This document shows positions 1-64,000 of a stretch of DNA of 64,000 nucleotides, one piece after another. Below the pieces are notes generated by a model. That model was not told the origin of the DNA, searched no databases, and saw nothing but the letters and a program-made list of their open reading frames with translations. The position numbers and the translations under genes were made by a program. Within the stretch, counting starts at the first letter, position 1, and the number at the start of each line of letters is the position of its first letter. The stretch spans positions 2,976,001-3,040,000 of the forward strand of contig NZ_CP032624.1 of the NCBI RefSeq assembly GCF_003627055.1. Reading direction: 5' to 3'. This stretch comes from Gryllotalpicola protaetiae (GTDB lineage: Bacteria > Actinomycetota > Actinomycetes > Actinomycetales > Microbacteriaceae).

Positions 1-1417
1 GCAAGATCGGCTCTGGTGACCCTTGCAGGAAGAACGGGGCGACCAAGGTAAGCCTGCGGACCTTCTGCGGCGCTGCCGCAGCCGCTTCAAGGGCAGCGGC
101 CGAGGCGATGGAGTGCGCGACCATATGCGTTTGGTCGGATGTGGCGAGAAGCGCTTCCAACCAGCGAGACCAGTCCCACGACCCATCGCCTGCGCTCATG
201 CCCAAGCCGGGAAGATCAAGCGCCCGCGCATCAGGCAACAGTCGGACCACGGCGGCCCAGGTGTCGGCGTTGACGGGCAGACCGGGAAGCACGATCGTCG
301 AGGCGTGGGCACGACCAAGCTCGAACGTACGCACTCCGCCAACGGTAACGAAGCGGCGATCCGGCTCAGGTGCAGCGCCAAATCGATGAGCGGCGAGATA
401 GTCCGCCCACACATCGATGGAGTGTTCCGTGGGTGGCATCGTGAGATCGTGTCTGCGGGCAACGGCGATCGCCGTGCCTGTGGGGTAGCGATCCCGAGAC
501 AGGAAGCTGAGCGTCTCCGGGTCCGTTCGGGTCACGGCCTGGGGAAGACGCTTGATCACCGCAGCGGGAATGCGCAGTCTCGGAGCCTTCGTCCCGTAGT
601 GACGCGCAATTCCTGAAAGCAGCGCAGGCAGTGCCGGAGTCTGGTCGTCGAGGATCCAGTAGCTCTTCCGTGCAGTAGAGTCGTCTGCGGGGAGCAGCGC
701 CATGAACGCGGCGAGATAATCGGCGGTGACAACGGGCACGAACGTGGCGTCGCTCCCGGGCAGGGCGGGTAGCCTGCCGTGCCACAGGTCTTCCAGGTTT
801 GCGGCCAGTCCGAGCTGTTGATCGGTCTCGCCCGACCTACTGTCTCCGATGACGGTGGACGGGTTGACAACGCTCCACGGCACGCCCATCCGAGCCGCAC
901 GAGTTCGGAACACGGCGTCTGACTCGACCTTCGACGCCTCGTAGGCGCCGAGCGTCGAATAGACACGCCGAATGCGCTCCGCATCCCACCGTTCGATCGC
1001 AGGTTCCTGTCCTCCCACCCGGTAGCCGGAGACGTGCACGACACGGCGGATCGCAGGCAGGGTCGCCGCGAAATCCACGATCCGCTCGACGCTGTGGACA
1101 TTGGCCGCTCGTGCCTCGTCGATCCCCATTCCGAAGCGGTAAGCGCCGGCGCAGCTGTAGATCTCGGTGATCCCGGCCCATTGCGTCGCATCGTCGAGAA
1201 GGAGGCGATCGCTCGCGAAGTCGACGCGAACGTGCTCGACGTTCTCTCCTCGGTCGTGGTCGGCGAGCCAATCTCGTAGGCGCCTCTCGCTCGAGTCGGA
1301 TCTGCTGGCAGCAGTCACGCGCACGTCGGCCTCATCGAGTGCAAGGATCACGTGGCGACCGATAAGGCCAGTCGCACCGAATATGAGTGCGTGCCGCTGC
1401 GGTGCGGGCTCGTTCAT
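1..1417 (-). CDS. SDR/NAD(P)-epimerase fused to alpha/beta hydrolase (3' end outside window)
   Basis: The frame is open from ATG at 1417 to the left edge (472 codons), so the protein is partial. Seen: an N-terminal Rossmann motif (IFGATGLIGRHV, about residues 12-23), then YEASK (the YxxxK active-site pair) and VNPSTVIGD, typical of extended SDR/epimerase proteins. From about residue 330 a second domain reads like an alpha/beta hydrolase: a beta strand ending in LPGLPVNADTW, DLPGLGMS, and a nucleophile-elbow-like AHSIAS followed by a helix. The start overlaps the stop of the upstream TetR gene by 4 bases (ATGA), so the two are probably co-translated. Substrate is unknown. The two-domain reading comes from sequence motifs only; the hydrolase part is cut by the edge. 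Confidence 0.82.
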   Translation of the reverse strand, partial: MNEPAPQRHALIFGATGLIGRHVILALDEADVRVTAASRSDSSERRLRDWLADHDRGENVEHVRVDFASDRLLLDDATQWAGITEIYSCAGAYRFGMGIDEARAANVHSVERIVDFAATLPAIRRVVHVSGYRVGGQEPAIERWDAERIRRVYSTLGAYEASKVESDAVFRTRAARMGVPWSVVNPSTVIGDSRSGETDQQLGLAANLEDLWHGRLPALPGSDATFVPVVTADYLAAFMALLPADDSTARKSYWILDDQTPALPALLSGIARHYGTKAPRLRIPAAVIKRLPQAVTRTDPETLSFLSRDRYPTGTAIAVARRHDLTMPPTEHSIDVWADYLAAHRFGAAPEPDRRFVTVGGVRTFELGRAHASTIVLPGLPVNADTWAAVVRLLPDARALDLPGLGMSAGDGSWDWSRWLEALLATSDQTHMVAHSIASAAALEAAAAAPQKVRRLTLVAPFFLQGSPEPIL

Positions 1418-2013
1418 CGAAGCGCCTCCGTTTGCGATGATGCGTGATCGAGGATGCTGCCCAGCACGGCTGCGGTATCGCGGAGCGCTTCGACGCTCCG
1501 GTGCGCACGACAGAGGATGACTGTGCCTTCGAGGCTCGTCACGATAGTCGTCGCCATCGCCCATGCTTGCGGGCGCGGATGCCGCTGGGTCTCTAGGTAG
1601 TCGGCGAGTGTCGTGATCCACGAGTCGAAGGCGACGGCGCAGGCGGTGCGCAGCACTTCACTACGCTCACTTGCGTCCAGGGTCACCACCGATACCGGGC
1701 AGCCCAGTCGATAGTCGCTCTCGACCAGCATCTCGATCAGGGCTGTGACCATGGACTCCACGACGTCGCGAGGGGACTCGGCATTGGCCATGGCCTCGGC
1801 CAGTTGGTCGCTCAGCTGCTGCGCAGCCAACTCGACCGCCCGTGCGCCGAGCGTGGCTTTCCCCCCAGGGAAGTGGAAGTAGATCGACCCTTTCGGGACC
1901 CTAGCGTGCTCGGTCACGGCGTTAAGCCCGGCCCCGGTATAGCCCTGTGTCTGGATGAGCTCAAGCATCGACTCCACCATGCGGGTCTGTGTTCGCTCGC
2001 CTTTGTTTCCCAT
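1414..2013 (-). CDS. TetR/AcrR-family repressor, LmrA/YxaF-like
   Basis: A 199-residue protein with an N-terminal TetR helix-turn-helix (about residues 8-55). It contains PKGSIYFHFPGGKATL, the recognition-helix segment characteristic of the LmrA/YxaF branch; the rest would be the all-helical ligand-binding domain. It is the first gene of a two-gene unit, and its stop overlaps the start of the SDR-hydrolase gene by 4 bases, so it probably controls that gene and itself. The ATG follows a TATTAT hexamer by about 6 bases on the minus strand and no Shine-Dalgarno is visible, so the mRNA may be leaderless (inference). The ligand is unknown. Confidence 0.9.
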   Translation of the reverse strand: MGNKGERTQTRMVESMLELIQTQGYTGAGLNAVTEHARVPKGSIYFHFPGGKATLGARAVELAAQQLSDQLAEAMANAESPRDVVESMVTALIEMLVESDYRLGCPVSVVTLDASERSEVLRTACAVAFDSWITTLADYLETQRHPRPQAWAMATTIVTSLEGTVILCRAHRSVEALRDTAAVLGSILDHASSQTEALR

Positions 2014-2076
2014 GGGGGAGATAATAGACCAGTCGACATATTTTGGCCAGATGTTGCTGCATGCGTGGCGAGGCGT

Positions 2077-3450
2077 TCACTCACGAGCTGCGTCGATCCG
2101 GGGGGCCGGAGCTGCGGCCACGTGCGCCGGGAAGAGCTGATCAGGGTCGTACTGCGCTTTCAACCTTCGCAGTCGTTCGAGATCGGCGGCATCGTATGCG
2201 GACGCGAGCCTCGAGCTCGCGCCTGCTCCGCCCAGGAAGTTCAGATAGCGGGTGCCTGTCGCCCAGGGGGCCATCTCGCGGAAGAGGCGGTCGCTTCCGG
2301 AGGACTCCGGGTGGGAGAGCACCGAGAGGTTGAACGCGGCGTCCCTGTTGCTGACGAGGCTCGGATGCGCTGGCGGACGGTTCAGGGCTCCTCCGAGGTG
2401 ACGCAATTCCACCATGATCTCGGCGCTCGTCGATGCCGGACCTGTGATCCGGAGCAGGGTCATGGCGGCTTTCGCATCGAAAGCGCGAAGCATGATGTTC
2501 GATTCCAGGTACGGCATCGGCTCGGTTCCGTCGTCGTGCACGCGTGCGATCTCGGAGTAGGGTCGTTCGCCGAGCGAGTCGAACGTCGATGGCGCCAGTT
2601 GCCGAAGTTCCCGCGCCATCGTCTCTCCTGCCGATCTTGATCCGAAGTGCGCCGCCCGCAGGTGCACGGCGAATCGACCGCGGACGTGCTCCGGAACCGA
2701 TGGAAGGTCAGGCAGTCGCAGGAAGGCGATCGAGGTCGAGACCTCGTCTGGCGCACGAAGAAGCCATCGCGACCAGCCATCGACCACGGCGTGTGCGTGT
2801 TCGCCCGAGAAGTACAGACCTCCTCCGAAGAACCTGGAGTGCGGGAACACCCGGAATTTCATCGAGGTGACGATCCCGAAACTGTCCTTACCCCCGAGGA
2901 TGCCTGAGTGCAACTCCGAGTGAAGCTGCGGTGAAACGGTGCGCATTCTTCCGTCAGGAGTGACAACCTGCATCTCCAGGACATGATCGGACGCGTAGCC
3001 GTGCAAGCGCCCGAGCGGGCCGATTCCCCCGCCGAGCGTGTACCCGACCACGCCCACCAAAGGCGACGAGCCGTTCAACGGCGCTAGGCCAGCACCGGAC
3101 AGTGTTTCAATGACCTCTCCCCATCGGACTCCAGCCCCCACTCGCACGGTCTGAGTATTGGCGTCGACAGTGAGCTCGGTCATGCGCCGAGTGCTGATGA
3201 GGAGTCCGCCATGCGGCGACATGCTGCCGTGACCTGTAGCGAGGACACCTATTTTCAATCCTTCGACTCGCGCGTACTCAATGGCCGCCCGCACGTCGTC
3301 GTCAATTGCCGCCCCGACGATGACCTTGGGGTAATGGGTCACGGTGAGATTGAAGCCGGCCAGTTCCTCGGCGTAACCGTCGTCACCTGGGATCAGCACC
3401 GGCCCGGCGACGGCGTCCATAAGACGCTCGAGTGAACCTCTCGTGGTCAC
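2077..3450 (-). CDS. FAD-linked (berberine-bridge-type) oxidoreductase
   Basis: A 457-residue protein with an FAD_binding_4 (PCMH-type) domain: ATGHG at about 71-75 (the His is the usual covalent flavin position) and GYTLGGGIG at 136-144. It ends in a berberine-bridge-enzyme tail (AYDAADLERLRRLKAQYDP). The usual Cys of the bicovalent family is absent, suggesting mono-covalent or non-covalent FAD. I chose GTG at 3450 because it overlaps the TGA of the upstream membrane-protein gene (GTGA). The frame stays open to 3576, but that stretch lies inside the upstream gene. It forms an operon with the small membrane protein under the divergent TetR at 3796. The substrate cannot be read from the sequence. 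Confidence 0.9.
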   Translation of the reverse strand: MTTRGSLERLMDAVAGPVLIPGDDGYAEELAGFNLTVTHYPKVIVGAAIDDDVRAAIEYARVEGLKIGVLATGHGSMSPHGGLLISTRRMTELTVDANTQTVRVGAGVRWGEVIETLSGAGLAPLNGSSPLVGVVGYTLGGGIGPLGRLHGYASDHVLEMQVVTPDGRMRTVSPQLHSELHSGILGGKDSFGIVTSMKFRVFPHSRFFGGGLYFSGEHAHAVVDGWSRWLLRAPDEVSTSIAFLRLPDLPSVPEHVRGRFAVHLRAAHFGSRSAGETMARELRQLAPSTFDSLGERPYSEIARVHDDGTEPMPYLESNIMLRAFDAKAAMTLLRITGPASTSAEIMVELRHLGGALNRPPAHPSLVSNRDAAFNLSVLSHPESSGSDRLFREMAPWATGTRYLNFLGGAGASSRLASAYDAADLERLRRLKAQYDPDQLFPAHVAAAPAPRIDAARE

Positions 3451-3701
3451 TGTTCGCCCCGGCCCAGGCGAGATGTGAGCCGGACATAGCCGGAGAGAAG
3501 AAGCGGGACGAAGACGTAGACGGCCAACGGGACGACAGCGAGCGTCAATACCAGTGCGCGAAGCACCGGACTCCATCCGTCTGCGAAGGCGCCCAGGATG
3601 GTGAATCCGATCACGACAAGCGGGAAGATCGACAGCCAGGTGAGGACCGCACGGACATGGATCGACGGGGCGGGGCGTGACGGGGATGGTTGAGGGGTCA
3701 T
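3447..3701 (-). CDS. Small two-TM membrane protein (DUF2798-like)
   Basis: An 84-residue protein with two hydrophobic spans (about residues 20-42 and 50-72) and short polar ends; it resembles small DUF2798-type membrane proteins often found beside TetR genes. ATG at 3701 is preferred to the longer frame starting at 3764 because the extra residues would lie over the divergent promoter. It is first in a two-gene unit with the FAD oxidoreductase (4-base overlap). Function is unknown. Its place next to the palindromes at 3709-3775 suggests control by the TetR protein encoded at 3796. Confidence 0.72.
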   Translation of the reverse strand: MTPQPSPSRPAPSIHVRAVLTWLSIFPLVVIGFTILGAFADGWSPVLRALVLTLAVVPLAVYVFVPLLLSGYVRLTSRLGRGEQ

Positions 3702-3708
3702 AAGAACT

Positions 3709-3775
3709 CCAACTAGTTGGTTTTTATTTGGAGTGACTCTAACGTGTGCGGCGCGAGTCCGCAACTACCTGGTTG
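3709..3775. promoter_or_regulatory. Divergent promoter with two palindromic TetR operator candidates
   Basis: A perfect 12-bp palindrome ccaactagttgg lies at 3709-3720, and a related imperfect one (caac-N6-gttg within caactacctggttgg) lies at 3761-3775, between the membrane-protein/FAD operon and the TetR gene. The shared caac/gttg half-sites and the divergent layout are what an autoregulating TetR repressor would need. Confidence 0.6.
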
Positions 3776-3795
3776 GTATTTGCTATCGTGTCGGT

Positions 3796-4386
3796 ATGGC
3801 ATGGGACACCGAGCGAACCCGACGGCTTCTTTTGGATGCTGCGACTAGGGAGTTCGCCGATCATGGATTGGCGGGGGGGCGAGTGGACCGGATCGCTGAG
3901 GTGGCCGGTGTCAACAAGCAGCGCATCTACAAGTACTTCGGCAGCAAATCTGAACTGTTCGACGCCGTCGTCGCGAACGAGATGGTGCGAGTGATGGAAC
4001 TGATCCCCATCACCGGCACGGGCAAGAGCGCCGTGCTCGACTACGCGGGAAGAATGTTCGACCACCACAGCGACGATCGGACCCTCGCGCGGCTGTTGTT
4101 CTGGGAGAGCCTGTCGGATCGCCCGCCAACCAGATCACCTGAGCGCATCGTGCTCAGCGACAAGAAAGTGGATGATATTGCGCGCGTTCTTCCGGGAATC
4201 CCTCGCCCCCGATCCGCGGAGTTGCTCTTCGCGATCGTCGTGTTGAGTTGCGGGTGGCCGATACTCGAGCAGATTGATCGCCTTCTTGTCGGGGAGGTTG
4301 GTGATCGCTCACGTCGTCGGGACATGCTGATCAAGACCGTCGGCGCGCTTGTGAGCTCACTTTCTGAAGAATCGGGCTCAGCTTGA
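3796..4386 (+). CDS. TetR-family transcriptional regulator
   Basis: A 196-residue protein. The N-terminal HTH contains RVDRIAEVAGVNKQRIYKYFGSK (split here as RVDRIAEVAGV and NKQRIYKYFGSK), a canonical TetR recognition region. ATG at 3796 is chosen over the frame opening at 3733, because the earlier start would place the operators inside the gene and the HTH normally begins within about 20 residues. It diverges from the small membrane protein/FAD oxidase pair and is probably their repressor. Ligand unknown. Confidence 0.9.
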   Translation: MAWDTERTRRLLLDAATREFADHGLAGGRVDRIAEVAGVNKQRIYKYFGSKSELFDAVVANEMVRVMELIPITGTGKSAVLDYAGRMFDHHSDDRTLARLLFWESLSDRPPTRSPERIVLSDKKVDDIARVLPGIPRPRSAELLFAIVVLSCGWPILEQIDRLLVGEVGDRSRRRDMLIKTVGALVSSLSEESGSA

Positions 4387-4497
4387 CGCCCCCCAGAACT
4401 GGGGTGCCCGCTGTCCGGGGACGTCTCGCGGGTCGGTCGCGAGGGGGAGCGGTGGGATCCCGAGCTGTTCGCAACGCGTTGAGCGAGGCTGTGGTCC

Positions 4498-5883
4498 TCA
4501 TCGCGTGCTTTCCGTACCACATCGATCACTCGATATTGGGTCGGGTAGCCGTGCGCTGAGGCCGCGCATCTCGGCGGGGGAGAGTCCACGGCGGTGCTCA
4601 GATGGCATTGTGCGGCTCGATGGTAGTGCGGCGCGTAATACGAGCCCGGCAGTCATCGCTGCCCACATCCAGAGAAGGTCACCGGATGCGGCTGTGACCA
4701 CGGTGCCAATCAGGCCGAGGCCGCTGCCTGCGGCGACGCGAGAGAGATTGAAGAGGTAGGCCCCGCGCCCGAACTCGATTCCGTCTCGGGTAAACGCCAC
4801 CGCACCCACCCCCAAAGAAAGCGCCGAAAGCCACCAAATTGCACGTGCGGAATCTGAGACCGTCTCGTCAGCGGTGAGACCGGAGAGCACCGGATCGCCG
4901 ACGGCGAGAACCACCAGAAACGAGACCGCACCGATCAGAAGGGAAACGAGCAGCAGGAGACGCTCCAGCTTTCGCCGCCGCGTAACGGTTGGCGCGGTCG
5001 AGATGAGAATCTGCGCCGCGGATTTCCACCCTTCGATCGCGAGCACGGCGAGCAGCCAGCACTGATAGACGATGAGGTGCGCGGCCGCCTTTTCCGGCCC
5101 GTTAGAGACGGCGGCTGCCGTCATCGCCAGAGTGGCGGCTCCGAGCAATGCCGAACGGGTCACGAGGAGGGCGACTGGGCGGACGAAGTTCCGCGTCGAC
5201 GCCGGTATCAGTTGCGTGCCGTCGTTGATGGGGACGATGATCCAGAGGCCGCGCACGATCAGTCTGCGTAGTACGACCGTGAATACGAGCAACTGCGATA
5301 TCCCGGAGGCGAGCCCGACGCCGAGGAGCCCACCCCAAGCTGTCGCGGCGATCAGCGCATCTAGTCCGATGTGAACGACAGCGCCGCCGAGCGCTGCGAA
5401 GGTGACGTCGCGTACGGCGTCCGCACCGCGAAGCGCGCCGTAGCCGGCGAGGACGAGGGCCGACACTGGCATGCCCGCTGCGCGGGCGAGAAGGTACGAG
5501 CGGGCCTCGGGGTCGCCGATGATCAGCAGCGCAACCGCCGTGATGGAGAGCGCGAGAATCACACCCCAGCCCGACGCCAGCTTCATGGTGGTGCGCACGG
5601 TCTTCCCCGCGCGGGAGAGGTGGCCGTCCGCGCGCAGACGTCCGATCTCGGTGGTCTGCGCGAACAGGAGCGGGGTCAGCAGCCAGGTCGTGGTCGTGAT
5701 GATGCCGGCGCCAACGGCCAGCGAGGCTTGGATCACGATCCCGAGCGTGCCCGCCGTCGCGGCATCGGCGACTCCGGTCAGAGGCTCCGCGAGCAGCGCC
5801 AGAGCTGCGAGTCCCGCAAGGCGGAAGGCCTGTGTAATGGGCGATCGTTCCGGTGCTTGTTCGTTAACCGGTGCTGTGCTCAT
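4498..5883 (-). CDS. MATE-family efflux transporter
   Basis: A 461-residue polytopic membrane protein with about 12 hydrophobic segments in two halves, matching MATE/DinF antiporters in length and layout (N-half with AEPLTGVADAATAGTLG, close to the MATE motif around the first helix). It would export organic compounds using an ion gradient. ATG at 5883 overlaps the TGA of the upstream CGNR regulator by 4 bases, so an extension into 5940 is rejected. Transcription is probably driven from the palindromic promoter at 6442-6478 through the regulator gene. The transported compound is unknown. Confidence 0.85.
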   Translation of the reverse strand: MSTAPVNEQAPERSPITQAFRLAGLAALALLAEPLTGVADAATAGTLGIVIQASLAVGAGIITTTTWLLTPLLFAQTTEIGRLRADGHLSRAGKTVRTTMKLASGWGVILALSITAVALLIIGDPEARSYLLARAAGMPVSALVLAGYGALRGADAVRDVTFAALGGAVVHIGLDALIAATAWGGLLGVGLASGISQLLVFTVVLRRLIVRGLWIIVPINDGTQLIPASTRNFVRPVALLVTRSALLGAATLAMTAAAVSNGPEKAAAHLIVYQCWLLAVLAIEGWKSAAQILISTAPTVTRRRKLERLLLLVSLLIGAVSFLVVLAVGDPVLSGLTADETVSDSARAIWWLSALSLGVGAVAFTRDGIEFGRGAYLFNLSRVAAGSGLGLIGTVVTAASGDLLWMWAAMTAGLVLRAALPSSRTMPSEHRRGLSPAEMRGLSARLPDPISSDRCGTESTR

Positions 5884-6431
5884 CCGAGCCCGCTTGCGAT
5901 GCGGCGGCGATGAGCGGCGACGTGGCTGCGGGTGGCGCACCGACGCGAGCAGAATCGCTGGCGCCCTGCCCGACTGAAATCAACGAAGACCAGGTCGCAA
6001 TCGGGTGCAGCACAGATACCGAGGCGGAGCAGCCCTGTTGTATCGGCCAGAAGCACCGCGAGAGCTACTAGCCCGTTTGCTCGCAATCGTTCGCCGATGC
6101 TCGGACCGTGGCCATCGAAATGCAGATGGGGGGCGAAGTTGTCTGAGATCGAGACGCTGACACGCACAGGCAGTTCCGCCAGCAAGGTGTTGAGTTGGTT
6201 AGCCGCTTCGTCGAGCACGGTGGACTCGAACAGCGGCCGCACGTCGGAGGCCAGCTTGATCAACGCCCGCTGCGTGCTTGCGAGGTCGATGTGATCACCC
6301 GGGGCCCGGTGACGGATGGGCAGCGACTCTCGTGCTAGCAACTGACGAGTCCAGTCGACGTCGAGCTCTCCCGCCGTTGCGGCGTTAACGACACGAACAA
6401 CCAAATCCGCAGCAGGTCGATTTACATCCAT
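5880..6431 (-). CDS. CGNR zinc-finger transcriptional regulator
   Basis: A 183-residue protein whose C-terminus has the CGNR zinc-finger layout: C140, C145, C161 and C165 in CAAPDCDLVF and RFCSRRCATR, followed by a basic tail. The N-terminal half is the usual ABATE-type stress-sensing domain region. It overlaps the MATE gene by 4 bases. A 10-bp perfect inverted repeat directly upstream of the start suggests self-control. The signal is unknown; by position it probably regulates the MATE pump. Confidence 0.85.
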   Translation of the reverse strand: MDVNRPAADLVVRVVNAATAGELDVDWTRQLLARESLPIRHRAPGDHIDLASTQRALIKLASDVRPLFESTVLDEAANQLNTLLAELPVRVSVSISDNFAPHLHFDGHGPSIGERLRANGLVALAVLLADTTGLLRLGICAAPDCDLVFVDFSRAGRQRFCSRRCATRSHVAAHRRRIASGLG

Positions 6432-6441
6432 GCCTCCAGCA

Positions 6442-6478
6442 TGATGTAAGCATTGACTTTACCACAACGCTTACATCA
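6442..6478. promoter_or_regulatory. 10-bp inverted repeat upstream of the CGNR/MATE operon
   Basis: Perfect arms tgatgtaagc (6442-6451) and gcttacatca (6469-6478) are separated by 17 bp, immediately upstream of the start at 6431. The spacing and place fit an operator flanking the promoter. Confidence 0.6.
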
Positions 6479-6567
6479 GGACCTTACAAGACGCCCGATT
6501 TCGACCACCAGCGACGATCGAATTCTTGAGCGGCCGCGGTTCCGGGAGACCCCGAAAGGTCTGCCGG

Positions 6568-7530
6568 TCATCGAACACCTCGTGGTCTGCGAAGGCTCCG
6601 ACTCGGTCGCCCGCGACCTCTGGCCCTGACCGCGAGGAGCGCGCACGCGATGACAGCGACGCCGCCGAGGACGGTGGGCCAGGTGAGCTGCTCGTGCAGG
6701 AGGACCGTGGCCCAGACGATCGTCATCACGGGCTGAGCCAACTGCACCTGGCTCACCTGCGCCATCGGACCGATGGCGAGGCCCCGGTACCAGGCGAAGT
6801 ACCCGAGGAACATGCTCACGACCGCCAGGTAGGCGAAGGCGCCCCATTCCACGAAGGTCCCGTGTGGTGGTTGCTGGATGATGGCGGCTCCGGTGAGCGC
6901 GACCATGAGGGGGGCGGCTAGCACGAGCGACCATGAGATGGTCTGCCACGAGCCCAGCTGCCGGGAGAGGATGCCGCCCTCGGCGTACCCGATCGCGCAG
7001 GCGACGACGGCGGCGAACAGCAGCAGGTCCGACCACTGGAGTTGTGCGATCCCGCCTCCTTGCACGCAGGCGAACGCGACGGCTGCGACGGCGCCAATGG
7101 CTGCGGTGGCCCAGAATGTCACGGGTGGGCGTTCGTGCCCCCTGATCACGGTCGTCACTGCGGTCGCAGCCGGTAGTAGGGCGACGACGACGGCTCCGTG
7201 GCTGGCAGGAGCGGTGGTCAGTGCATACGAGGTCAGTAGCGGGAAGCCGACAATGACGCCACCGGCGACGATTGCCAGTTGACCCCACTGACGCCCGAGC
7301 GGCATTCGCTGCCGAGTGACTGCGAGCGCGACTCCGGCGAGCAGCGCGGCGATGACGGCCCGACCCGACCCGACGAACAGCGGAGACATGGCCCCGCCGG
7401 CCACGGCTACGCGGGTGAATGGCATGGTGAACGAGAACGCGGCCACACCGAGCAGGCCCCACCACAGGCCGGATCGCGTTTTCAGTAGCGGAGAGGGACC
7501 CGAAGCAATAGCGCTATCATGTGCTGTCAT
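6568..7530 (-). CDS. EamA/DMT-family transporter
   Basis: A 320-residue protein with about ten TM helices in two EamA repeats (each with a conserved end such as PLTSYALTTAPASHGAVV and MAQVSQVQLAQPVMTIVWA), the RhaT/YdcZ-type drug/metabolite exporter layout. It ends in a basic cytoplasmic tail. ATG at 7530 directly faces the ATG of the divergent MocR gene: the two codons share the tetramer catg at 7528-7531. A TTG at 7536 would extend it by two codons. MocR-type regulators next to DMT exporters are common; the cargo is unknown. Confidence 0.88.
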   Translation of the reverse strand: MTAHDSAIASGPSPLLKTRSGLWWGLLGVAAFSFTMPFTRVAVAGGAMSPLFVGSGRAVIAALLAGVALAVTRQRMPLGRQWGQLAIVAGGVIVGFPLLTSYALTTAPASHGAVVVALLPAATAVTTVIRGHERPPVTFWATAAIGAVAAVAFACVQGGGIAQLQWSDLLLFAAVVACAIGYAEGGILSRQLGSWQTISWSLVLAAPLMVALTGAAIIQQPPHGTFVEWGAFAYLAVVSMFLGYFAWYRGLAIGPMAQVSQVQLAQPVMTIVWATVLLHEQLTWPTVLGGVAVIACALLAVRARGRGRPSRSLRRPRGVR

Positions 7531-7531
7531 G
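7508..7531. promoter_or_regulatory. Palindrome at the shared EamA/MocR start region
   Basis: Perfect palindrome atagcgctat at 7508-7517, followed by the repeated heptamers tatcatg (7515-7521) and tgtcatg (7525-7531). It lies within the first codons of the EamA gene and just before the MocR start, so binding here could affect both genes. Confidence 0.45.
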
Positions 7532-8935
7532 ATCAACAGTAGCAGTGATCGCCTCGTCGAGGTATTGCAGGAATGGATCGTGTCGGCGTCCGCGGGGGCT
7601 CAACTCCCCTCAACCCGGGCTATCGTCGCCCGGTACGGCGTGAGCCCGGTCACGGTGCAGAGAGCATTGCGAACACTGGCCACACAGGGCCTCGTGGAAG
7701 CGCGTGCGGGCGTGGGTACGTTCGTGCGTGCAGTACGCATCGCCCGTCCGCACGACTACGGGTGGCAGACTGCTGCGCTCGGCTCGCCGTCGAGCCACCT
7801 GCCTTCAGCGGGATCTGCGCTGCGGACGGCGCCCAACGATGTCATCGCGCTTCACTCGGGCTACCCCGACAAGGAGTTGCTTCCTGTCGGGCTTGTGCGA
7901 ACAGCGCTCGCCCGAGCCGCTCGCGGCGACGCCGCTGTCCTTCGACCGCCCGCCGCGGGCCTGCCCGATCTGCAGGCCTGGTTCGCATCCGAACTCGGCG
8001 CGGTCACCCCGACAGGCCTCACCCCTCCCGCCGTGAGCGACGTGACCATCTTGCCTGGCAGTCAGAGCGGGCTGAGCACGCTGTTCCGTGCGCTGGTGGG
8101 TGCGGGGCGCCCGCTGCTGATCGAGTCGCCGAGCTATTGGGGCGCGATCCTCGCCGCTGCACAGGTCGGTGTGGAGGTCGTCCCGATCCCTAGCGGCCAC
8201 CGTGGCCCGGATCCCGATGAACTTGATCGGGCGTTCACGCAGACGGGCGCGCGGGCGTTCTACGCGCAGCCTAACTTCGCCAACCCGACGGGAGCCCAGT
8301 GGCCACAGGAGATCGTCGACCGAGTACTCGCTATCGTGCGGGGCCACGGAGCCTTCCTCATCGAGGATGACTGGGCGCATGATTTCGGGATCACGGCCGA
8401 CTCTGCACCGGTTGCTGCGCACGATGACAGCGGACATGTCGTCTACATCCGGTCTCTCACCAAGAGCGTGTCACCGGCTATCAGAGTCGCCGGGCTCATC
8501 GCCCGTGGCCCCGCCCGTGACCGCATCCTCGTAGATTCCCAGGCACAGACCATGTACGTCAGCGGCGTGCTGCAGGCTGCCGCCCTCGATGTTGTCAGCC
8601 AGCCCGCCTGGCGCACCCATCTGCGAACCCTGCGCCGGCAACTCGCCTCACGCCGCGATCTTCTCGTTGACGCGCTCCGAGAGTTCGCGCCGAATACCCA
8701 CCTGGAGCAGGTGCCACGCGGAGGTCTGAATCTCTGGCTGCGACTGCCAGACGGCACGGACCTGGCGCGGGTGATCCGCGACTGCGAGATCCAGGGTGTC
8801 CTTGTCGCCGCCGGTGACGACTGGTTCCCAGCCGAGCCCACGGGCCGATATCTGCGCCTCAACTATTCAGGTCCGAACCCCGGCGCGTTCCCGGACGGAG
8901 CGCGTATCATCGGGCAGGTGCTCGCCGAGCAATAG
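7529..8935 (+). CDS. MocR-type PLP-dependent regulator (GntR HTH + aminotransferase fold)
   Basis: A 468-residue protein: a GntR winged helix at about 6-65 (TRAIVARYGVSPVTVQRAL), a linker, then a fold-type-I aminotransferase domain with AQPNFANPTGA and the PLP lysine K312 in SLTKSVSPAIR. MocR proteins use the aminotransferase domain as a sensor, often for PLP or amino compounds. ATG at 7529 is chosen from the HTH position; the frame opens at 7316 inside the EamA gene. No Shine-Dalgarno is visible, so translation may be leaderless. It is probably the regulator of the divergent EamA exporter. Confidence 0.9.
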   Translation: MINSSSDRLVEVLQEWIVSASAGAQLPSTRAIVARYGVSPVTVQRALRTLATQGLVEARAGVGTFVRAVRIARPHDYGWQTAALGSPSSHLPSAGSALRTAPNDVIALHSGYPDKELLPVGLVRTALARAARGDAAVLRPPAAGLPDLQAWFASELGAVTPTGLTPPAVSDVTILPGSQSGLSTLFRALVGAGRPLLIESPSYWGAILAAAQVGVEVVPIPSGHRGPDPDELDRAFTQTGARAFYAQPNFANPTGAQWPQEIVDRVLAIVRGHGAFLIEDDWAHDFGITADSAPVAAHDDSGHVVYIRSLTKSVSPAIRVAGLIARGPARDRILVDSQAQTMYVSGVLQAAALDVVSQPAWRTHLRTLRRQLASRRDLLVDALREFAPNTHLEQVPRGGLNLWLRLPDGTDLARVIRDCEIQGVLVAAGDDWFPAEPTGRYLRLNYSGPNPGAFPDGARIIGQVLAEQ

Positions 8936-8946
8936 ATGTCCCGGCC

Positions 8947-8978
8947 GGTGGATCCGCCGGCAAGCTAACGGATCCACC
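8947..8978. terminator. Hairpin between convergent MocR and SDR genes
   Basis: Perfect 10-bp arms ggtggatccg (8947-8956) and cggatccacc (8969-8978) with a 12-nt loop, placed between two converging stops. There is no strong T-tract, so a bidirectional terminator role is likely but not certain. Confidence 0.5.
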
Positions 8979-8994
8979 GTGCCTGTGTGTTTGT

Positions 8995-9738
8995 TCAGAC
9001 GCCGTCCTGTGTGCGCTGCCACGCCGCATAATCGATCCGTCCGGTCGTGAAGGTCCCCAACGGGACGAGCCCGTCACGGCCGACATCGACTCCGAAGTAG
9101 CGTGCGTCGGCGTCTTCGACGACCGGTCGAGACGCGTCCGCTGCACGGCGGAGGAATTCGGCCATGGAGGTTCGCTCTGGGCCGGCGACCTCGACGACCT
9201 TCGATCCAGGTCCTGCGATCACGGCGTCGGCGACGGCGCGTGCGACATCGAGCGCCGCAACCGGTTGGAAAGCCGTCGCTGGGGCACGAACGGTGCCGTC
9301 CGCAGAGAGGGCGTCGAGGATGTTGGGCAGGAACTCGAAGAACTGAGTAGCGCGTACGATCGTCGATGGTATGTCACTCTCGGCGATGGCGTGCTCCTGG
9401 GCGGCCTTGCCCGCCAGGTAGCCGGATGTGGTGAGCCGGTCCATACCCACGATCCCCAGCGCGACGTGGTGACCGACTCCGGTCTTCTGCTCGGCAGTCG
9501 TCACGTTCCGTGTGACCGAGGTGAAGTACTCCACCACTTCGGCTTCGTTGTAGATCGCCGCGTTGGTCACGTCGACAACCGTGTCGGCTCCGTGGAATGC
9601 GGAAACGAGGCCGATGTCCTGCACGGCGTCCACGCCAGTTGACCGTGACACGGTCACGACGTCATCGCCGCGCTCCTGCAACAGCCTGACCACGTCGGCA
9701 CCGATACGGCCCCTGCCTCCCAGAACGACAACTCTCAT
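8995..9738 (-). CDS. NmrA-like atypical SDR NAD(P)-binding protein
   Basis: A 247-residue protein with an N-terminal dinucleotide-binding motif GGRGRIG (residues 7-13) and the NmrA/SDR5-type layout (ALGIVGMDRL, GYLAGKAAQEHAI, TIVRATQFFEF), without a classical YxxxK. Such proteins act as NAD(P)H-dependent reductases or redox sensors. It is transcribed divergently from an Rrf2 regulator across a region of repeated palindromes, so it is probably the regulator's target. Confidence 0.87.
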   Translation of the reverse strand: MRVVVLGGRGRIGADVVRLLQERGDDVVTVSRSTGVDAVQDIGLVSAFHGADTVVDVTNAAIYNEAEVVEYFTSVTRNVTTAEQKTGVGHHVALGIVGMDRLTTSGYLAGKAAQEHAIAESDIPSTIVRATQFFEFLPNILDALSADGTVRAPATAFQPVAALDVARAVADAVIAGPGSKVVEVAGPERTSMAEFLRRAADASRPVVEDADARYFGVDVGRDGLVPLGTFTTGRIDYAAWQRTQDGV

Positions 9739-9753
9739 GGGTTCCTCCTATTT

Positions 9754-9797
9754 CGGATAGATGATGTCCGGTTAATTATCCGGATAAATGTTGTCCG
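9754..9797. promoter_or_regulatory. Rrf2 operator array between SDR and Rrf2 genes
   Basis: Two 17-bp copies, cggatagatgatgtccg (9754-9770) and cggataaatgttgtccg (9781-9797), start 27 bp apart and match at 15 of 17 positions. Each has cgga/tccg inverted ends. Between them sits a near-palindrome of 18 bp at 9767-9784 (tccgg-t-taatta-t-ccgga). The layout suggests cooperative or overlapping dimer sites. Confidence 0.65.
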
Positions 9798-9816
9798 AAT
9801 CAAGTAGGGTTAGGTG

Positions 9817-10311
9817 ATGCGATTGTCTGGCGGGGTGGAGTGGGCGCTGCATTGCTGTGTCGTGCTCAGCAGGGGAGTGGAGGAGCCGGTTCCGGTCGCC
9901 CGGCTCGCTGAGTTGTACGACGTGTCGCCGACTTATCTCGCCAAGCATCTGCAGTCTCTCGCCGCCGACGGGCTGATCGAATCTGTGCGGGGCAAGCGCG
10001 GCGGTTACCGGTTGACGCGATCGGCCGAGAGCATCACCGTGCTCGATGTCGTTCGGGCGATCGAGGGCGACGGGGCGGCATTCGTCTGCACCGAGATCCG
10101 CCAGCGGGGTCCCTGCGCCGCAGCCGCTGAGGATTGCCAGAGGGCCTGCTCCATCGCGCGAGTAATGATCGCGGCTGAAGAGGCCTGGCGCTCTGCATTG
10201 CGCGACGTCTCGATCAGAGACGTCGCGGACGACGTCGACCGTGTCGCAGGCAAGGGCGCGCTGACCCGTATGAGGAGCTGGCTCGCGGCGGCGCCGAGTA
10301 TCGGCGCCTGA
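9817..10311 (+). CDS. Rrf2-family regulator with four-cysteine cluster motif
   Basis: A 164-residue Rrf2 winged-helix protein: VSPTYLAKHLQSLAADGLIES and RGKRGGYRL are the usual HTH and wing (shown in two pieces). Cysteines C91, C100, C107 and C111 (C-x8-C-x6-C-x3-C) sit where Rrf2 proteins such as NsrR, IscR and RsrR bind an Fe-S cluster, so it is probably a redox or NO sensor. A GTG one codon upstream (9814) is an alternative start. It diverges from the NmrA-like SDR gene. The real signal cannot be read from sequence. Confidence 0.88.
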   Translation: MRLSGGVEWALHCCVVLSRGVEEPVPVARLAELYDVSPTYLAKHLQSLAADGLIESVRGKRGGYRLTRSAESITVLDVVRAIEGDGAAFVCTEIRQRGPCAAAAEDCQRACSIARVMIAAEEAWRSALRDVSIRDVADDVDRVAGKGALTRMRSWLAAAPSIGA

Positions 10312-10362
10312 TAGACCGTCCGCCGTCGTCGGATGACGTGAACCGGCGACCGTGCCAGCGGG

Positions 10363-10785
10363 TCAGGGGCGCTGCCAGGGATCTGTCGGGCTCCGCACCC
10401 ACGCCGAGTGGTGAGGTGTGAACCCGACCTTCGGGTAATAGTCCTGTGCCTCCGGCGCGGCGAGCAGCACGATTTTCACGCCCGGGGTGTGACGTTCGAT
10501 CTCATCGAGCAGGCGCCGCCCGATTCCGAGATGCTGATGGCTCTTCGATACGGCGAGGTCGCTCACGTAGGTCACGTAGGAGTCGTCGGTGAGACAGCGC
10601 GCGACCCCGACGGCTCGGCCTTGTTCCCTCGCCAGCACGAGCAGGTTGCAGCCTCGCACCATCGCGGTGAATCGTGGCGTATCGTCAACGGGCCGCCGGT
10701 CGCCGAGACCGGACTCCGCGTAGACGCGTGCCACCTCCTCGATATCCACCTCGGCCGGGGTGGCCAGTTCGTACTCGATGGTCAT
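10363..10785 (-). CDS. GNAT-family N-acetyltransferase
   Basis: A 140-residue single-domain GNAT: the acetyl-CoA loop is HLGIGRRLL (Q/RxxGxG/A type) after the strand YVSDLAVSKSHQ, and it ends with YYPKVGFTPHHSAW, typical of small YhbS/PhnO-like acetyltransferases. ATG at 10785 overlaps the stop of the MarR gene (ATGA), so the frame extending to 10899 is not used. It is third in the VOC-MarR-GNAT operon. Substrate unknown. Confidence 0.87.
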   Translation of the reverse strand: MTIEYELATPAEVDIEEVARVYAESGLGDRRPVDDTPRFTAMVRGCNLLVLAREQGRAVGVARCLTDDSYVTYVSDLAVSKSHQHLGIGRRLLDEIERHTPGVKIVLLAAPEAQDYYPKVGFTPHHSAWVRSPTDPWQRP

Positions 10786-11255
10786 TCGTCTTCCTTTCTC
10801 AGGGGGCGTGCTTCGGTCATCGACCGAAGCTGACCCAGGACTGTCACGGCACCTTCGAGATGCGCGGAGTCGACATTCAGGGCGGTCTGTGTCGCCCACT
10901 CGCGCCGACGCGGTTCGATCCGATCCAGCGCCTGGCGCCCCTTGTCGGTGAGCTCGACGAGGAAGGTTCTCCGATCTTCCCCGTCGGCCCGGGAGATGTG
11001 TCCGCTGCCCTCGAGTCGCGCGACGCTCTCACGCACCGATTGTCGGGTCAGCCCGCGTTGGCGAGCGATCCCGGCAGGGGACATTGGGCCGTTCTGGAGC
11101 GCTCCCAGCACCAGCCACCGTGCCGCGCTGAGGCCTTCGGGTGCGGTGATCGTGTCGCCGGCAGCCAGGAAATGGCTGGACAGTGCAAACACATGATCGA
11201 CCAGTTGTGTGAGCAATTCGTCCAGGGGATGCGGTGGCAGGGCGTGCTCAGGCAT
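10782..11255 (-). CDS. MarR-family regulator
   Basis: A 157-residue winged-helix protein. SPAGIARQRGLTRQSVRESV is the recognition region and the wing is RADGEDRRTFLVELTDKG, with the DxR signature. It lies between VOC and GNAT genes and overlaps both (8 and 4 bases), so the three are one transcript. The palindrome at 11606-11619 upstream of the VOC gene is its likely site. MarR proteins usually respond to phenolic or oxidising small molecules; the ligand here is unknown. Confidence 0.88.
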   Translation of the reverse strand: MPEHALPPHPLDELLTQLVDHVFALSSHFLAAGDTITAPEGLSAARWLVLGALQNGPMSPAGIARQRGLTRQSVRESVARLEGSGHISRADGEDRRTFLVELTDKGRQALDRIEPRRREWATQTALNVDSAHLEGAVTVLGQLRSMTEARPLRKEDE

Positions 11256-11592
11256 GATCGGCCGTCAAACAGACGAGATGGCCGTCAGGATCTCGCACCA
11301 CAGCCATCCGCTCGCCCCACGGCTGATCCGCGGGTGCGTCGACGACGATGCCGCCAGCCGCCAGCCATGCAGAGCACACCGTTTCGAGCTCACCGACGCC
11401 GAAGCTGAGCGCAACAGAAAGATCGCTTGGGACAGTCTCACGCTCGTGCAGTAGCAACTCCACGTTCCTTGCACCGGACAGTATTGCCTTTCCGTCGCCC
11501 ACCGTCCCCGGCAGGCCGAGCAAGTCCCGGTAGAAGGACACCGCCCGATCGAGGTCGGACACCGAGATCACCACGCGCTGCAGTCGAGTCAC
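11248..11592 (-). CDS. VOC-family (glyoxalase/bleomycin-resistance fold) protein
   Basis: A 114-residue protein of the vicinal-oxygen-chelate fold: VVISVSDLDRAVSFYRDLLG opens the first beta-alpha-beta unit and VVRDPDGHLVCL closes the second. GTG at 11592 is chosen because a strong ggaggaatt Shine-Dalgarno precedes it. A longer frame to 11709 runs through the operator. First gene of the VOC-MarR-GNAT operon. It could be a dioxygenase, lyase or drug-binding protein; the metal ligands do not decide this. Confidence 0.83.
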   Translation of the reverse strand: MTRLQRVVISVSDLDRAVSFYRDLLGLPGTVGDGKAILSGARNVELLLHERETVPSDLSVALSFGVGELETVCSAWLAAGGIVVDAPADQPWGERMAVVRDPDGHLVCLTADHA

Positions 11593-11605
11593 AATTCCTC
11601 CATTC

Positions 11606-11619
11606 GACAGGGGCCTGTC
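11606..11619. promoter_or_regulatory. MarR operator candidate
   Basis: gacagg-gg-cctgtc: 6-bp perfect arms just upstream of the ribosome binding site of the VOC-MarR-GNAT operon. Confidence 0.5.
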
Positions 11620-11683
11620 AAAATAGTAGCGGGCAAGGCCTGGATCGCCGAACCACCGATCATAAGAGCCCAGACCTTTGTGC

Positions 11684-12670
11684 TCACTCCGGTGTGACAG
11701 CGGCGACATACTTGCCGACTCCTCGGCCAGACGCCAACAGGTTGTGCACGGCTGCGACGTTGACTAGTCCGTCGATGACAGTGACCTCGGGGCGGATGGC
11801 TCCGCTCGCGAGCAGATCCAGCGCACGGGCGAGTGCTGCAGCAACGCGGGTGGGCTTGTCCGCACTTAACCGCCGAATACTGAAGCCGAGAATTCCGATG
11901 TTGCCGGCCATGAGGGTGCGCAGGCCGGGTAGGGGGGAGAGATCCCCGCCGCCTGGGTTGCCGAAGAGAACCATCCGACCCCCGGCGGCAACGAGACGGG
12001 CGTCGTGGTCGAGGTTGTCCGTTCCGGTGGGGTCGAGCACGAGTTCGACTCCATCCGGGAGAAGCTGTTGAACTTTCAGCGGCCAGTTCCCGTCGCGCAC
12101 GACGACGTGGTCCCATCCGGCGTTACGTGCGGCCGCTATCTTGTCCTCCCGGCCGACGGTGCCGACTTTCACTCCAGCATGCAAGAACGCCGCGACCTGG
12201 GATACCGACGAGCCCAGTCCGCCGCCGGCGGAGTGCATCAGCAGTGATTCGCCGGGCCGGATGCGGCCGACATCCTCCAAAAGGAGTATGGCGGTCGATA
12301 GCATTAGCGGCGCTGTGGCCGCGAGATCCAGCGGAACCTCCGGTGGAACGCGTACCGTCAGTGCGGCGGACGCGACCGCCAACTCGGCGAGGCCGCCGCC
12401 AGGCACGAAGGCAGCGACACGATCGCCGGGGGCCAGCTGCGCGCCGTCGGCAACCTCGCGCACGATGCCGGCAATTTCCAGCCCGGGGATGAATGGGTAG
12501 GACGCTGCGTAGCCGGGGTCACCTCGGCGCGCCATGACGTCTGAAAAGTTGAGTCCGGCGAAAGCCACCTCGATGAGAACCTCGCCCTCTCCCGCGATGG
12601 GGACGGGGACATCGCCGACCCGCACCTGGCTCGCGTCGAGGGCTGGGCTGATCAATCGCAATGCTTGCAT
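11684..12670 (-). CDS. Zinc-independent quinone oxidoreductase-like MDR protein
   Basis: A 328-residue medium-chain reductase of the quinone oxidoreductase type: GroES-like N-terminus (VAFAGLNFSDVMARRGDPG), NADPH-binding SAGGGLGSSVSQVA and the nucleotide domain ending VLFGNPGGG. The structural-zinc cysteine loop is missing, as in QOR proteins. ATG at 12670 starts the canonical MQALRLISP; the frame extends to 12739 without homology. It is followed at about 90 bp by a second MDR gene in the same direction, a possible paired set. Substrate is unknown. Confidence 0.87.
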   Translation of the reverse strand: MQALRLISPALDASQVRVGDVPVPIAGEGEVLIEVAFAGLNFSDVMARRGDPGYAASYPFIPGLEIAGIVREVADGAQLAPGDRVAAFVPGGGLAELAVASAALTVRVPPEVPLDLAATAPLMLSTAILLLEDVGRIRPGESLLMHSAGGGLGSSVSQVAAFLHAGVKVGTVGREDKIAAARNAGWDHVVVRDGNWPLKVQQLLPDGVELVLDPTGTDNLDHDARLVAAGGRMVLFGNPGGGDLSPLPGLRTLMAGNIGILGFSIRRLSADKPTRVAAALARALDLLASGAIRPEVTVIDGLVNVAAVHNLLASGRGVGKYVAAVTPE

Positions 12671-12763
12671 GAAATGTCTCCATATCTGATGTTCAATGAG
12701 TGCCAAGGTTCCTCGGTGCGGACGAGCCTTGGGGGACACCGGTGGGGCTCATGACGGTCTGCC

Positions 12764-13687
12764 TCAGGGCAGCAGGACGTGTCTTCCGCGTTCCCCGCCT
12801 ACCTGCATGCGCTCGTGTACGGCGCCGACGTGCTCCAACGGATGTGTTCCAGCAACCCGGTGCGTGAGATCCGCGTCGACGAGTCGAGCGAGTTGTCCGC
12901 CGTCGGCGCGGATCCACACGCTTCGTACTTGGGTGCCACGCAGCGGGATGGGTCCGGGTCCGGAAAGCGAGATGAACGTCCCGCTGCCTCTCACCGCGTC
13001 GAGTGCTGCGAGGCCAAGTGACGCCGCGTCCACAACGGCATCAGCGCCGCCCGACGTTAGGCGTCGCGTTTCTTCCGCGAGGTCTTCATTACTCGGGACG
13101 AATTCGTGCGCCCCGAGCGCACGCACGAGCGTCTCGTCATGTGCTCGTGCTGTTGCGATCACCTGGAGGCCGATCCTCTGCGCCAACTGCAGGACGTAGC
13201 CGCCGACCGAACCGGCCGCTCCGGTGACGAGCAAAGTCTGTCCTGGCGCCATGTCGGCGTAGTCGAGCGCTTGAAGCGCCGTCAGGCCGCTAAGCGGCAG
13301 AGTGCTCAGGGCGACGGGGTCGGCGTCGATCGGAATCCGCGCTGCATGTGAAGAATCGACGACCACGAAGTCAGCCTGACCCTTGAGTGGCTGCATGAGC
13401 CGATCCGACAAGGCGATGACCCGGTCACCGACTGTGAGGTCCGAACGACCCCCGGCGCCGACGTGGTCCACGACTCCGGCTACATCCCACCCCAGGCCGA
13501 TGTGGGGGCGGGGAAGCATCACACAGGCTTGAGCGAGGGCGCCCGAGCGGGTCTGAATATCCACAGGATTTACTGCTGCGGCCTCCACGCGAATCCTAAG
13601 CTGACCGGGGCCAGGATGGGGAACATCCACCTCGCGGAGTTCGAGTACATCGATACCACCGAACGATCTGATCTGCACTGCCTTCAT
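12764..13687 (-). CDS. NADPH-dependent MDR oxidoreductase (quinone reductase-like)
   Basis: A 307-residue MDR protein: MKAVQIRSFGG start, AAAVNPVDIQTRSG, GWDVAGVVDHVG, and VTGAAGSVGGYVLQLAQ for NADPH. There is no zinc-ligand set. ATG at 13687 is preceded by GAGCAG. The frame continues another 174 codons upstream, but that part is antisense to the divergent HxlR gene and has no homology. It diverges from HxlR, which is its likely repressor; HxlR proteins frequently sense quinones or aldehydes next to such reductases. Confidence 0.88.
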   Translation of the reverse strand: MKAVQIRSFGGIDVLELREVDVPHPGPGQLRIRVEAAAVNPVDIQTRSGALAQACVMLPRPHIGLGWDVAGVVDHVGAGGRSDLTVGDRVIALSDRLMQPLKGQADFVVVDSSHAARIPIDADPVALSTLPLSGLTALQALDYADMAPGQTLLVTGAAGSVGGYVLQLAQRIGLQVIATARAHDETLVRALGAHEFVPSNEDLAEETRRLTSGGADAVVDAASLGLAALDAVRGSGTFISLSGPGPIPLRGTQVRSVWIRADGGQLARLVDADLTHRVAGTHPLEHVGAVHERMQVGGERGRHVLLP

Positions 13688-13726
13688 CTGCTCGACGATA
13701 AATAAACTACCCTCCAATAGGAAGAA

Positions 13727-13742
13727 GGCACCCACAAGTGCC
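13727..13742. promoter_or_regulatory. Short inverted repeat, HxlR operator candidate
   Basis: ggcac (13727-13731) and gtgcc (13738-13742) separated by 6 bp, between the divergent MDR and HxlR genes. Short arms, so weak evidence. Confidence 0.3.
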
Positions 13743-13765
13743 GTATGCACTGAAAGGAGAGTGTT

Positions 13766-14233
13766 GTGTCCAAGAGCGCTGCAGCGGTTCGGGACGAGCA
13801 ACGCCAGCAGTTCAACGCCTATCTCTCCGAATGTCCTTCGCGAAAACTGCTCGATCGCATCGCCGACAAATGGGTCAGTCTCGCCATAAACGCTCTCTCC
13901 GACGGGCCAATGCGCTACAGCGAACTCGCCCGGAAACTCGCCGGAGTCAGCCAGAAGATGCTCACCCAGACCCTGCGCGCCCTCGAACGGGATGGCATCG
14001 TGGAGCGGCGCCTCACGCCCTCCGTCCCGGTTCGCACCGACTATGAACTCACGGCGCTGGGACGCACGCTGCTCCCGCTCATGGCGGCGATCAAGGCGTG
14101 GTCTGAAACTCATATGGGGGCCGTTCTCGAGGCGCGCGCTGACTATGACGCGCTTAGCGGGGGGCCGGGGATCGCGGCGCCCGCGGTCCGCGAGCGCCGC
14201 GACTCCCATTCAGGCAGCCGGGCGGAAGCCTGA
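13766..14233 (+). CDS. HxlR-family winged-helix regulator
   Basis: A 155-residue HxlR protein: DKWVSLAINALSDGPMRYSEL opens the domain (in pieces: DKWVSLAI, GPMRYSELARKLAGVSQKML) followed by the wing YELTALGRTLLPLM. GTG at 13766 has a good Shine-Dalgarno (aaaggaga at 13753-13760). Its 3' end overlaps the converging SnoaL-like gene by 24 bp. It probably regulates the divergent MDR oxidoreductase. No conserved cysteine near the N-terminus beyond C19 or so was verified as a redox switch. Confidence 0.88.
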   Translation: MSKSAAAVRDEQRQQFNAYLSECPSRKLLDRIADKWVSLAINALSDGPMRYSELARKLAGVSQKMLTQTLRALERDGIVERRLTPSVPVRTDYELTALGRTLLPLMAAIKAWSETHMGAVLEARADYDALSGGPGIAAPAVRERRDSHSGSRAEA

Positions 14234-14569
14234 GGTGTCGAACGCAACCATCGAGTCGATGACGCGGCCGTTTCTGAGCAGCATCCGATCAGTCCCTTCC
14301 CATGAGATGGCCCTGCCCTGACTTGTGGCGGACGCCCGCCAGCTGATGAAGCAGAGATCATCGACGGTCGCGTGATAGGTCACATCGAGGCGCACATCGG
14401 GAAACCGTTCGACGATGGAAGCGACACGTTCCTTCCATGCGTCGACACCGGTCATCGGTTCGGGAACTCCCGGGTACCGCAGCACGATGCCCTCATCTGC
14501 AATGGTCTCCACCCCATCGGGGTTGGGGGCCGCCCAGAAGGCCGCCCACCGGTCGACAAAATCGGTCAT
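14210..14569 (-). CDS. SnoaL-like (NTF2-fold) protein
   Basis: A 119-residue protein reading as the SnoaL/NTF2-like cone fold: FVDRWAAFWAAPNPDGVETI, then WKERVASIVERFPDVRLDV and a final beta region SWEGTDRMLLRNGRVIDSM. The family includes isomerases, hydroxylases and orphan proteins, so chemistry is open. It overlaps the HxlR gene end by 24 bp tail to tail. Upstream is a double palindrome shared with the divergent TetR gene, its probable regulator. Confidence 0.82.
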   Translation of the reverse strand: MTDFVDRWAAFWAAPNPDGVETIADEGIVLRYPGVPEPMTGVDAWKERVASIVERFPDVRLDVTYHATVDDLCFISWRASATSQGRAISWEGTDRMLLRNGRVIDSMVAFDTSGFRPAA

Positions 14570-14588
14570 GAGATATCCTTTCCTCTCT

Positions 14589-14618
14589 ACATACTTCAAG
14601 TATGTACTTGGAGTATGT
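14589..14618. promoter_or_regulatory. Double TetR operator between SnoaL and TetR genes
   Basis: A perfect palindrome acatactt-c-aagtatgt at 14589-14605 is followed at once by a second copy-like half-site set (gtacttggagtatgt, ending at 14618). It is AT-rich against a GC-rich background and sits upstream of both divergent genes. Confidence 0.65.
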
Positions 14619-14658
14619 AAGCTATCAATGCAATCCTGCCCCGTCAAGGAGGTCTTTT

Positions 14659-15303
14659 TTGAGAACCCCGCGCAGTCAGCGAGAGCGCTCGGAGAGTACA
14701 GCGGCCCGGCTGGTGAACGTCGCAGCACAGATGTTCGGCGACGAAGGGTACGCAGCGGTCTCGACCGATGACATCGCCGCGCGCGCTGGAATGACCAAGG
14801 GCGCGCTCTACCATCACTTCACCGACAAATCGGCACTCTTTCGAGCGGTCTTCGTCCAGGCGCAGCAGCAACTGGTGGCCACGCTGACAGACTCAGCTGC
14901 GGACGCAGGTGACGGCTGGGACGGACTCATCGCAGGCATCGACGCTTTCATCCGGGAATGCCAGCGCACGTCGATCGGTCGGATCATCGTATTCGACGGC
15001 CCCGCCATTCTCGGCCGCGATCAGGCCAGAGTGGTCGAGGATGAATACGTTGGCGCCCTGCTCACCGACGCACTACGCAGGCTGCAGGAAGCGGGTCAAA
15101 TGCGCGAAGGAGACAGCTCGGTGAGATCCAGGCTCCTCCTTGGGGCATTGTGTGAGGCGGCGGTTGTCGTCGCACGATCGCCGGACCCGGTGGGGGTAAG
15201 GAAGGCGGTGCTGTACGAGATCGTCACCATGCTCGACGGTCTCCGCGTCCATAAGGATGCGATGCTCTTCTCTCAGCCCCGTCGTTCGGACCGGACGACC
15301 TAG
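14659..15303 (+). CDS. TetR-family regulator
   Basis: A 214-residue TetR protein with HTH DDIAARAGMTKGALYHHFTD. I chose TTG at 14659 because a strong aaggagg (14647-14653) lies 5 bases upstream. The frame opens at 14602 inside the operator. The C-terminal part (LLGALCEAAVVVARS) resembles the TetR_C subgroup with ligand pockets for hydrophobic compounds. It probably represses the SnoaL-like gene and itself. Confidence 0.88.
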   Translation: MRTPRSQRERSESTAARLVNVAAQMFGDEGYAAVSTDDIAARAGMTKGALYHHFTDKSALFRAVFVQAQQQLVATLTDSAADAGDGWDGLIAGIDAFIRECQRTSIGRIIVFDGPAILGRDQARVVEDEYVGALLTDALRRLQEAGQMREGDSSVRSRLLLGALCEAAVVVARSPDPVGVRKAVLYEIVTMLDGLRVHKDAMLFSQPRRSDRTT

Positions 15304-15381
15304 CATTCCGATGATCTCAGGGATGTCGCCGATCCGAATGAGGGTTGGCAGGGGCTCGTTTCACAGGTGGCGGCATCCAGC

Positions 15382-16341
15382 TCACGCGGGAACGTTCTCG
15401 GGTTCTCTGAAGAACGCGTTGCGATATCGGCTCGGCGTGGTGGCCAACGCGCGGCGGAAGTGATGGCGCAGATTATTCGCCGAACCGATCCCGGACCGGA
15501 TCGCCACCTCGTCGATGGACAGAGTGGGATCCTCCAGGAGACGTCGTGCATATGCCAGGCGCTGACGGGTGACCCACTCGCCTGGTGGCAGTCCCGTCAG
15601 CTCGACGCACCGTCGATGGAAGGTGCGAGTCGACAAGTGAGCACGCCGGGACAGGACTGCGCTCGTCAGATCATGGTCGAGGTGACCGGTAGCCCAGTTC
15701 AGTACTGAATGCAGTTGATCAGAGTCCGGCACGACCGGGCTTGGCCTGTACTGTGCTTGGCCGCCCTCTCGTCGCAGAGGGGCAACGATCGCTCGGGCTG
15801 CATCTAAGGACGCACCGGCTCCGAGGTCGGATTCCACTAGATGCAGGCACAAGTCAATACCCGCGGTGACGCCGGCGCTGGTGATCACATCACCGTGATC
15901 CACATAAAGCGCATCAGGGTTGACGTAGACATTCGGATACCGCCGAGCGAGTTCGGCAGCGTGCGCCCAGTGTGTTGTTGCTTCCACGCCGTCGAGGATC
16001 CCAGCTGCTGCAAGTGCGAACGCTCCGGTGCAGATCGACACCATTCTTGTGCCTCTATCTCGCGCGGATCGCAGAGCAGACAGCTCAGCGGTCGACAGTT
16101 CTGTCGCGCGGCCGAAGCCGGGCACGAGCACAGTGTCCGCTGTTTCGAGCGCGTCCAACCCGCACTCGACCTGGATGCTCACGCCGTTCGTCGTGGCGAT
16201 CACCCCCGTGTTCTCGGTTGCCACGCGCACTTCGTAGCCGTCTCGCCCGAATATGAGCAGCGGGATGGACAGATCGAACATCACGACGGGTTGCAGCGCA
16301 AGGACAACAACGCGGCGCGGGTTGGCGAGATCTTGTTGCAT
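15382..16341 (-). CDS. GlxA-type AraC regulator (DJ-1/PfpI domain + AraC HTH)
   Basis: A 319-residue protein: N-terminal class-I glutamine-amidotransferase-like DJ-1 domain (about 10-185, with the elbow SICTGAFALAAAGILDG and ATTHW) and a C-terminal AraC double HTH (about 215-310, ending SGIGSANNLRHHFRRAL). GlxA proteins are sensors and activators rather than enzymes. ATG at 16341 is used; the frame begins at 16374. It diverges from a gene for a stand-alone DJ-1/PfpI protein with 52 bp between starts, so that gene is the likely target. Confidence 0.88.
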   Translation of the reverse strand: MQQDLANPRRVVVLALQPVVMFDLSIPLLIFGRDGYEVRVATENTGVIATTNGVSIQVECGLDALETADTVLVPGFGRATELSTAELSALRSARDRGTRMVSICTGAFALAAAGILDGVEATTHWAHAAELARRYPNVYVNPDALYVDHGDVITSAGVTAGIDLCLHLVESDLGAGASLDAARAIVAPLRREGGQAQYRPSPVVPDSDQLHSVLNWATGHLDHDLTSAVLSRRAHLSTRTFHRRCVELTGLPPGEWVTRQRLAYARRLLEDPTLSIDEVAIRSGIGSANNLRHHFRRALATTPSRYRNAFFREPENVPA

Positions 16342-16393
16342 AGTGGCAACTATGCCAGTTCCTTCTCCGAGCACCTCACGGTTATCTGGTCAT

Positions 16394-16975
16394 ATGCGCG
16401 TGCAGATCGCCGTCTTCGACGGCTTTGACGAGATCGATGTTTTCGGCCCCTTTGAGGCACTGGCGGCTGGAGGAGCAGAAGTTGAGCTGGCAGCCGCACA
16501 CGGGGCCGGTGTCATCACATCTCAACGTGGTGTAAGCCTCAACGTCGGCCTCGCTCTGCTCGATCCCGGCAAGCCTCGTCCTGACGGTGTAATCGTGCCA
16601 GGGGGCGGTTGGCTCAACCGCGCAGAGCGTGGAGCATGGGCGGAGGCCCAGAATGGGGTAATTGCACGAGCACTGACCAATGCCGAACTCCAAGTTGATT
16701 GGATCGCATCTGTCTGCACCGGTGGGATGATCTTGGCTCACGCCGGTCTCCTGCGCGAGCATCGTGCCACCACGAACCGAAGTTGCTTCAGCGAGTTCGA
16801 ACCGCTCGTCGGTGAAGTGGTCGACGACAGGGTGGTGGACGATGGCAGAGTCATCACCGCTGGTGCACTCACATCGGGGTTGGATCTGGGACTACATCTC
16901 ATCAGACGATTCTGCGGTGAGGATGCCGCCGAGCTAGCCGCAGCCACCCTGGAATATCCGCCTTATGTGGCATGA
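16394..16975 (+). CDS. DJ-1/PfpI family protein
   Basis: A 193-residue protein, one DJ-1/PfpI domain: VQIAVFDGFDEIDVFGPFEA at the N-terminus and the nucleophile elbow ASVCTGGMILAHAG with the conserved Cys. Family members include isonitrile hydratases, glyoxalases and chaperones; the FGPFE start resembles isonitrile-hydratase-like (InhA) proteins. ATG at 16394 is chosen by homology; the frame opens at 16253 inside the divergent gene. Substrate is not determined. Confidence 0.85.
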   Translation: MRVQIAVFDGFDEIDVFGPFEALAAGGAEVELAAAHGAGVITSQRGVSLNVGLALLDPGKPRPDGVIVPGGGWLNRAERGAWAEAQNGVIARALTNAELQVDWIASVCTGGMILAHAGLLREHRATTNRSCFSEFEPLVGEVVDDRVVDDGRVITAGALTSGLDLGLHLIRRFCGEDAAELAAATLEYPPYVA

Positions 16976-17061
16976 GAGCCGAGCGCGCCATCTATCGGAC
17001 AGCCCCTGCGCCGACGAAGCGGTTGTGAGGTTGCCGATGCGTCTATCGTCAGGTACGGCCC

Positions 17062-17694
17062 TCAGCTGGCGGGGATATTCGCACTGAACCGGCCGAGGGC
17101 GAGGTCTTGGTGGGCGAGTCGGCGTAGGGCGGCGATGACGGGTTCGTTGAGCGCGGTGCCTAGGACTGCGTATTCGATTGTGGCTCGCGCTGGCCCTTCC
17201 GGCGCGTGATCGAGGTCGTAGTAGGCGATGGCCCGGGTGTGTGCGGCGTAGTGGTCGAGGCGATCATCGTCAATGGGGAATCCGGCAGCGGACGCGGCCG
17301 TGAGAGCTCGTTCGAGCTGAGCGACGGCGGGGTAGTCGGGATCGTACACCTGGCCGTTTCGTTCCAGTACGGCGCGGGCTAGCGGGTAGTCGCGTTGTTC
17401 GTCGCCGTCCGAGTCGTCGTAGGGCGGAAGTGCGCCAATGGCGGCACCGAGGGCGAGGAAAAGGTCATCACCCGGCGTTTCGATGAGACGGATCACCTCG
17501 GCCGTCTTCTGTACGGAGAGGCCAACGATATCGGTGAGGGCGCGAATGAGTGCCAGGCGACGCAGGTGGTGTTCACCATAGGTGGCCTGTGTGGCGCTGG
17601 TCGTCTCGCCGGGCATGAGCACGCCCTCGCGGATGTAGTACTTGATCGTCGCGAGCGGGACCCCCGACCGTTCGACGAGTTTTGACACGCGCAT
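17062..17694 (-). CDS. MerR-family regulator
   Basis: A 210-residue protein: MerR HTH at 1-70 (SKLVERSGVPLATIKYYIREG, in pieces SKLVERSGV and ATIKYYIREG), then a long acidic linker and a C-terminal helical domain with PEGPARATIEYAVLG. There is no metal-binding cysteine set, so it is likely to sense an organic ligand. It diverges from two membrane-protein genes through a promoter with the inverted repeat typical of MerR targets. Confidence 0.87.
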   Translation of the reverse strand: MRVSKLVERSGVPLATIKYYIREGVLMPGETTSATQATYGEHHLRRLALIRALTDIVGLSVQKTAEVIRLIETPGDDLFLALGAAIGALPPYDDSDGDEQRDYPLARAVLERNGQVYDPDYPAVAQLERALTAASAAGFPIDDDRLDHYAAHTRAIAYYDLDHAPEGPARATIEYAVLGTALNEPVIAALRRLAHQDLALGRFSANIPAS

Positions 17695-17706
17695 GAGTGA
17701 CCTCCG

Positions 17707-17738
17707 TTGACACTAGATTCTACAACTATCTATAGTTG
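17707..17738 (+). promoter_or_regulatory. MerR-type promoter with 7-bp inverted repeat; likely leaderless transcript
   Basis: ttgaca at 17707-17712 and tatagt at 17731-17736 are 18 bp apart. The repeat caactat-ct-atagttg (17723-17738) overlaps the spacer and -10 box. Transcription would begin about 17743-17745, at the ATG at 17745, so the mRNA may lack a leader. Confidence 0.6.
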
Positions 17739-17744
17739 GAGACT

Positions 17745-18167
17745 ATGGCTATCCATTCTCAGTCCCTTGTCGTCATCGGCATCCTGCTGCTTGCCTTGGT
17801 GACCGTGGAATCTGGCGGTGTATTCCTCACCCGGGTTGTCCGGGGCGGCGTTCCGGCCAACACGCTGCAGAAGAGCTTCTTCCGAGCCGGACATGCCCAC
17901 GCCGCCGTGCTGCTCGTCCTGTCGGTAGTGATCCTCTCCGTCGTGGACTCAGCGAAGTTGTCGGGGGCGTGGGACGTGATCGCCCGGTACGGGGTGCCAG
18001 CCGCGGCGATCCTGATGCCTGCCGGATTCTTTCTCTCCGTCATTGGTCGTGACCCCGCGGGGCCCAACCGTTTGGTCGTCCTGCTGTGGGCAGGGGTCGG
18101 ATGCGTCACGGCGGGCTTGATCGTCGCGGGCATCGGCATCCTGGCCGCCGGACTTGCCGCATTCTGA
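17745..18167 (+). CDS. Four-TM membrane protein under MerR control
   Basis: A 140-residue protein with about four TM helices (starts SLVVIGILLLALVTVESGGV) and a motif RVVRGGVPANTLQKSFFRAGHAHA between helices 1 and 2 (in pieces RVVRGGVPANTLQ, KSFFRAGHAHA). I do not recognise a named family with certainty. ATG at 17745 is preferred over TTG at 17736, which lies in the -10 region. It is followed at 17 bp by a DoxX-like gene, making a two-gene unit. Confidence 0.8.
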   Translation: MAIHSQSLVVIGILLLALVTVESGGVFLTRVVRGGVPANTLQKSFFRAGHAHAAVLLVLSVVILSVVDSAKLSGAWDVIARYGVPAAAILMPAGFFLSVIGRDPAGPNRLVVLLWAGVGCVTAGLIVAGIGILAAGLAAF

Positions 18168-18184
18168 AGGGGGAGCTTTTCGCC

Positions 18185-18631
18185 GTGGCGCCACTCATCG
18201 TCCTGATCGTCATCAGTGCACTTACCCGGCTCGTCGGGTGGATCAGCGGACTCCCGGTGATCGACTCCTGGCCGTCCGCGACCGCCTATGGGCTGGCCGC
18301 GATGTTCATCATGACGTCGATCACCCATTTCGTTCCCCGACGGCGGGCAGGATTCATCGCCATCGTCCCGCCCGTGATCCCGGCGCCGGCGTTGGTCGTG
18401 TCCGTGACCGGTATTCTCGAGATCGTCGGCGCGATTGGACTGCTTATCCCGCAGACCAGAGTGCTCGCCGCCGTCTGCCTCGGCCTGCTGCTGATCGCCA
18501 TGTTCCCCGCAAACATCTATGCCGCGGGTGCCCGACGCCACCCCGACGCACCCCACACCGCGCTCATGCCGCGCATCATCTATCAACTGGTGTTTATCGC
18601 AGCAGTCATCCTGGTCATCGTGGGTGGCTGA
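18185..18631 (+). CDS. DoxX-like membrane protein
   Basis: A 148-residue protein with four TM spans and the DoxX-type core: AMFIMTSITHFVPRRR, then TGILEIVGAIGLLIPQTR. DoxX-like proteins are small quinone-linked membrane proteins of uncertain role. GTG at 18185 follows a purine-rich gaaggggga stretch; a frame from 18086 would run through the preceding gene. Second gene of the MerR-linked unit. Confidence 0.8.
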   Translation: MAPLIVLIVISALTRLVGWISGLPVIDSWPSATAYGLAAMFIMTSITHFVPRRRAGFIAIVPPVIPAPALVVSVTGILEIVGAIGLLIPQTRVLAAVCLGLLLIAMFPANIYAAGARRHPDAPHTALMPRIIYQLVFIAAVILVIVGG

Positions 18632-18765
18632 GCGTTGGCGGTCACATTGGTCACGGAGCATCTACCCGATCCGACCCCCGACGAGGTCGAAGCCACTGGC
18701 AGTATGATCGCAACATTTTGAGACGGCCTAGGCGCCATGCAACCGTCAATACATAGGGAGGCTCC

Positions 18766-19098
18766 ATGGTGATCGATGTCGGTCATCCGTTCACGACAAC
18801 AGATTGGACTGCCATCGACCCCACCGAGCATGCCGGGTCGGCGGGCTTTGCCCTGTGGCGCACAAAACAGATCGGTGCGGTTCGAATCCGAATGGTGGAA
18901 TATACCCCAGGTTATGTTGCGGATCACTGGTGCACGCGAGGTCACATTCTCCTCGTGACAGGTGGCGAACTTCGCACCGAACTCGACGACGGTCGCGTGA
19001 TCCATCTGACTGCCGGACAGAGTTATGAAGTGGCGAGCAATATGGAAGCACACCGGTCGAGCACCGCCAGGGGTGCAACGCTCTTCATCGTGGACTAA
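18766..19098 (+). CDS. DHCW-motif cupin-fold protein
   Basis: A 110-residue protein with the DHCW signature (VADHWCTRGH: here DHWC, followed by a metal-site-like RGHILLV) and a jelly-roll pattern (GELRTELDDG, LTAGQSYEVAS, ends ATLFIVD). This matches the small cupins annotated 'DHCW motif cupin fold protein', of unknown role. ATG at 18766 with tagggagg just upstream. It stands alone between the DoxX-like gene and a converging GNAT gene. Confidence 0.85.
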   Translation: MVIDVGHPFTTTDWTAIDPTEHAGSAGFALWRTKQIGAVRIRMVEYTPGYVADHWCTRGHILLVTGGELRTELDDGRVIHLTAGQSYEVASNMEAHRSSTARGATLFIVD

Positions 19099-19282
19099 GA
19101 ACTGTCAATGCGGATTCCTGGCTTGAGGTCGACCATGTGTTTGGGCGACTTGAATGTTCCACGTCGCAGGAGATCGGAATTGACGCAACGCGGACGGAGG
19201 CGCGCACGCCGTTCCTTTCGGTCAGTCCGATCCAGAAACAGCGAGAATCAGACAGTCCCTTTATCGGACAGACCCCCGGTGG

Positions 19283-20023
19283 TTAGTGAGCGGGGGTGTC
19301 CAACGGATGTTGGACCCAGATGTTGGGTTCAACATAGGTGCCGTTTCCGTTGTCGTCGATACGAAGAGGTGCGAGTCCGCCGGGGATGATGTAGTCGCCG
19401 GCATCCGGGAGCGTCATTCCGGTCCAGTCTTCCCACTCGGCGATGGTTCCCGTCATGGTCTGCGACTGCGCTGCTGTGGCGAGGACGCGCGCACCCATCC
19501 GCCAATGGGTTCTCAGCCACGGATCGAAGGGTGCACCGTCTGCTCGGATCCACGCTGCATAGTCTGCAATCGCGGTGAGCGGATACCGGTGTTTGAGCGT
19601 GGGGCGCAACGGGACGATCAGATACTCCAAGCCACGAGCCACTGCTTGCTCTCGGAACGCGCGCAGAAGATCTGCCGCGATGCCCCGCCCCTGCTCGGCT
19701 TGGTCGATCTGGGCCGCGCACACCACGAGCGTGTTCGGCGTGTGCGCTGTCTCTTCCGTCACGGAACGACGCAGGCTGTCCGAATATCCCTCGGGCAACG
19801 AGCCAGCACTCCCGTCCCAGACGATCGGAACAGCCCAACCGGCACCCACATATCGGTCGCCATCCACAACGAGCAGCTCAAGATCGGCGAAACGCTCCCT
19901 GACGCTCGGAAGGTACTGCGCAGCGACAGCGTCAGCAGATATGAACGCCGGCCAGCCCTGATCAAGAAACGCCGCCAATGCTTTCTCGTCTCGGGGTGCA
20001 CCATGCATCGGCTCGATCCTCAC
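19283..20023 (-). CDS. GNAT-like acyltransferase
   Basis: A 246-residue protein. The central part has a GNAT acetyl-CoA segment: LVVCAAQIDQAEQGRGIAAD (about 98-117) with the QGRGIA loop. The C-terminal part (MTGTIAEWEDWTGM and PDAGDYIIPGGL) is typical of a longer GNAT subfamily found in actinobacteria. GTG at 20023 is used, with an ATG five codons further in. It converges on the cupin gene. Acceptor substrate is unknown. Confidence 0.8.
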   Translation of the reverse strand: MRIEPMHGAPRDEKALAAFLDQGWPAFISADAVAAQYLPSVRERFADLELLVVDGDRYVGAGWAVPIVWDGSAGSLPEGYSDSLRRSVTEETAHTPNTLVVCAAQIDQAEQGRGIAADLLRAFREQAVARGLEYLIVPLRPTLKHRYPLTAIADYAAWIRADGAPFDPWLRTHWRMGARVLATAAQSQTMTGTIAEWEDWTGMTLPDAGDYIIPGGLAPLRIDDNGNGTYVEPNIWVQHPLDTPAH

Positions 20024-20271
20024 GCGGAGACTCTACAGGCGAGGTGATGTCCGTACCTGCTCGGCTATCCGGAGCTGAACGCATGCTGGCAGGTGGCCGC
20101 GACCGAATACCTCCCGACCGGTGGTCGAGAATGCGTCATTTTCAGTTGACCGATGACCACTCGCGGCTGGCGATAGCGTCCCACATCACGTGAGGTGAGA
20201 CACCGGAAGGCGTGATCGTCATCGTGAATGGCGCGTTCCTGTGGGGCATCCGAGGGTCGCTTCCCGCGCTA

Positions 20272-20742
20272 TTAGAGCTGGCCGGTGGCGATGAATCCGA
20301 TGATGGCCGCAGCGAGGACCAGCGCATGAAGGATCATGTGCTCGAGGTTGGGTCGGGGCCGGTCACCGATCCTGGGCAGGATGATCACGGTATGCGCATA
20401 GGTGCGCGCGTGCATCTCTTTCCAACTGCTGCCTGCGCCTGCAGTGGCCCAGGGCACCGTGACTCCGGCCACGTAGGGCAACCACCACAGGGCGAGCCCG
20501 CTGAGCGCGATCACCAGCTCGATCGCGCTTCCGATCATCCCGAGCCACGGCAAGCGTAGCTCCCCGGCGGTCGCCAACAGGATCGCCGGCAGCAGCATGA
20601 TCGGGGCGTTGACGAGCACCTCGGTGCGGCGCTCGTTGGAGGTCGCTGCGGTGACGTTGTTCAGGGGGTGCAAGTCGACGAGGGTCGTGATCACGAAATA
20701 CGCGTCGGCGAGGACGACGAGAGTGATGGCGGTGATGAGCAT
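20272..20742 (-). CDS. Four-TM membrane protein linked to TetR
   Basis: A 156-residue protein with TM helices near residues 1-20, 46-62, 68-90 and 138-155. I do not recognise the family. ATG at 20742 is 2 bp from the stop of the TetR gene, so it is the second gene of a TetR-led operon and is likely derepressed by whatever ligand the TetR binds. The conserved-looking KEMHARTYAHTV segment lies in a loop. Confidence 0.75.
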   Translation of the reverse strand: MLITAITLVVLADAYFVITTLVDLHPLNNVTAATSNERRTEVLVNAPIMLLPAILLATAGELRLPWLGMIGSAIELVIALSGLALWWLPYVAGVTVPWATAGAGSSWKEMHARTYAHTVIILPRIGDRPRPNLEHMILHALVLAAAIIGFIATGQL

Positions 20743-20744
20743 GC

Positions 20745-21311
20745 TCAGATTCCTGTGATGAGGCGAGCGGCGACGCCGTCGAGGAACGTCCCGACAGCGA
20801 GCTCGAACCAGTCGTCGTAGTAATCCGGTCGCGCGACCGGGGAGTGGGGCACGTCGCCGAACTCGGCACCGGCGAGGCCGATCACGAGCACGCTGAGCGA
20901 GGAGATCGCGAGCAGCGCGTCCTGCTTCCCGACTCCGAGCGCGGCGAATGCCTGCGTAATGATCGGGATGGCCGGGCGGTAGACCTCCGCCGATACGTTG
21001 GTGACGGCCAGCACCTGGGCAGCACCCGGGTGGGCGCGCAGCCCCGCGCGTACGCCGGATGCGAGCTGCTCGAACAAGGGCCGCCACGGCAGACCCTGAT
21101 CCAGAGCGCCGATGACGCCGGCCCACACCTCGTCTGCGATGAGCTGCTGCAACTCGGGCTTGCCTGAAACATGGTTGTACAACGACGCCGCCTGCACCCC
21201 GAGCCGCGAGCCCAGCGCGCGCATCGAAAGGCCCGCCAGACCCTCTTCGTCCAACAGCTCCAGCGCGGCACTGACTATTCCGCCGCGGTCGATTCGTGCC
21301 CTGCGTGACAT
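20745..21311 (-). CDS. TetR-family regulator (TetR_C-type)
   Basis: A 188-residue protein with HTH MRALGSRLGVQAASLYNHVS, the variant typical of TetR(B)-like repressors. The C-terminal domain has ELAVGTFLDGVAARL near the end, as in TetR_C proteins. The 17-bp palindrome at 21330-21346 upstream of its ATG is almost surely its operator. It is co-transcribed with the four-TM protein. Ligand unknown. Confidence 0.89.
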   Translation of the reverse strand: MSRRARIDRGGIVSAALELLDEEGLAGLSMRALGSRLGVQAASLYNHVSGKPELQQLIADEVWAGVIGALDQGLPWRPLFEQLASGVRAGLRAHPGAAQVLAVTNVSAEVYRPAIPIITQAFAALGVGKQDALLAISSLSVLVIGLAGAEFGDVPHSPVARPDYYDDWFELAVGTFLDGVAARLITGI

Positions 21312-21329
21312 GTCACCCCCAGACGCATA

Positions 21330-21346
21330 AACTAACAGTGTTAGTT
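21330..21346. promoter_or_regulatory. TetR operator palindrome
   Basis: aactaaca-g-tgttagtt: perfect 8-bp arms around one base, 19 bp upstream of the TetR start at 21311. AT-rich in a GC-rich context. Confidence 0.7.
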
Positions 21347-21540
21347 ATGCTTTGCAAGCCGGGCTCGTAGGCCCGGCCGTGGCCCACTCATGAACTCGAT
21401 GCTGGCCTGGTCATTGCAGGGTGCTCCGGCCGTCTCGACGGGACGGTGTAAAGCACGTATCGCGATCACCGCGCACGCTCTACGTCCCGATCACCTTGTT
21501 CGCCCGCGCGAAGCCTTGCCCTTGTAATGACGTTTGGTCG

Positions 21541-21568
21541 GCATGCGGCATGCGGCATGCATCATGCG
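21541..21568. repeat. Degenerate 7-bp tandem repeat
   Basis: Four units of gcatgcg (21541-21547, 21548-21554, 21555-21561, 21562-21568); the last two differ by one base each. It lies in the 295-bp gap between two TetR genes, which otherwise shows no gene. Confidence 0.6.
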
Positions 21569-21641
21569 GCTTACGGGGGAGGGATTCGTAGTCGGCCGTC
21601 GCGTTGTCAGCCGAGTGCGCATCGGGAGAGGTTCGCGTGTG

Positions 21642-22241
21642 TCACGCGGGGGAGCGGCTCAACTCTAGGCCGGACACCAGGAGACCCACGCCGAAGGCGT
21701 ATTCGGCCGCCGGGTCGTCCTCGTCGCGGAGGGAGCCGGTGTGGTCGGCGAGCACGCCGAGGCTGTCGTACTGCATCCGCTGTTGCTCATGCGAGACATG
21801 TCCGAGTATGAAGTGCAGCAGCGTGGACGCCGCACGTCGGGCGGTGTTCGGATCGAAGCCGTCGGCGGCGATCGCGGCCGCGAGCCTGTCGTGCGCGACA
21901 GTTGATCCCAGGCCGAGCGCGAGCGTGCTGGCCACCACCTCGGCTCCGTCGCGATACGCGAGCAGTGCATCTCGGAGCGCGGCAGCCTCGGCGTGGACTC
22001 GCGCGGCGCCGCCGGGGGCGGGGCCCGGGACCGTTGCGCGGGTCACGATGCGGTCCGCCAGTTCTGCGAGAAGGCTCTGCTTGTTGGAGAAGTGCCAGTA
22101 GAGCGCGCTGGGCTGCACGTCGAGCGCGCTCGCGAGACGCCGCATGGTGAGGTCGGGGAGGCCGTAGTCGTCCAGGATGCGTAAGGCGGTGCGTGCGACG
22201 TCGTCGCGGGTGTGCCTGCGTCCGTTTTCGGATCCGGTCAT
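21642..22241 (-). CDS. bioQ: BioQ-like TetR repressor of biotin genes
   Basis: A 199-residue TetR protein with HTH MRRLASALDVQPSALYWHFS and a TetR_C-type C-terminus. It is divergent from bioY, and the intergenic region carries two boxes matching the published Corynebacterium BioQ pattern TGAAC-N3-GTTAC closely. BioQ in Corynebacterium represses biotin synthesis and bioYMN uptake genes. Naming rests on context plus operator, not on an alignment. ATG at 22241; 67 bp separate it from bioY. Confidence 0.82.
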   Translation of the reverse strand: MTGSENGRRHTRDDVARTALRILDDYGLPDLTMRRLASALDVQPSALYWHFSNKQSLLAELADRIVTRATVPGPAPGGAARVHAEAAALRDALLAYRDGAEVVASTLALGLGSTVAHDRLAAAIAADGFDPNTARRAASTLLHFILGHVSHEQQRMQYDSLGVLADHTGSLRDEDDPAAEYAFGVGLLVSGLELSRSPA

Positions 22242-22254
22242 GGCATAACTATAC

Positions 22255-22282
22255 TGAACGACGTTCTAGTGAACACCGTTCA
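22255..22282. promoter_or_regulatory. Two BioQ-type boxes
   Basis: Box 1 tgaac-gac-gttct at 22255-22267 and box 2 tgaac-acc-gttca at 22270-22282. Box 2 is a perfect palindrome outside the 3-bp centre. They start 15 bp apart and lie between bioQ and bioY. Confidence 0.8.
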
Positions 22283-22308
22283 GGTGTACCGCTACTAAAG
22301 GAGCCGCC

Positions 22309-22950
22309 ATGACCACTCACCCTGCGCCGGCCCGCCGGCCTCGTTTCCGCCGGTTGGACGCGACCGACCTCGCACGGGTGGCTGTTTTCGCAGCGATCGT
22401 GGCCGTGCTGGGCCTACCCGGCGGCTTCACCGTGCTGGGCGCCGTGCCGATCACGGCGCAGACCCTGGGCGTGATGCTCGCCGGCGCCATTCTCGGACCG
22501 TGGCTCGGCGCATTGTCGATGACCGTCCTGATGGCCCTCGTGGCGGTCGGGCTTCCTCTGCTCGCGGGTGGTCGCGGTGGCATCGGGGTCTTCGTCGGCC
22601 CGTCCGCCGGGTTTGCGCTCGGCTGGATTCTCGGCGCATTCGTGATCGGCCTCATCGTGCATGCGGGCGGCCGCAAACCGGTGCTGTGGCGGACATTCGT
22701 GGGCGTGGTGGTCGGCGGGATCCTGGCGATCTACGCAGTGGGCATCCCGGTGCAGAGTGCGGTGACGCGCCTGCCGTTGGCAGAGACGGCGCTGACGAGC
22801 TTGGTGTTCGTCCCGGGCGACCTGGTGAAGGCGGTGCTCGCCACGGCCGTGGTGATGACCCTGGTGCGGGCCTATCCGCGGGCGTTCCGTCGGGTATGGG
22901 CGGAGAAGCCTGCGACCATCTCTGAAACTGATCACGCCGTCGTGTCGTGA
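22309..22950 (+). CDS. bioY: BioY, substrate-binding (S) component of the biotin ECF transporter
   Basis: A 213-residue membrane protein with about six helices and the BioY hallmarks AVPITAQTLGVMLAGAILGP, GGIGVFVGPSAGFALGW and a final helix ending AVVMTLVRAYPR. BioY captures biotin and, with BioM and BioN, imports it using ATP. ATG at 22309 with ggag upstream. Its stop overlaps the GTG of the ligase gene by 4 bases. Operon order is bioY-ligase-thiolase-bioM-bioN. Confidence 0.93.
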   Translation: MTTHPAPARRPRFRRLDATDLARVAVFAAIVAVLGLPGGFTVLGAVPITAQTLGVMLAGAILGPWLGALSMTVLMALVAVGLPLLAGGRGGIGVFVGPSAGFALGWILGAFVIGLIVHAGGRKPVLWRTFVGVVVGGILAIYAVGIPVQSAVTRLPLAETALTSLVFVPGDLVKAVLATAVVMTLVRAYPRAFRRVWAEKPATISETDHAVVS

Positions 22951-24038
22951 TCGTTCCGCTCAGCGGCTCCACGACTGGGCTGCTCGACGCTCTGCGCGAG
23001 ATCCGCGCGGCCGGCGACGTCCCGCTGGTCGGCGACGACCGCTGGCCGAGCGCGATGTGGGAAACCGTGCGCGCGGCCTCGGCCGGCATGCAGCTCACTG
23101 ACGATATCGCCTGGGCGACGCTCACATCGGGTAGTAGCGGATCGCCGCGCATCGTGCTGCGCAGCGCGTCATCGTGGGCTGAGTCGTTCGAAGCCGTGGC
23201 GGGGTATCTCGGGGCCGGTCCGGACGATGCCGTGTTGCTCCCCGCGCCTCCTGCTGCGTCACTCACCCTGTTCTCGCTCGCGCACGCACTTGGGGGCGGA
23301 CCTCGTCCGCTTCTGGGGGTCGCGTCGAACTCCGATGCCCATTGTCTGCATGGCACCCCGCAGGCGTTGCGCGCCGTGCTCGATGCTGGCGCACCCTCAC
23401 GCCTGCGCGCGGCGCTGGTCGGCGGATCTCCTCTCGACCCGGCTCTTCGTGAACGTGCGGAGGCCGCCGGCATCCGCGTGACCGCGTACTACGGCGCTGC
23501 CGAGCTGTCATTCGTCGCCGTGGATGAGGGCGACGGTCTGAGAGCGTTCCCCGGCGCGGAGCTGAGCATCCGGGCCGGCGAGCTGTGGGTGCGTTCTCCG
23601 TTCATCGCGTCGGGGTACGCCGGCGCCGACGGTCCGTGGCGTCGGGACGGCGCGTGGGCGACGGTCGGTGATCGGGCGGAACTCGTTGACGGGCGACTGC
23701 GGCTGCTCGGCCGGGCTGACGATGCGATCCTGAGCGCATCCGCGACGATCGTTCCAGAGGAGGTCGAGGCCGTGCTGCGCTCGGTTCCCGGCGTTCGCGA
23801 CGCGATCGTGTTCGGAATGCCCCGCGCACCGGTCGGTGCGCTGGTCGCGGCGTTCGTGGAGCTGGACGGCGACGCGGCCACGGAGCTTCGCCGCGCGGCG
23901 GTCGCGCGTCTGGCTCCCGCGCACCGGCCGAGGCGCTGGTTCGCCGGACACCTTCCGCGCACGGCATCGGGGAAGCCCGCGCGAGCCGAGGCCGCGCGCC
24001 GCGCGCTGGCCGGGGAGGTGTCCCGTCTTGACGTCTGA
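22947..24038 (+). CDS. MenE-like adenylate-forming acyl-CoA ligase in biotin operon
   Basis: A 363-residue ANL-superfamily enzyme, short like actinobacterial o-succinylbenzoate-CoA ligases. Seen: the phosphate loop TSGSSGSPR (usual Lys replaced by Arg), YYGAAELSFVA, DRAEL as the hinge-side motif, and LPRTASGKPAR with the C-terminal catalytic Lys. Between bioY and the thiolase it is more likely to act on a biotin-precursor acid (for example a pimelate-like diacid) than in menaquinone synthesis; that is inference. Compare Bacillus yhfT next to yhfU (bioY) and yhfS. GTG at 22947 overlaps the bioY stop. Confidence 0.85.
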   Translation: MIVPLSGSTTGLLDALREIRAAGDVPLVGDDRWPSAMWETVRAASAGMQLTDDIAWATLTSGSSGSPRIVLRSASSWAESFEAVAGYLGAGPDDAVLLPAPPAASLTLFSLAHALGGGPRPLLGVASNSDAHCLHGTPQALRAVLDAGAPSRLRAALVGGSPLDPALRERAEAAGIRVTAYYGAAELSFVAVDEGDGLRAFPGAELSIRAGELWVRSPFIASGYAGADGPWRRDGAWATVGDRAELVDGRLRLLGRADDAILSASATIVPEEVEAVLRSVPGVRDAIVFGMPRAPVGALVAAFVELDGDAATELRRAAVARLAPAHRPRRWFAGHLPRTASGKPARAEAARRALAGEVSRLDV

Positions 24039-25152
24039 TCGCGATCCGGTCATCATCGCTGCCCGCCGCACAGCTATCGGCACGCGCGGGCGGGCGCTCG
24101 CCTCCGTGCGCGTCGAGGATCTGGCCGCGGCGGCGATCCGTGCTGCTCTGGCCGACGCGGAAGCGGCGATCGGGGCGCCGATCGGGGTGGCGGAGGTTCT
24201 GCTGGGCAACTGCATGGGTCCCGGCGGCAACCTGGGCCGGGTGGCTGCTCTGGCCTCGGGGCTCGGGATGGAGGTCCCCGGTGGCACTGTCGACCGCCAG
24301 TGCGGCAGTGGGCTCGCGGCGGTGCTGGATGCGGCGACCGCGATCCGCGCCGGGGACGAGCGACCGCGAGTGGCCGGCGGTGTCGAGAGCGCATCCACTG
24401 CTCCGGTCCGTTCCATCGGCGGTGTCGCCTACGACCGTGCACCGTTCGCCCCGGCAGGGTTCGCCGATCCCGGGATGACGCGAGCGGCAGAGGATCTCGC
24501 CGTGCACGATGGGATCACGCGTGAGCGGCAGGACGAGTACGCCGCTCGCAGCCACTCGCGTGCACGGGCGGCCTTGATCGCGGGGCGGTTCGACGCCGAG
24601 CTGGTGCCGCTGGCCGGACTCGACCGTGACGACGCGATCGGTGCGGCAGAGCCGTTCCTTTCGCGGTTTCCAGCGCTCTTCGACGGTGGGACGGTCTCTG
24701 CAGGCACCGCCACGCGCATCGGCGACGGTGCCGCCGCCGTGGTCGTGGCGCCCGCGGGCGCGGCACCCGGACTCGTGGTTCGAGCGGCTGCCGTGATCGG
24801 CTGTGACCCCGCGCTTCCCGGCATCGGCGCCGCACCCGCCATCGAGGCCGCCCTGCTCTCCGCCGGCGCGACGGTCAGCGACGTCGCCGCGTTCGAGATC
24901 GTGGAAGCGTTCGCCGCGCAGAGCCTCGCCGTGCTGAATCGGCTCGGCCTCGCGGACGACGACTCGCGGGTCTGCGCCGACGGCGGTGCCCTCGCGCTGG
25001 GACATCCCTGGGGCGCGAGCGGGGCCGTCGCCGTCGTGCGACTGTTCAGCCGGCTCGTGCGAACCTCGACCCCGGCCGGAACCCTCGGCGTCGCCGCCGC
25101 ATCGGTCGGCGGCGGCCTCGGGATCGCCGCGGTGCTGGAGGTGGCGCGATGA
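24028..25152 (+). CDS. Thiolase-family protein with altered active site, biotin operon
   Basis: A 374-residue thiolase-fold protein. The nucleophile Cys is present (C92 in RQCGSGLAAV) and so is the oxyanion-hole/activating His (H326 in LGHPWGASG). Two usual active-site residues are changed: the Asn of NEAF is V292 (IVEAFA) and the second Cys of CxGGG is S359 (ASVGGG). Reactivity is therefore doubtful or different from acetyl-CoA acetyltransferase. TTG at 24028 is chosen: ggggagg at 24012-24018 precedes it and it fits the family N-terminus; it overlaps the ligase gene by 11 bases. It overlaps bioM by 4 bases. Confidence 0.86.
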   Translation: MTSDRDPVIIAARRTAIGTRGRALASVRVEDLAAAAIRAALADAEAAIGAPIGVAEVLLGNCMGPGGNLGRVAALASGLGMEVPGGTVDRQCGSGLAAVLDAATAIRAGDERPRVAGGVESASTAPVRSIGGVAYDRAPFAPAGFADPGMTRAAEDLAVHDGITRERQDEYAARSHSRARAALIAGRFDAELVPLAGLDRDDAIGAAEPFLSRFPALFDGGTVSAGTATRIGDGAAAVVVAPAGAAPGLVVRAAAVIGCDPALPGIGAAPAIEAALLSAGATVSDVAAFEIVEAFAAQSLAVLNRLGLADDDSRVCADGGALALGHPWGASGAVAVVRLFSRLVRTSTPAGTLGVAAASVGGGLGIAAVLEVAR

Positions 25153-25832
25153 GCATCCGCCTCAACGACGTGTGGGTGCGCCTCGGAGACGTCGACGTGC
25201 TGCGTGAGGTATCCCTTGACGTGGATGCGCGCACCGTCGCGGTCGTGGGTGAGAACGGCTCCGGCAAGTCCACGTTCGCACGGCTGCTCGGCGGCCTCGT
25301 CGGCCACACTGCCGGCGAGCTGAGCGTTCTGGGGCTCAACCCCGCCAACCGGGCGGGCGAACTGCGGCGACGGGTCGCGGTCGTGTTCAGCAACCCGGAT
25401 GCCCAGATCGTCATGCCGACGGTGGCCGAGGACGTCGCGTTCTCGCTGCGCGCCGACCGGCTGCGTTCCGACGAGATCCGGGAACGGGTGGCGGTCGCGC
25501 TCGAGCGGTTCGGCCTGACGGCGCTGGCCGACCATCCGTCGCACGATCTCTCGGGCGGTCAGAAGCAGCTGCTTGCGCTGTGTGGCGCGTTCGTGCGCGA
25601 GCCGGAGCTGGTGATCGCCGACGAGCCGACCGCGTACCTGGACGCCCGCAACGCCGGGCGCGTAGCCGATCACCTGTTCAAGGACACGGGCCACCGTTTG
25701 GTGCTGGTGAGCCACGACCTCGCGCTGGCGAGGCGCTGCGATGTGGCGGTGCTGTTCGCGGAAGGTCGGTTGACGGCGGTCGGCAAGCCGGCCGCGATCA
25801 TCGCCGAGTATGAGGCGAAGCTGCGATGCTGA
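25149..25832 (+). CDS. bioM: BioM, ATPase of the biotin ECF transporter
   Basis: A 227-residue ABC ATPase: Walker A GENGSGKS (34-41), signature LSGGQKQ (134-140), Walker B VIADEPT (155-161) and switch VSHDLAL. These match ECF A-components such as BioM/CbiO. ATG at 25149 overlaps the thiolase stop by 4 bases, and the 3' end overlaps bioN by 7 bases, so the operon is translationally coupled. Confidence 0.93.
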   Translation: MSIRLNDVWVRLGDVDVLREVSLDVDARTVAVVGENGSGKSTFARLLGGLVGHTAGELSVLGLNPANRAGELRRRVAVVFSNPDAQIVMPTVAEDVAFSLRADRLRSDEIRERVAVALERFGLTALADHPSHDLSGGQKQLLALCGAFVREPELVIADEPTAYLDARNAGRVADHLFKDTGHRLVLVSHDLALARRCDVAVLFAEGRLTAVGKPAAIIAEYEAKLRC

Positions 25833-26428
25833 CCCTGTACCGTCCCGGCAACGGCCGGCTGCACCGCATGCCTGCCGGTCCCAAGGTTCTTCTCCTGCTT
25901 GCTGTCGTTCTCGGCGTTTCACTGCTCCCCGCGGTGTGGTGGGCGGCGGGGGCCGCTGCGGCGGTGACCATCCTCGCCTACGCCATGGCCGGTCTCGGTG
26001 ACGGCATGCGCGAGCTCGGCCGTCAGGTGCGCAGCGTGCGCTGGGTCGTCGCGATCACCCTCGCCGGTCAGCTGGTGTTCCTCGGCCCGGAGCAAGCGGT
26101 CGCCAACGCCTCCCGGGTCGTCGCGGCGGTCGTGATCGCCGCACTGCTGGTCATCACGACGCGGGTGAGCGCACTGCTGCACGCAGTCGAGCGTGGCCTC
26201 CATCCCCTGCAGCGGCTTCGCGTCGATCCTCAACGGGTCGCCCTGCTGCTGACAGTGACATTGAACACCATCCCGGTGCTGGCTCGGCTCGCCGGCGAGG
26301 TCCGTGATGCCCAGCGTGCCCGCGGCACACGGGCCAGCCTGCGCTTGTTCGTCGTCCCCTTCCTCGTCGTGGCGCTCAAACACGCGGACGAGTTCGGAGA
26401 CGCGCTCACCGCCCGGGGTGTGCGATGA
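25826..26428 (+). CDS. bioN: BioN, transmembrane coupling (T) component of the biotin ECF transporter
   Basis: A 200-residue EcfT protein with about five helices and the two coupling motifs: RDAQRARGTR and DALTARGV (Ala-Arg-Gly signatures that contact the ATPases). It joins BioY and BioM in the membrane. ATG at 25826. Its stop overlaps the CHY zinc-finger gene by 4 bases. Confidence 0.9.
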   Translation: MLTLYRPGNGRLHRMPAGPKVLLLLAVVLGVSLLPAVWWAAGAAAAVTILAYAMAGLGDGMRELGRQVRSVRWVVAITLAGQLVFLGPEQAVANASRVVAAVVIAALLVITTRVSALLHAVERGLHPLQRLRVDPQRVALLLTVTLNTIPVLARLAGEVRDAQRARGTRASLRLFVVPFLVVALKHADEFGDALTARGVR

Positions 26429-26751
26429 GCGACGCACGGCCGCGCGTCCTCGGCTCCGTCGTCGATCAGGAGACGCGCTGCATCCATTACCACACGCCGC
26501 TCGACGTGATCGCGATCAAGTTCGCGTGCTGCCAGGAGTTCTACCCCTGCCACCTCTGCCACGCCGAGACCGCCGACCACGACACGGAACAATGGCCGAT
26601 CGAATCTCGCGGCGAGCAGGCGGTGCTCTGCGGCGTCTGCGGACGCCAGCTGACCGTCACCGAATACCTCGACACAGAGGCCTGCCCGGCCTGCGCCGCA
26701 CCCTTCAACCCGGGCTGCAAACTCCACACGGACTTCTACTTCCAGACCTGA
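26425..26751 (+). CDS. CHY zinc-finger protein
   Basis: A 108-residue protein rich in zinc ligands: C19-x-H21-Y, C35, C36, C42, C45, H46, H52, then a second set C69, C72, C87, C90, C98 and H101. This is the CHY-type finger, known in eukaryotic RING ligases and in small actinobacterial proteins of unknown role. Overlap with bioN (ATGA) places it in the biotin operon. A role in biotin metabolism is only implied by position. Confidence 0.86.
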   Translation: MSDARPRVLGSVVDQETRCIHYHTPLDVIAIKFACCQEFYPCHLCHAETADHDTEQWPIESRGEQAVLCGVCGRQLTVTEYLDTEACPACAAPFNPGCKLHTDFYFQT

Positions 26752-26856
26752 CGTTTGTCAAACCGCAGCGCTGGGTGCCCACGTGCCACAGCTCGCACCA
26801 GCACCCCGCCGACAAGTCACCGAGGGTCGTACCCGGCATGCGTCGAGCAGGACGAG

Positions 26857-27290
26857 GACTACGCGCAACTCCAGGCCGTCGCCGCCGGCGGCGCGTTCTC
26901 GCTGCTCGCGTACGGCGGCGACGACGCCCGAGCTCGCCGATGCCCATCGTTTCGACAAACCGTGGGAGAAGACCTCCTCCCTTGGCTTGCGCCACGGTCG
27001 CAGGTCATCGACACCTACATCGACCACGGCCGCGTCCAGGGCGCCGAGACCGAACAGATGACGGACACCGCGTGGAGGCGGACCTGCTCGCCGGGAAGGC
27101 GACCGTGCTGGTCACCGACTCGAACGAGTCGGTCACGGCGTCGAACGTGCGGGCGCGGACCGACCTGTTCCTGGACGGCACCGTGCGCGGACCGCGGGAG
27201 GTCGAGCTGCACGACAGCATCAGAGCCGCGATCGGAGACACGGTCATCACCCACCGCACCGGTGGCACCGGATTACGAGGAGGACTCGGC
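26857..27290 (+). pseudogene. Remnant of a MobF/TraA relaxase-helicase gene
   Basis: Three reading frames in turn match the helicase region of the intact relaxase encoded at 33828-37385 (about 35795-36230): DYAQLQAVAAGGAFSLLAYG, then DAHRFDKPWEKTSSLGLRHGR, VIDTYIDHGRVQGAETE, and ATVLVTDSNESVTASNVRAR. At least two frame changes are needed, and both ends are lost. DNA and protein similarity show common origin. It directly abuts the truncated oxidoreductase on the other strand, so the junction near 27285 marks an old rearrangement. Confidence 0.85.
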
Positions 27291-27512
27291 AGGTGCGTGA
27301 AGCAGGATTCCCGCGATGTCCCAGCCGAGGACGGCCGGGAAACCAGGAACCTGCTGGACGGTGCCGGGTGTACGGGTCTTGACATCGACGGGGTTGATGG
27401 TCGAGGCAATCACGGCAACGATCGCCTCTCCGGCATTCGGCTGCGGTTCAGGCATGTCCTCGACTTGCAGCACTTCTGGTCCGCCGTAACGGTGGATGAG
27501 TGCGGTTCTCAT
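27273..27512 (-). pseudogene. Truncated MDR (quinone reductase-like) oxidoreductase
   Basis: Codons 1-69 or so read as an N-terminal GroES-like MDR domain (ALIHRYGGPEVLQVEDMPE, IASTINPVDVKTRTPG, VLGWDIAGIL). The frame then ends in nine unrelated residues that lie antisense to the relaxase remnant. Full-length relatives have about 310-330 residues, so the NADPH domain is gone. ATG at 27512 overlaps the stop of the MFS gene by 4 bases, suggesting the pair was once a functional operon. Confidence 0.8.
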
Positions 27513-28723
27513 GCGTGTTCTTCCTTCTGGGTGAATGAAGTGGAGGCCGCTGGTGGAGTCGCGTGGAGGGCAAGTACGGCTAACAGCAGTCCGAGCAGCG
27601 CGATGACGGCGCCGCCGAACCCGCCGAAGCGCAGCAGTCCGACGGCGACGCCGATGCCGCCCAGGGCGGAACCGATGGCGTTGGCGAGATTGAACGCACC
27701 GACGTTGACGGCGAGGGCCAGACTGGGCGCAGAGCCAGCGTGGCGTAGCAGCAGGGTTTGCAGGGGGGCGATCGTCGCGGTGGATAGCAAGCCGAGCACA
27801 AGAGTGAGTGCCACCATCGGGATCGGGTAGGACGCCAGCAACGGGAACGCTGCCAGCGTGACCACCAGCGCCACAAGAACGCCGCGCAGTGTCGCCCCGA
27901 GGTTGATGTCCGTGAGCTTTCCGGCGATGAGGTTCCCCGCGAACCCCCCTGCGCCGTATGCCAGCAGCAGTACCGGCACGAGACTCGCGGCGAGGCCGCT
28001 CACATCGGTCAGCAAGGGCACGAGGTAGGTGAAGACCATGCCGACACCGGCGAATCCGAGGACCGTCGTGGCCACTGCGAGAAGCACGGGGCCGCGCAGC
28101 AATGTCCGAATTTCGTCGCCCGCCCCAGTCTGCGGTGCGGGTGTGCGCGGCATCGCGACAGCCAACAACAGCACACCGAGGGCGGCGACGACAGCGACGA
28201 TCGCGAACGGCACACGCCAGCTCGTGCTTCCGCCCAGCAGCGCTCCCAACGGGACGCCTAACATCGTCGCGACTGTGAGCCCCGAGGAGACGATCGCGAC
28301 AGCCTGCCCGGAGCGTGCTAGTCCCATTGCCTGTGCAGCGGTCACCAGGGCGATCGCGAACAGCGTCGCCTGCGCGCACGCAGAGACCACTCGTCCTACC
28401 ACCAGCCAGACGAATCCTGGAGCGACGGCGGCCAGGATCGTCCCGACGACGAAGAGCAGCCCGAGACTCAGCGCCAGCCCCTTGCGCGGCAGTCGGGCTG
28501 TGGCAACCGTGACGAGCGGACCGCCGATAGCCACCCCCAGCGCGTACGCGGTCACCGTCTGGCCCGCCACAGCGACACTCACGTCCAGGTCAGCTGCGAC
28601 CTGGGGAAGGACCCCCGCGACGAGGTACTCGGCCGTGCCGGTGCAGAACACCAACAGCACGAAGCCAGTGAGCACGACCGATGGGTGCGGTGTCTTCTTC
28701 GAAGAGGGTGGTGCAACGCTCAT
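27509..28723 (-). CDS. MFS transporter, DHA1/AraJ-like efflux
   Basis: A 404-residue, 12-helix MFS protein. It begins VVLTGFVLLVFCTGTAEYLVAGVLP, with the DHA1 motif A region ARLPRKGLALSLGLLF, resembling AraJ/YdhP-type exporters. ATG at 28723. It lies downstream of a divergent MerR gene whose promoter region has a 20-bp near-palindrome, so MerR regulation is likely. Cargo unknown. Confidence 0.88.
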   Translation of the reverse strand: MSVAPPSSKKTPHPSVVLTGFVLLVFCTGTAEYLVAGVLPQVAADLDVSVAVAGQTVTAYALGVAIGGPLVTVATARLPRKGLALSLGLLFVVGTILAAVAPGFVWLVVGRVVSACAQATLFAIALVTAAQAMGLARSGQAVAIVSSGLTVATMLGVPLGALLGGSTSWRVPFAIVAVVAALGVLLLAVAMPRTPAPQTGAGDEIRTLLRGPVLLAVATTVLGFAGVGMVFTYLVPLLTDVSGLAASLVPVLLLAYGAGGFAGNLIAGKLTDINLGATLRGVLVALVVTLAAFPLLASYPIPMVALTLVLGLLSTATIAPLQTLLLRHAGSAPSLALAVNVGAFNLANAIGSALGGIGVAVGLLRFGGFGGAVIALLGLLLAVLALHATPPAASTSFTQKEEHA

Positions 28724-28737
28724 ACTGATAGGCTGAA

Positions 28738-28757
28738 CCTTGACATCAATGTGAAGG
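28738..28757. promoter_or_regulatory. MerR operator candidate
   Basis: ccttgacatcaatgtgaagg at 28738-28757 is a near-perfect 20-bp inverted repeat (cctt-x-acat-xx-atgt-x-aagg), overlapping ttgaca at 28740-28745, between MFS and MerR genes. Confidence 0.62.
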
Positions 28758-28787
28758 CAAATCGGCACGTCTCGAGAGGTTCGTCAC

Positions 28788-29147
28788 ATGCGTATCGCCG
28801 AAGCGTCCGTACGCACCGGCATCTCCGCCCGCCTGCTGCGCTACTACGAGGATCAAGGCCTACTCGACCCAGCACGCAACAGCTCCGGCTATCGCGACTA
28901 CTCCGTAGACGACCTCGTCGCTGCTCGCCGGGTCAGGCAACTCCTGAACGTCGGGCTGAGCACCGCCACCATTGGCACGGTGCTGCCCTGCCTCACCGAA
29001 CGACTCGGGCAGCTCACCCCTGTCTGCGCGGAACTCATTGACGAACTCCGGCACGAACAAGACCGCATCATCTCTGCGATCGACGCGCTCACGGAATCCC
29101 GTGACGCCATTGGACAGGTCATCGCTGCCGGAACGCCAGCAGCTTGA
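28788..29147 (+). CDS. MerR-family regulator (short)
   Basis: A 119-residue protein: MerR HTH at 1-70 (RIAEASVRTGISARLLRYYE) and a dimerisation helix (about 80-115). There are no Cys at metal-binding positions apart from C64 and C74, so metal sensing is not indicated. It diverges from the MFS exporter and is probably its activator/repressor. Confidence 0.88.
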   Translation: MRIAEASVRTGISARLLRYYEDQGLLDPARNSSGYRDYSVDDLVAARRVRQLLNVGLSTATIGTVLPCLTERLGQLTPVCAELIDELRHEQDRIISAIDALTESRDAIGQVIAAGTPAA

Positions 29148-29475
29148 GACCTGACACAACCCACCGCTTCCGCCCATGGGTTGGCGAGGACACCCGCGCC
29201 ACCGGCGACCTCGAAGCACTTTTCCCCGACCTGCTGCCTCACCATCGAGCAACACGACTCGGCACCAGCCTCACTTAACCGATTCCATTTGGATCGGAAC
29301 CTTCAACTGACCGGGAGTCGGCGCACGGACCTCAGCGATCTGAAGGGTGTTGAAGTTGACGTATGTCGCGAAGATGACCACGGAGGCAGTATTACCGTTC
29401 GAACCGTGCTGGGCATGGCCCTCTGACTGCGTCCGATAGGCGATGGTCAAAAATACTGGTGCGGTCGCTGGTCGT
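29148..29475. other. 328-bp gap without a supported gene
   Basis: On the minus strand, a frame ending at 29271 encodes a tail (SVVIFATYVNFNTLQIAEVR, then APTPGQLKVPIQMESVK) that looks protein-like but lacks a start that makes sense, since upstream it runs antisense into the GlxA gene. It may be the end of a lost gene. No terminator or RNA is evident. Confidence 0.4.
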
Positions 29476-30426
29476 CTATTCGTGAAAGGCCTGGCGGTAG
29501 GCCGATGGTGAAGTTCCGATGATGCTGCCGAAGTGTCGGCGGAGGTTGGTGTCGGTTCCGAGACCGACGGCCCCAGCGATCTGGGTGATGGTGAGGTCGG
29601 TGCGTTCCAGGAGTTCTCGGGCGTGGTCGACGCGCGCCCGGAGGACCCATTGCATGGGGGTGATACCGGTGTCCGCGGTGAAGCGTCGGGAAAAGGTACG
29701 GGGCGAGACGTTGGCCTGCCTCGCAAGAGCGGTCAGGGTGAGGTCGTCACGAAGGTGTTCGAGAGCCCAGGCGCGGGTGTGCGCGAAGGCGTCGCCGAGC
29801 GGTTCAGGGATGCTGTGCGGGAGGTACTGGGCCTGTCCACCCGATCGGTACGGTGCGCTCACGAGTCGGCGGGCGACGTGGTTCGCGAGTCCGACGCCGT
29901 GGTCGCGGCGGATGAGGTGCAGGCAGAGGTCGATGCCGCTGGCAGCGCCTGCGCTCGTGAGGACCTGGCCGGCATCCACGAAGAGTACGTTCTCGTCGAC
30001 AGCGATCTCGGGGTACTTCTCGCGCATAGCGTGCGTGTAGTGCCAATGCGTGGTGGCACGCTTGCCGTCGAGGAGTTTCGCGGCCGCCAGGGTGAACGCT
30101 CCGGTAGAGATCGCGGCGATCCGGGCTCCGCGGGCATAGGCGGTGCGCAGCGCTTCCATGACCTTGGGTGAGGTGCGAGTATCGGCGGGGTTCCGATAGC
30201 CGGGGACGAGGATCGTATCGGCCCAGGCGAGCGTCTCGAGGCCGTGGCTGACGGCGTAGGCCAGTCCGTTCCAGCCCTCGACCGTGCCGGGGTGCTCACC
30301 GCAGACGCGAACCTCGTACGGCATGCTCGGTCGTTTGGCGAAGACGTGGGCCGCGATCCCGACATCGAGCGCCTTCGCACCATCGAGGACGAGAACACCG
30401 ACGCGGTGGTTCCTTGAGGAGGTCAT
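29476..30426 (-). CDS. GlxA-type AraC regulator
   Basis: A 316-residue protein: DJ-1/PfpI-like sensor domain (VGVLVLDGAKALDVGIAAHV at the start, AISTGAFTLAAAKLLDG elbow with Ser-Thr in place of the catalytic Cys, then ATTHW) followed by AraC HTH (LARQANVSPRTFSRRF, VGLGTDTNLRRHFGSI). It lies at the end of a methyltransferase-MFS-GlxA unit with a 10-bp gap to the MFS gene. ATG at 30426; an alternative at 30447 would overlap that gene. Confidence 0.88.
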   Translation of the reverse strand: MTSSRNHRVGVLVLDGAKALDVGIAAHVFAKRPSMPYEVRVCGEHPGTVEGWNGLAYAVSHGLETLAWADTILVPGYRNPADTRTSPKVMEALRTAYARGARIAAISTGAFTLAAAKLLDGKRATTHWHYTHAMREKYPEIAVDENVLFVDAGQVLTSAGAASGIDLCLHLIRRDHGVGLANHVARRLVSAPYRSGGQAQYLPHSIPEPLGDAFAHTRAWALEHLRDDLTLTALARQANVSPRTFSRRFTADTGITPMQWVLRARVDHARELLERTDLTITQIAGAVGLGTDTNLRRHFGSIIGTSPSAYRQAFHE

Positions 30427-30436
30427 CTTCGAGACA

Positions 30437-31636
30437 CTACTGCGCATCGGCGCCCGTCGCGTTCGCGCGAGGAGGGTAAGCCGCTACCGCGTAGCCGAAG
30501 AGGGCGACGGTGACGAGGATCGCAGCTGCCGTGTAGACGGACCGGTAGGTGTCAGGGAAGACTGCGAGGGCGGCGATGAGCAGGCCGGAGAGAACCGCGC
30601 CGATGCGACGGGTATTGGCGAACAGCCCGGACGCCAGCCCCGGGCTCGGGAAGACGTCCTGGAAAACCGTCAGTCCGACGCCTGCAACTGTGGCGAAGAA
30701 CCATGCGTTCAGCGGCTGCAGGATCAGGAGCTGCCAGGTGTTCTGGGCGCCAGCCGCGAGAGCATAGTATGCGACGCCCACGACACAGGAGATGAGGATC
30801 AGGGTTCTTGCGGCCATGCGCGTGTGGATTCGGCCGATGATCAGGAGCGCGGGGATCTCCATGAGAGCTGCCGCCCCGAGAATGAGGCCCGCCCACAATA
30901 CCGGCGCGTGCATCTGAACAGTGACGAACAGGGTGGTGACTGTCACGGTCGCGATGTTGGTCACTTGGAGCACGAGAAACGCGGAGACGGTTCCCCAGCG
31001 TCCCCAGCCGCGCAGTTGAGTGAGAATCGGTGGACGGGAAACCTGCGGCCCCGCTTCGCTCGCGCCGCGGGGACGGGCGCGGTGGAGCAGCAGGGCGGTT
31101 GCGACGTTGACCACCCCGATGCCAGCGAGCAGCCACAGCGCGGAGCCGTTTCCGAACGCTCCGGTGCACGCGGTGGCGAGCGGCGGCCCGACTACCCACG
31201 CGAACGACACGATCGCGCGGGTCCGGATCACCCGTGACGGCGAGGCCCCGTCATGACGCAGCTGAGCGAACAGGAGCGTGGAGCCAACCCCCGGTGGACC
31301 CCCGAGGAGCACGAGTGCAAGCAACGCGACCGGCAGTGCCGTCGTCACGGCGAGGGCGATGACCATCGCGACACCGCAGATCCCGCAGATCAGCAAAGGG
31401 CGGAGATAGTCGCCCGATCTGTCGGCGGCGGCCGGGATCACCAGCGACGCGATGAACCCGCCGATGTTGTACGCGCCGAGCGTCAAACCGAGCTGTGTCG
31501 GAGTGGCGTCATAGAGAGCAACCAGCAGGACCGCAAGCAGCGGGTTCAATACCGCGAACTGCAACGCCCAGAACCAGGCAGCAGTAGGCCACAACGACCG
31601 GCCGACCGTGGATCTGAGCACCGAGGCACCCGTCAC
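30437..31636 (-). CDS. MFS transporter (SetA/sugar-efflux-like)
   Basis: A 399-residue, about 12-helix MFS protein (FWALQFAVLNPLLAVLLVAL, then DATPTQLGLTLGAYNIGGF), with LGLTLGAYNIGGFIASLV resembling Set-type exporters. GTG at 31636 overlaps the methyltransferase stop by 4 bases (GTGA). The frame extends to 32083 over the methyltransferase gene, which I reject. Cargo unknown; by position it may move a methylated compound. Confidence 0.85.
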   Translation of the reverse strand: MTGASVLRSTVGRSLWPTAAWFWALQFAVLNPLLAVLLVALYDATPTQLGLTLGAYNIGGFIASLVIPAAADRSGDYLRPLLICGICGVAMVIALAVTTALPVALLALVLLGGPPGVGSTLLFAQLRHDGASPSRVIRTRAIVSFAWVVGPPLATACTGAFGNGSALWLLAGIGVVNVATALLLHRARPRGASEAGPQVSRPPILTQLRGWGRWGTVSAFLVLQVTNIATVTVTTLFVTVQMHAPVLWAGLILGAAALMEIPALLIIGRIHTRMAARTLILISCVVGVAYYALAAGAQNTWQLLILQPLNAWFFATVAGVGLTVFQDVFPSPGLASGLFANTRRIGAVLSGLLIAALAVFPDTYRSVYTAAAILVTVALFGYAVAAYPPRANATGADAQ

Positions 31637-32430
31637 GGGCGGCCCACGATCAGGCGCAGCGATCCATCGAAGAACGGCTGGGTGCGCAGGCGACCATGCC
31701 GGGCATCCCACGCACCGCTGTCGAGATCGGCGCGGAGAGTCCGCTCGAACCGTTCGCCGACGGTCCGTTCCACGAAGCTCCAAGCCGAGTTCGCCAGGCG
31801 GGCGCCCGCGTCCAGGAGCGCTTCGGGCCGACCGTAATACGCCTCCGAGAAGCCGTCGGTGCACGCGAGAGGGATTGGCAACGCTGTGACCGTGACGGTC
31901 CCGCCGAGGCCCGAGCGGATGTCGGCAACCTTTGGGTATCGCCCTGCCTCGGTCGAGATGACCTCGGGCGCGTACTCGTTCAGCCACGAGGATCGCAACG
32001 CCGCCGGATCGCAGGTGAGGATTACGACCGGCCCGCTCGCCACGCGCCGCGCCTCCCGCAGGCCTGCACGCAGGTCCCGCCATTGGTGGACGGTGAAGGA
32101 GGCCAGGGCCGCGTCGAAGGCAGCATTCGGGAACGGCATCCGCTCGGCAGCCGCGTCGACGACCGCAGCGGAGCCGACAGGGCGCTGCGCTCGCATCGCG
32201 GCACTGGGCTCGACCGCGGTGACGTCGAGGTCCGTGGGCTCGTAGGAGCCGGCGCCGGCACCGATGTTCACCAGCGTTCTGGCGTCGCCCAGGGCAGCTG
32301 CAATCGCCGCAGCGAAGGCTGGCTCAGGGCGCCGATATCGGGCGTAGTCGAGACCGATGACCCCGTAGTCGGCATCCCCGGCGCTGCCATCCGCGCTCCG
32401 CGGATCCGTTTGATTCTTCTTTTCAGGCAT
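31633..32430 (-). CDS. SAM-dependent class I methyltransferase
   Basis: A 265-residue protein with the SAM-binding glycine motif TLVNIGAGAGSYEP (about 52-65), acidic loop AVEPSAAMRAQRP, AAAERMPFPNAAFDAALASF and post-motif VHQWRDLRAGLREARRV, the UbiE/small-molecule methyltransferase pattern. ATG at 32430 is preceded by gagggtgg. It overlaps the MFS gene. Substrate not recognised. Confidence 0.88.
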   Translation of the reverse strand: MPEKKNQTDPRSADGSAGDADYGVIGLDYARYRRPEPAFAAAIAAALGDARTLVNIGAGAGSYEPTDLDVTAVEPSAAMRAQRPVGSAAVVDAAAERMPFPNAAFDAALASFTVHQWRDLRAGLREARRVASGPVVILTCDPAALRSSWLNEYAPEVISTEAGRYPKVADIRSGLGGTVTVTALPIPLACTDGFSEAYYGRPEALLDAGARLANSAWSFVERTVGERFERTLRADLDSGAWDARHGRLRTQPFFDGSLRLIVGRP

Positions 32431-32694
32431 GCCACCACCCTCGCGCAGGTCACAGAGCGGCACCATCGGCCCGAACGCCACCGGCCGCACGGATCACGCC
32501 AATGTCGGTAACGACTGCCACGCCACCACCCTGTTCGCTGACGGATCGATCAGCGTGAGGCCCCGTCTTTCGCGGGGCTGGCGGCAACTGCTGCCGAGGC
32601 GTCACTGATGAGTGGAGGTTGGGGCCGTTCGGTGATGAGATTATAGGACCAGCGTTGTCGGAGGCCGACCATGGTGCACAGTGCAGATCACTGG

Positions 32695-32718
32695 GTGCGC
32701 CGACTCGACGTCGCGCAC
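32695..32718 (+). promoter_or_regulatory. Hairpin in the leader of the cat gene; surrounding 351-bp gap
   Basis: The gap 32431-32781 holds no other gene. At 32695-32718 the RNA could fold as gtgcgc(c)gac-tcgac-gtcgcgcac (9-bp stem, one bulge). An in-frame ATG at 32671 opens a short leader that runs into cat. Gram-positive cat genes often use leader hairpins for translational attenuation; here this is speculative. Confidence 0.3.
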
Positions 32719-32781
32719 GGTGTCTCAGGAATGGCTGGGAGCACGCCGCGTCCCTCATATCTTTGGAAGGTAGGTGGTTCG

Positions 32782-33429
32782 ATGAACCAGAGGCGACTCG
32801 TCGACCTCGATGCCTGGCCTCGTCGCGATCAGTTCGAGCACTTCACGCGTTTTCCGTGCACATATAGCTTGACCATCCGCCTCGATGTGACATCGTTTAC
32901 GACGGCTGTGCGTCAGGCGGGTCGTAAAGCCTATCCCTCACAGGTATGGGCGATCTCAAGCCTGTTGAACAGACACGAAGAGTTTCGGATGTCTGTCGAT
33001 GACGGTATTCCTTCGGTCTGGGATGTCGTGCATCCGGCGTTCACAGTCTTCAACTCTGATCGCGAGACCTTCTCTAGCGTGTGGCTTCCCCACGACGATG
33101 ACTTCGACGCTTTTCACGCCGAGGCAGTCGAACTGTCGCGAATCCACCGTTCGGCTGATCGGATGTTCCCGCAGGGCGAGCTGCCGGACAACGCGTTCGA
33201 CATCTCGAGCCTGCCGTGGGTGTCGTTTACGGGCTTCGAGTTGAACATCGCAGGCGGGCACGGGCACTACCTGCCGATTTTCACTCTCGGAAAGTATGTC
33301 GATGAGGGTGACCGAGTGTTCATTCCTCTGGCGGTGCAGCTTCACCATGCGGTCGCGGACGGTTTCCACGTCGCGCGGTTGATCAACGAATTGCAGGAAC
33401 TGTTCGACAGCGCGGGGGAGTGGCTCTAG
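32782..33429 (+). CDS. catA: Type A chloramphenicol O-acetyltransferase
   Basis: A 215-residue protein, the normal length for CatA. The catalytic block is QLHHAVADGFHVARLI (His189 as base, Asp193 after HxxxD), with the usual Cys of HHAVCDG replaced by Ala. N-terminal DAWPRRDQFEHFTRFPCTYS and SLPWVSFTGFELNI are also CatA signatures. It transfers acetyl from acetyl-CoA to the 3-hydroxyl of chloramphenicol. ATG at 32782 with aaggtagg upstream. It lies among mobile-element remnants, upstream of an intact relaxase gene, which suggests acquisition by transfer. Confidence 0.92.
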   Translation: MNQRRLVDLDAWPRRDQFEHFTRFPCTYSLTIRLDVTSFTTAVRQAGRKAYPSQVWAISSLLNRHEEFRMSVDDGIPSVWDVVHPAFTVFNSDRETFSSVWLPHDDDFDAFHAEAVELSRIHRSADRMFPQGELPDNAFDISSLPWVSFTGFELNIAGGHGHYLPIFTLGKYVDEGDRVFIPLAVQLHHAVADGFHVARLINELQELFDSAGEWL

Positions 33430-33827
33430 GAAACCTCACCGCGGTGCCGGCATCTCGATAGACGGTCTTCGGCTCGGATGCGAGGTTTCGCAATGGACGC
33501 TCGAATGCACCCGGCGCCGCCAGCGAAGCACGATCAATGGCGCGACTGCCCGTGGGCCACGGTCGCGATCGTTCGGCTCGCGCATGAAGACTCCGGCAGG
33601 TCGGGTGATTCCCGGTCGTCGTCCACTCATGAATTCGATGCAGGGATGGCCACCTGCCAGGTGCGCGACGCAGTTCCCGATCATGCCGCGTAGCTGTCCG
33701 GCTGCGCGTCCGACCCGTCGTTTCCTTTTCATGATCTGAGCCACCACGCCTCTTGCAGATCGAGGTCGCCCGCCCGCTTCGGGCAGTCGCTCGCTCACCT
33801 CCCCGATGAGCGAGCGGAGGCAGGGCG
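33430..33827. other. 398-bp gap; weak CsoR-like remnant on minus strand
   Basis: Between cat and the relaxase gene. On the minus strand about 33622-33798 reads KRKRRVGRAAGQLRGMIG followed by HPCIEFMSG, reminiscent of the first helices of CsoR/RcnR metal regulators but with extra residues and no rest of the domain. If real, it is a decayed fragment. No tRNA or terminator was recognised. Confidence 0.3.
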
Positions 33828-36800
33828 ATGACGGTTTCGATGCGCGTGATGTCGGCGGGTGATGGCTACAAGTACCTGCTGCGCACGGTCGCCGCAGGCG
33901 ACGGTGACAGGTCGCTCTCGACGCCGTTGACGAGGTACTACAACGCCGAGGGCACGCCGCCCGGCAGGTGGCTCGGCTCCGGCGTCGCTGACCTCGGCGG
34001 CGGTCAGATCGGGGAGGGCGATCAGGTCTCCGAAGCCCAGCTCCAGCTCCTCATCGGCATGGGCCGCGACCCGATCACCGGGAAGCCGTTGGGCCGCGCG
34101 TACCCCGCGTACCGGCCTGTCGCTGAGCGGGTCGCTGAGCGCGTCGCGGACCTCGACCCTACTCTGGGGCCGGTCTCCCGTGCGGAGGCGGTCGCCGCAA
34201 TCGAGGCGGAGGAGGCCGAGCGCGGCACGCGGCGAGCGGTTGCGGGATACGACTTCACGTTCTCCATCCCTAAGTCGGCGTCCGTGTTGTGGGCCGTTGC
34301 GGACGCGGGCACGCAATCTCTGATCGGGCAGGCGCATCATGCGGCGGTTGCGGAGGTGGTTGCGTTCATGGAGCGGGAGGTTGCAGCCACCCGCACGGGC
34401 GCAACCGGGCGCAACGGCGCGGTTGCACAGGTGGACGTTCACGGGCTGATCGCAACCGGGTACGACCACTACGACTCTCGTGCGGGCGATCCGCACTTGC
34501 ATACGCATGTGGTTGTCTCGAACAAGGTGCAGACCGTCCTCGACGGCAAGTGGCGCTCCCTCGATGGGCGACCCATGCACGCGGCGACCGTCGCCATGTC
34601 GGAGCTGCACGAGGCGGTGTTCGCCGACCACCTGACCCGCATGTTCGGCGTCGTGTGGGAGGCCCGCGAGATGGGCCGCGACCGGAACCCGGCGTGGGTG
34701 ATCGTCGGCGTGCCAGAGGAACTGCTGGCTGCGTTCTCCACGAGGTCGCGGCACATCGACGTCGAGACTGATCGCCTGATCGAGCAGTACGTCACCGAGC
34801 ACGGGCGCAGGCCGGCTCCGGCGACGATCATGAAGCTCCGCGCCCAGGCAACCCTCACCACGCGGCCGGAGAAGGAAGTGCACTCGCTGGCCGACCTCAC
34901 CGCCGAGTGGCGACAGCGCGCCGGCCGTATCCTCGGATCGGACGCGACCTCGTGGGCGCAGGATGTGACCGCGAACGAGGAGCCGCTACTGCTCCGCGCG
35001 GACGACGTGCCGTTGGACGTGATTGCTTCCCTCGGGACAAGCGTGGTCGAGACGGTCGGTGAGAAGCGCTCGACCTGGCGGCGATGGAACCTGACCGCCG
35101 AGGCGGCCCGGCAGACCATGAGCTACAGGTTCGCTACCACCGACGATCGGGAGGCGGTCGTCGGTCTGGTCGTGGACGCCGCCGAGGCCGTGTCGCTGCG
35201 GCTGACGCCGCCCGAGCTCGCATCGAGCCCCGCGGTGTTCCAGCGACCGGACGGAACCAGCGTGTTCCGGCCGAAGCACTCGACCGTGTTCTCCTCCGAA
35301 GTGCTGCTGGCGGCCGAAGACCGCCTCCTCGAGCGCGCCCGGACCACCACCGGACCGACTGTGCCGCTGGCGACGGTCGAGCGGATCGCGGCACGGCCCG
35401 ACCGGAAGGGGCAGATGCTCGGCGACGACCAGGTCGCTGCCCTGGCGAAGGTCGCCGTCTCCGGCCGCGTCGTCGATGTCCTCGTGGGTCCCGCCGGGGC
35501 GGGCAAGACGACCGCGATGAACGCGCTCCGTCGCGCGTGGGAGTCAGAGCACGGTCCCGGCTCGGTGGTCGGACTCGCCCCCTCCGCTGTCGCGGCGCAG
35601 GTCCTCGCCGATGACCTCGGCATCCAGACCGAGAACACCGCGAAGTGGTGGGACACCCACGAGCGCACCGGCGAGACGTTCCGCACGGGGCAGCTCGTGA
35701 TCCTCGATGAAGCCTCGCTCGCCGGCACGCTGTCGCTCGACCGGATTACGAGCCTCGCCGCCGAGACTGGGGCGAAGGTCTTGCTCGTCGGTGACTACGC
35801 GCAGCTCCAGTCGGTAGACGCGGGCGGGGCGTTCTCGCTGCTCGTGCACGACCGGGACGACGCCCCCGAACTGGTCGACGTCCACAGGTTCGCGAACCCG
35901 TGGGAGAAGACCGCTTCGCTCGGTCTGCGTCACGGGCGCACCGAGGTCATCGACACCTACCTGAAGCACGGCCGAATCCACGGCGGGGAGACTGAGACGA
36001 TGATCGACACCGCCTACGCCGCATGGCGGACCGACCGGCTTGCCGGACGAGCGACCGTGCTGGTCACCGACTCGAACGAGTCCGTCCTCGCGCTCAACCA
36101 GCGGGCCCGCACAGACCTGATCCTCGACGGCACGGTGAACGCGTTGCACGAGGTCGAGCTGCACGACGGGACCCGCGCGGCGGCCGGGGATTCGGTCATC
36201 ACCCGGCACAACAACCGACGCCTGCGCGCCGGCCGCGGCTGGGTCCGAAACGGCGACAGATGGACAGTCACCGAGGTCCGCGACGATGGCTCGCTCACTC
36301 TCCGTCGCACCGCGAGACGCTGGGGCGGGTCGGTCGTGCTCCCGGCCGGGTACGTGGCCGAACACCTCGACCTCGGCTACGCGGTGACCTCTTTCCGCGC
36401 GCAGGGCATCACCACCGACACCGCCCACGTCCTGGTCGACGCTTCGATGACACGGGAGAACCTGTACGTCGCCCTCACCCGCGGCCGTGAGGCGAACAGG
36501 GCCTACGTCGCCGTCGACAAGCCCGACGGCTCCCACGACGGCCCGCACCCTGGAGACAACATCGAAGCCACCGCCCGGTCGGTGCTGTTCGGGGTGCTGC
36601 GGCACGTCGGCGCCGAGCTCTCCGCCCACGAGACGACCACCGCCGAGCAGGAAGCATGGGCGAACATCGGTCAGCTCTCCGCCGAGTACGAGACGATCGC
36701 CGCCGCCGCGCAACGCGACCGCTGGGCGACCCTCGTCCGCGCATCCGGACTCACCGACGAGGAGGCAGAAGCCGCGATCAACTCTCCGGCATTCGGCGCG

Positions 36801-37385
36801 CTGACCGCTGAACTGCGCCGAGCCGAGGCCAACCACCACGAGGTCGACACGCTGCTACCGCGCCTCGTGCGAGCACGACGATTCACCGATGCGGACGACA
36901 TCGCCGCCGTCCTCCACCACCGCGTCGCCAAAGCCACCGAGCGACCCGCCGGCTCCGCGCGCGCCCGCAAGATGCCGCGCCTGATCGCTGGTCTCATTCC
37001 CGAGGCCACCGGAACCATGAGCCCGGAGTTCCGGCAGGCGCTCGCCAAGCGACGCGACCTCATCGAAGCCCGCGCAGACGCGATCCTCGATGCCGTAGTC
37101 AGCGAGGGCCACGAGTGGATCGAGGCGCTCGGGAAGCAACCGAAGCAGGAACGAGCAGCGCAATTGTGGCGACATGCCGCACGCACCATCGCGGCGTATC
37201 GGGATCGCTACGGGATCGCCGACCCGCTCCCGCTTGGCGCACCCGCAGAGGCCGACGCTCAGAAGCTCGACGCCGCCCGCGCCCGCGCCGCGCTCGACCG
37301 GGCACAGAACCTCACCCAGGCTGAGCAGACAGAGCAGGAAAGCACGCGTCGCACAGGGACTCAGCGCGTTGGGCCGTCGCTGTAA
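33828..37385 (+). CDS. MobF-type conjugative relaxase with TraA-like helicase
   Basis: A 1185-residue protein. The N-terminal TrwC relaxase has candidate catalytic tyrosines Y37 and Y38 (LTRYYNAEG), the segment YDFTFSIPKSASVLWAV and the HUH-type metal triad H223, H225, H227 (PHLHTH). A RecD-like helicase follows: Walker A GPAGAGKTT (554-562), DEASLAGT, GDYAQLQSVDAGGAFSLL and, near residue 860, SFRAQGIT. It nicks DNA at an origin of transfer and unwinds it. ATG at 33828 has ggaggcaggg upstream. No other transfer genes are in the window, so the element is mobilisable at best. It stops 4 bp before the converging AlbA_2 gene. Confidence 0.93.
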   Translation: MTVSMRVMSAGDGYKYLLRTVAAGDGDRSLSTPLTRYYNAEGTPPGRWLGSGVADLGGGQIGEGDQVSEAQLQLLIGMGRDPITGKPLGRAYPAYRPVAERVAERVADLDPTLGPVSRAEAVAAIEAEEAERGTRRAVAGYDFTFSIPKSASVLWAVADAGTQSLIGQAHHAAVAEVVAFMEREVAATRTGATGRNGAVAQVDVHGLIATGYDHYDSRAGDPHLHTHVVVSNKVQTVLDGKWRSLDGRPMHAATVAMSELHEAVFADHLTRMFGVVWEAREMGRDRNPAWVIVGVPEELLAAFSTRSRHIDVETDRLIEQYVTEHGRRPAPATIMKLRAQATLTTRPEKEVHSLADLTAEWRQRAGRILGSDATSWAQDVTANEEPLLLRADDVPLDVIASLGTSVVETVGEKRSTWRRWNLTAEAARQTMSYRFATTDDREAVVGLVVDAAEAVSLRLTPPELASSPAVFQRPDGTSVFRPKHSTVFSSEVLLAAEDRLLERARTTTGPTVPLATVERIAARPDRKGQMLGDDQVAALAKVAVSGRVVDVLVGPAGAGKTTAMNALRRAWESEHGPGSVVGLAPSAVAAQVLADDLGIQTENTAKWWDTHERTGETFRTGQLVILDEASLAGTLSLDRITSLAAETGAKVLLVGDYAQLQSVDAGGAFSLLVHDRDDAPELVDVHRFANPWEKTASLGLRHGRTEVIDTYLKHGRIHGGETETMIDTAYAAWRTDRLAGRATVLVTDSNESVLALNQRARTDLILDGTVNALHEVELHDGTRAAAGDSVITRHNNRRLRAGRGWVRNGDRWTVTEVRDDGSLTLRRTARRWGGSVVLPAGYVAEHLDLGYAVTSFRAQGITTDTAHVLVDASMTRENLYVALTRGREANRAYVAVDKPDGSHDGPHPGDNIEATARSVLFGVLRHVGAELSAHETTTAEQEAWANIGQLSAEYETIAAAAQRDRWATLVRASGLTDEEAEAAINSPAFGALTAELRRAEANHHEVDTLLPRLVRARRFTDADDIAAVLHHRVAKATERPAGSARARKMPRLIAGLIPEATGTMSPEFRQALAKRRDLIEARADAILDAVVSEGHEWIEALGKQPKQERAAQLWRHAARTIAAYRDRYGIADPLPLGAPAEADAQKLDAARARAALDRAQNLTQAEQTEQESTRRTGTQRVGPSL

Positions 37386-37389
37386 CGGC

Positions 37390-38643
37390 CTACTGCTGGT
37401 CGGTCCGCTCCGGGGGCTGGATCATCCGCACGTTCGAGACGCCGCCCTGGTTCACGCAATCCAGGGCGAGGTCGTGGACATGCCAGTAGTAGTCCAACGC
37501 AGGCTCGACCGCGTTCACGGTGGTCTCGACCGGGGCGTAGTGGTGCAGCGGCGTGGAGACGCCGTCAAAGGTCTGACCGAAATTATCGGTGGTCAGGATG
37601 GTCAGCGGCTGCTCGCCGGTCCACTCGATCCCGATACGCACGTCGTACTCGTCGTTGTCGGTCGCCTCGGCCGTGGCGCGGAGGAGTCCCATGAAGTCCG
37701 CGATACCGCATTCAAGACCAGCAGACTGAACCTGCGAGCCCTCGAAGTAGCCGTCACTGCTCATGCGATGCCCGCCCACCGCCGCCGCGAGAGTCACCGA
37801 ACCATCGCGGTGAATGCTCAGCCAAGACTCTTTCCACGTCGACCGGTCGCCGGTCGCAGTGTTGACCGCAACCCAGCGCCGCAGACCAGGTCGAGGGTTG
37901 TGCCTGTCGACGCTCTCCAAAGGATGAACCCCACCTCGGCCAGCGTACGTCAGGGCAAGCCCCTCGGTCTTGGACAGCACATCACGGGCCTCGTCCCGAG
38001 TCAGCCGATCCCGGAACCGGGGAACACGGGGATGGGCGACGGCAATCAGCCAGGCACGCTCACCCGAGCTGCGCCCGCCCGCGGCTTCGGCGAATAGATT
38101 GTCCAGGGCCTCGGTGGCGTGGCGACGCTCATCGAACCGCGCTCGATACATCGCCTCGATCTGACGCTCCTTCATCCACACAGTGTCCGAGTCGTTGCGC
38201 ACCGGCGCACCAAAGTAGTCGTTCCTGTAGATCAGATGCGGGCCGTCGACGCTCGACGGGATCTCGACCACGATGGCACGGTTGCCCTCATCTCCGAGCC
38301 GATGCACGTTCAGCCCGAACACCGGCGGCGAGATGGCGGTGATCGCGGCGCTGCGTAGCGATCTCTCATACGCCTCATCGAACTCGCCGACATCGACCCG
38401 CTCCGTCGCGGCCTTCTGCGACTCCCGCACGCCGAAGACGATGACTCCTCCGCCGCTGTTCGCCATCGCGGCGACATCCTTGGGGAAGTCAGTCTGCGGC
38501 AGCCCCTTCGCCGGCGGCAGCTCAGACTTCCAATCCAAGTCATTCGCCTCCACCACGCCGCCGCTCACCGCCGCATCGAGCAGCTCATCGGTCAACGGCC
38601 CCGGCGCGACCCCGAGGGCGCGATGCAGTGCGGTAAAGGTCAT
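37390..38643 (-). CDS. AlbA_2/Schlafen-type ATP-binding-domain protein
   Basis: A 417-residue protein. Residues about 35-160 read as AlbA_2 (Schlafen AAA_4): DWKSELPPAK, DFPKDVAAMANSGGGVIVFG and a tail with PHLIYRNDYFGAPVRND. The C-terminal 250 residues are not recognised. AlbA_2 proteins occur in mobile elements and defence loci as regulators or effectors. It stands between the relaxase and dprA-like genes and is read leftwards with dprA. Confidence 0.82.
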   Translation of the reverse strand: MTFTALHRALGVAPGPLTDELLDAAVSGGVVEANDLDWKSELPPAKGLPQTDFPKDVAAMANSGGGVIVFGVRESQKAATERVDVGEFDEAYERSLRSAAITAISPPVFGLNVHRLGDEGNRAIVVEIPSSVDGPHLIYRNDYFGAPVRNDSDTVWMKERQIEAMYRARFDERRHATEALDNLFAEAAGGRSSGERAWLIAVAHPRVPRFRDRLTRDEARDVLSKTEGLALTYAGRGGVHPLESVDRHNPRPGLRRWVAVNTATGDRSTWKESWLSIHRDGSVTLAAAVGGHRMSSDGYFEGSQVQSAGLECGIADFMGLLRATAEATDNDEYDVRIGIEWTGEQPLTILTTDNFGQTFDGVSTPLHHYAPVETTVNAVEPALDYYWHVHDLALDCVNQGGVSNVRMIQPPERTDQQ

Positions 38644-38712
38644 GTTCTAAGCGTAGAGATGAGCGAGCACATCACCCGGGACATCGGGACACGCACCGCG
38701 GACCTGACGCAA

Positions 38713-39708
38713 TTACAACGAACGTCCCGGAGGGCGCGCGGAGCGGGCTACCCCGGCCTCATGCTCAAACGCTCGCCCGCTGGCTACGGCGGGCGGGCGG
38801 GCGAGGGCGTTGACATCGTCGGCATCGGTGATGAGGGAGGCGATGCCTTCGCGGAGCAGCTGGTGAGCGCCCGAGCTCGCGGCGCTGGTTACTGGGCCGG
38901 GAACTGCGCCGACCGGGCGGCCGATCTGGGCCGCGCGGGCGGCGACGTTGAGTGAGCCCGAGCGGTAGCCGGCTTCCACGATCACGGTCGCGCCCGAGAT
39001 GGCGCCCAGGATGCGATTGCGGGCGAGAAAGCGCCACTTGGTCGGCGCGGCACCGGGGGCCATCTCGCTGACGAGTAGGCCAACGTCGCCGATGCGATCC
39101 AGCAGCTCATGGTTGCCTGCCGGGTAGAGACGGTCCAGGCCGCCCGCGAGCACCGCGATCGTCCGCCCTCCCGCAGCCAAGGCGGCGCTGTGCGCGGCCC
39201 TGTCGATGCCGTAGGCACCGCCGGCGACGACGAGCCGTTCGGTCCTTGCCAGATCGGAGGCGAGCTCGACGGCGACGTGCTCGCCGTACCCGGTGGCTGC
39301 GCGGGCGCCGGTGATCGTCACCCGATCGTGAAGCGGTGTGGTCAGAAATGAACCGGCCCCGCGCACCCACAATGCGGTCGGCGTGCGGTCGCCCAAATCG
39401 TTCAGGCCGCTGGGCCAGTCGCTCTCACTGGGAACGATGATGCGGAGCCCCAGCCGGTCGGTCTCGGACAGCGCCCGCGTGATGGTGCGCACATCAAGAC
39501 GAGGAGCGACCTTCTTCCGCCACAACTCACCCTCGACCGCATCGACTTTCTTCGGGAACGCGCCGGTGCCTGCGGCCAGGCGCACGGCCTCGGCCGCGCC
39601 GACCGCCGACACCAGCCTGCCCGTCACCGAGTCATCCGGCTCCAGTGTGGCGGCGAGAGCGACCCTGGCGGTTCGCTCGTCCTTGGCGAGAGAAGTGATC
39701 ATCACCAT
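38713..39708 (-). CDS. DprA/Smf-like protein
   Basis: A 331-residue protein with the DprA Rossmann-like core: VTITGARAATGYGEHVA, GGAYGIDRAAHSAALAAGG, GGLDRLYPAGNHEL and RNRILGAISGATVIVEA, then SGSLNVAARAAQIGR. DprA normally loads RecA on incoming single-stranded DNA. This copy lies in an island beside a relaxase gene and an AlbA_2 gene, so a role in element transfer or defence is more likely than chromosomal competence. Start at 39708 or at the ATG at 39702. Confidence 0.88.
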   Translation of the reverse strand: MVMITSLAKDERTARVALAATLEPDDSVTGRLVSAVGAAEAVRLAAGTGAFPKKVDAVEGELWRKKVAPRLDVRTITRALSETDRLGLRIIVPSESDWPSGLNDLGDRTPTALWVRGAGSFLTTPLHDRVTITGARAATGYGEHVAVELASDLARTERLVVAGGAYGIDRAAHSAALAAGGRTIAVLAGGLDRLYPAGNHELLDRIGDVGLLVSEMAPGAAPTKWRFLARNRILGAISGATVIVEAGYRSGSLNVAARAAQIGRPVGAVPGPVTSAASSGAHQLLREGIASLITDADDVNALARPPAVASGRAFEHEAGVARSARPPGRSL

Positions 39709-39916
39709 GCCCGGCTCCCATCAGACTGTGCCAGGCAGGTGCGCGCTCGGAACCAGGGCGCGAAGTGTGCACCTCTTACGAATGTCGCCCGGAAGTCGTA
39801 CCCTAGAAGAGAGGCAGCGTTCCAATCTCTGCGGGTCCTTCGGGACAGTCCCTTCGGGGCCACTCATCATGTTCTGCCTCCTCGACGGAGAAACACGTCT
39901 GATGAGAGGCCCGACC

Positions 39917-40288
39917 ATGCTTAGACTGCTCTGGGCGGCAAGCGTCCACACCCGATACTTCCTTCGCCGCTACATGCCGACGAACATCCTGCTCGACCTG
40001 ATCCGCACTCGCCGCGGCCTCAAGTGGGGTGTCCCGGCGATGCTCCTGGCCGCCCCGCACCTGCTCGCCGCGAGCATCTGCACCAATCTCATCGCAGACG
40101 GCGCTCCGGGATGGCTCAACCTTCTCGTGCTCCTGTTCCTGTGGAACGCACTCAAGTTCCTGGTCATGGGGCCCGTCAGCCTCGTCCTCCTGCTCCGCGT
40201 CTGCGTCCGAGAGAGCGCTGAGCGCCGCCGCGTGCGGCAACAAAGCGACGCCATGAAGTCGGCTCGCTACGAGGCCATCGGAGCGTAG
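39917..40288 (+). CDS. Small conserved membrane protein of actinobacterial mobile elements
   Basis: A 123-residue protein with two strong hydrophobic helices (about 43-60 and 66-90) and a basic tail. Starts MLRLLWAASVHTRYFLRRYM. Relatives are often annotated 'sulfate permease' in plasmid/ICE regions but show no transporter fold; function unknown. ATG at 39917 is preferred over 39902 because gagagg lies 7 bases upstream. Divergent from dprA; converges with the ApeA-like gene. Confidence 0.7.
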   Translation: MLRLLWAASVHTRYFLRRYMPTNILLDLIRTRRGLKWGVPAMLLAAPHLLAASICTNLIADGAPGWLNLLVLLFLWNALKFLVMGPVSLVLLLRVCVRESAERRRVRQQSDAMKSARYEAIGA

Positions 40289-40378
40289 ACACAACCATGT
40301 GATGCAAGACTGCCCGGCCACTCCCGGCGACAGTGCGTTGTGACACGAGACGCCCTCCGCGTAGGTCGGCGCGCAAGC

Positions 40379-41803
40379 TCATCTGATTCCATACTTCACT
40401 GACTGAGTTCGCCGAAGCATCGCATCTACCTCAGGTTCGTCAAGACCTAATTCGCGGAGCATCACAGCTTTCATCAGCGTGCTGAGAAGTACGAGCGCCT
40501 CAGATAGTTCCCGCCCTTGGAATCGATCGCCGAGGTCACCAACGTGCGTTAGTGAGTCACGTGTATCAACGACGCGCCGAAGGAAGCGCTCTCGCCGCTC
40601 ATACCGCGCTCGAACGAACGGGCTGGAGCGGCCGACCATCAGTTCGAGGCGGGCTTTCAGGCTGTGCTCGTTTGCGTGCTTGAGGCGAGACACAACAAGC
40701 TCACCTTGTGGTTCACCTTCGAGAGCTTCCTTGACCTTCCGTTTGATGGGAGCGAAGTCCACTTCGGGAATCGCGAGCGACGGGTCGAGAACACCATGCC
40801 AAACCTCCAGCGCGCGCACTACGCGCAGGAAGGACTCCTCGAATGAGCTCAGTGCGGGCCACATCACGTATGCGAAGAAGTTGTAGAAGGCCGATCGTCC
40901 TTGCTCATCCATTTCAAACCAACGGGCCACAAGTGTTGGAAAGCGCACCGCCATCTCGTCAAAGGGGATGAGGAACTCAAAGTCGGCAGGAAATTCACGA
41001 TCAGTTGGATGAGCCATCCAAGACGAAGTGAGCCACTCGAAACTGCCAGGGAAGATCGGGTAGTCGTACCCGTCCTTGGGCGCGCCCACACCTTCCGCGT
41101 CATCGTCTTCGGCATCGGCGGGCTGAACTGTCAGACTCTCGAACTGGTCGCCCGTATCGCAGGCCAATGTCATGAGGTGCAGCACAGGCGTAACAAATGC
41201 CTCCCACGCCGCAGATAGAGCCAATGGTTCGTCAGGCACGTACTCAAACTCTGGTACGTAGCGACGGCTGAAGCCGATAGAACTGGACCGCTGTTGGATG
41301 TTCCATCGAAAGGTGAGGGTTCCAGCCAAGAGCCGCGACCTGAGTGGCTCAGGAACCGCGGACCGGACCGCGACTGCTCCGGCCTCGGAGGTTTCCTGCA
41401 CTTCAGGTGAGTGTTGGTCCGCCCAGGCCCTAGTCGCGCGCGTTCTCAGAGTCAGAGACTTCACCATCGTCGCGGTTCCATCTGGAAGCCAGGCCCCAAC
41501 AGCGATCTCTCGCGCAGCCCAGACCTCACTGTGCTTTCCCGCACGCGTAGTCGTCAGTATCCGCTGCGGCTCAAGCATCGTGACTCGTGTGCCGTGAGCG
41601 TCCGTTCCGAGGATCTGGAAATCGTCAGTCCATAAATGTTGGCCGAGGAACTCGCCGTCCACTTCCAAGCGAGCGCCTTGTGCGGGAGTGAAGGTCAGGG
41701 TTCCGGGAAGTGCGATGTCGGGGTGCGTCGAGAAACTCCACTCGCCTCGGAAGAGCCGCTCCAATGTCGGCGCTCCCGCGCTCCCCAGCTCGATTGTGCT
41801 CAT
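40379..41803 (-). CDS. apeA: ApeA-like HEPN-domain abortive-infection protein
   Basis: A 474-residue protein. The N-terminal half looks like the ApeA N-terminal domain (LERLFRGEWSFSTHPDIALPG, WTDDFQILG, VEFEYVPDEPLA); the C-terminal third is helical and contains R415-DSLT-H420, the Rx4H motif of HEPN RNases, followed by a helical tail. ApeA is a known anti-phage HEPN RNase. It is read leftwards, divergent from the PD-(D/E)xK-NACHT gene with 237 bp between starts. The ATG at 41803 is preferred over a TTG/ATG ten codons upstream. By eye its DNA is less G+C-rich than the flanks. Confidence 0.85.
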   Translation of the reverse strand: MSTIELGSAGAPTLERLFRGEWSFSTHPDIALPGTLTFTPAQGARLEVDGEFLGQHLWTDDFQILGTDAHGTRVTMLEPQRILTTTRAGKHSEVWAAREIAVGAWLPDGTATMVKSLTLRTRATRAWADQHSPEVQETSEAGAVAVRSAVPEPLRSRLLAGTLTFRWNIQQRSSSIGFSRRYVPEFEYVPDEPLALSAAWEAFVTPVLHLMTLACDTGDQFESLTVQPADAEDDDAEGVGAPKDGYDYPIFPGSFEWLTSSWMAHPTDREFPADFEFLIPFDEMAVRFPTLVARWFEMDEQGRSAFYNFFAYVMWPALSSFEESFLRVVRALEVWHGVLDPSLAIPEVDFAPIKRKVKEALEGEPQGELVVSRLKHANEHSLKARLELMVGRSSPFVRARYERRERFLRRVVDTRDSLTHVGDLGDRFQGRELSEALVLLSTLMKAVMLRELGLDEPEVDAMLRRTQSVKYGIR

Positions 41804-42040
41804 GTCACCATCCTCCTGCAACGTAGGCTGCAAGGTTCCTTTAGCCGGGCAAGACCTCCCTGAGGCCCATAGTGGATCGCACTGCGCCTGGACCCAGATC
41901 TCCTCAGACGGGACGCCACTTACGACTGGCTCTGAGATTGTCGCCCTTATCGCAGACTATTGAGCAGCGGGTGTGGCTTCCGCGTCGGTGTCCGTCCCTG
42001 ATGGGATCATTGGGCAGGACGATTCACGGGAGGCGGCTCG

Positions 42041-44812
42041 ATGGCGCAGGACTACCCGTTGGAGGAACTCAGCCCGCGGGCGTTTGAGCAGCTCACAGTC
42101 GCGTTGGCGCTCAAGGCACTCGGGCACGGAGTCGAGGCCTTCGGGTCGGGCCCGGATGGTGGACGGGAAGCGACCTACACCGGACCGGTGAACTGGTCCG
42201 CGACAACGGGCTTCGGGACGGACTCTTGGGACGGGTACATCGTCCTTCAAGCGAAGCAAAAGGAAACCCTCGGAACTCCTGCGCAGAACGCCTCATGGCT
42301 ACTGAAGCAGGTTTCCGATGAATTCGATTCTTGGATGGCCAACGACAGTAAGCGAGGACAGTTTCCTCAGTACATCATCTTCGTGACGAATGCGCGGCTA
42401 AGCAGCGTCGCAAACTCTGGCGGAATCGACCAGATCAACGCCAACATCCGTCAGCGGATCACCTCGCCCGTGCCTGGAACTGACGGCCGGGACTCGTTGG
42501 CCGCCCGAGGTCTTCGGTCTGCGAAGGTCTGGCATCGCGACCAGCTCAACGGCTTACTGACGGTGAACGACGGAATTCGTAACGCCTTCAAGGGAATGCT
42601 GACGGTCGGGGACCTACTCACCCGGCTCGGTGCGCTCGGCGGGCTGCTCGATCCTTCTCAGTTCGAGCCTGTTTTAAAAGCGCACGCAATGAGAACTCTG
42701 GGCGTCGAGCGCTGGGTGAACTTCAGTGACGCTGGGGGGACAACCCGACAATCGATCGACGAGGTCATCATCGATCTCAAGGCCGACGGGACGCGCGCCG
42801 AAAATACGACGCTGCTTCAGGAAGTGATCGACCGCGGCGACTCCGTACTAAAGCCGTCATTCCACTCGGCGCAGCCGCACCTCGTCATCACAGGTCAACC
42901 TGGTAGCGGCAAGAGCACGACCACGTCGTTCTTGACCCAGATGTACCGGTCCGGGTTCGCTGCCGACGAATCACTCACAGCAACAACAACCGCGATCCTC
43001 GACGGAACCGCAGCCGCCCTGGAGCGCATCGGCGTATCGGCCCCAAAGAACCATCGGTGGCCGATTCGGGTAAACCTCGCGCACTACGCCGACGAGATTG
43101 GTCCAAGCGGCGATAAGAGCCTGTTGAGATGGCTGAGCGAACGCGTGACTGCCCGTGCCGAACTGGACATCAAGCCGCACACACTGAAGAGGTGGTTCCA
43201 GCACTGGCCGTGCCTCGTCGTCCTCGACGGACTCGATGAAGTCACCGCGCCGGAAGTGCGCCCCCGCGTGCTGGACGAGATCAGAACCTTCGTCGAGGAA
43301 GCGCACCAGGACGATGCAGACCTCCTCGTGATCGTCACGACCCGACCAATGGGTTACACGGAACAGATCATGCCTGAGCTGTTTACCCAGCTCAACTTGA
43401 AGTACCTGGATGCTCCGACAGCTATCAGCTATGGACGCCATATCACCTCTCGCCGACTCTCTGACGACCTAGACCGCCGAGATCAAGTCATCGCACGCTT
43501 CGAGCGACACGCATCCGACGCCACGATGTTGCGACTCATGAAGACGCCGCTACAAGTTCTGATCATGACCTTGATCCTTGAACAGTTCGGAGTACTTCCG
43601 GCTGACCGATACCAGCTTTTCTGGCGATACTTCGAGACCATCTACCAACGGGAATCAGCGAAACCCACAAACCTCGCACCATTCCTGGCCGAACATCGAC
43701 CCGCGATCACGGACCTTCACGAAGCTGTCGGCCTGTCGCTACAAATCCACGCCGAGACCTCGACCGATGCACGTGCGATCCTCACGAAGGATGAACTGCG
43801 CCAACTTGCCGTCCAGCGGCTCGTCCAGGTCGGTCACCAGCTTGGCCCGCAGGTGGACCGGATCGCGGACCGGATTGTCCAAGCAACCACCGAGCGCCTG
43901 GTGCTGCTAGTCCCTGCAGAGAACGACGGAGTCTCTTTTGAGATACGCAGCCTTCAGGAACTGATGGCCGCACGCGCGTTGAGCAATGTCACCGACGAGC
44001 AACTTAACGCTCATCTGTCAGCAACCGCGCCGAGCCCTCACTGGCGCAATACCTGGGTGTTCGTGGCTGGACGTGTGTTCGCAGAAGGTCCCGATCATCG
44101 CCGAGACCTCGTCACCGACGTCGTGGAAAACGTGGACAAGAACGCGAATTGGCCCGGCTGGTTGTGCGCAATCGGCCCGGAGCTGGCGGCATATCTGCTC
44201 GACGACGGCCTAGCTGCCCGGACTCCCAGATGGCAGCGAAGATTGATCGACGTGGCGCTGCGAGCACTCTCGGGTCCCGTTCCGCAAGACGTTCGTGCCG
44301 TCGCAATTGGCCTCTCCAACGCCAGCGTGGGAAATGACCTGATGTACATCCGGAACGCGCTGAAAGCAGCGTTCGCGGGAACTCCCGTCGCGCGCACGAT
44401 CGCCCATTCCGTGCTGGCGGCCGGCCAGTTCGGCGCGCCCATACCGGAGGCACAGACCTCCCTCGGTCAAGTGACCCGAGTTGACGCTCTATTGGCCGAC
44501 CTCATCGAGCCCCAGCTAGCCGAGCTCGGACTATCGGAAGGCGCTCGCCAATCGCTGGACAGCATCCTCATCGAGCTTCGCGAGACTGCTCTGACAGCCG
44601 CTTGGGACGCGAGCCTTCAGCGACTACTCGCAACGCTGCCATCGTCGCTGCCCCATACGATCGCCGGACTACGGGATGCCGAGGTCGGGACCGCCCTCGA
44701 GATTTTGCTCGGGGCACTCGGGCCCGAGAACTGGAGCGCCACGGCGGCATTGGGGCAAGCGGTGTGGCCCTCGCTGGCTCGGGTACCGGTCGGGCGACAG
44801 CTTGAGTCTTAG
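42041..44812 (+). CDS. PD-(D/E)xK nuclease-NACHT NTPase (STAND defence protein)
   Basis: A 923-residue protein. Residues 1-180 look like an Mrr/restriction-type nuclease: SPRAFEQLTVALALKALGHG, D39 in GPDGGREA and VLQAKQK (Q70-x-K72). A NACHT-type NTPase follows: Walker A TGQPGSGKST (284-293), Walker B LVVLDGLDEV (392-401) and VTTRPMGYTE. The remaining 480 residues are helical sensor-like repeats. Such proteins act as phage sensors that switch on DNA cleavage. ATG at 42041 with gggagg upstream. It stands beside apeA in a defence cluster. Confidence 0.88.
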   Translation: MAQDYPLEELSPRAFEQLTVALALKALGHGVEAFGSGPDGGREATYTGPVNWSATTGFGTDSWDGYIVLQAKQKETLGTPAQNASWLLKQVSDEFDSWMANDSKRGQFPQYIIFVTNARLSSVANSGGIDQINANIRQRITSPVPGTDGRDSLAARGLRSAKVWHRDQLNGLLTVNDGIRNAFKGMLTVGDLLTRLGALGGLLDPSQFEPVLKAHAMRTLGVERWVNFSDAGGTTRQSIDEVIIDLKADGTRAENTTLLQEVIDRGDSVLKPSFHSAQPHLVITGQPGSGKSTTTSFLTQMYRSGFAADESLTATTTAILDGTAAALERIGVSAPKNHRWPIRVNLAHYADEIGPSGDKSLLRWLSERVTARAELDIKPHTLKRWFQHWPCLVVLDGLDEVTAPEVRPRVLDEIRTFVEEAHQDDADLLVIVTTRPMGYTEQIMPELFTQLNLKYLDAPTAISYGRHITSRRLSDDLDRRDQVIARFERHASDATMLRLMKTPLQVLIMTLILEQFGVLPADRYQLFWRYFETIYQRESAKPTNLAPFLAEHRPAITDLHEAVGLSLQIHAETSTDARAILTKDELRQLAVQRLVQVGHQLGPQVDRIADRIVQATTERLVLLVPAENDGVSFEIRSLQELMAARALSNVTDEQLNAHLSATAPSPHWRNTWVFVAGRVFAEGPDHRRDLVTDVVENVDKNANWPGWLCAIGPELAAYLLDDGLAARTPRWQRRLIDVALRALSGPVPQDVRAVAIGLSNASVGNDLMYIRNALKAAFAGTPVARTIAHSVLAAGQFGAPIPEAQTSLGQVTRVDALLADLIEPQLAELGLSEGARQSLDSILIELRETALTAAWDASLQRLLATLPSSLPHTIAGLRDAEVGTALEILLGALGPENWSATAALGQAVWPSLARVPVGRQLES

Positions 44813-45043
44813 AGGCAGTTCAACTCCATTTCGAGTTTACCTACGGGCCTGAACGCCGATTCGCAATCCTGCGCGAGGGGGTCGAGTGCAGTCCAGCTCC
44901 CTCGCCGCCGGTGCTCGGTTGTGGCGTCGGAGATTCCATGCGGTACCGCGGACGTGTGAGGTTTCGCACTTGTCGTACGCCCCTTGGTAGGCTAAAACTC
45001 AAGTAAACAAGCGGAATCAGACGTTGGTACTTCTGGCCCATGA

Positions 45044-45442
45044 CGGCATTCTGACCTGTTGGTCTCTCCGTCGTCTCTGGGGACGCTGAAGGTCAAGCCG
45101 GAAATCTCGGGCGACGCCAGCACGGGCATCCTGGGAGTTGAGACATTCCTTCTCGACATCGTCACCTTGATTCAGGGCCTCCAGCTCGGACGGGCACCGC
45201 GGGTATTAGTGCATGACAGCCACAACTTCGACGCGACCGACCATCGGCAGGTCGCGTCCTGCCTAAACATCGGTGCGCGCTTAGCGGAGCAGTACGGATT
45301 TCAGTACGTCGTCACAATGAACTCAGACTTCTTGGCGTCCGTAGAAGCCGAGGGGGCCTTCGATAGTTCTGACTACCTTCTCGATACGAGGCTCAGCGAC
45401 GCAACTGAGGACGGTGGCCTGTTCGGTTTCCGCTTCGAGTAG
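45044..45442 (+). pseudogene. 3' remnant of a DUF2326 (ABC-3C-type) ATPase gene
   Basis: About 120 codons match only the C-terminal ATPase lobe of DUF2326 proteins: LKVKPEISGDASTGILGVET, then VLVHDSHNFDATDHRQ (Walker B/D-loop area), ARLAEQYGFQYVVTMNSDFL and a closing GGLFGFRFE. The Walker A, zinc-hook/coiled coil and 5' end are missing; the frame is closed by TGA at 45041-45043. It directly precedes the intact Lamassu-like operon, so it may be a leftover of an older related system. Confidence 0.8.
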
Positions 45443-45616
45443 GCGCAAGACCGGCATGCCGTTATTGGATGGTGCTGCCAGAGTGGAGCCTGTAGAGACC
45501 ACCGCGGAGCTCACGCTCTCAATGGATCAACGTGCAATCGTGGCAAGATTGGCTTGGACACACTGACGTCCAGACCGTCCGCGGGTTGCGGAGACGTATC
45601 GTGCTTGGGGGACGGG

Positions 45617-47374
45617 ATGGCTGAACCTTTACGAACGGTTCCGGCTGTTCTGGAGAGGTTCGGGTCGACCTTCTCAGCGTTCACTGCTGCCTTCAATGAA
45701 GGTCAGTACGTGCTGTGGCTTGGTTCGGGTATCTCTCGCGACAGGGTGCCGAATGTCAATGCACTCCTCAAGCGTGTCATAGAGCACCTCCGGTCGAACA
45801 TCGTTGCTGGTGACACGAACTGTGAGTACCGGGTCGCGCTTGACGAGGTGCTGCGGCTCGCCGGTCTGACGGGCGAGGAACTGAAGAGCATCGATTTCTC
45901 GATCGCAGTCGAGGGCTGGCCGCTGCGGGACCGCATCATCCCAGCTCTGGTGACGAACTACTCGCGCGTTCTTGATGTTCTCGTAGGTGACACCAACCCT
46001 GACGACTATCTCGTCTGGACAGGTCTCGATGTCCCGAACACCTATGGGGCACCGGACCTTGAGCCCGATGTGGAGCACTACTGCATCGCGATCCTCATGC
46101 TGGAGGGGCTGGTCGCATCGGCGGTCACCGCGAACTGGGATGGGCTCCTTGAGAAGGCACTCGGCGAACTGACTCCGGCGTTTGGCTCGCTGGTTCGCGT
46201 TGCCGTGAAGCCGGATGATTTTCGTGTTGTCGGGCCGCGTATTGAGGTGATCAAGTTCCATGGCTGTGCGGTGCGTGCCCGAGATGAAGAGTCCGAGTAC
46301 CGGGATTTGCTCATCGCACGTGAATCACAGATTTCGAGGTGGACTGAGCAGCCAGAGAACCGGTCGATGCGCAAGCACCTTGAGGTGCTCTATACCGACC
46401 GGTTGACGTTGATGCTTGGTCTGTCGGCGCAGGATGCAAACCTCCACACGGTGTTCGCGGGAGCCATCCAGGATTTGGCTCGGCCGTGGCCGGCGTCATC
46501 GCCTGCGGTTGTCCTCAGTGAAGAGCACCTGGAGTCGTATCACCGGAACCTTCTCAAGATTACGTATGGCTCGAATCACCAGGGGAACGCTAGCGCTATC
46601 GCACAGTCCGCCCTTCTGGGTGCGTACGGCAAGCCAACGTTGTTGGCCCTGGTCCTGTCGTCGCTCACCGAGAAACTGAGCTTCTTGATCGAGCATGAAA
46701 TTGAGAGTGTCTGGGGACCGGCAGCCGTGAGCCAGTTGCAGACAGACCTACTTGGCCTCCGCGACCTGGCAGCGAAAAATGCTGACCCCGACGACGCAGA
46801 AGCGCTCGAACGCTCGGCGATTTTGGAGTTTCAGAGGGGGTTCGCTGCCCGTCTTATCGACGTAGCAAACTTGGCGCTGACTGTCTTTCGTACGGGCCGC
46901 ATGCCGACCGCCGGTGGCGGTCGCTATGAACCGCTGTCGGATCGTCCTGTCGCCCAGGCGGTTCTCAACGCAGATTTCCCTTCGAAACAGTTCGGGCGGC
47001 TCGGTGTCGCGCTGGCATTGATTGGTCGCGGACTCGCCTCGGGGCAGTGGTCAGCTATGCCGGGCGATGCCAGGGCAGTCGGCGATGGTGTGGTTCATCT
47101 GGTCACTGGCCAGCGAACCGCCCGTGTGTTCTTTGTAAAGGACGCCACGACGTCGACGCAGCTTGAGTTGGAGGCCTCGTTCGACGACAGTGATGGGGAT
47201 GTGCTGATCGTCATAGCGGATGAAGAGCCCCCGGCCCAGACCCGATCACCGAGATCTCGCTTCGGTCGTGATGGCAAGCCCAGAGCCGGGCGGTTCAGCG
47301 TCGCATCCAGCATCGCCGACACTGCCTCAGCTGATGACTTGTATGAGGCGTTCAAACTCGCGAGCGGGTTCTGA
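45617..47374 (+). CDS. LmuA-like effector with SIR2 domain
   Basis: A 585-residue protein. The N-terminal SIR2 domain (about 25-310) has the NAD-binding GSGIS (36-40), N173-W-D175 in VTANWDGLL, and H215-G216 in IKFHGCA (catalytic His position). The C-terminal half would be the system-specific adaptor domain. In Lamassu/ABC-3C systems an effector of this type is armed by an SMC-like ATPase; SIR2 would be expected to deplete NAD+. ATG at 45617 has a ggggga Shine-Dalgarno; the frame opens at 45554. It overlaps the next gene by one base (TGATG). Confidence 0.87.
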   Translation: MAEPLRTVPAVLERFGSTFSAFTAAFNEGQYVLWLGSGISRDRVPNVNALLKRVIEHLRSNIVAGDTNCEYRVALDEVLRLAGLTGEELKSIDFSIAVEGWPLRDRIIPALVTNYSRVLDVLVGDTNPDDYLVWTGLDVPNTYGAPDLEPDVEHYCIAILMLEGLVASAVTANWDGLLEKALGELTPAFGSLVRVAVKPDDFRVVGPRIEVIKFHGCAVRARDEESEYRDLLIARESQISRWTEQPENRSMRKHLEVLYTDRLTLMLGLSAQDANLHTVFAGAIQDLARPWPASSPAVVLSEEHLESYHRNLLKITYGSNHQGNASAIAQSALLGAYGKPTLLALVLSSLTEKLSFLIEHEIESVWGPAAVSQLQTDLLGLRDLAAKNADPDDAEALERSAILEFQRGFAARLIDVANLALTVFRTGRMPTAGGGRYEPLSDRPVAQAVLNADFPSKQFGRLGVALALIGRGLASGQWSAMPGDARAVGDGVVHLVTGQRTARVFFVKDATTSTQLELEASFDDSDGDVLIVIADEEPPAQTRSPRSRFGRDGKPRAGRFSVASSIADTASADDLYEAFKLASGF

Positions 47375-47946
47375 TGACAAGCGTTCAAGATGTCCTCGCC
47401 GTACTGGAGAGAGCTGGTTTCGAACGACTTCCCAAGCCTCTGACTGTTGTCGGCACAGAGTTCGACTTCGAGGCCGCGGCCCGCGGAATGAATACTTCGC
47501 ATGACTTGGTTCTGATTGCGACTGACCAAGTTCCTCGTCGGCGTCTGCAACGCCTCGTCGCGGGTTTAGCCCGTTCCCTTGACCTGGCGGCGTCACGGCG
47601 ACCTGTGAGTCTCGTACTTCTCGGCGGAGTCGCCGCCTCCGATCGAATCGAGTTGGAGCGATACGCCCGCATCCTTCCCATCGCGTCCTCCACACCCGAT
47701 ATCGCGGAAATTGAGGAAGCCGTTGCCGTCCTCCTGCCGCTGAAGCTGCCGAACGCGGACCTCGTTCACGGAGGCGACCCAGTCAACGAAGTGATGGCCG
47801 TCCTCGGTCCCCTGAGGGCGACATCGGACCACATCGCGCTCATCAAGACTGCCGCGGACGGACCGGACACAGTAAAGGAAGCCCTGCGCCGCTACGCGAA
47901 TGAAGGAGCAGGCTGGACCGACGAGGTGGGGGATGGCGATGAGTGA
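47374..47946 (+). CDS. LmuC-like middle component
   Basis: A 190-residue protein of no enzymatic motif, with VLVLIATDQVPRRRLQRLVAGLARSLDLA pattern (in pieces LVLIATDQVPRRRLQRLV, AGLARSLDLA). Its place and size, between a SIR2 effector and an SMC-like ATPase, match the middle component (LmuC/ABC-3C MC/DdmB). I assign it by context. The start overlaps the upstream stop, and its 3' end overlaps lmuB by 8 bases, indicating a tight complex stoichiometry. Confidence 0.75.
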   Translation: MTSVQDVLAVLERAGFERLPKPLTVVGTEFDFEAAARGMNTSHDLVLIATDQVPRRRLQRLVAGLARSLDLAASRRPVSLVLLGGVAASDRIELERYARILPIASSTPDIAEIEEAVAVLLPLKLPNADLVHGGDPVNEVMAVLGPLRATSDHIALIKTAADGPDTVKEALRRYANEGAGWTDEVGDGDE

Positions 47947-50353
47947 CGTCCCCATTCGTCGCCTTATGGTCTCCGACTTCCGGCGCATAGAAGGCACTCG
48001 TGAACTGCCTTTCGACGCACCCGTCGTACTCATTCACGGCCCAAACGGCACGGGAAAGACAAGCGTTCTGTCGGCGCTAGAACTCGCCTTGACTGGCGGT
48101 ATTCGGAGCATGGAACGTCAGTCCGATCGCTACCGAGCGCACCTCCCGTTCCTCGGGCAGTCCTACGCAACGGTTCGAGCCGACGTTGCCGAGTACCTGC
48201 AAGCGGGAACGCCCGGCACCCCGCTGACCGTGAACGGCGCGCGTTTGGAAGGCACCCCCGCCTTCAACGCCGCCGCCGCGAAGTTCTACGCTGAACGGTG
48301 CTACCTGGACCAGACATCGCTGGGTCGTCTCCTCGACCTATACCAAGCCCGCGAAGGCAACGAACAGACAGCGCTCGAGAAGTTCGTCAACGAGCTCCTT
48401 GGCCTTGAGAAACTGGACGCTCTTCGCACCGGGCTCAGCGATGCAAATGACTTCAGGCTCTTCAAGAAACTCGCGGCCGGCGTCGACGAAGCCGATCGCG
48501 AAGCGAAGACAGCAGCCATGCAGCTCAAAGAACAGACTGCTCTGCGAGCCGAAATCCGGACGCAGGTCACCAACGCGCGGGCCGCGACCCGCGAGGCCGT
48601 CGCTGGACTCGATCGCGAAATGACTGACGCCGGTTCCGATGTGGACCTTCTTGCGGTCGTCCGGTCGACACTCGACGGCGACACCACCCGGGTCGAGTCT
48701 GCCGCTGCTGTAACGCTCCATCAGGAGCTCATCGCTTTGGGCGGTCGTATCTCAGCACTGGTCGAACGTCCGACCACGCAACGAATCGAGGAGACCCGCC
48801 TTGCGCTGGCGGCTGCGACCGCCGACAAAGAGGCGTGGGAGGCCGAGGGCGGGGCGAAAGTCCGGGCGTGGGAAGCGGCAGCCCAGGCTGCTGGTGTCGA
48901 CCTGCGCAGCGAACCGCGTATCGCCGTCGAGTACGCTACGAACTCGGCCCTCCAGGAGCTGAGCGATGCCTCCGACGTTCGCGCGCAGGTCGAATCGGTT
49001 GGCACGCAACTGGAGTCCGACCAAGCTGCGTTGGATGTGCTTCAGACTCGACTCGCTGATGCTCATGAGCATTCAAGCGCCCTCGTCGAGGGCTTAGCCG
49101 CAGTCCGCAGCGTCGTCGACGATAGCAACAGGTGCCCGGTCTGCGACCGGGACTTCAATGAAACAGGTCATCACAGCCTCCTAGCTCACATCGATACAAA
49201 ACTGGCTGAGCTCACCAGTCACGGACAGCAACTTGTCGACCTGCGGAACGAGCGCGACGAACTTGCGGCACGGGTCACTCGTGTGGAAACTGAGCACACC
49301 CAACTCATAGCCCGGCTCCTTTCCGCCGACCAGCAGCAGGCCGTCGAGGAGCGTCACGCAACCCTCGTTGAACTCGCCGCCCAAATCGGAGGAATCGAAG
49401 CTACCAAGTCCGCCGGGACGGACCTCTTCCGGCTCGTGCGTGACCTTCAGCAATCACTCGACGACCTTGAGGCCGCTACTTCAGAAGAGCGGCACATCGG
49501 CGGCGAGCTCGCCAGATACGCGAGCCTTCTGGAGGTCACCGTGGTTCCGACGTTCGATTCGTTCCAGACAGTATCGGCAGAACTGCTCAAAAGCGCCGAA
49601 GCTCAAGTTGCCCGCCTCACAGACAAGGCCAACCAGTACCGGAAAACAGATGTCGAAGCGGCTCGCCTTGCGGCCGCGCTCGACGACGAATCCGCAGCTG
49701 TCCAACGCCTCGCCGATATCGCCGAACACAAGAAGCAATGGGACGACCGTGTCGCTGAAGCGAAGCGCCGCCAAGGGGTAGCGAAGGAAGTCCACGAAGC
49801 CGCAACACAGGCACGCACCAACATCGTCCACCGTGTCTTCACGGAATCCCTCAACGAAGTCTGGAAGACCGTATTCACTAGGCTCGCCCCGAACGAAGGG
49901 TTCATCCCAAGCTTCGGAATTCCCAGCGCAACAAAGAAGACGTTCGACATCAAGTTGGAGACCACCCACCGCAACGGCGAAGCCAGCGGCCCGCCCCAAA
50001 TGATGCTGTCTGCGGGCAATCTGAACACAGCAGCACTGTCCCTGTTCCTCGCGCTCCACCTCGCCGTCGAACCGATCGTCCCGTGCCTTGTCTTCGATGA
50101 CCCCGTCCAAGCAATGGACGAAGTACATGTGGCGCAGTTCGCTGCACTCATCCGCCTCCTTTCGAAGCAGAACGACCGGCAAGTCATAATCGCCGTCCAC
50201 GAACGCGAACTGTTTGATTACTTAGCTCTCGAGCTCAGCCCTGCCTACGAAGGCGACGAGCTCATCACCATTGAACTCGGCGAACGCGCAACCGAGGAAG
50301 ATCAAGGCATCACCCGCCACCTCTGGGCGCCAGACGCTGCGATAGCCAACTAG
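47939..50353 (+). CDS. LmuB-like SMC/Rad50-type ATPase
   Basis: An 804-residue protein: Walker A GPNGTGKT (34-41), a long coiled-coil region, a zinc hook CPVC (C399-C402), then signature LSAGNLNTAALSLFLAL, Walker B/D-loop CLVFDDPVQAMDEVH (about residue 715-730) and AVHEREL. This is the Rad50/SbcC-like architecture of Lamassu LmuB. It would recognise an invader DNA end or structure and release LmuA. ATG at 47939 is chosen (another in-frame ATG at 47933). Coupled to lmuC. Confidence 0.9.
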   Translation: MSDVPIRRLMVSDFRRIEGTRELPFDAPVVLIHGPNGTGKTSVLSALELALTGGIRSMERQSDRYRAHLPFLGQSYATVRADVAEYLQAGTPGTPLTVNGARLEGTPAFNAAAAKFYAERCYLDQTSLGRLLDLYQAREGNEQTALEKFVNELLGLEKLDALRTGLSDANDFRLFKKLAAGVDEADREAKTAAMQLKEQTALRAEIRTQVTNARAATREAVAGLDREMTDAGSDVDLLAVVRSTLDGDTTRVESAAAVTLHQELIALGGRISALVERPTTQRIEETRLALAAATADKEAWEAEGGAKVRAWEAAAQAAGVDLRSEPRIAVEYATNSALQELSDASDVRAQVESVGTQLESDQAALDVLQTRLADAHEHSSALVEGLAAVRSVVDDSNRCPVCDRDFNETGHHSLLAHIDTKLAELTSHGQQLVDLRNERDELAARVTRVETEHTQLIARLLSADQQQAVEERHATLVELAAQIGGIEATKSAGTDLFRLVRDLQQSLDDLEAATSEERHIGGELARYASLLEVTVVPTFDSFQTVSAELLKSAEAQVARLTDKANQYRKTDVEAARLAAALDDESAAVQRLADIAEHKKQWDDRVAEAKRRQGVAKEVHEAATQARTNIVHRVFTESLNEVWKTVFTRLAPNEGFIPSFGIPSATKKTFDIKLETTHRNGEASGPPQMMLSAGNLNTAALSLFLALHLAVEPIVPCLVFDDPVQAMDEVHVAQFAALIRLLSKQNDRQVIIAVHERELFDYLALELSPAYEGDELITIELGERATEEDQGITRHLWAPDAAIAN

Positions 50354-50584
50354 CTTCGATCTGCGGGGAGCCTCGTCGGATTTTCGGACGATCTGTTTCA
50401 GGAGGGTGGGCACTGGAACCGTGCACGCGAGTGCTCGTTCACCCTCCCTTTGACATGGTCAACTCAAACACCGACATGGCGTGGAGTTCTTCGGTTGACC
50501 TCTGCGGAATCCTAGATGGCGTCAGTGGCATCCCGGCCTGGCTCTCTTAGAAGGTGCGTCACTGGTCGTCGATACCATCAATAT

Positions 50585-53500
50585 ATGACCCGTCGAAACT
50601 CCGAGCGCGCGATAGCCGAAGCGCGCCGACGAGGTGCCGCGCAGGAGCGCCGCGGCAAGAAACGGGAGACCTCACCGCCTGCCAGCCCAGCGACAACTAG
50701 CGTGCCAACCGACCCGCAGGCTGCGTTGTGGGTTGCTTCCCGAGCCGGTGCGCGTGCCGGGCGCGGCTTTCGTTTTCAGGATCTGGTCGCCACGCTTGTT
50801 GTATTGCGCCTGTGGAGCGAAGGCGACGCGACAGCGGTCGTGACACCGGAAGGGTTTGACGACATTTCGGTGCAGTCGTCGAGCGGGTCGTTCTTCATTC
50901 AGGTCAAGTCGCGACGCGAGAGCGCGGGCGATTTCGCCCCGACAGACCTGCGAAAAGACTTACGTTCCGTCGCGAAGGCCTGGGTGAAGCGCAGGGAAGC
51001 CGAACTCTCAGCCGAGACGATCCTCTTGCTTGAGCGCCCGGTCGCTCGAATCCCAGTTCCCGGGTGGGGGAGTGAGGCTGCACGACCTGGCTCGAGTGCC
51101 TCGAGTGAATTGGCCAAGGAACTGGATGCTCTATCCTTCGACAACGATCAGGATTCGGTTGCCTTTGCGGCCTCAGCCTCAGTTGTAATCTGTCCTGATC
51201 CGCACGCGCAGGCGATCAGCATCGTTGCCGGGGCTCGTGATTTCCCGGATGGACTTGCGGAAATCATTGTGGCTGCCGTGTGCACCCAAGTGGGACAGGC
51301 TAGCGACGCGAACGCGGACCCGGATGTCGCGCGGCGCGCGGCCGTGGACATTGCAGGCATCGATGTCCTCATAGACCAGGTCCTTGCGACCGTTGACCTC
51401 GAGTTGCTCGATGAAGCAAGGTCGCTGGGGGTTTGCGAGGCAATCGACTGGAGATCGCCTGCTGATGACTCGGACATACGTCAGGGCGTGCATGTGGGGG
51501 CTCCTCATGTCGCTGCCGGATTGCTCGTGCCCCGTGTTGAACTAACCCAGCAGGTGATCGAAGTCGCGGTGGCCCGCCGGTTGGCGGTCGTTGCCGGGCC
51601 GAGCGGCAGTGGCAAGAGCGCACTCGCCTACGCCGCCGCGCACGAGACCCGGAGTCTGTATCGCTGGCAGCATGTCCACTCGCTGACACCAACGGGGCGC
51701 ACCGGGCGCGATGCCGTCGCACTTCTTTCCGCACGCATTGAGTCTTTGCGGCCGAGTGCGTATGCCCCTGTGGGAGTCCTCATCGACGACGCTGGGCGCC
51801 ACGACCCAGATCTGCTCGATCGACTACTGAGACGGCTCGCGGATCTGTCGAACGTGATCACCGTTGTTTCAATTCGGGAGGAAGACCGCTTCCCTGTCCC
51901 GCTACTGTCGGCCATTGCCACGATAACGCCCATGCTTGACGACACCTTTGCAGAGCAACTCTGGCGCGACTACCGGGCTGACAATCTCACCGAATGGGCC
52001 GGATGGCGGGAACCAGCCGAGCGAGCAGGCGGCCTCCTACTGGAGTACGTCACTCTGCTCACCGAAGGCGTGAATCTCGACAGTGTCGTCAGCGCGCAAG
52101 TCGCCGCACGCGAAGCAGACCCGAGTCGACATCTTGAGCTTGAGATCCTCCGGCTCGCATCGTGTGCCAACCAATACGGCGTCGCCGTCCCTGCATACGC
52201 GATCCAATCCGCTCTGGATGCCGATCGCGACGCATTCATCGCCGCCAGTCGCCGCCTCATCGACGAGCACCTCATCGTTGAGGACTCGGGCAACCTCATA
52301 CGGCCGCTGCACGAAATCCGCTCCGCCGCACTCGCCCGGACAGCTCACCCCTTCGGACAGCAGGAGACCCTCAAGCGCATTGTCCCTCTGGTGACCAGCG
52401 CCGAACTCGCACGATTCCTCCGACGCACACTCGAGTCCGGGGCCGACCAGGCCGTAATGATCCAGGCCGCAACCGAGCGCATCACACGCGATCGCACCCT
52501 CCAGACGCTCATCGCAGTCGCATCCGCTTTCCGCGCCGATGGACTGCGACGGCGGGCCGACGACTGGAAGCTCATCCTCGATGAATGTGACGTTGATGCT
52601 GGCAACGCTGTAACTGCGTTCACGATGTCCCGCACAAAGCCACGCCCCGACACAGAACAGCTCTTCAAACCCGAGATTGTGGCAGCCGTTGAGCGGCTCC
52701 GCAGCGTCCCGACCGATCCGGATCTGCAACCCCTATGGCAAATGATCGACACGACGCTGGTCGAAGAACTCACGACCGCCGCGGTCCCCGATGATGATGC
52801 AACTCAACTCCTTTTGCAGGCCATCACCGTACTTCGCGGTTTTGACGTCACAGCCCTGGAGTCCACGGCAGGTGCAATCGGCGCACGCCTGACTGTATGG
52901 CCGCTGCACGACGCGGCCGATATGACGGAGGCGTTGCGCCGCGCGGCACCCGAACTTGCGGAACGCGCTGTCATCACAGCCGGCGGCGAGCAGCTCCTCC
53001 TGCGCAGGATCGCGACAGAAACACCGTGGCTAGCGTCGCTGGAACGCGTAGAAGACGGGGTGGATGGCAGGTGGATCTTTGTCGACGAGGAGCTACAGCC
53101 GAACCAGAACGAGGCCGTCGTTGAGGTGTGCCGACTGGCCCTCGCTCTTGCGCCGACAGCGTTGATCGCCCGGGTAAGTGCCGTTGATGCCCTTGGGCGT
53201 TTGGTCAAGCTCGGCGACTACCCGCTCGTTGACAAAGCGATTCCGCGGGAGAATTTGCCCCATACCCTCGAAGTCTCCGACAACAGAGCCCAGGCTCGAG
53301 CGTTGTCTCGAAAGTACGGCGCGGGCACGCTGACGTCCAAGCTTGCGGCTGAGGCTAAAGCACTCGGGGCACTCATCGACCTGCTTCCCGAAATCACCAT
53401 CGCCCACTTAGGCGATCGGACTGTGCCTCAAGCGATTGTTCGTCAGTTCGAATCGGTGAACGCGCTACTTTCCGAGATGGACTCCCCGGCAGACGAGGGC

Positions 53501-54703
53501 TACACGGACGAAGTGCCGGGCGCCCTCGGTGACTATCCCGTCGAGAGCGACGCCATCACTGTCGTGCGATCGATGCTCCAGCACGTCATTCCAAACCTTG
53601 CACGGGCAGATGTCGCCGAGCGGCGCCCCATCCTGACTGTCGGAACGCTCGACAGTCTCATCCCAAAGGTCGGCGCATTGATCGAACTCGACCGATACCG
53701 CTACCTCCCCGACCCGCCCGATTGCGCTCAGCTACTCGACTGTCTCCGCCAATTGCGAATGGTCGCGTCCGCCAGCGCAGGATCGGACTTATCAATGCGC
53801 GTATCCATGCGGGCCGCTGCTGGGCGACACACGGGAACCGCTCGGATCGCAGCAGCAGGCACCGTTGCGACCGAGCGCTCTTTCGCAGCCTTGCAGAAAG
53901 AGGCCGAACGAATGCGACTTGCGCTCGCAAACGCGGGGTACGCGGTCGCTGTAGTGCCGAGCTCCTCCGACCACACGATGATGAGTTGGCCTCCAGGAGA
54001 CCTAGTGATCATTGTGGAAGGAGAGAGCGTCCTCACCCATCTAAATGCTCTCGCATCTCTCGCGGATGCTGCGAGAGCTGCTGTTGAACAGCCCGACCGG
54101 CGTGTATGGATTGGACTGCGCTCAGCCGATGGCTACTTGTCTGCCTCGATCTTCCAGGTTGCGCATCACGGGGTGCTCCCACTTGGCGATCGTGGAGCGC
54201 CTTCCGCATTCGCAGGCTCGATCGCTGCGACACCAATTTCTGATCCCTACGGGGCTTATCTTCAGCAAGCTCGTCGTCTCTCGTCGATCGCGGCGATCAT
54301 TGCGATCCGCGGGAGCACTCTGATTCCCGACGAGGAAGGACGGGTGCTTGACGAATCGTGGGACCGTCTTGTCGGCCTCAAAACGCAACTCGATGAACTC
54401 ACCTCCGCTCACGCTGGAACCGAGTATGTGTCCGCGCTCAGCAACATTTTGACGGTCATCGGCTCGGCGATCACTGATGACCTGTCCACCGCAAAGGGCT
54501 CAGCGGAAGAAGGCCGATCTGGATGGGATGAGATCGCGAGCTTGCAAAGCCTGCTGCTGCTTGACACAGACCAAGCGGCAACACCAGGGACCGATGCTGC
54601 GGTCGTCTACGGCACGGCCGTTGTCATCGCGGACATCGAGGACGATTTTGAGGATGCTGATGATCGCATTGCACAAATGCAAGGGCACGGTTCGAATACC
54701 TAA
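50585..54703 (+). CDS. Large nuclease-P-loop NTPase protein, uncharacterised defence candidate
   Basis: A 1372-residue protein. An N-terminal Cap4/DUF4297-like PD-(D/E)xK domain has ARAGRGFRFQDLVATLVVLR, E89, D92/D93 (PEGFDDISVQ) and QVK (106-108). A P-loop ATPase follows: AGPSGSGKSAL (G338-S345) and IDDAGRHDPDLLDRLLRRLA. About 850 residues downstream show no family I recognise. ATG at 50585 lacks an obvious Shine-Dalgarno. It is separated from lmuB by 231 bp, so it is probably a stand-alone unit. The combination suggests a sensor-activated nuclease; target and partner are unknown. It is the last gene before the tRNA attachment site. Confidence 0.82.
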   Translation: MTRRNSERAIAEARRRGAAQERRGKKRETSPPASPATTSVPTDPQAALWVASRAGARAGRGFRFQDLVATLVVLRLWSEGDATAVVTPEGFDDISVQSSSGSFFIQVKSRRESAGDFAPTDLRKDLRSVAKAWVKRREAELSAETILLLERPVARIPVPGWGSEAARPGSSASSELAKELDALSFDNDQDSVAFAASASVVICPDPHAQAISIVAGARDFPDGLAEIIVAAVCTQVGQASDANADPDVARRAAVDIAGIDVLIDQVLATVDLELLDEARSLGVCEAIDWRSPADDSDIRQGVHVGAPHVAAGLLVPRVELTQQVIEVAVARRLAVVAGPSGSGKSALAYAAAHETRSLYRWQHVHSLTPTGRTGRDAVALLSARIESLRPSAYAPVGVLIDDAGRHDPDLLDRLLRRLADLSNVITVVSIREEDRFPVPLLSAIATITPMLDDTFAEQLWRDYRADNLTEWAGWREPAERAGGLLLEYVTLLTEGVNLDSVVSAQVAAREADPSRHLELEILRLASCANQYGVAVPAYAIQSALDADRDAFIAASRRLIDEHLIVEDSGNLIRPLHEIRSAALARTAHPFGQQETLKRIVPLVTSAELARFLRRTLESGADQAVMIQAATERITRDRTLQTLIAVASAFRADGLRRRADDWKLILDECDVDAGNAVTAFTMSRTKPRPDTEQLFKPEIVAAVERLRSVPTDPDLQPLWQMIDTTLVEELTTAAVPDDDATQLLLQAITVLRGFDVTALESTAGAIGARLTVWPLHDAADMTEALRRAAPELAERAVITAGGEQLLLRRIATETPWLASLERVEDGVDGRWIFVDEELQPNQNEAVVEVCRLALALAPTALIARVSAVDALGRLVKLGDYPLVDKAIPRENLPHTLEVSDNRAQARALSRKYGAGTLTSKLAAEAKALGALIDLLPEITIAHLGDRTVPQAIVRQFESVNALLSEMDSPADEGYTDEVPGALGDYPVESDAITVVRSMLQHVIPNLARADVAERRPILTVGTLDSLIPKVGALIELDRYRYLPDPPDCAQLLDCLRQLRMVASASAGSDLSMRVSMRAAAGRHTGTARIAAAGTVATERSFAALQKEAERMRLALANAGYAVAVVPSSSDHTMMSWPPGDLVIIVEGESVLTHLNALASLADAARAAVEQPDRRVWIGLRSADGYLSASIFQVAHHGVLPLGDRGAPSAFAGSIAATPISDPYGAYLQQARRLSSIAAIIAIRGSTLIPDEEGRVLDESWDRLVGLKTQLDELTSAHAGTEYVSALSNILTVIGSAITDDLSTAKGSAEEGRSGWDEIASLQSLLLLDTDQAATPGTDAAVVYGTAVVIADIEDDFEDADDRIAQMQGHGSNT

Positions 54704-54794
54704 ACGGGCAGGTCGTCCGTTATCGACTGACTGGCGACGCCTCGGAAGCTGTGTTCTTGGCGTACCGCCGGAGGGGGACCAAAAGGGGACCAGA

Positions 54795-54834
54795 ATCATG
54801 CAAACCATGCATCGCATGACGCGTGCTGCATGAT
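54795..54834. repeat. Inverted repeat near the attachment site
   Basis: atcatgca (54795-54802) and tgcatgat (54827-54834) form a perfect 8-bp inverted repeat about 50 bp inside the tRNA fragment; ggggacca also recurs nearby. Such repeats often are integrase/excisionase arm sites. The rest of 54704-54885 holds no gene. Confidence 0.4.
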
Positions 54835-54885
54835 CTGATCCGCGGAACTACGCGGTTTCTGGCCCGACGACGGCCGTCTGGACGC

Positions 54886-54930
54886 CTGGGGGTCAGGGGG
54901 TCGCAAGTTCAAATCTTGTCAGCCCGACCA
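54886..54930 (+). repeat. 3' half of tRNA-Pro(GGG) gene: integrative-element attachment site
   Basis: From the anticodon loop ctggggg (54886-54892; anticodon GGG) the sequence reads as a tRNA 3' half: 3' anticodon strand, T-arm gcaag-ttcaaat-cttgt, acceptor strand cagcccg, discriminator A and encoded CCA at 54928-54930. The 5' half is missing: upstream bases cannot pair. This is the product left when an element integrates at a tRNA 3' end. The matching intact copy was not found in the window. Confidence 0.8.
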
Positions 54931-54933
54931 AAA

Positions 54934-54966
54934 AGCCCCGGTGAAACTACATTTTTCACCGGGGCT
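54934..54966 (+). terminator. Terminator of the tRNA-Pro locus
   Basis: Perfect 13-bp arms agccccggtgaaa (54934-54946) and tttcaccggggct (54954-54966), 7-nt loop, immediately after the tRNA CCA and followed by gttta. It fits a rho-independent terminator. Confidence 0.8.
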
Positions 54967-54995
54967 GTTTATATCCCTTCGCGGGCAGTGGGCGT

Positions 54996-55652
54996 CTACT
55001 TAGCTTCGCTCAGGTGGACCATCGCGTTGTACAGCTGGTCGCTGGTCATCGGTGGTTCCGGGATCGGATGCGCGCGTTCGGCGCGGTAGGCGTCGAGCAT
55101 GAGGTGCAGATAGCGGCGCCAGGCGTTGGGTGCGGTCTCGCTCGTGGCGTCGATGATGCGGCCGTTGGACCAGATGAGGTTGACGATGTCGGCCTGCGTG
55201 ATGTCGGGGCGCGCCTCGCCTGCGTCTTGGGCGCGGGTGAGGACGTCTTCGATCTGCTGGCACATCTCGTCGTGGATGCGCTCGGTCTCGGCGTTGTCGG
55301 TGAAGCGGCGGGAGAGGAAGTCGTTGAAGCCGCGGTCGCCGACTTGCATGGCGAAGAGGTTCTCCAGGTAGTAGACGAGGCCATCCCACGGGTCGTCCAT
55401 GGCAAGAGCAGTCGCTGCGCCGTCGCGGAATTCCTGCACGCGGGGCCGGAACGCTGCCATGAGCAGGTCCAGACGTGTGGGGAAGTGGCGGTACAGGGTG
55501 CCGATGGCCACGCCGGCGCTGCGTGCGATCTTCTCGAGAGAGGCGTCCGCGCCGTGCGCGGCGAACTCGCGCTGCGCCGCCGCGACGAGCCTGCTGCGGC
55601 GCTCGCGCGCGTCGCGTCGCAGAGGCCTGTCGACCTGCTGGACATCGGTCAC
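54996..55652 (-). CDS. TetR-family regulator of drug-efflux operon
   Basis: A 218-residue TetR protein; the HTH region is LEKIARSAGVAIGTLYRHFP, followed by a TetR_C-type helical domain. I chose GTG at 55652: an aggag lies 6 bases before it, whereas the in-frame ATG at 55658 directly abuts that aggag. It diverges from a DHA2-type efflux gene across three copies of a 15-bp repeat, so it is almost surely the repressor of that pump. Confidence 0.88.
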   Translation of the reverse strand: MTDVQQVDRPLRRDARERRSRLVAAAQREFAAHGADASLEKIARSAGVAIGTLYRHFPTRLDLLMAAFRPRVQEFRDGAATALAMDDPWDGLVYYLENLFAMQVGDRGFNDFLSRRFTDNAETERIHDEMCQQIEDVLTRAQDAGEARPDITQADIVNLIWSNGRIIDATSETAPNAWRRYLHLMLDAYRAERAHPIPEPPMTSDQLYNAMVHLSEAK

Positions 55653-55705
55653 GGTCATCTCCTGATTTTAGCCGGGAAGTCGAGGTTGCTCTCAGGTTCA
55701 CAAAA

Positions 55706-55772
55706 TGAGGTACCCCTCCGGAATAACCTGAGGCACCCCTCCGTTCGTGTGTATGACCGGAGGGGTGCCTCA
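55706..55772. promoter_or_regulatory. Three-copy operator of TetR/efflux pair
   Basis: tgaggcacccctccg (55729-55743) is repeated inverted and perfect at 55758-55772 (14-bp spacer) and direct with one change (tgaggtacccctccg) at 55706-55720. All lie between the divergent TetR and MFS genes. Confidence 0.75.
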
Positions 55773-55811
55773 CCTTTGCATCCCGACTTGAACTCACCAG
55801 GAGAGAACACG

Positions 55812-57341
55812 ATGAGTACCCACGAGCCCGCGACCGCTCCACAGGCGGATCAGAGAGCCGCGCAGCCGGATGCAGTGCACGATCCCCACCACGGCAGGCG
55901 GTGGCTCGCGCTGGGAGTCATCCTCATCGCCCAGATGATGCTGCTGCTGGACGCGACGATCGTGAACGTCGCGCTTCCCTCGGTGCAGGCGGACCTCGGC
56001 TTCTCGGATGCTGCTCGCGGCTGGGTCGTCACCGCCTACCTGCTGGCGTTCGGAAGCCTGCTTCTGCTCGGCGGCCGGCTGGCGGACGCGTTCGGGCGCA
56101 AGAGCGTCTTCATCACCGGGCTGATCGGGTTCGCCGTCGCGTCCGCGGTGGCGGGCGCGGCTCCGAACATCGCAGCGCTGATCACGGCGCGCGCCTTCCA
56201 GGGCGGCTTCGCCGCGATCATGGCGCCGGCGGCGCTATCGCTGATCACCGTGATCTTCACCGATCTGAAGGAGCTGAACAAGGCGTTCGCGATCTTCGGC
56301 GCCGTCGCGGGAAGCTCCTCGGCTGTCGGGCTGATGCTCGGCGGACTGCTGACCGACTATGCGGGGTGGCGCTGGACGATGTACGTCAACATCGTCTTCG
56401 CCGTGGTCGGCGTCGTCGGCGGCTTCGCGCTGCTGCACAACACCGATCACGCTGACACGCCACGACTGTCCGTGCCGAGCACGATCCTCGGCTCGGCGGC
56501 GCTGTTCGGGCTGGTCTTCGGCGCCTCGACGGCCCAGACCAACGGCTGGGGATCCCTGGTCACCCTGATCTCGCTCATTGCCGGTGCCGGGCTGCTCGTC
56601 GGCTTCATCGTGCTGCAGCGCTTCGACCGCAGCCCGCTCGTCCCGCTGCATGTCCTCGCCGACCGCAACCGCGGCGCCGCATACCTGACGCTCTTCCTCG
56701 GCCAGGCCGGGGTGTTCGTGCTCTTCCTGTTCCTGACCTACTACTTCCAGGGCACGCTCGGCTACTCACCGCTCATGACCGGAGTCGCGTTCCTCCCGAT
56801 GATGATCACGGTCATCATCATCGCCACGCTCACCCAGAACGTGCTCGTGAAGCACCTGACCCTCCGCGTCATCGTCGCCGGCGGCCTGCTCATCGGCGGC
56901 GCTGGAGCTGCGCTGCTCGCCCAGACCGGAATCCACAGCCCGTACGCGGCCTGGGTGCTGCCCGGGCTGGTCCTCGCCGGTGTCGGCATCGGATCAGCCA
57001 TCGTCTCGGCGGTCGCGGTCGGACAACTGGGAATCGATGCCAGGGACGCCGGTACGGCCGGCGCTGTCAACAACGTGTTCCAGCAACTCGGCCCCGCACT
57101 CGGCATCGCCGTCGTCAGCACCGTCGTCGCCGCCGCGACGGGTCACTATCTGACGGTCCACGGCCACCATGCCGCCGTGAACGCGACCATGCACGGCTAC
57201 TCGATCGGATTCTGGTGGGCTGCTGGCGCCTTCTGGGCCGGCGCCGTTCTCAGCGCCGCACTGATCCGCGGCGGCACCCGGCTCCACCACGAAGCCGGCC
57301 AGCCCGAGCCGCTCGACGAGATCGTCGGCGGAATCATCTGA
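55812..57341 (+). CDS. MFS transporter, DHA2 family (14 TM) drug exporter
   Basis: A 509-residue MFS protein of the EmrB/QacA type: DATIVNVALPSVQADLGF, RLADAFGRKSVFITG (motif A), and GWRWTMYVNIVFAVVGVVGG (motif C area). About 14 helices. It exports hydrophobic drugs by proton antiport. ATG at 55812 after an aggagag ribosome site; a longer frame back to 55014 runs antisense through the TetR gene. It is followed by an F420-type reductase gene at 61 bp. Confidence 0.9.
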   Translation: MSTHEPATAPQADQRAAQPDAVHDPHHGRRWLALGVILIAQMMLLLDATIVNVALPSVQADLGFSDAARGWVVTAYLLAFGSLLLLGGRLADAFGRKSVFITGLIGFAVASAVAGAAPNIAALITARAFQGGFAAIMAPAALSLITVIFTDLKELNKAFAIFGAVAGSSSAVGLMLGGLLTDYAGWRWTMYVNIVFAVVGVVGGFALLHNTDHADTPRLSVPSTILGSAALFGLVFGASTAQTNGWGSLVTLISLIAGAGLLVGFIVLQRFDRSPLVPLHVLADRNRGAAYLTLFLGQAGVFVLFLFLTYYFQGTLGYSPLMTGVAFLPMMITVIIIATLTQNVLVKHLTLRVIVAGGLLIGGAGAALLAQTGIHSPYAAWVLPGLVLAGVGIGSAIVSAVAVGQLGIDARDAGTAGAVNNVFQQLGPALGIAVVSTVVAAATGHYLTVHGHHAAVNATMHGYSIGFWWAAGAFWAGAVLSAALIRGGTRLHHEAGQPEPLDEIVGGII

Positions 57342-57402
57342 CCGCCATCCGACGCACCCTTGACCACCGACCCACGCCCCTTACGACAAAGGAGAACGCA
57401 CC

Positions 57403-58020
57403 ATGACCACCATCAGCATCATCGGCGCAGGCAACATGGCCACCGCCATCGGTGCCCGCGCGGCACAGCACGGCCACAGCATCGAGATCATCGGCCGCAA
57501 CCCGGCGAAGGCCAAAGCAGCAGCCGACTACATCGGACACGGCGCCACGGTCGGCACCTTCGGCGCCCGACCGGCCGGGGATATCGTCTTCGTGGCCGTT
57601 CTCTACCAGCACGCGGTCGAGGTGGTGACGCAGTTCGGGGACGCGCTGACCGGCAAGATCCTCATCGACATCACCAACCCGTTCAACTCCGACGGCACCG
57701 GGATCGTCACCACCCCGGGGGAATCCGTGTCGCAGCAGATCGCTGCCGTGGCGCCGAGGGGCACCCAGGTCCTGAAGGCGTTCAACACGATCTTCCGCGA
57801 CGTGCTCGCCGAAGCCGCGCCCCTCGACGCGCTCTTCGCCGGAGGCGACTCGGAGGCGAGGGCGCGCTTCGCGATGTTCCTCGAGAGCGTCGGCATCCGC
57901 CCCCTCGACACGGGCGGCCTTGAGTCGACCTACGTTCTGGAGTGGGCCGCCATCCTCCTGATGGGCCTCGCCCGAAACGGCGCCGGATGGAACGTCGCAC
58001 TGAGCGCTGCTCTCCGCTGA
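57403..58020 (+). CDS. NADPH/F420-dependent oxidoreductase-like protein
   Basis: A 205-residue Rossmann protein: TISIIGAGNMATAIGARAAQ, GRNPAKAKAAADYIG, then DIVFVAVLYQHAVEVV and LIDITNPFNSDGTGIVT, VLKAFNTIF. This is the family of NADPH-F420 reductases (ProC/F420_oxidored). Many members bind NADP without F420, so the cofactor is open. Second gene after the DHA2 exporter; co-regulation by the TetR is likely. A related gene lies at 60964-61539. Confidence 0.85.
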   Translation: MTTISIIGAGNMATAIGARAAQHGHSIEIIGRNPAKAKAAADYIGHGATVGTFGARPAGDIVFVAVLYQHAVEVVTQFGDALTGKILIDITNPFNSDGTGIVTTPGESVSQQIAAVAPRGTQVLKAFNTIFRDVLAEAAPLDALFAGGDSEARARFAMFLESVGIRPLDTGGLESTYVLEWAAILLMGLARNGAGWNVALSAALR

Positions 58021-58027
58021 CGCAGGT

Positions 58028-58057
58028 CTGGGCCGGCGCCTCGCCGCGCCGGCCCAG
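58028..58057 (+). terminator. Strong hairpin after the F420-type reductase gene
   Basis: ctgggccggcgc (58028-58039) and gcgccggcccag (58046-58057), perfect 12-bp stem, 6-nt loop, 7 bp after the stop at 58020. No T-tract. Confidence 0.6.
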
Positions 58058-58131
58058 GTCAGCCCCGCGAAGACGCGCACTCCTCAAGCGAGGACTCGTG
58101 GCCTTGCGGGCAAGCAGTCACAGTCTCAAGC

Positions 58132-58395
58132 TCAGTCAGGCTCATCGGCCTCGGCGCTGGCCTCCTGTTCGGTGCCGACGGGAACGACGCCGGGCAGCAT
58201 CTGGCCCCCCGGCGCAGGCGCAGGCAAGAAGCCGGTGCTGTTTACGTTTTCGGTCTTCTTGTCGGCTTCTTCAGGAGAGTCGGCATCACCCTCTAGGCCT
58301 TCGACGATGCCATTGGTCTGATCGAACGGGTGAGCCGCATCCGCGTCTTGCTCGCCCCAGTCCTTCTCACGTTCGTCATTCTCGCTATTGCTCAT
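58132..58395 (-). CDS. Small acidic, probably disordered protein
   Basis: An 87-residue protein very rich in D/E (NDEREKDWGEQDADAAHPFD at the start) with a proline/glycine-rich patch FLPAPAPGGQMLPG. No domain is recognised and low complexity predicts disorder. ATG at 58395. It stands alone. It could be a chance frame, though the codon pattern and clean start argue for a gene. Confidence 0.5.
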   Translation of the reverse strand: MSNSENDEREKDWGEQDADAAHPFDQTNGIVEGLEGDADSPEEADKKTENVNSTGFLPAPAPGGQMLPGVVPVGTEQEASAEADEPD

Positions 58396-58611
58396 GCGAG
58401 CATCGTTTGCCCGCGGACGCCCCAGTGCCAGCCATTGACAATCCGGCACCAAGCGCCCAAGTCGCGGGAGTCTCACCAATGGCACGGCAACGCCGGGCTG
58501 CGCGCTCCGCCCGGGGCCTAGTGACGCCACTGAGAACGATGCGCGTCGTCCGAGAGATCACGACGAGCTGATGGTGGGCCCGCGGTCGGGGTGGCCGCGC
58601 GGGTCAGGCGC

Positions 58612-59547
58612 TCACGGCAGGACAGCGACCAGACGCCCGACGACCTCGCCGCGGGCGAGCCTCTCGACGCCTTCGCCGATCTCGTCGAAGCCGATCTCGC
58701 TCAGCGTCGAAGACGCCTTGCCGTCGGCGATGAGCTGCATCACGGCGGCGCAGTCCTCGTGCGTGCCCGCAGACGAGCCGACATAGGTGACCTCTTTGAA
58801 GACGACGTTCTGCGAGGAGATGTCCGCGCGCTCGCGCCCCAGGCCGACCTGCACGACGGTGCCTTTCGGGGCGATGGCGTCGATGGCGCCTGCGGTGGTG
58901 GTGCCGAAGCCGGCGTAGTCGACGATGACCTCGAGGCCGAGGTCGGCGAACTCGGTGATGTCCTTTGCGACGGCCTTCGCGCCGTGGGCGCGGGTGGCAT
59001 CCCACACAGACTCGTTGATCTCGGCGACGTAGACCTCTGCGCCGAGGCCGACCGCGAACTGGATGGCGAGCGAGCCGAGGCCGCCCGCGCCGATGATGCC
59101 GAGCTTCGTCCCGGCCGTGACGCCGCCGAGCTTCAGCGCGTGGTAGGCGGTCATGCCGGCATCCGTCGCCGGTGCCGCCTGCTGGAACGAGATGCCGTCG
59201 GGCAGCGGCAGGACCCATTCGGCGCCGACCTTGACCTTCGGGGCGAAGCCTCCGTCGGTCGCCTGACCGGGGCCGCCGAATGCGGTCGGGACGCCGACGC
59301 GCTCGCCGACCGTCACTCCGGTGACGCCCTCGCCCACGGCCGAGACGACCCCGGCGATCTCGTGGCCGAGGGTGATCGGGGTGAAGCCGAGGATGCCGGT
59401 CAGGGTCCCGTCGAGGAAGCCGACGTCGCTGTGGCACAGGCTCGCGGCCTTGACGTCGATCACGACCTCGCCGGGGCCGGCCACCGGCTCGGGCACCTCA
59501 GCGAGCGTGAGCGGCTCGTGGGCGGCGGTCAGACGCCATGCCTTCAT
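58612..59547 (-). CDS. Zinc-type alcohol dehydrogenase-like protein
   Basis: A 311-residue MDR protein with the zinc-site pattern SLCHSDVGF and GHEIAGVV, NAD-binding IIGAGGLGSLAIQF, and GTVVQVGLGRE. The four-cysteine structural-zinc loop is absent, making it shorter than classical ADHs. ATG at 59547 overlaps the TetR stop (ATGA). The TetR is likely its repressor. Substrate alcohol/aldehyde unknown. Confidence 0.88.
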   Translation of the reverse strand: MKAWRLTAAHEPLTLAEVPEPVAGPGEVVIDVKAASLCHSDVGFLDGTLTGILGFTPITLGHEIAGVVSAVGEGVTGVTVGERVGVPTAFGGPGQATDGGFAPKVKVGAEWVLPLPDGISFQQAAPATDAGMTAYHALKLGGVTAGTKLGIIGAGGLGSLAIQFAVGLGAEVYVAEINESVWDATRAHGAKAVAKDITEFADLGLEVIVDYAGFGTTTAGAIDAIAPKGTVVQVGLGRERADISSQNVVFKEVTYVGSSAGTHEDCAAVMQLIADGKASSTLSEIGFDEIGEGVERLARGEVVGRLVAVLP

Positions 59548-60227
59548 GGGGTTTCTCCTTCGATCGAGTGTCCGCTGCGGGATCGCAGCGGGGTGCTTTC
59601 GGCTGCCGGGACCAGCCAGGCGCTGTAGACCAGGCCGAGCGCCCGCTCGAGCCGGCTGCGATCGCGCGGCTCGGGCTCGGCGAGCCAGGTCGCGACCGCG
59701 CCGACGACGCCATAGCCGATGAACGAGGCGAGATAGCGGCGCTCATCGACGGATGCCGGCCCCGATGCCCCCTGCGCGTGCAGGTGTTCGAGGACCTGCT
59801 CGAGCGCCCCGCTCGTGTACGCGCCGAGGGTGAGGTGAAGTGCGGTGTTCGGGCGGCCGTCGTGCTGGGAGTAGAGCGCGGTATTGCGCTCGAGGTGGTC
59901 GATGAGGCGGCCGTTGAGCTGCGCGCCGACGGCGGCCAGGGTGTCGGGGACCTCGTCGAGGGTGCTCTCGACCGCCTCGCGCAACGGGTCGAGCTCGTCG
60001 CCCAGGAATCCGCTCAGCAACTCGGTCGGCGAGCTCGCGTGAGAGTAGAAGGTGCTGCGGTCGATGTCGGCGGCGCGGGCCAGTTCGGCGACGGACACGT
60101 CTGCGATGTCCTTGGCGGACGCCAGTTCGAAGACCGCCGTGCGCAGACGGGCCCGGGTCGCCTCGACGCGTGCATCCACTTTCCGCTCGCCTCGGCTCGT
60201 GAGGGAGCCGCCATGCCCCGAAGTCAT
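59544..60227 (-). CDS. TetR-family regulator of the alcohol dehydrogenase
   Basis: A 227-residue TetR-like protein: HTH VAELARAADIDRSTFYSHAS, helical C-terminal domain (LGAYTSGALEQVLEHL). ATG at 60227 is chosen; the frame opens at 60314 beyond the inverted repeat. It is coupled to the ADH gene by a 4-base overlap. Confidence 0.86.
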   Translation of the reverse strand: MTSGHGGSLTSRGERKVDARVEATRARLRTAVFELASAKDIADVSVAELARAADIDRSTFYSHASSPTELLSGFLGDELDPLREAVESTLDEVPDTLAAVGAQLNGRLIDHLERNTALYSQHDGRPNTALHLTLGAYTSGALEQVLEHLHAQGASGPASVDERRYLASFIGYGVVGAVATWLAEPEPRDRSRLERALGLVYSAWLVPAAESTPLRSRSGHSIEGETP

Positions 60228-60262
60228 GAAATAGACAACAGGTGTGGTTTTACTTCTATTTC
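60228..60262. promoter_or_regulatory. Operator candidate upstream of TetR-ADH operon
   Basis: gaaataga (60228-60235) and tctatttc (60255-60262) form an 8-bp perfect inverted repeat abutting the ATG at 60227. A second nested pair caggtg/cacctg overlaps it (60239-60244, 60263-60268). Confidence 0.5.
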
Positions 60263-60362
60263 CACCTGATCTGCTCGATCTGGTCGACGAAGACGACTGA
60301 TCGCACACGTCCACTCACGCGGACGCGTGCGACGCGGCGCGCCTGCGACGGGAGATCCGCGG

Positions 60363-60863
60363 CTACTCGCGCCCGGAGCTCGAGCGGGCGGACGCCATCA
60401 TCCGGCCTTCGGGGTCGAGCCGGCGCAGCAGGGCCGCTGAGATCTCGTGCAGGTTCCTGAGCTGCTCGGCGGTGAGGGGGTCGAAGACGAGCGAGCGCAC
60501 GTTCTCGACGTGGCCGGGCGCGGCCTGCACGATCTTCTGCCAGCCCTCGTCGGTCATGACGGCGTTGGTCGCGCGGGCATCCTCGGCGCACTGCTCGCGG
60601 CGCACGTAGCCGCGCTTCTCGAGCCGGGAGATCACGTGCGACAGGCGCGGCAGCGTGGAGTTGGTCATGGAGGCCAGCGCCGTCATCCGCAGGGTGCGAT
60701 TCTCTGCTTCCGAGAGCATCGCGAGCGTGAAGTAGTCGAAGTGTGTCAGCGTCTCGTCGCGCTGGAGCTGCGCGTCGAGCTCACGGGGGAGCAGCTCGAG
60801 GACGGCCGCGAACGACACCCAGGTGTCCTGTTCGCTGCGGCTCAGCCAGCGTGGTTCGGTCAT
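60363..60863 (-). CDS. MarR-family regulator
   Basis: A 166-residue protein with winged helix TNSTLPRLSHVISRLEKRGY and the wing region REQCAEDARATNAVMTDEGW, typical of MarR. ATG at 60863. Divergent from the second F420-type reductase, whose promoter region holds the AT-rich sequence at about 60865-60920; it is the likely target. Confidence 0.87.
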   Translation of the reverse strand: MTEPRWLSRSEQDTWVSFAAVLELLPRELDAQLQRDETLTHFDYFTLAMLSEAENRTLRMTALASMTNSTLPRLSHVISRLEKRGYVRREQCAEDARATNAVMTDEGWQKIVQAAPGHVENVRSLVFDPLTAEQLRNLHEISAALLRRLDPEGRMMASARSSSGRE

Positions 60864-60963
60864 GGCCTGAGTCTATCAAAAAACTTGCATCTTCAACTAA
60901 ATCGGCATATATTGCTTGTATCAACAACCAATCGGCGCGAGTGGCGCCAGGAAGAAGCAGACG

Positions 60964-61539
60964 ATGACCAGCGTGACGATCTTCGGCAGTGGCAACATGG
61001 GGTCGGCGATCGCCGGCGTGCTCGCCTCTGGCGGGGCATCCGTGCAGCACATCGGCAGTTCCGAGACGAACGCGCAGGTGACCGGTGACATCGTGGTGCT
61101 CGCGGTGCCGTACCCGGCTCTCGCGGCGATCGCGACCAACTACGGCGAGCAGCTCGCCGGAAAGGTCGTCGTCGACATCACCAACCCGTTGGACTTCGAG
61201 ACCTTCGACGCGCTGGTGGTGCCCGAGGGCAGCTCGGCCGCGGCCCAGCTGCAGCAGTCGGTCCCCGGCGCCCACGTTCTGAAGGCGTTCAACACGAACT
61301 TCGCGGCCACGCTTGCCTCGGGTCAGATCGGGCCCGAGAAGACCACGGTGCTGATCGCCGGTGACGACGACGCGGCGAAGTCGGCGCTCGCCGCCGCGAT
61401 CGAGGCCGGCGGCCTCGCGGCGATCGACGCGGGCTCGCTGCGCCGCGCGCACGAGCTGGAGGCGCTCGGATTCCTGCAGCTCACCCTCGCCGTTGGGGAG
61501 AAGATCGGCTGGAACGCCGGCTTCGCCGTCGTCAAGTAG
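60964..61539 (+). CDS. NADPH/F420-dependent oxidoreductase-like protein
   Basis: A 191-residue Rossmann protein: TSVTIFGSGNMGSAIAGVLA, HIGSSETNAQ, DIVVLAVPYPALAA, VVDITNPLDFETFDALV and VLKAFNTNF. Same family as 57403-58020 but shorter by 14 residues. ATG at 60964. It is likely controlled by the divergent MarR gene. The reaction is not determined. Confidence 0.86.
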   Translation: MTSVTIFGSGNMGSAIAGVLASGGASVQHIGSSETNAQVTGDIVVLAVPYPALAAIATNYGEQLAGKVVVDITNPLDFETFDALVVPEGSSAAAQLQQSVPGAHVLKAFNTNFAATLASGQIGPEKTTVLIAGDDDAAKSALAAAIEAGGLAAIDAGSLRRAHELEALGFLQLTLAVGEKIGWNAGFAVVK

Positions 61540-61618
61540 CACTCAGCGAACGGGCCATCCGTCGCGGAGCTCTCAGGCTTCGCGACGGATGGCCCGCCTG
61601 GGCGATGGCCGCGCGGCG

Positions 61619-62242
61619 TCAAGGCCTCGTGTGATCGAGCCCGCGGGCGACTCGCCCCAGCGCCGCGTCGATGAGCCTGGCGCATGCCACGCGATCCGGG
61701 GCGGGGAGGCCCGCCCATTCGGAGAGCGCGATGCCGATCGCCGTGAATGCGACGGAGGCGAGCAGGCGCCACTCGAAGCCGACAACCTGGCCGCTGCGCG
61801 CCGCGAACAGGCGGGCCAGACGCTCCTTTCTGCCTTCCCATCTGGCGAAGTTGGCGCCCATCAACTCAGGGCTGTCGCGGATCAGCGCTTCTGCGCGCCA
61901 GAAGCGCCGCAGCCGGGCGTCGTTCCACCGACTGTCGTCCAACAGGTCTCTGAAGATCCCCCGCAGCGCGGTCAAAGGCGATTCGCCGGGCGGTCGCGCT
62001 TCCAGGGCGGCGACCAGCTCGTCCATGACCTGATCCTCGTGCGCGAGCACGACCTCGTCTTTCGTGGCGAAATACCGGTTGAAGGTGCGGGTGGAGACGC
62101 CGACGCGCTGCGAGATCTGCCCCACAGTCGTCGCCTCATAGCCCGCTTCTTCACAGAGCTCCAGAGCGGCCTCGATGAGTCGCGCACGAAGCGTCGACTT
62201 CTTCCGCTCACGCAGTCCCGGCGATGCTGCTTGTGTGCTCAC
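61619..62242 (-). CDS. TetR-family regulator
   Basis: A 207-residue TetR protein: HTH VGQISQRVGVSTRTFNRYFATK and a C-terminal helical domain (in pieces VGQISQRVGV, STRTFNRYFATKDE). ATG at 62242. It diverges from a sugar-type MFS gene across a long inverted repeat, so it is the probable regulator of that gene. Confidence 0.88.
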   Translation of the reverse strand: MSTQAASPGLRERKKSTLRARLIEAALELCEEAGYEATTVGQISQRVGVSTRTFNRYFATKDEVVLAHEDQVMDELVAALEARPPGESPLTALRGIFRDLLDDSRWNDARLRRFWRAEALIRDSPELMGANFARWEGRKERLARLFAARSGQVVGFEWRLLASVAFTAIGIALSEWAGLPAPDRVACARLIDAALGRVARGLDHTRP

Positions 62243-62267
62243 ATCGCCACGTTAGCGGCGCCCCTTG

Positions 62268-62324
62268 AAAAGTGTCTTGCTATGCCAGTTTTTCGTGGCT
62301 AATGTGACTGACCAAGACAGTTTT
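62268..62324. promoter_or_regulatory. Promoter and inverted repeat upstream of the MFS/GH20 operon
   Basis: aaaagtgtcttg (62268-62279) and caagacagtttt (62313-62324) match as 12-bp arms with one mismatch, 33 bp apart. ttgcta (62277-62282) and taatgt (62300-62305), 17 bp apart, form a likely promoter between them. Confidence 0.55.
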
Positions 62325-62330
62325 GGTGGC

Positions 62331-63644
62331 ATGGTGCGTTCCGTCCGCATGCCCGACGAAGAAGTGGACAGCCGCAGCATGACCGACGCCCCGCTCTTCC
62401 CGCCGAGTTCAGCCGCATCGCAGCTCTTGGATCCCCGGTCGCGCCGGCGCCTTCTCGTCATGTTCGGCCCGGCGTCTTTCAGCATCTCGCTGGTCTGGGG
62501 TGCGGTGACGTCCGTCCTGCTGGCCCTGCAGGTGCAGCATCTGGTCGGCGAAAGCGACAAAGTCGCCCAGCTCGCCCTCGTCAGCACCGCAGGGGCGGTC
62601 GCGTCGTTGCTCTCCCAGCCCATCGCGGGCTTCTTCTCTGATCGCACCCGCAACCGCCTGGGCCGACGAGCGCCCTGGATGCTCGCGGGCGTCGTCCTCG
62701 GCGGCGTCGCTTTGGTCGCCCTCGCGTTCGCGTCGACCATTCCTGCCGTCGCGATCGCCTGGGTGGTGGCGCAGATCGGTTTCAACGCCGCGTGGGCGCC
62801 GCTCACCGCGGTCATGCCGGACCGCGTGCCAACCGAGCAGCGCGGCACCTTCGCGTCGCTGTGGGGACTTGGGGTCATGCTCGGCACAGTCGGCGGCCAG
62901 GTGTACGGCGCGGCATTCGCCAGCGACGTCGCTTCCGGCTATGTCGTGCTCGCCGGACTCACCGTCGTGATCATCGGCTTGTTCGTCATCGTGTGCATGG
63001 ACGGCTCCAGTCGTCAGATGAGTGTGACGCGGATGCGGTGGCGCGAGCTGGTGACGATCTTCTGGTTCAACCCGGTGCGTCACCCCGACTTCGGGTGGGC
63101 GTTCCTGAGCAGGATGTGCGCCTACGCGGGCTTCTACGTCGTCTTCGGATTCCAGCTGTACATCTTGCAGGACTACATCGGCCTCGGCGATGGCGCTTCG
63201 GCGGTCGTGGCCAGGCTCGGCATCATCATCGCCGCGGGTGTGATCATCTCCACCGCGGTCGTCGGGCGCCTCTCCGACCGTCTGGGACGTCGGAAGCCCT
63301 TCGTCATCATCGCGGCCGTCATGGTCGGCGCCGCACTCATTGCGCCACTGGCATCCCCCACGGCTCCAGCGATGTACACGCTGGCGGTGATCGCGGGGCT
63401 CGGCTTCGGGTGCTTCCAAGCCATCGACACCGCCCTCGTCTCAGAGGTTCTGCCGTCGACCGACGGGCACGGAAAGGATCTCGGCATCGTCAACATCGCC
63501 GGGCAGCTGCCGAACGTTCTGGCGCCGGGAATCGCCGGCGGCATCGTCCTCGCCACGGGCGGCTACGCAGCGCTGTTCCCAGTGGGAATGGCGCTTGCCG
63601 CGGCATCCGCCCTCGCCGTCCTGCCGATCAAAGGGGTCAAGTGA
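62331..63644 (+). CDS. MFS transporter (GPH/sugar type)
   Basis: A 437-residue MFS-like protein, about 12 helices: MFGPASFSISLVWGAVTSVL, GFFSDRTRNRLGRRAPWML, VVGRLSDRLGRRKPFVII, with the D-R-x-G-R-R/K loop of sugar symporters. It overlaps the GH20 gene, so import of GlcNAc-oligosaccharides or chitobiose is inferred. Starts at 62331, 62349 or 62379 are all possible; 62331 fits the promoter at 62277-62305. Confidence 0.85.
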   Translation: MVRSVRMPDEEVDSRSMTDAPLFPPSSAASQLLDPRSRRRLLVMFGPASFSISLVWGAVTSVLLALQVQHLVGESDKVAQLALVSTAGAVASLLSQPIAGFFSDRTRNRLGRRAPWMLAGVVLGGVALVALAFASTIPAVAIAWVVAQIGFNAAWAPLTAVMPDRVPTEQRGTFASLWGLGVMLGTVGGQVYGAAFASDVASGYVVLAGLTVVIIGLFVIVCMDGSSRQMSVTRMRWRELVTIFWFNPVRHPDFGWAFLSRMCAYAGFYVVFGFQLYILQDYIGLGDGASAVVARLGIIIAAGVIISTAVVGRLSDRLGRRKPFVIIAAVMVGAALIAPLASPTAPAMYTLAVIAGLGFGCFQAIDTALVSEVLPSTDGHGKDLGIVNIAGQLPNVLAPGIAGGIVLATGGYAALFPVGMALAAASALAVLPIKGVK

Positions 63645-64000
63645 GCACCGCAGACCTGATCCCTCGCCCCCTGCAGATCACGGAGAGCACGAGGGCGTTC
63701 GAGCTGGGACGGGGCGCCGCGCTGCGCGTCACCGCCCCCTGCTTGGAGGAAACTGGCGCGACGTTTGTGTCGAGCCTGCGCGCGTGGTGCGGCATCGACA
63801 TCACCCGAGGCGATGCGGTCGATTCGACGAACGTGATCGAACTGCAGCTGGTCGATGCCATCCCCGGTGAGGAACGGCTGCCTGCCGTGCGCGGTGTGCG
63901 TGCGGATGGCGCCGACGTAGAGCGTGAGCGATACCGCCTCGAGGTCACGCTTGAGCGCATCCTCGTGCGCGCGACCCACCCCGAGGGGATCCATCGCGGC
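63641..64000 (+). CDS. GH20-type beta-N-acetylhexosaminidase, N-terminal part (cut by edge)
   Basis: From GTG at 63641 (overlapping the MFS stop, GTGA) the frame is open to the right edge, 120 codons. It reads as the GH20b N-terminal domain: LIPRPLQITESTRAFELG and RYRLEVTLERILVRATHPEG. The catalytic TIM barrel lies beyond the window, so function rests on this domain and its neighbour transporter. Confidence 0.78.
   Translation, partial: MSTADLIPRPLQITESTRAFELGRGAALRVTAPCLEETGATFVSSLRAWCGIDITRGDAVDSTNVIELQLVDAIPGEERLPAVRGVRADGADVERERYRLEVTLERILVRATHPEGIHRG

Follow-up and report, generated by a model that had tools for sequence, protein, structure and literature searches.

The gene at positions 50585–54703 of the window (the whole 64-kb stretch of DNA that was analysed) encodes what is probably a single-polypeptide antiviral STAND protein of the Avs/NLR-like kind, carried as cargo of an 81-kb element, that would sense infection and activate a nuclease. 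A defence function is likely. The predicted protein joins an N-terminal Cap4-type nuclease domain, a central STAND NTPase module and a long C-terminal region, and its parts lie as follows:

50585..54703, + strand: whole gene, 1372-residue nuclease–STAND protein (open frame; length and start shared with orthologues; dN/dS ~0.2)
50717..51109, + strand: predicted Cap4-type PD-(D/E)xK nuclease domain, about residues 45–175, with E89, D93, Q106 and K108 (PF14130, family profile and invariant residues; right edge approximate)
51110..51484, + strand: linker, about residues 176–300, variable, joining the nuclease to the STAND module (boundaries approximate)
51485..52384, + strand: predicted nSTAND NTPase and winged-helix-like segment, about residues 301–600 (PF20703, PF25199 and invariant residues)
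52385..54700, + strand: C-terminal region, candidate sensor, residues 601–1372 (about 770 residues), free of library matches and with a better conserved patch at about 801–920
54886..54938, + strand: right attachment-site-like repeat, the 3′ part of tRNA-Pro, with its match at the intact tRNA-Pro, 81 kb upstream

A maintained gene in a rare family

Translation of the open reading frame gave 1372 codons with no internal stop. The open frame reaches further 5′, to 50516; the start at 50585, given in an earlier note on this DNA, holds because it corresponds to the first residue of the orthologues from Microbacterium hominis (L003) and Arthrobacter alkaliphilus (L005). The M. hominis orthologue is 90% identical, has 1372 residues and yields a dN/dS of 0.21, and that of A. 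alkaliphilus is 77% identical, with 1370 residues and a dN/dS of 0.18. These identities, lengths and ratios therefore indicate that the protein is real and is maintained by purifying selection. A third orthologue, from Arthrobacter terrae (L004; 88% identity), has its open reading frame split over two frames (10001–13862), and this copy and one from Sphingopyxis (L008) appear broken. The Sphingopyxis copy (7950–12274) is shortened and adjoins an IS21 element.

The family alignment comprises 14 members from five phyla, with 13 homologues at 15–90% identity. Plasmids of Marinovum, Ruegeria, Agrobacterium and Caulobacter carry near- or full-length homologues; Arthrobacter has a shorter one, and relatives at a greater distance occur in Hymenobacter, Pseudanabaena and Deinococcus. 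Three further homologues come from actinobacterial genomes. Within Actinomycetota the family is rare: at E 1e-12, a sample of 395 other genomes from the order contained 2 with a member, and a sample of 395 from the phylum contained 1. In a first whole-class profile search, the matches from other genomes were short and nearly all limited to the P-loop, and we disregarded them. No relative was found on viral contigs in a scan, or in phage records.

A Cap4-type nuclease joined to a STAND NTPase

The Cap4_nuclease model of Pfam (PF14130) matched residues 53–122 with 31.8 bits, above its curated cut-off of 26.2 (E 2.1e-7). Matches to PADLOC models were confined essentially to the nuclease, namely LmuA (2.8e-8, residues 54–133 only) and HamA (3.4e-5). 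Searched against solved structures, a family profile built from 11 members found LmuA 9ux7 (3.4e-6) and 8zue, ‘Anti-bacteriophage protein A’ (9e-5), in alignments that take in the E..D and QVK motifs. The alignment showed E89, D93, Q106 and K108 to be invariant in all 14 family members, so that the nuclease residues, whose loss in orthologues had been set as a test of the earlier reading, are kept throughout. That reading, of a Cap4/DUF4297-like PD-(D/E)xK nuclease with D92 or D93 in the motif, stands for the domain and for D93, whereas D92 varies across the family. The family-model match and the conserved E, D and QxK residues mark the protein as a Cap4-type PD-(D/E)xK nuclease, and DNA cleavage is predicted.

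The P-loop, GPSGSGKS, occupies residues 338–345, where the earlier note had placed it; the STAND identity of the NTPase had been overlooked. The gene's own protein matches the Pfam models nSTAND1 and nSTAND5 (PF20703 and PF25199) weakly, under their curated cut-offs, and PF25199 is matched by 11 of the 14 family members, with a best E of 8.4e-16. Invariant across all 14 are the STAND residues S340–K344, D401, R431, H576, R579 and S580. D401 is the Walker B aspartate and R431 sits at the position of the sensor arginine. The LHxIRS motif (H576/R579/S580) lies about 145 residues past R431, where STAND proteins carry a winged helix, and we infer from this motif and its position that the segment is a winged helix. 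Together, these features identify the NTPase as a predicted nSTAND-type switch with a core closest to nSTAND5. In a profile alignment with Avs2-like proteins, the STAND core aligned over only about 100–130 columns, no better than the P-loop of an SMC protein. A match of the family profile to the designed ‘phosphate-loop protein’ 6c2u was rejected, as it reflects the P-loop only.

Nuclease motif, P-loop and STAND motifs are kept by every member of the family, and the presence of the nuclease motif in 14 of 14 indicates that nuclease and STAND module travel together. Effector swapping on the STAND core was ruled out in the distant homologues L034, L035, L036 and L052, all of which have the Cap4-type nuclease motif.

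A C-terminal candidate sensor

Past about residue 600, searches of Pfam, NCBIfam and PADLOC gave no credible match, which bears out the earlier description of this long C-terminal region as unassigned. By analogy, the region is probably the infection sensor. We found no repeats in it, either as a Pfam repeat family or as self-similarity in a profile self-comparison, and its profile matched none of the Avs2-like, NACHT, SMEK, SIR2 and SMC proteins with which it was compared. A patch at about residues 801–920 shares 30–38% identity with the alphaproteobacterial homologues L006, L007, L010 and L011, compared with 14–23% for most of the rest. This uneven conservation could reflect a sensor under diversifying pressure or, equally, a loosely constrained scaffold.

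AlphaFold2 models of residues 46–660 and 560–1372, made with three input sequences, had a mean pLDDT of 37 and 36, respectively. These low-confidence models contain mostly helices, with an α/β stretch near residues 1110–1210, and give only a hint of the fold. We tentatively consider that the family may be a separate type of antiviral STAND protein, in which the C-terminus would fold into a sensor other than a TPR/LRR-like superhelix, perhaps with an α/β domain at about 1110–1260, and would recognise a trigger new among Avs proteins.

The gene is the last cargo of a mobile element

The sequence at about 54886–54938 consists of a 3′ fragment of tRNA-Pro and the bases that follow it. The exact pattern of the tRNA fragment occurs once in the genome, also when up to three mismatches are allowed, and the second copy was found by a longer DNA search. 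An intact tRNA-Pro(GGG), whose 3′ half the repeat matches, lies 81 kb upstream (G000:C1:2949514-2949588). A tRNA attachment site beside the gene had been proposed; the element edge with its tRNA-Pro repeat is there, as a 3′ fragment only, with no complete tRNA found within the 64-kb window. Directly inside the left end is a tyrosine integrase gene on the minus strand (L047:1287-2552, or 2949786-2951051; PF00589, 1.4e-25), and also inside that end is a gene for a type IV secretion system (T4SS) coupling protein (L047:3803-5599; PF02534, 9.5e-25). A TrwC relaxase gene is located at 33828–37385 of the window. From the tRNA-Pro 3′ repeat, the intact tRNA-Pro beside the integrase, and the coupling-protein and relaxase genes between them, we read the carrier as an integrative conjugative-type element, some 81 kb long, in which this gene is the terminal cargo beside the right attachment site. 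The element also contains a chloramphenicol acetyltransferase-type gene (window 32671–33429; PF00302, 3e-71).

G+C content is about 60–63% over 40–56 kb of the window, compared with about 67–70% to either side. This stretch includes an ApeA-type HEPN protein on the minus strand (40379–41833; best PADLOC match PDC-S58, 2.5e-29), a further candidate for defence in the element, and a 923-residue protein (42041–44812) with an Mrr-like N-terminus, under the Pfam cut-off, and a NACHT/STAND-like P-loop. The latter is a second candidate nuclease–STAND protein of the same element. As had been noted, a Lamassu-like operon lies upstream of the gene (45554–50353) and encodes a SIR2_2 protein, a small protein with a weak match to an Avs2 model (2.5e-4) and an SMC-type protein whose best match is LmuB (E 1.4e-38).

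Neighbours differ among the actinobacterial orthologues L003, L004 and L005, and none is common with this operon; the gene therefore appears to act alone there. This agrees with its earlier description as a stand-alone gene, as no partner is conserved among the actinobacterial copies. In Marinovum (L006 8019-16200), the homologue overlaps a 1458-residue gene whose product has an HNH-effector-like N-terminus and the NACHT C-terminal domain NCAB2, and Ruegeria (L011) carries the start of that overlapping gene.

Proposed function

The domain order, the catalytic and STAND residues, the purifying selection and the cargo position, as read from the sequence, are the starting point for a proposed mechanism. 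In the resting state, the Cap4-type nuclease would be inactive. The C-terminal region would recognise a molecule specific to infection, probably one of the phage's proteins, and recognition would release the STAND module for nucleotide binding or exchange and then oligomerisation. The oligomer would bring the N-terminal nuclease domains together, leading to DNA cleavage that would stop the infection, probably because the infected cell dies or is arrested. In Avs proteins, recognition of a phage protein, oligomerisation and activation of an N-terminal nuclease have been described (PMC12198126; PMC12931631). Domain logic together with this published Avs work is our basis for proposing that the C-terminus acts as a sensor, that the protein oligomerises, that its substrate is DNA and that the outcome is defence.

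Besides the nuclease and STAND matches with their invariant residues and the precedent of the Avs proteins, further observations argue for an infection-sensing STAND protein: nuclease and STAND module are always joined, across five phyla; the neighbours are of defence type (ApeA-like HEPN, Mrr-like/STAND and Lamassu-like); and the gene is mobile cargo. Against it stand the STAND scores of the protein itself, which fall under the cut-offs, the lack of a repeat-type sensor and of an Avs model match in our searches, the shortness of the STAND alignment and the low confidence of the structure models.

Alternatively, the protein could be an NTP-dependent, DNA-sensing nuclease of restriction type, in which the C-terminus would bind or discriminate DNA, the NTPase would gate or drive cleavage, and no phage protein would be recognised. 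The nuclease resembles LmuA, HamA and Cap4, some of which, as is generally known, belong to systems that respond to DNA, and the AlphaFold2 models of the C-terminus, being poor (pLDDT 36–37), leave room for such a role. We nevertheless regard it as unlikely, as the STAND-type NTPase is a signalling switch in characterised relatives and not a helicase motor, and elsewhere in the protein, searches of Pfam and NCBIfam detected neither a helicase nor a DNA-binding domain.

Less probable still is that the protein acts mainly on competing mobile elements such as plasmids and conjugative elements, rather than phages, and so shields its carrier. A conjugative-type element carries the present copy as its terminal cargo, and most of the named homologues are plasmid-borne, a count biased by the search of a plasmid collection; however, the neighbours belong mostly to antiphage families, and published work describes comparable STAND proteins as antiphage (PMC12931631, PMC9122126). 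A role as accessory subunit in the Lamassu-like operon is very improbable because L003, L004 and L005 share no neighbour with that operon, which already has a SIR2-type effector, even though the gene is on the same strand, 231 bases separate its start at 50585 from the SMC gene, which ends at 50353, and the nuclease resembles LmuA.

If an infection-activated STAND nuclease is confirmed, the NLR-like immune receptors of bacteria would gain a family that occurs in five phyla, often as part of mobile elements, and that combines a Cap4 nuclease, an nSTAND5-type core and a candidate sensor of about 770 residues. Which phage component the C-terminal region recognises then becomes a testable question.

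Comparison with known systems

In keeping with the earlier note, no named system matched the protein over its full length in searches of PADLOC, NCBIfam and Pfam. PADLOC's Avs models matched neither the gene's protein at E 1 nor any of the 14 members at E 0.01. We did not find a description of this family in the open-licence literature, and papers beyond it may exist. The earlier view of a layout without a named counterpart finds no support: the predicted STAND switch, with nSTAND5 matched in 11 of 14 members, gives an effector–STAND–C-terminal-domain architecture, which is Avs/NLR-like. Such proteins, nuclease-bearing ones included, are an established kind, and we take the effector of Avs3 to be itself Cap4-like. 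What appears to set the present family apart is the absent Avs model match, the nSTAND5-type core and a C-terminus without a library match.

The nuclease-bearing Avs/AVAST types are likewise single polypeptides with an N-terminal effector nuclease, a central STAND NTPase and a long C-terminus, and are found in defence islands and as cargo of mobile elements (PMC12931631, PMC9122126); they differ in that this family has no PADLOC Avs match, a core nearest to nSTAND5 and no detected TPR-like C-terminal repeats. The TIR, SIR2, Mrr and BpuSI_N–STAND–repeat proteins of P4 satellites share the effector–STAND–C-terminal order and are also mobile-element cargo, whereas they carry C-terminal repeats, of which none was detected here, and PMC9122126 mentions no Cap4/DUF4297 effector among them. 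Lamassu LmuA, Hachiman HamA and CBASS Cap4 have the same type of nuclease, with similarity limited to about the first 80 nuclease residues, and are separate subunits with SMC, helicase or cyclic-nucleotide partners. For Lamassu in particular, the likeness to LmuA covers only residues 54–133, and the orthologues of this gene share no SMC neighbour. In HerA–DUF4297, a Cap4-like nuclease is also turned on by NTPase-driven assembly (PMC12198126), although that system consists of two proteins with a HerA motor, whereas here a single protein would combine the nuclease with a STAND switch.
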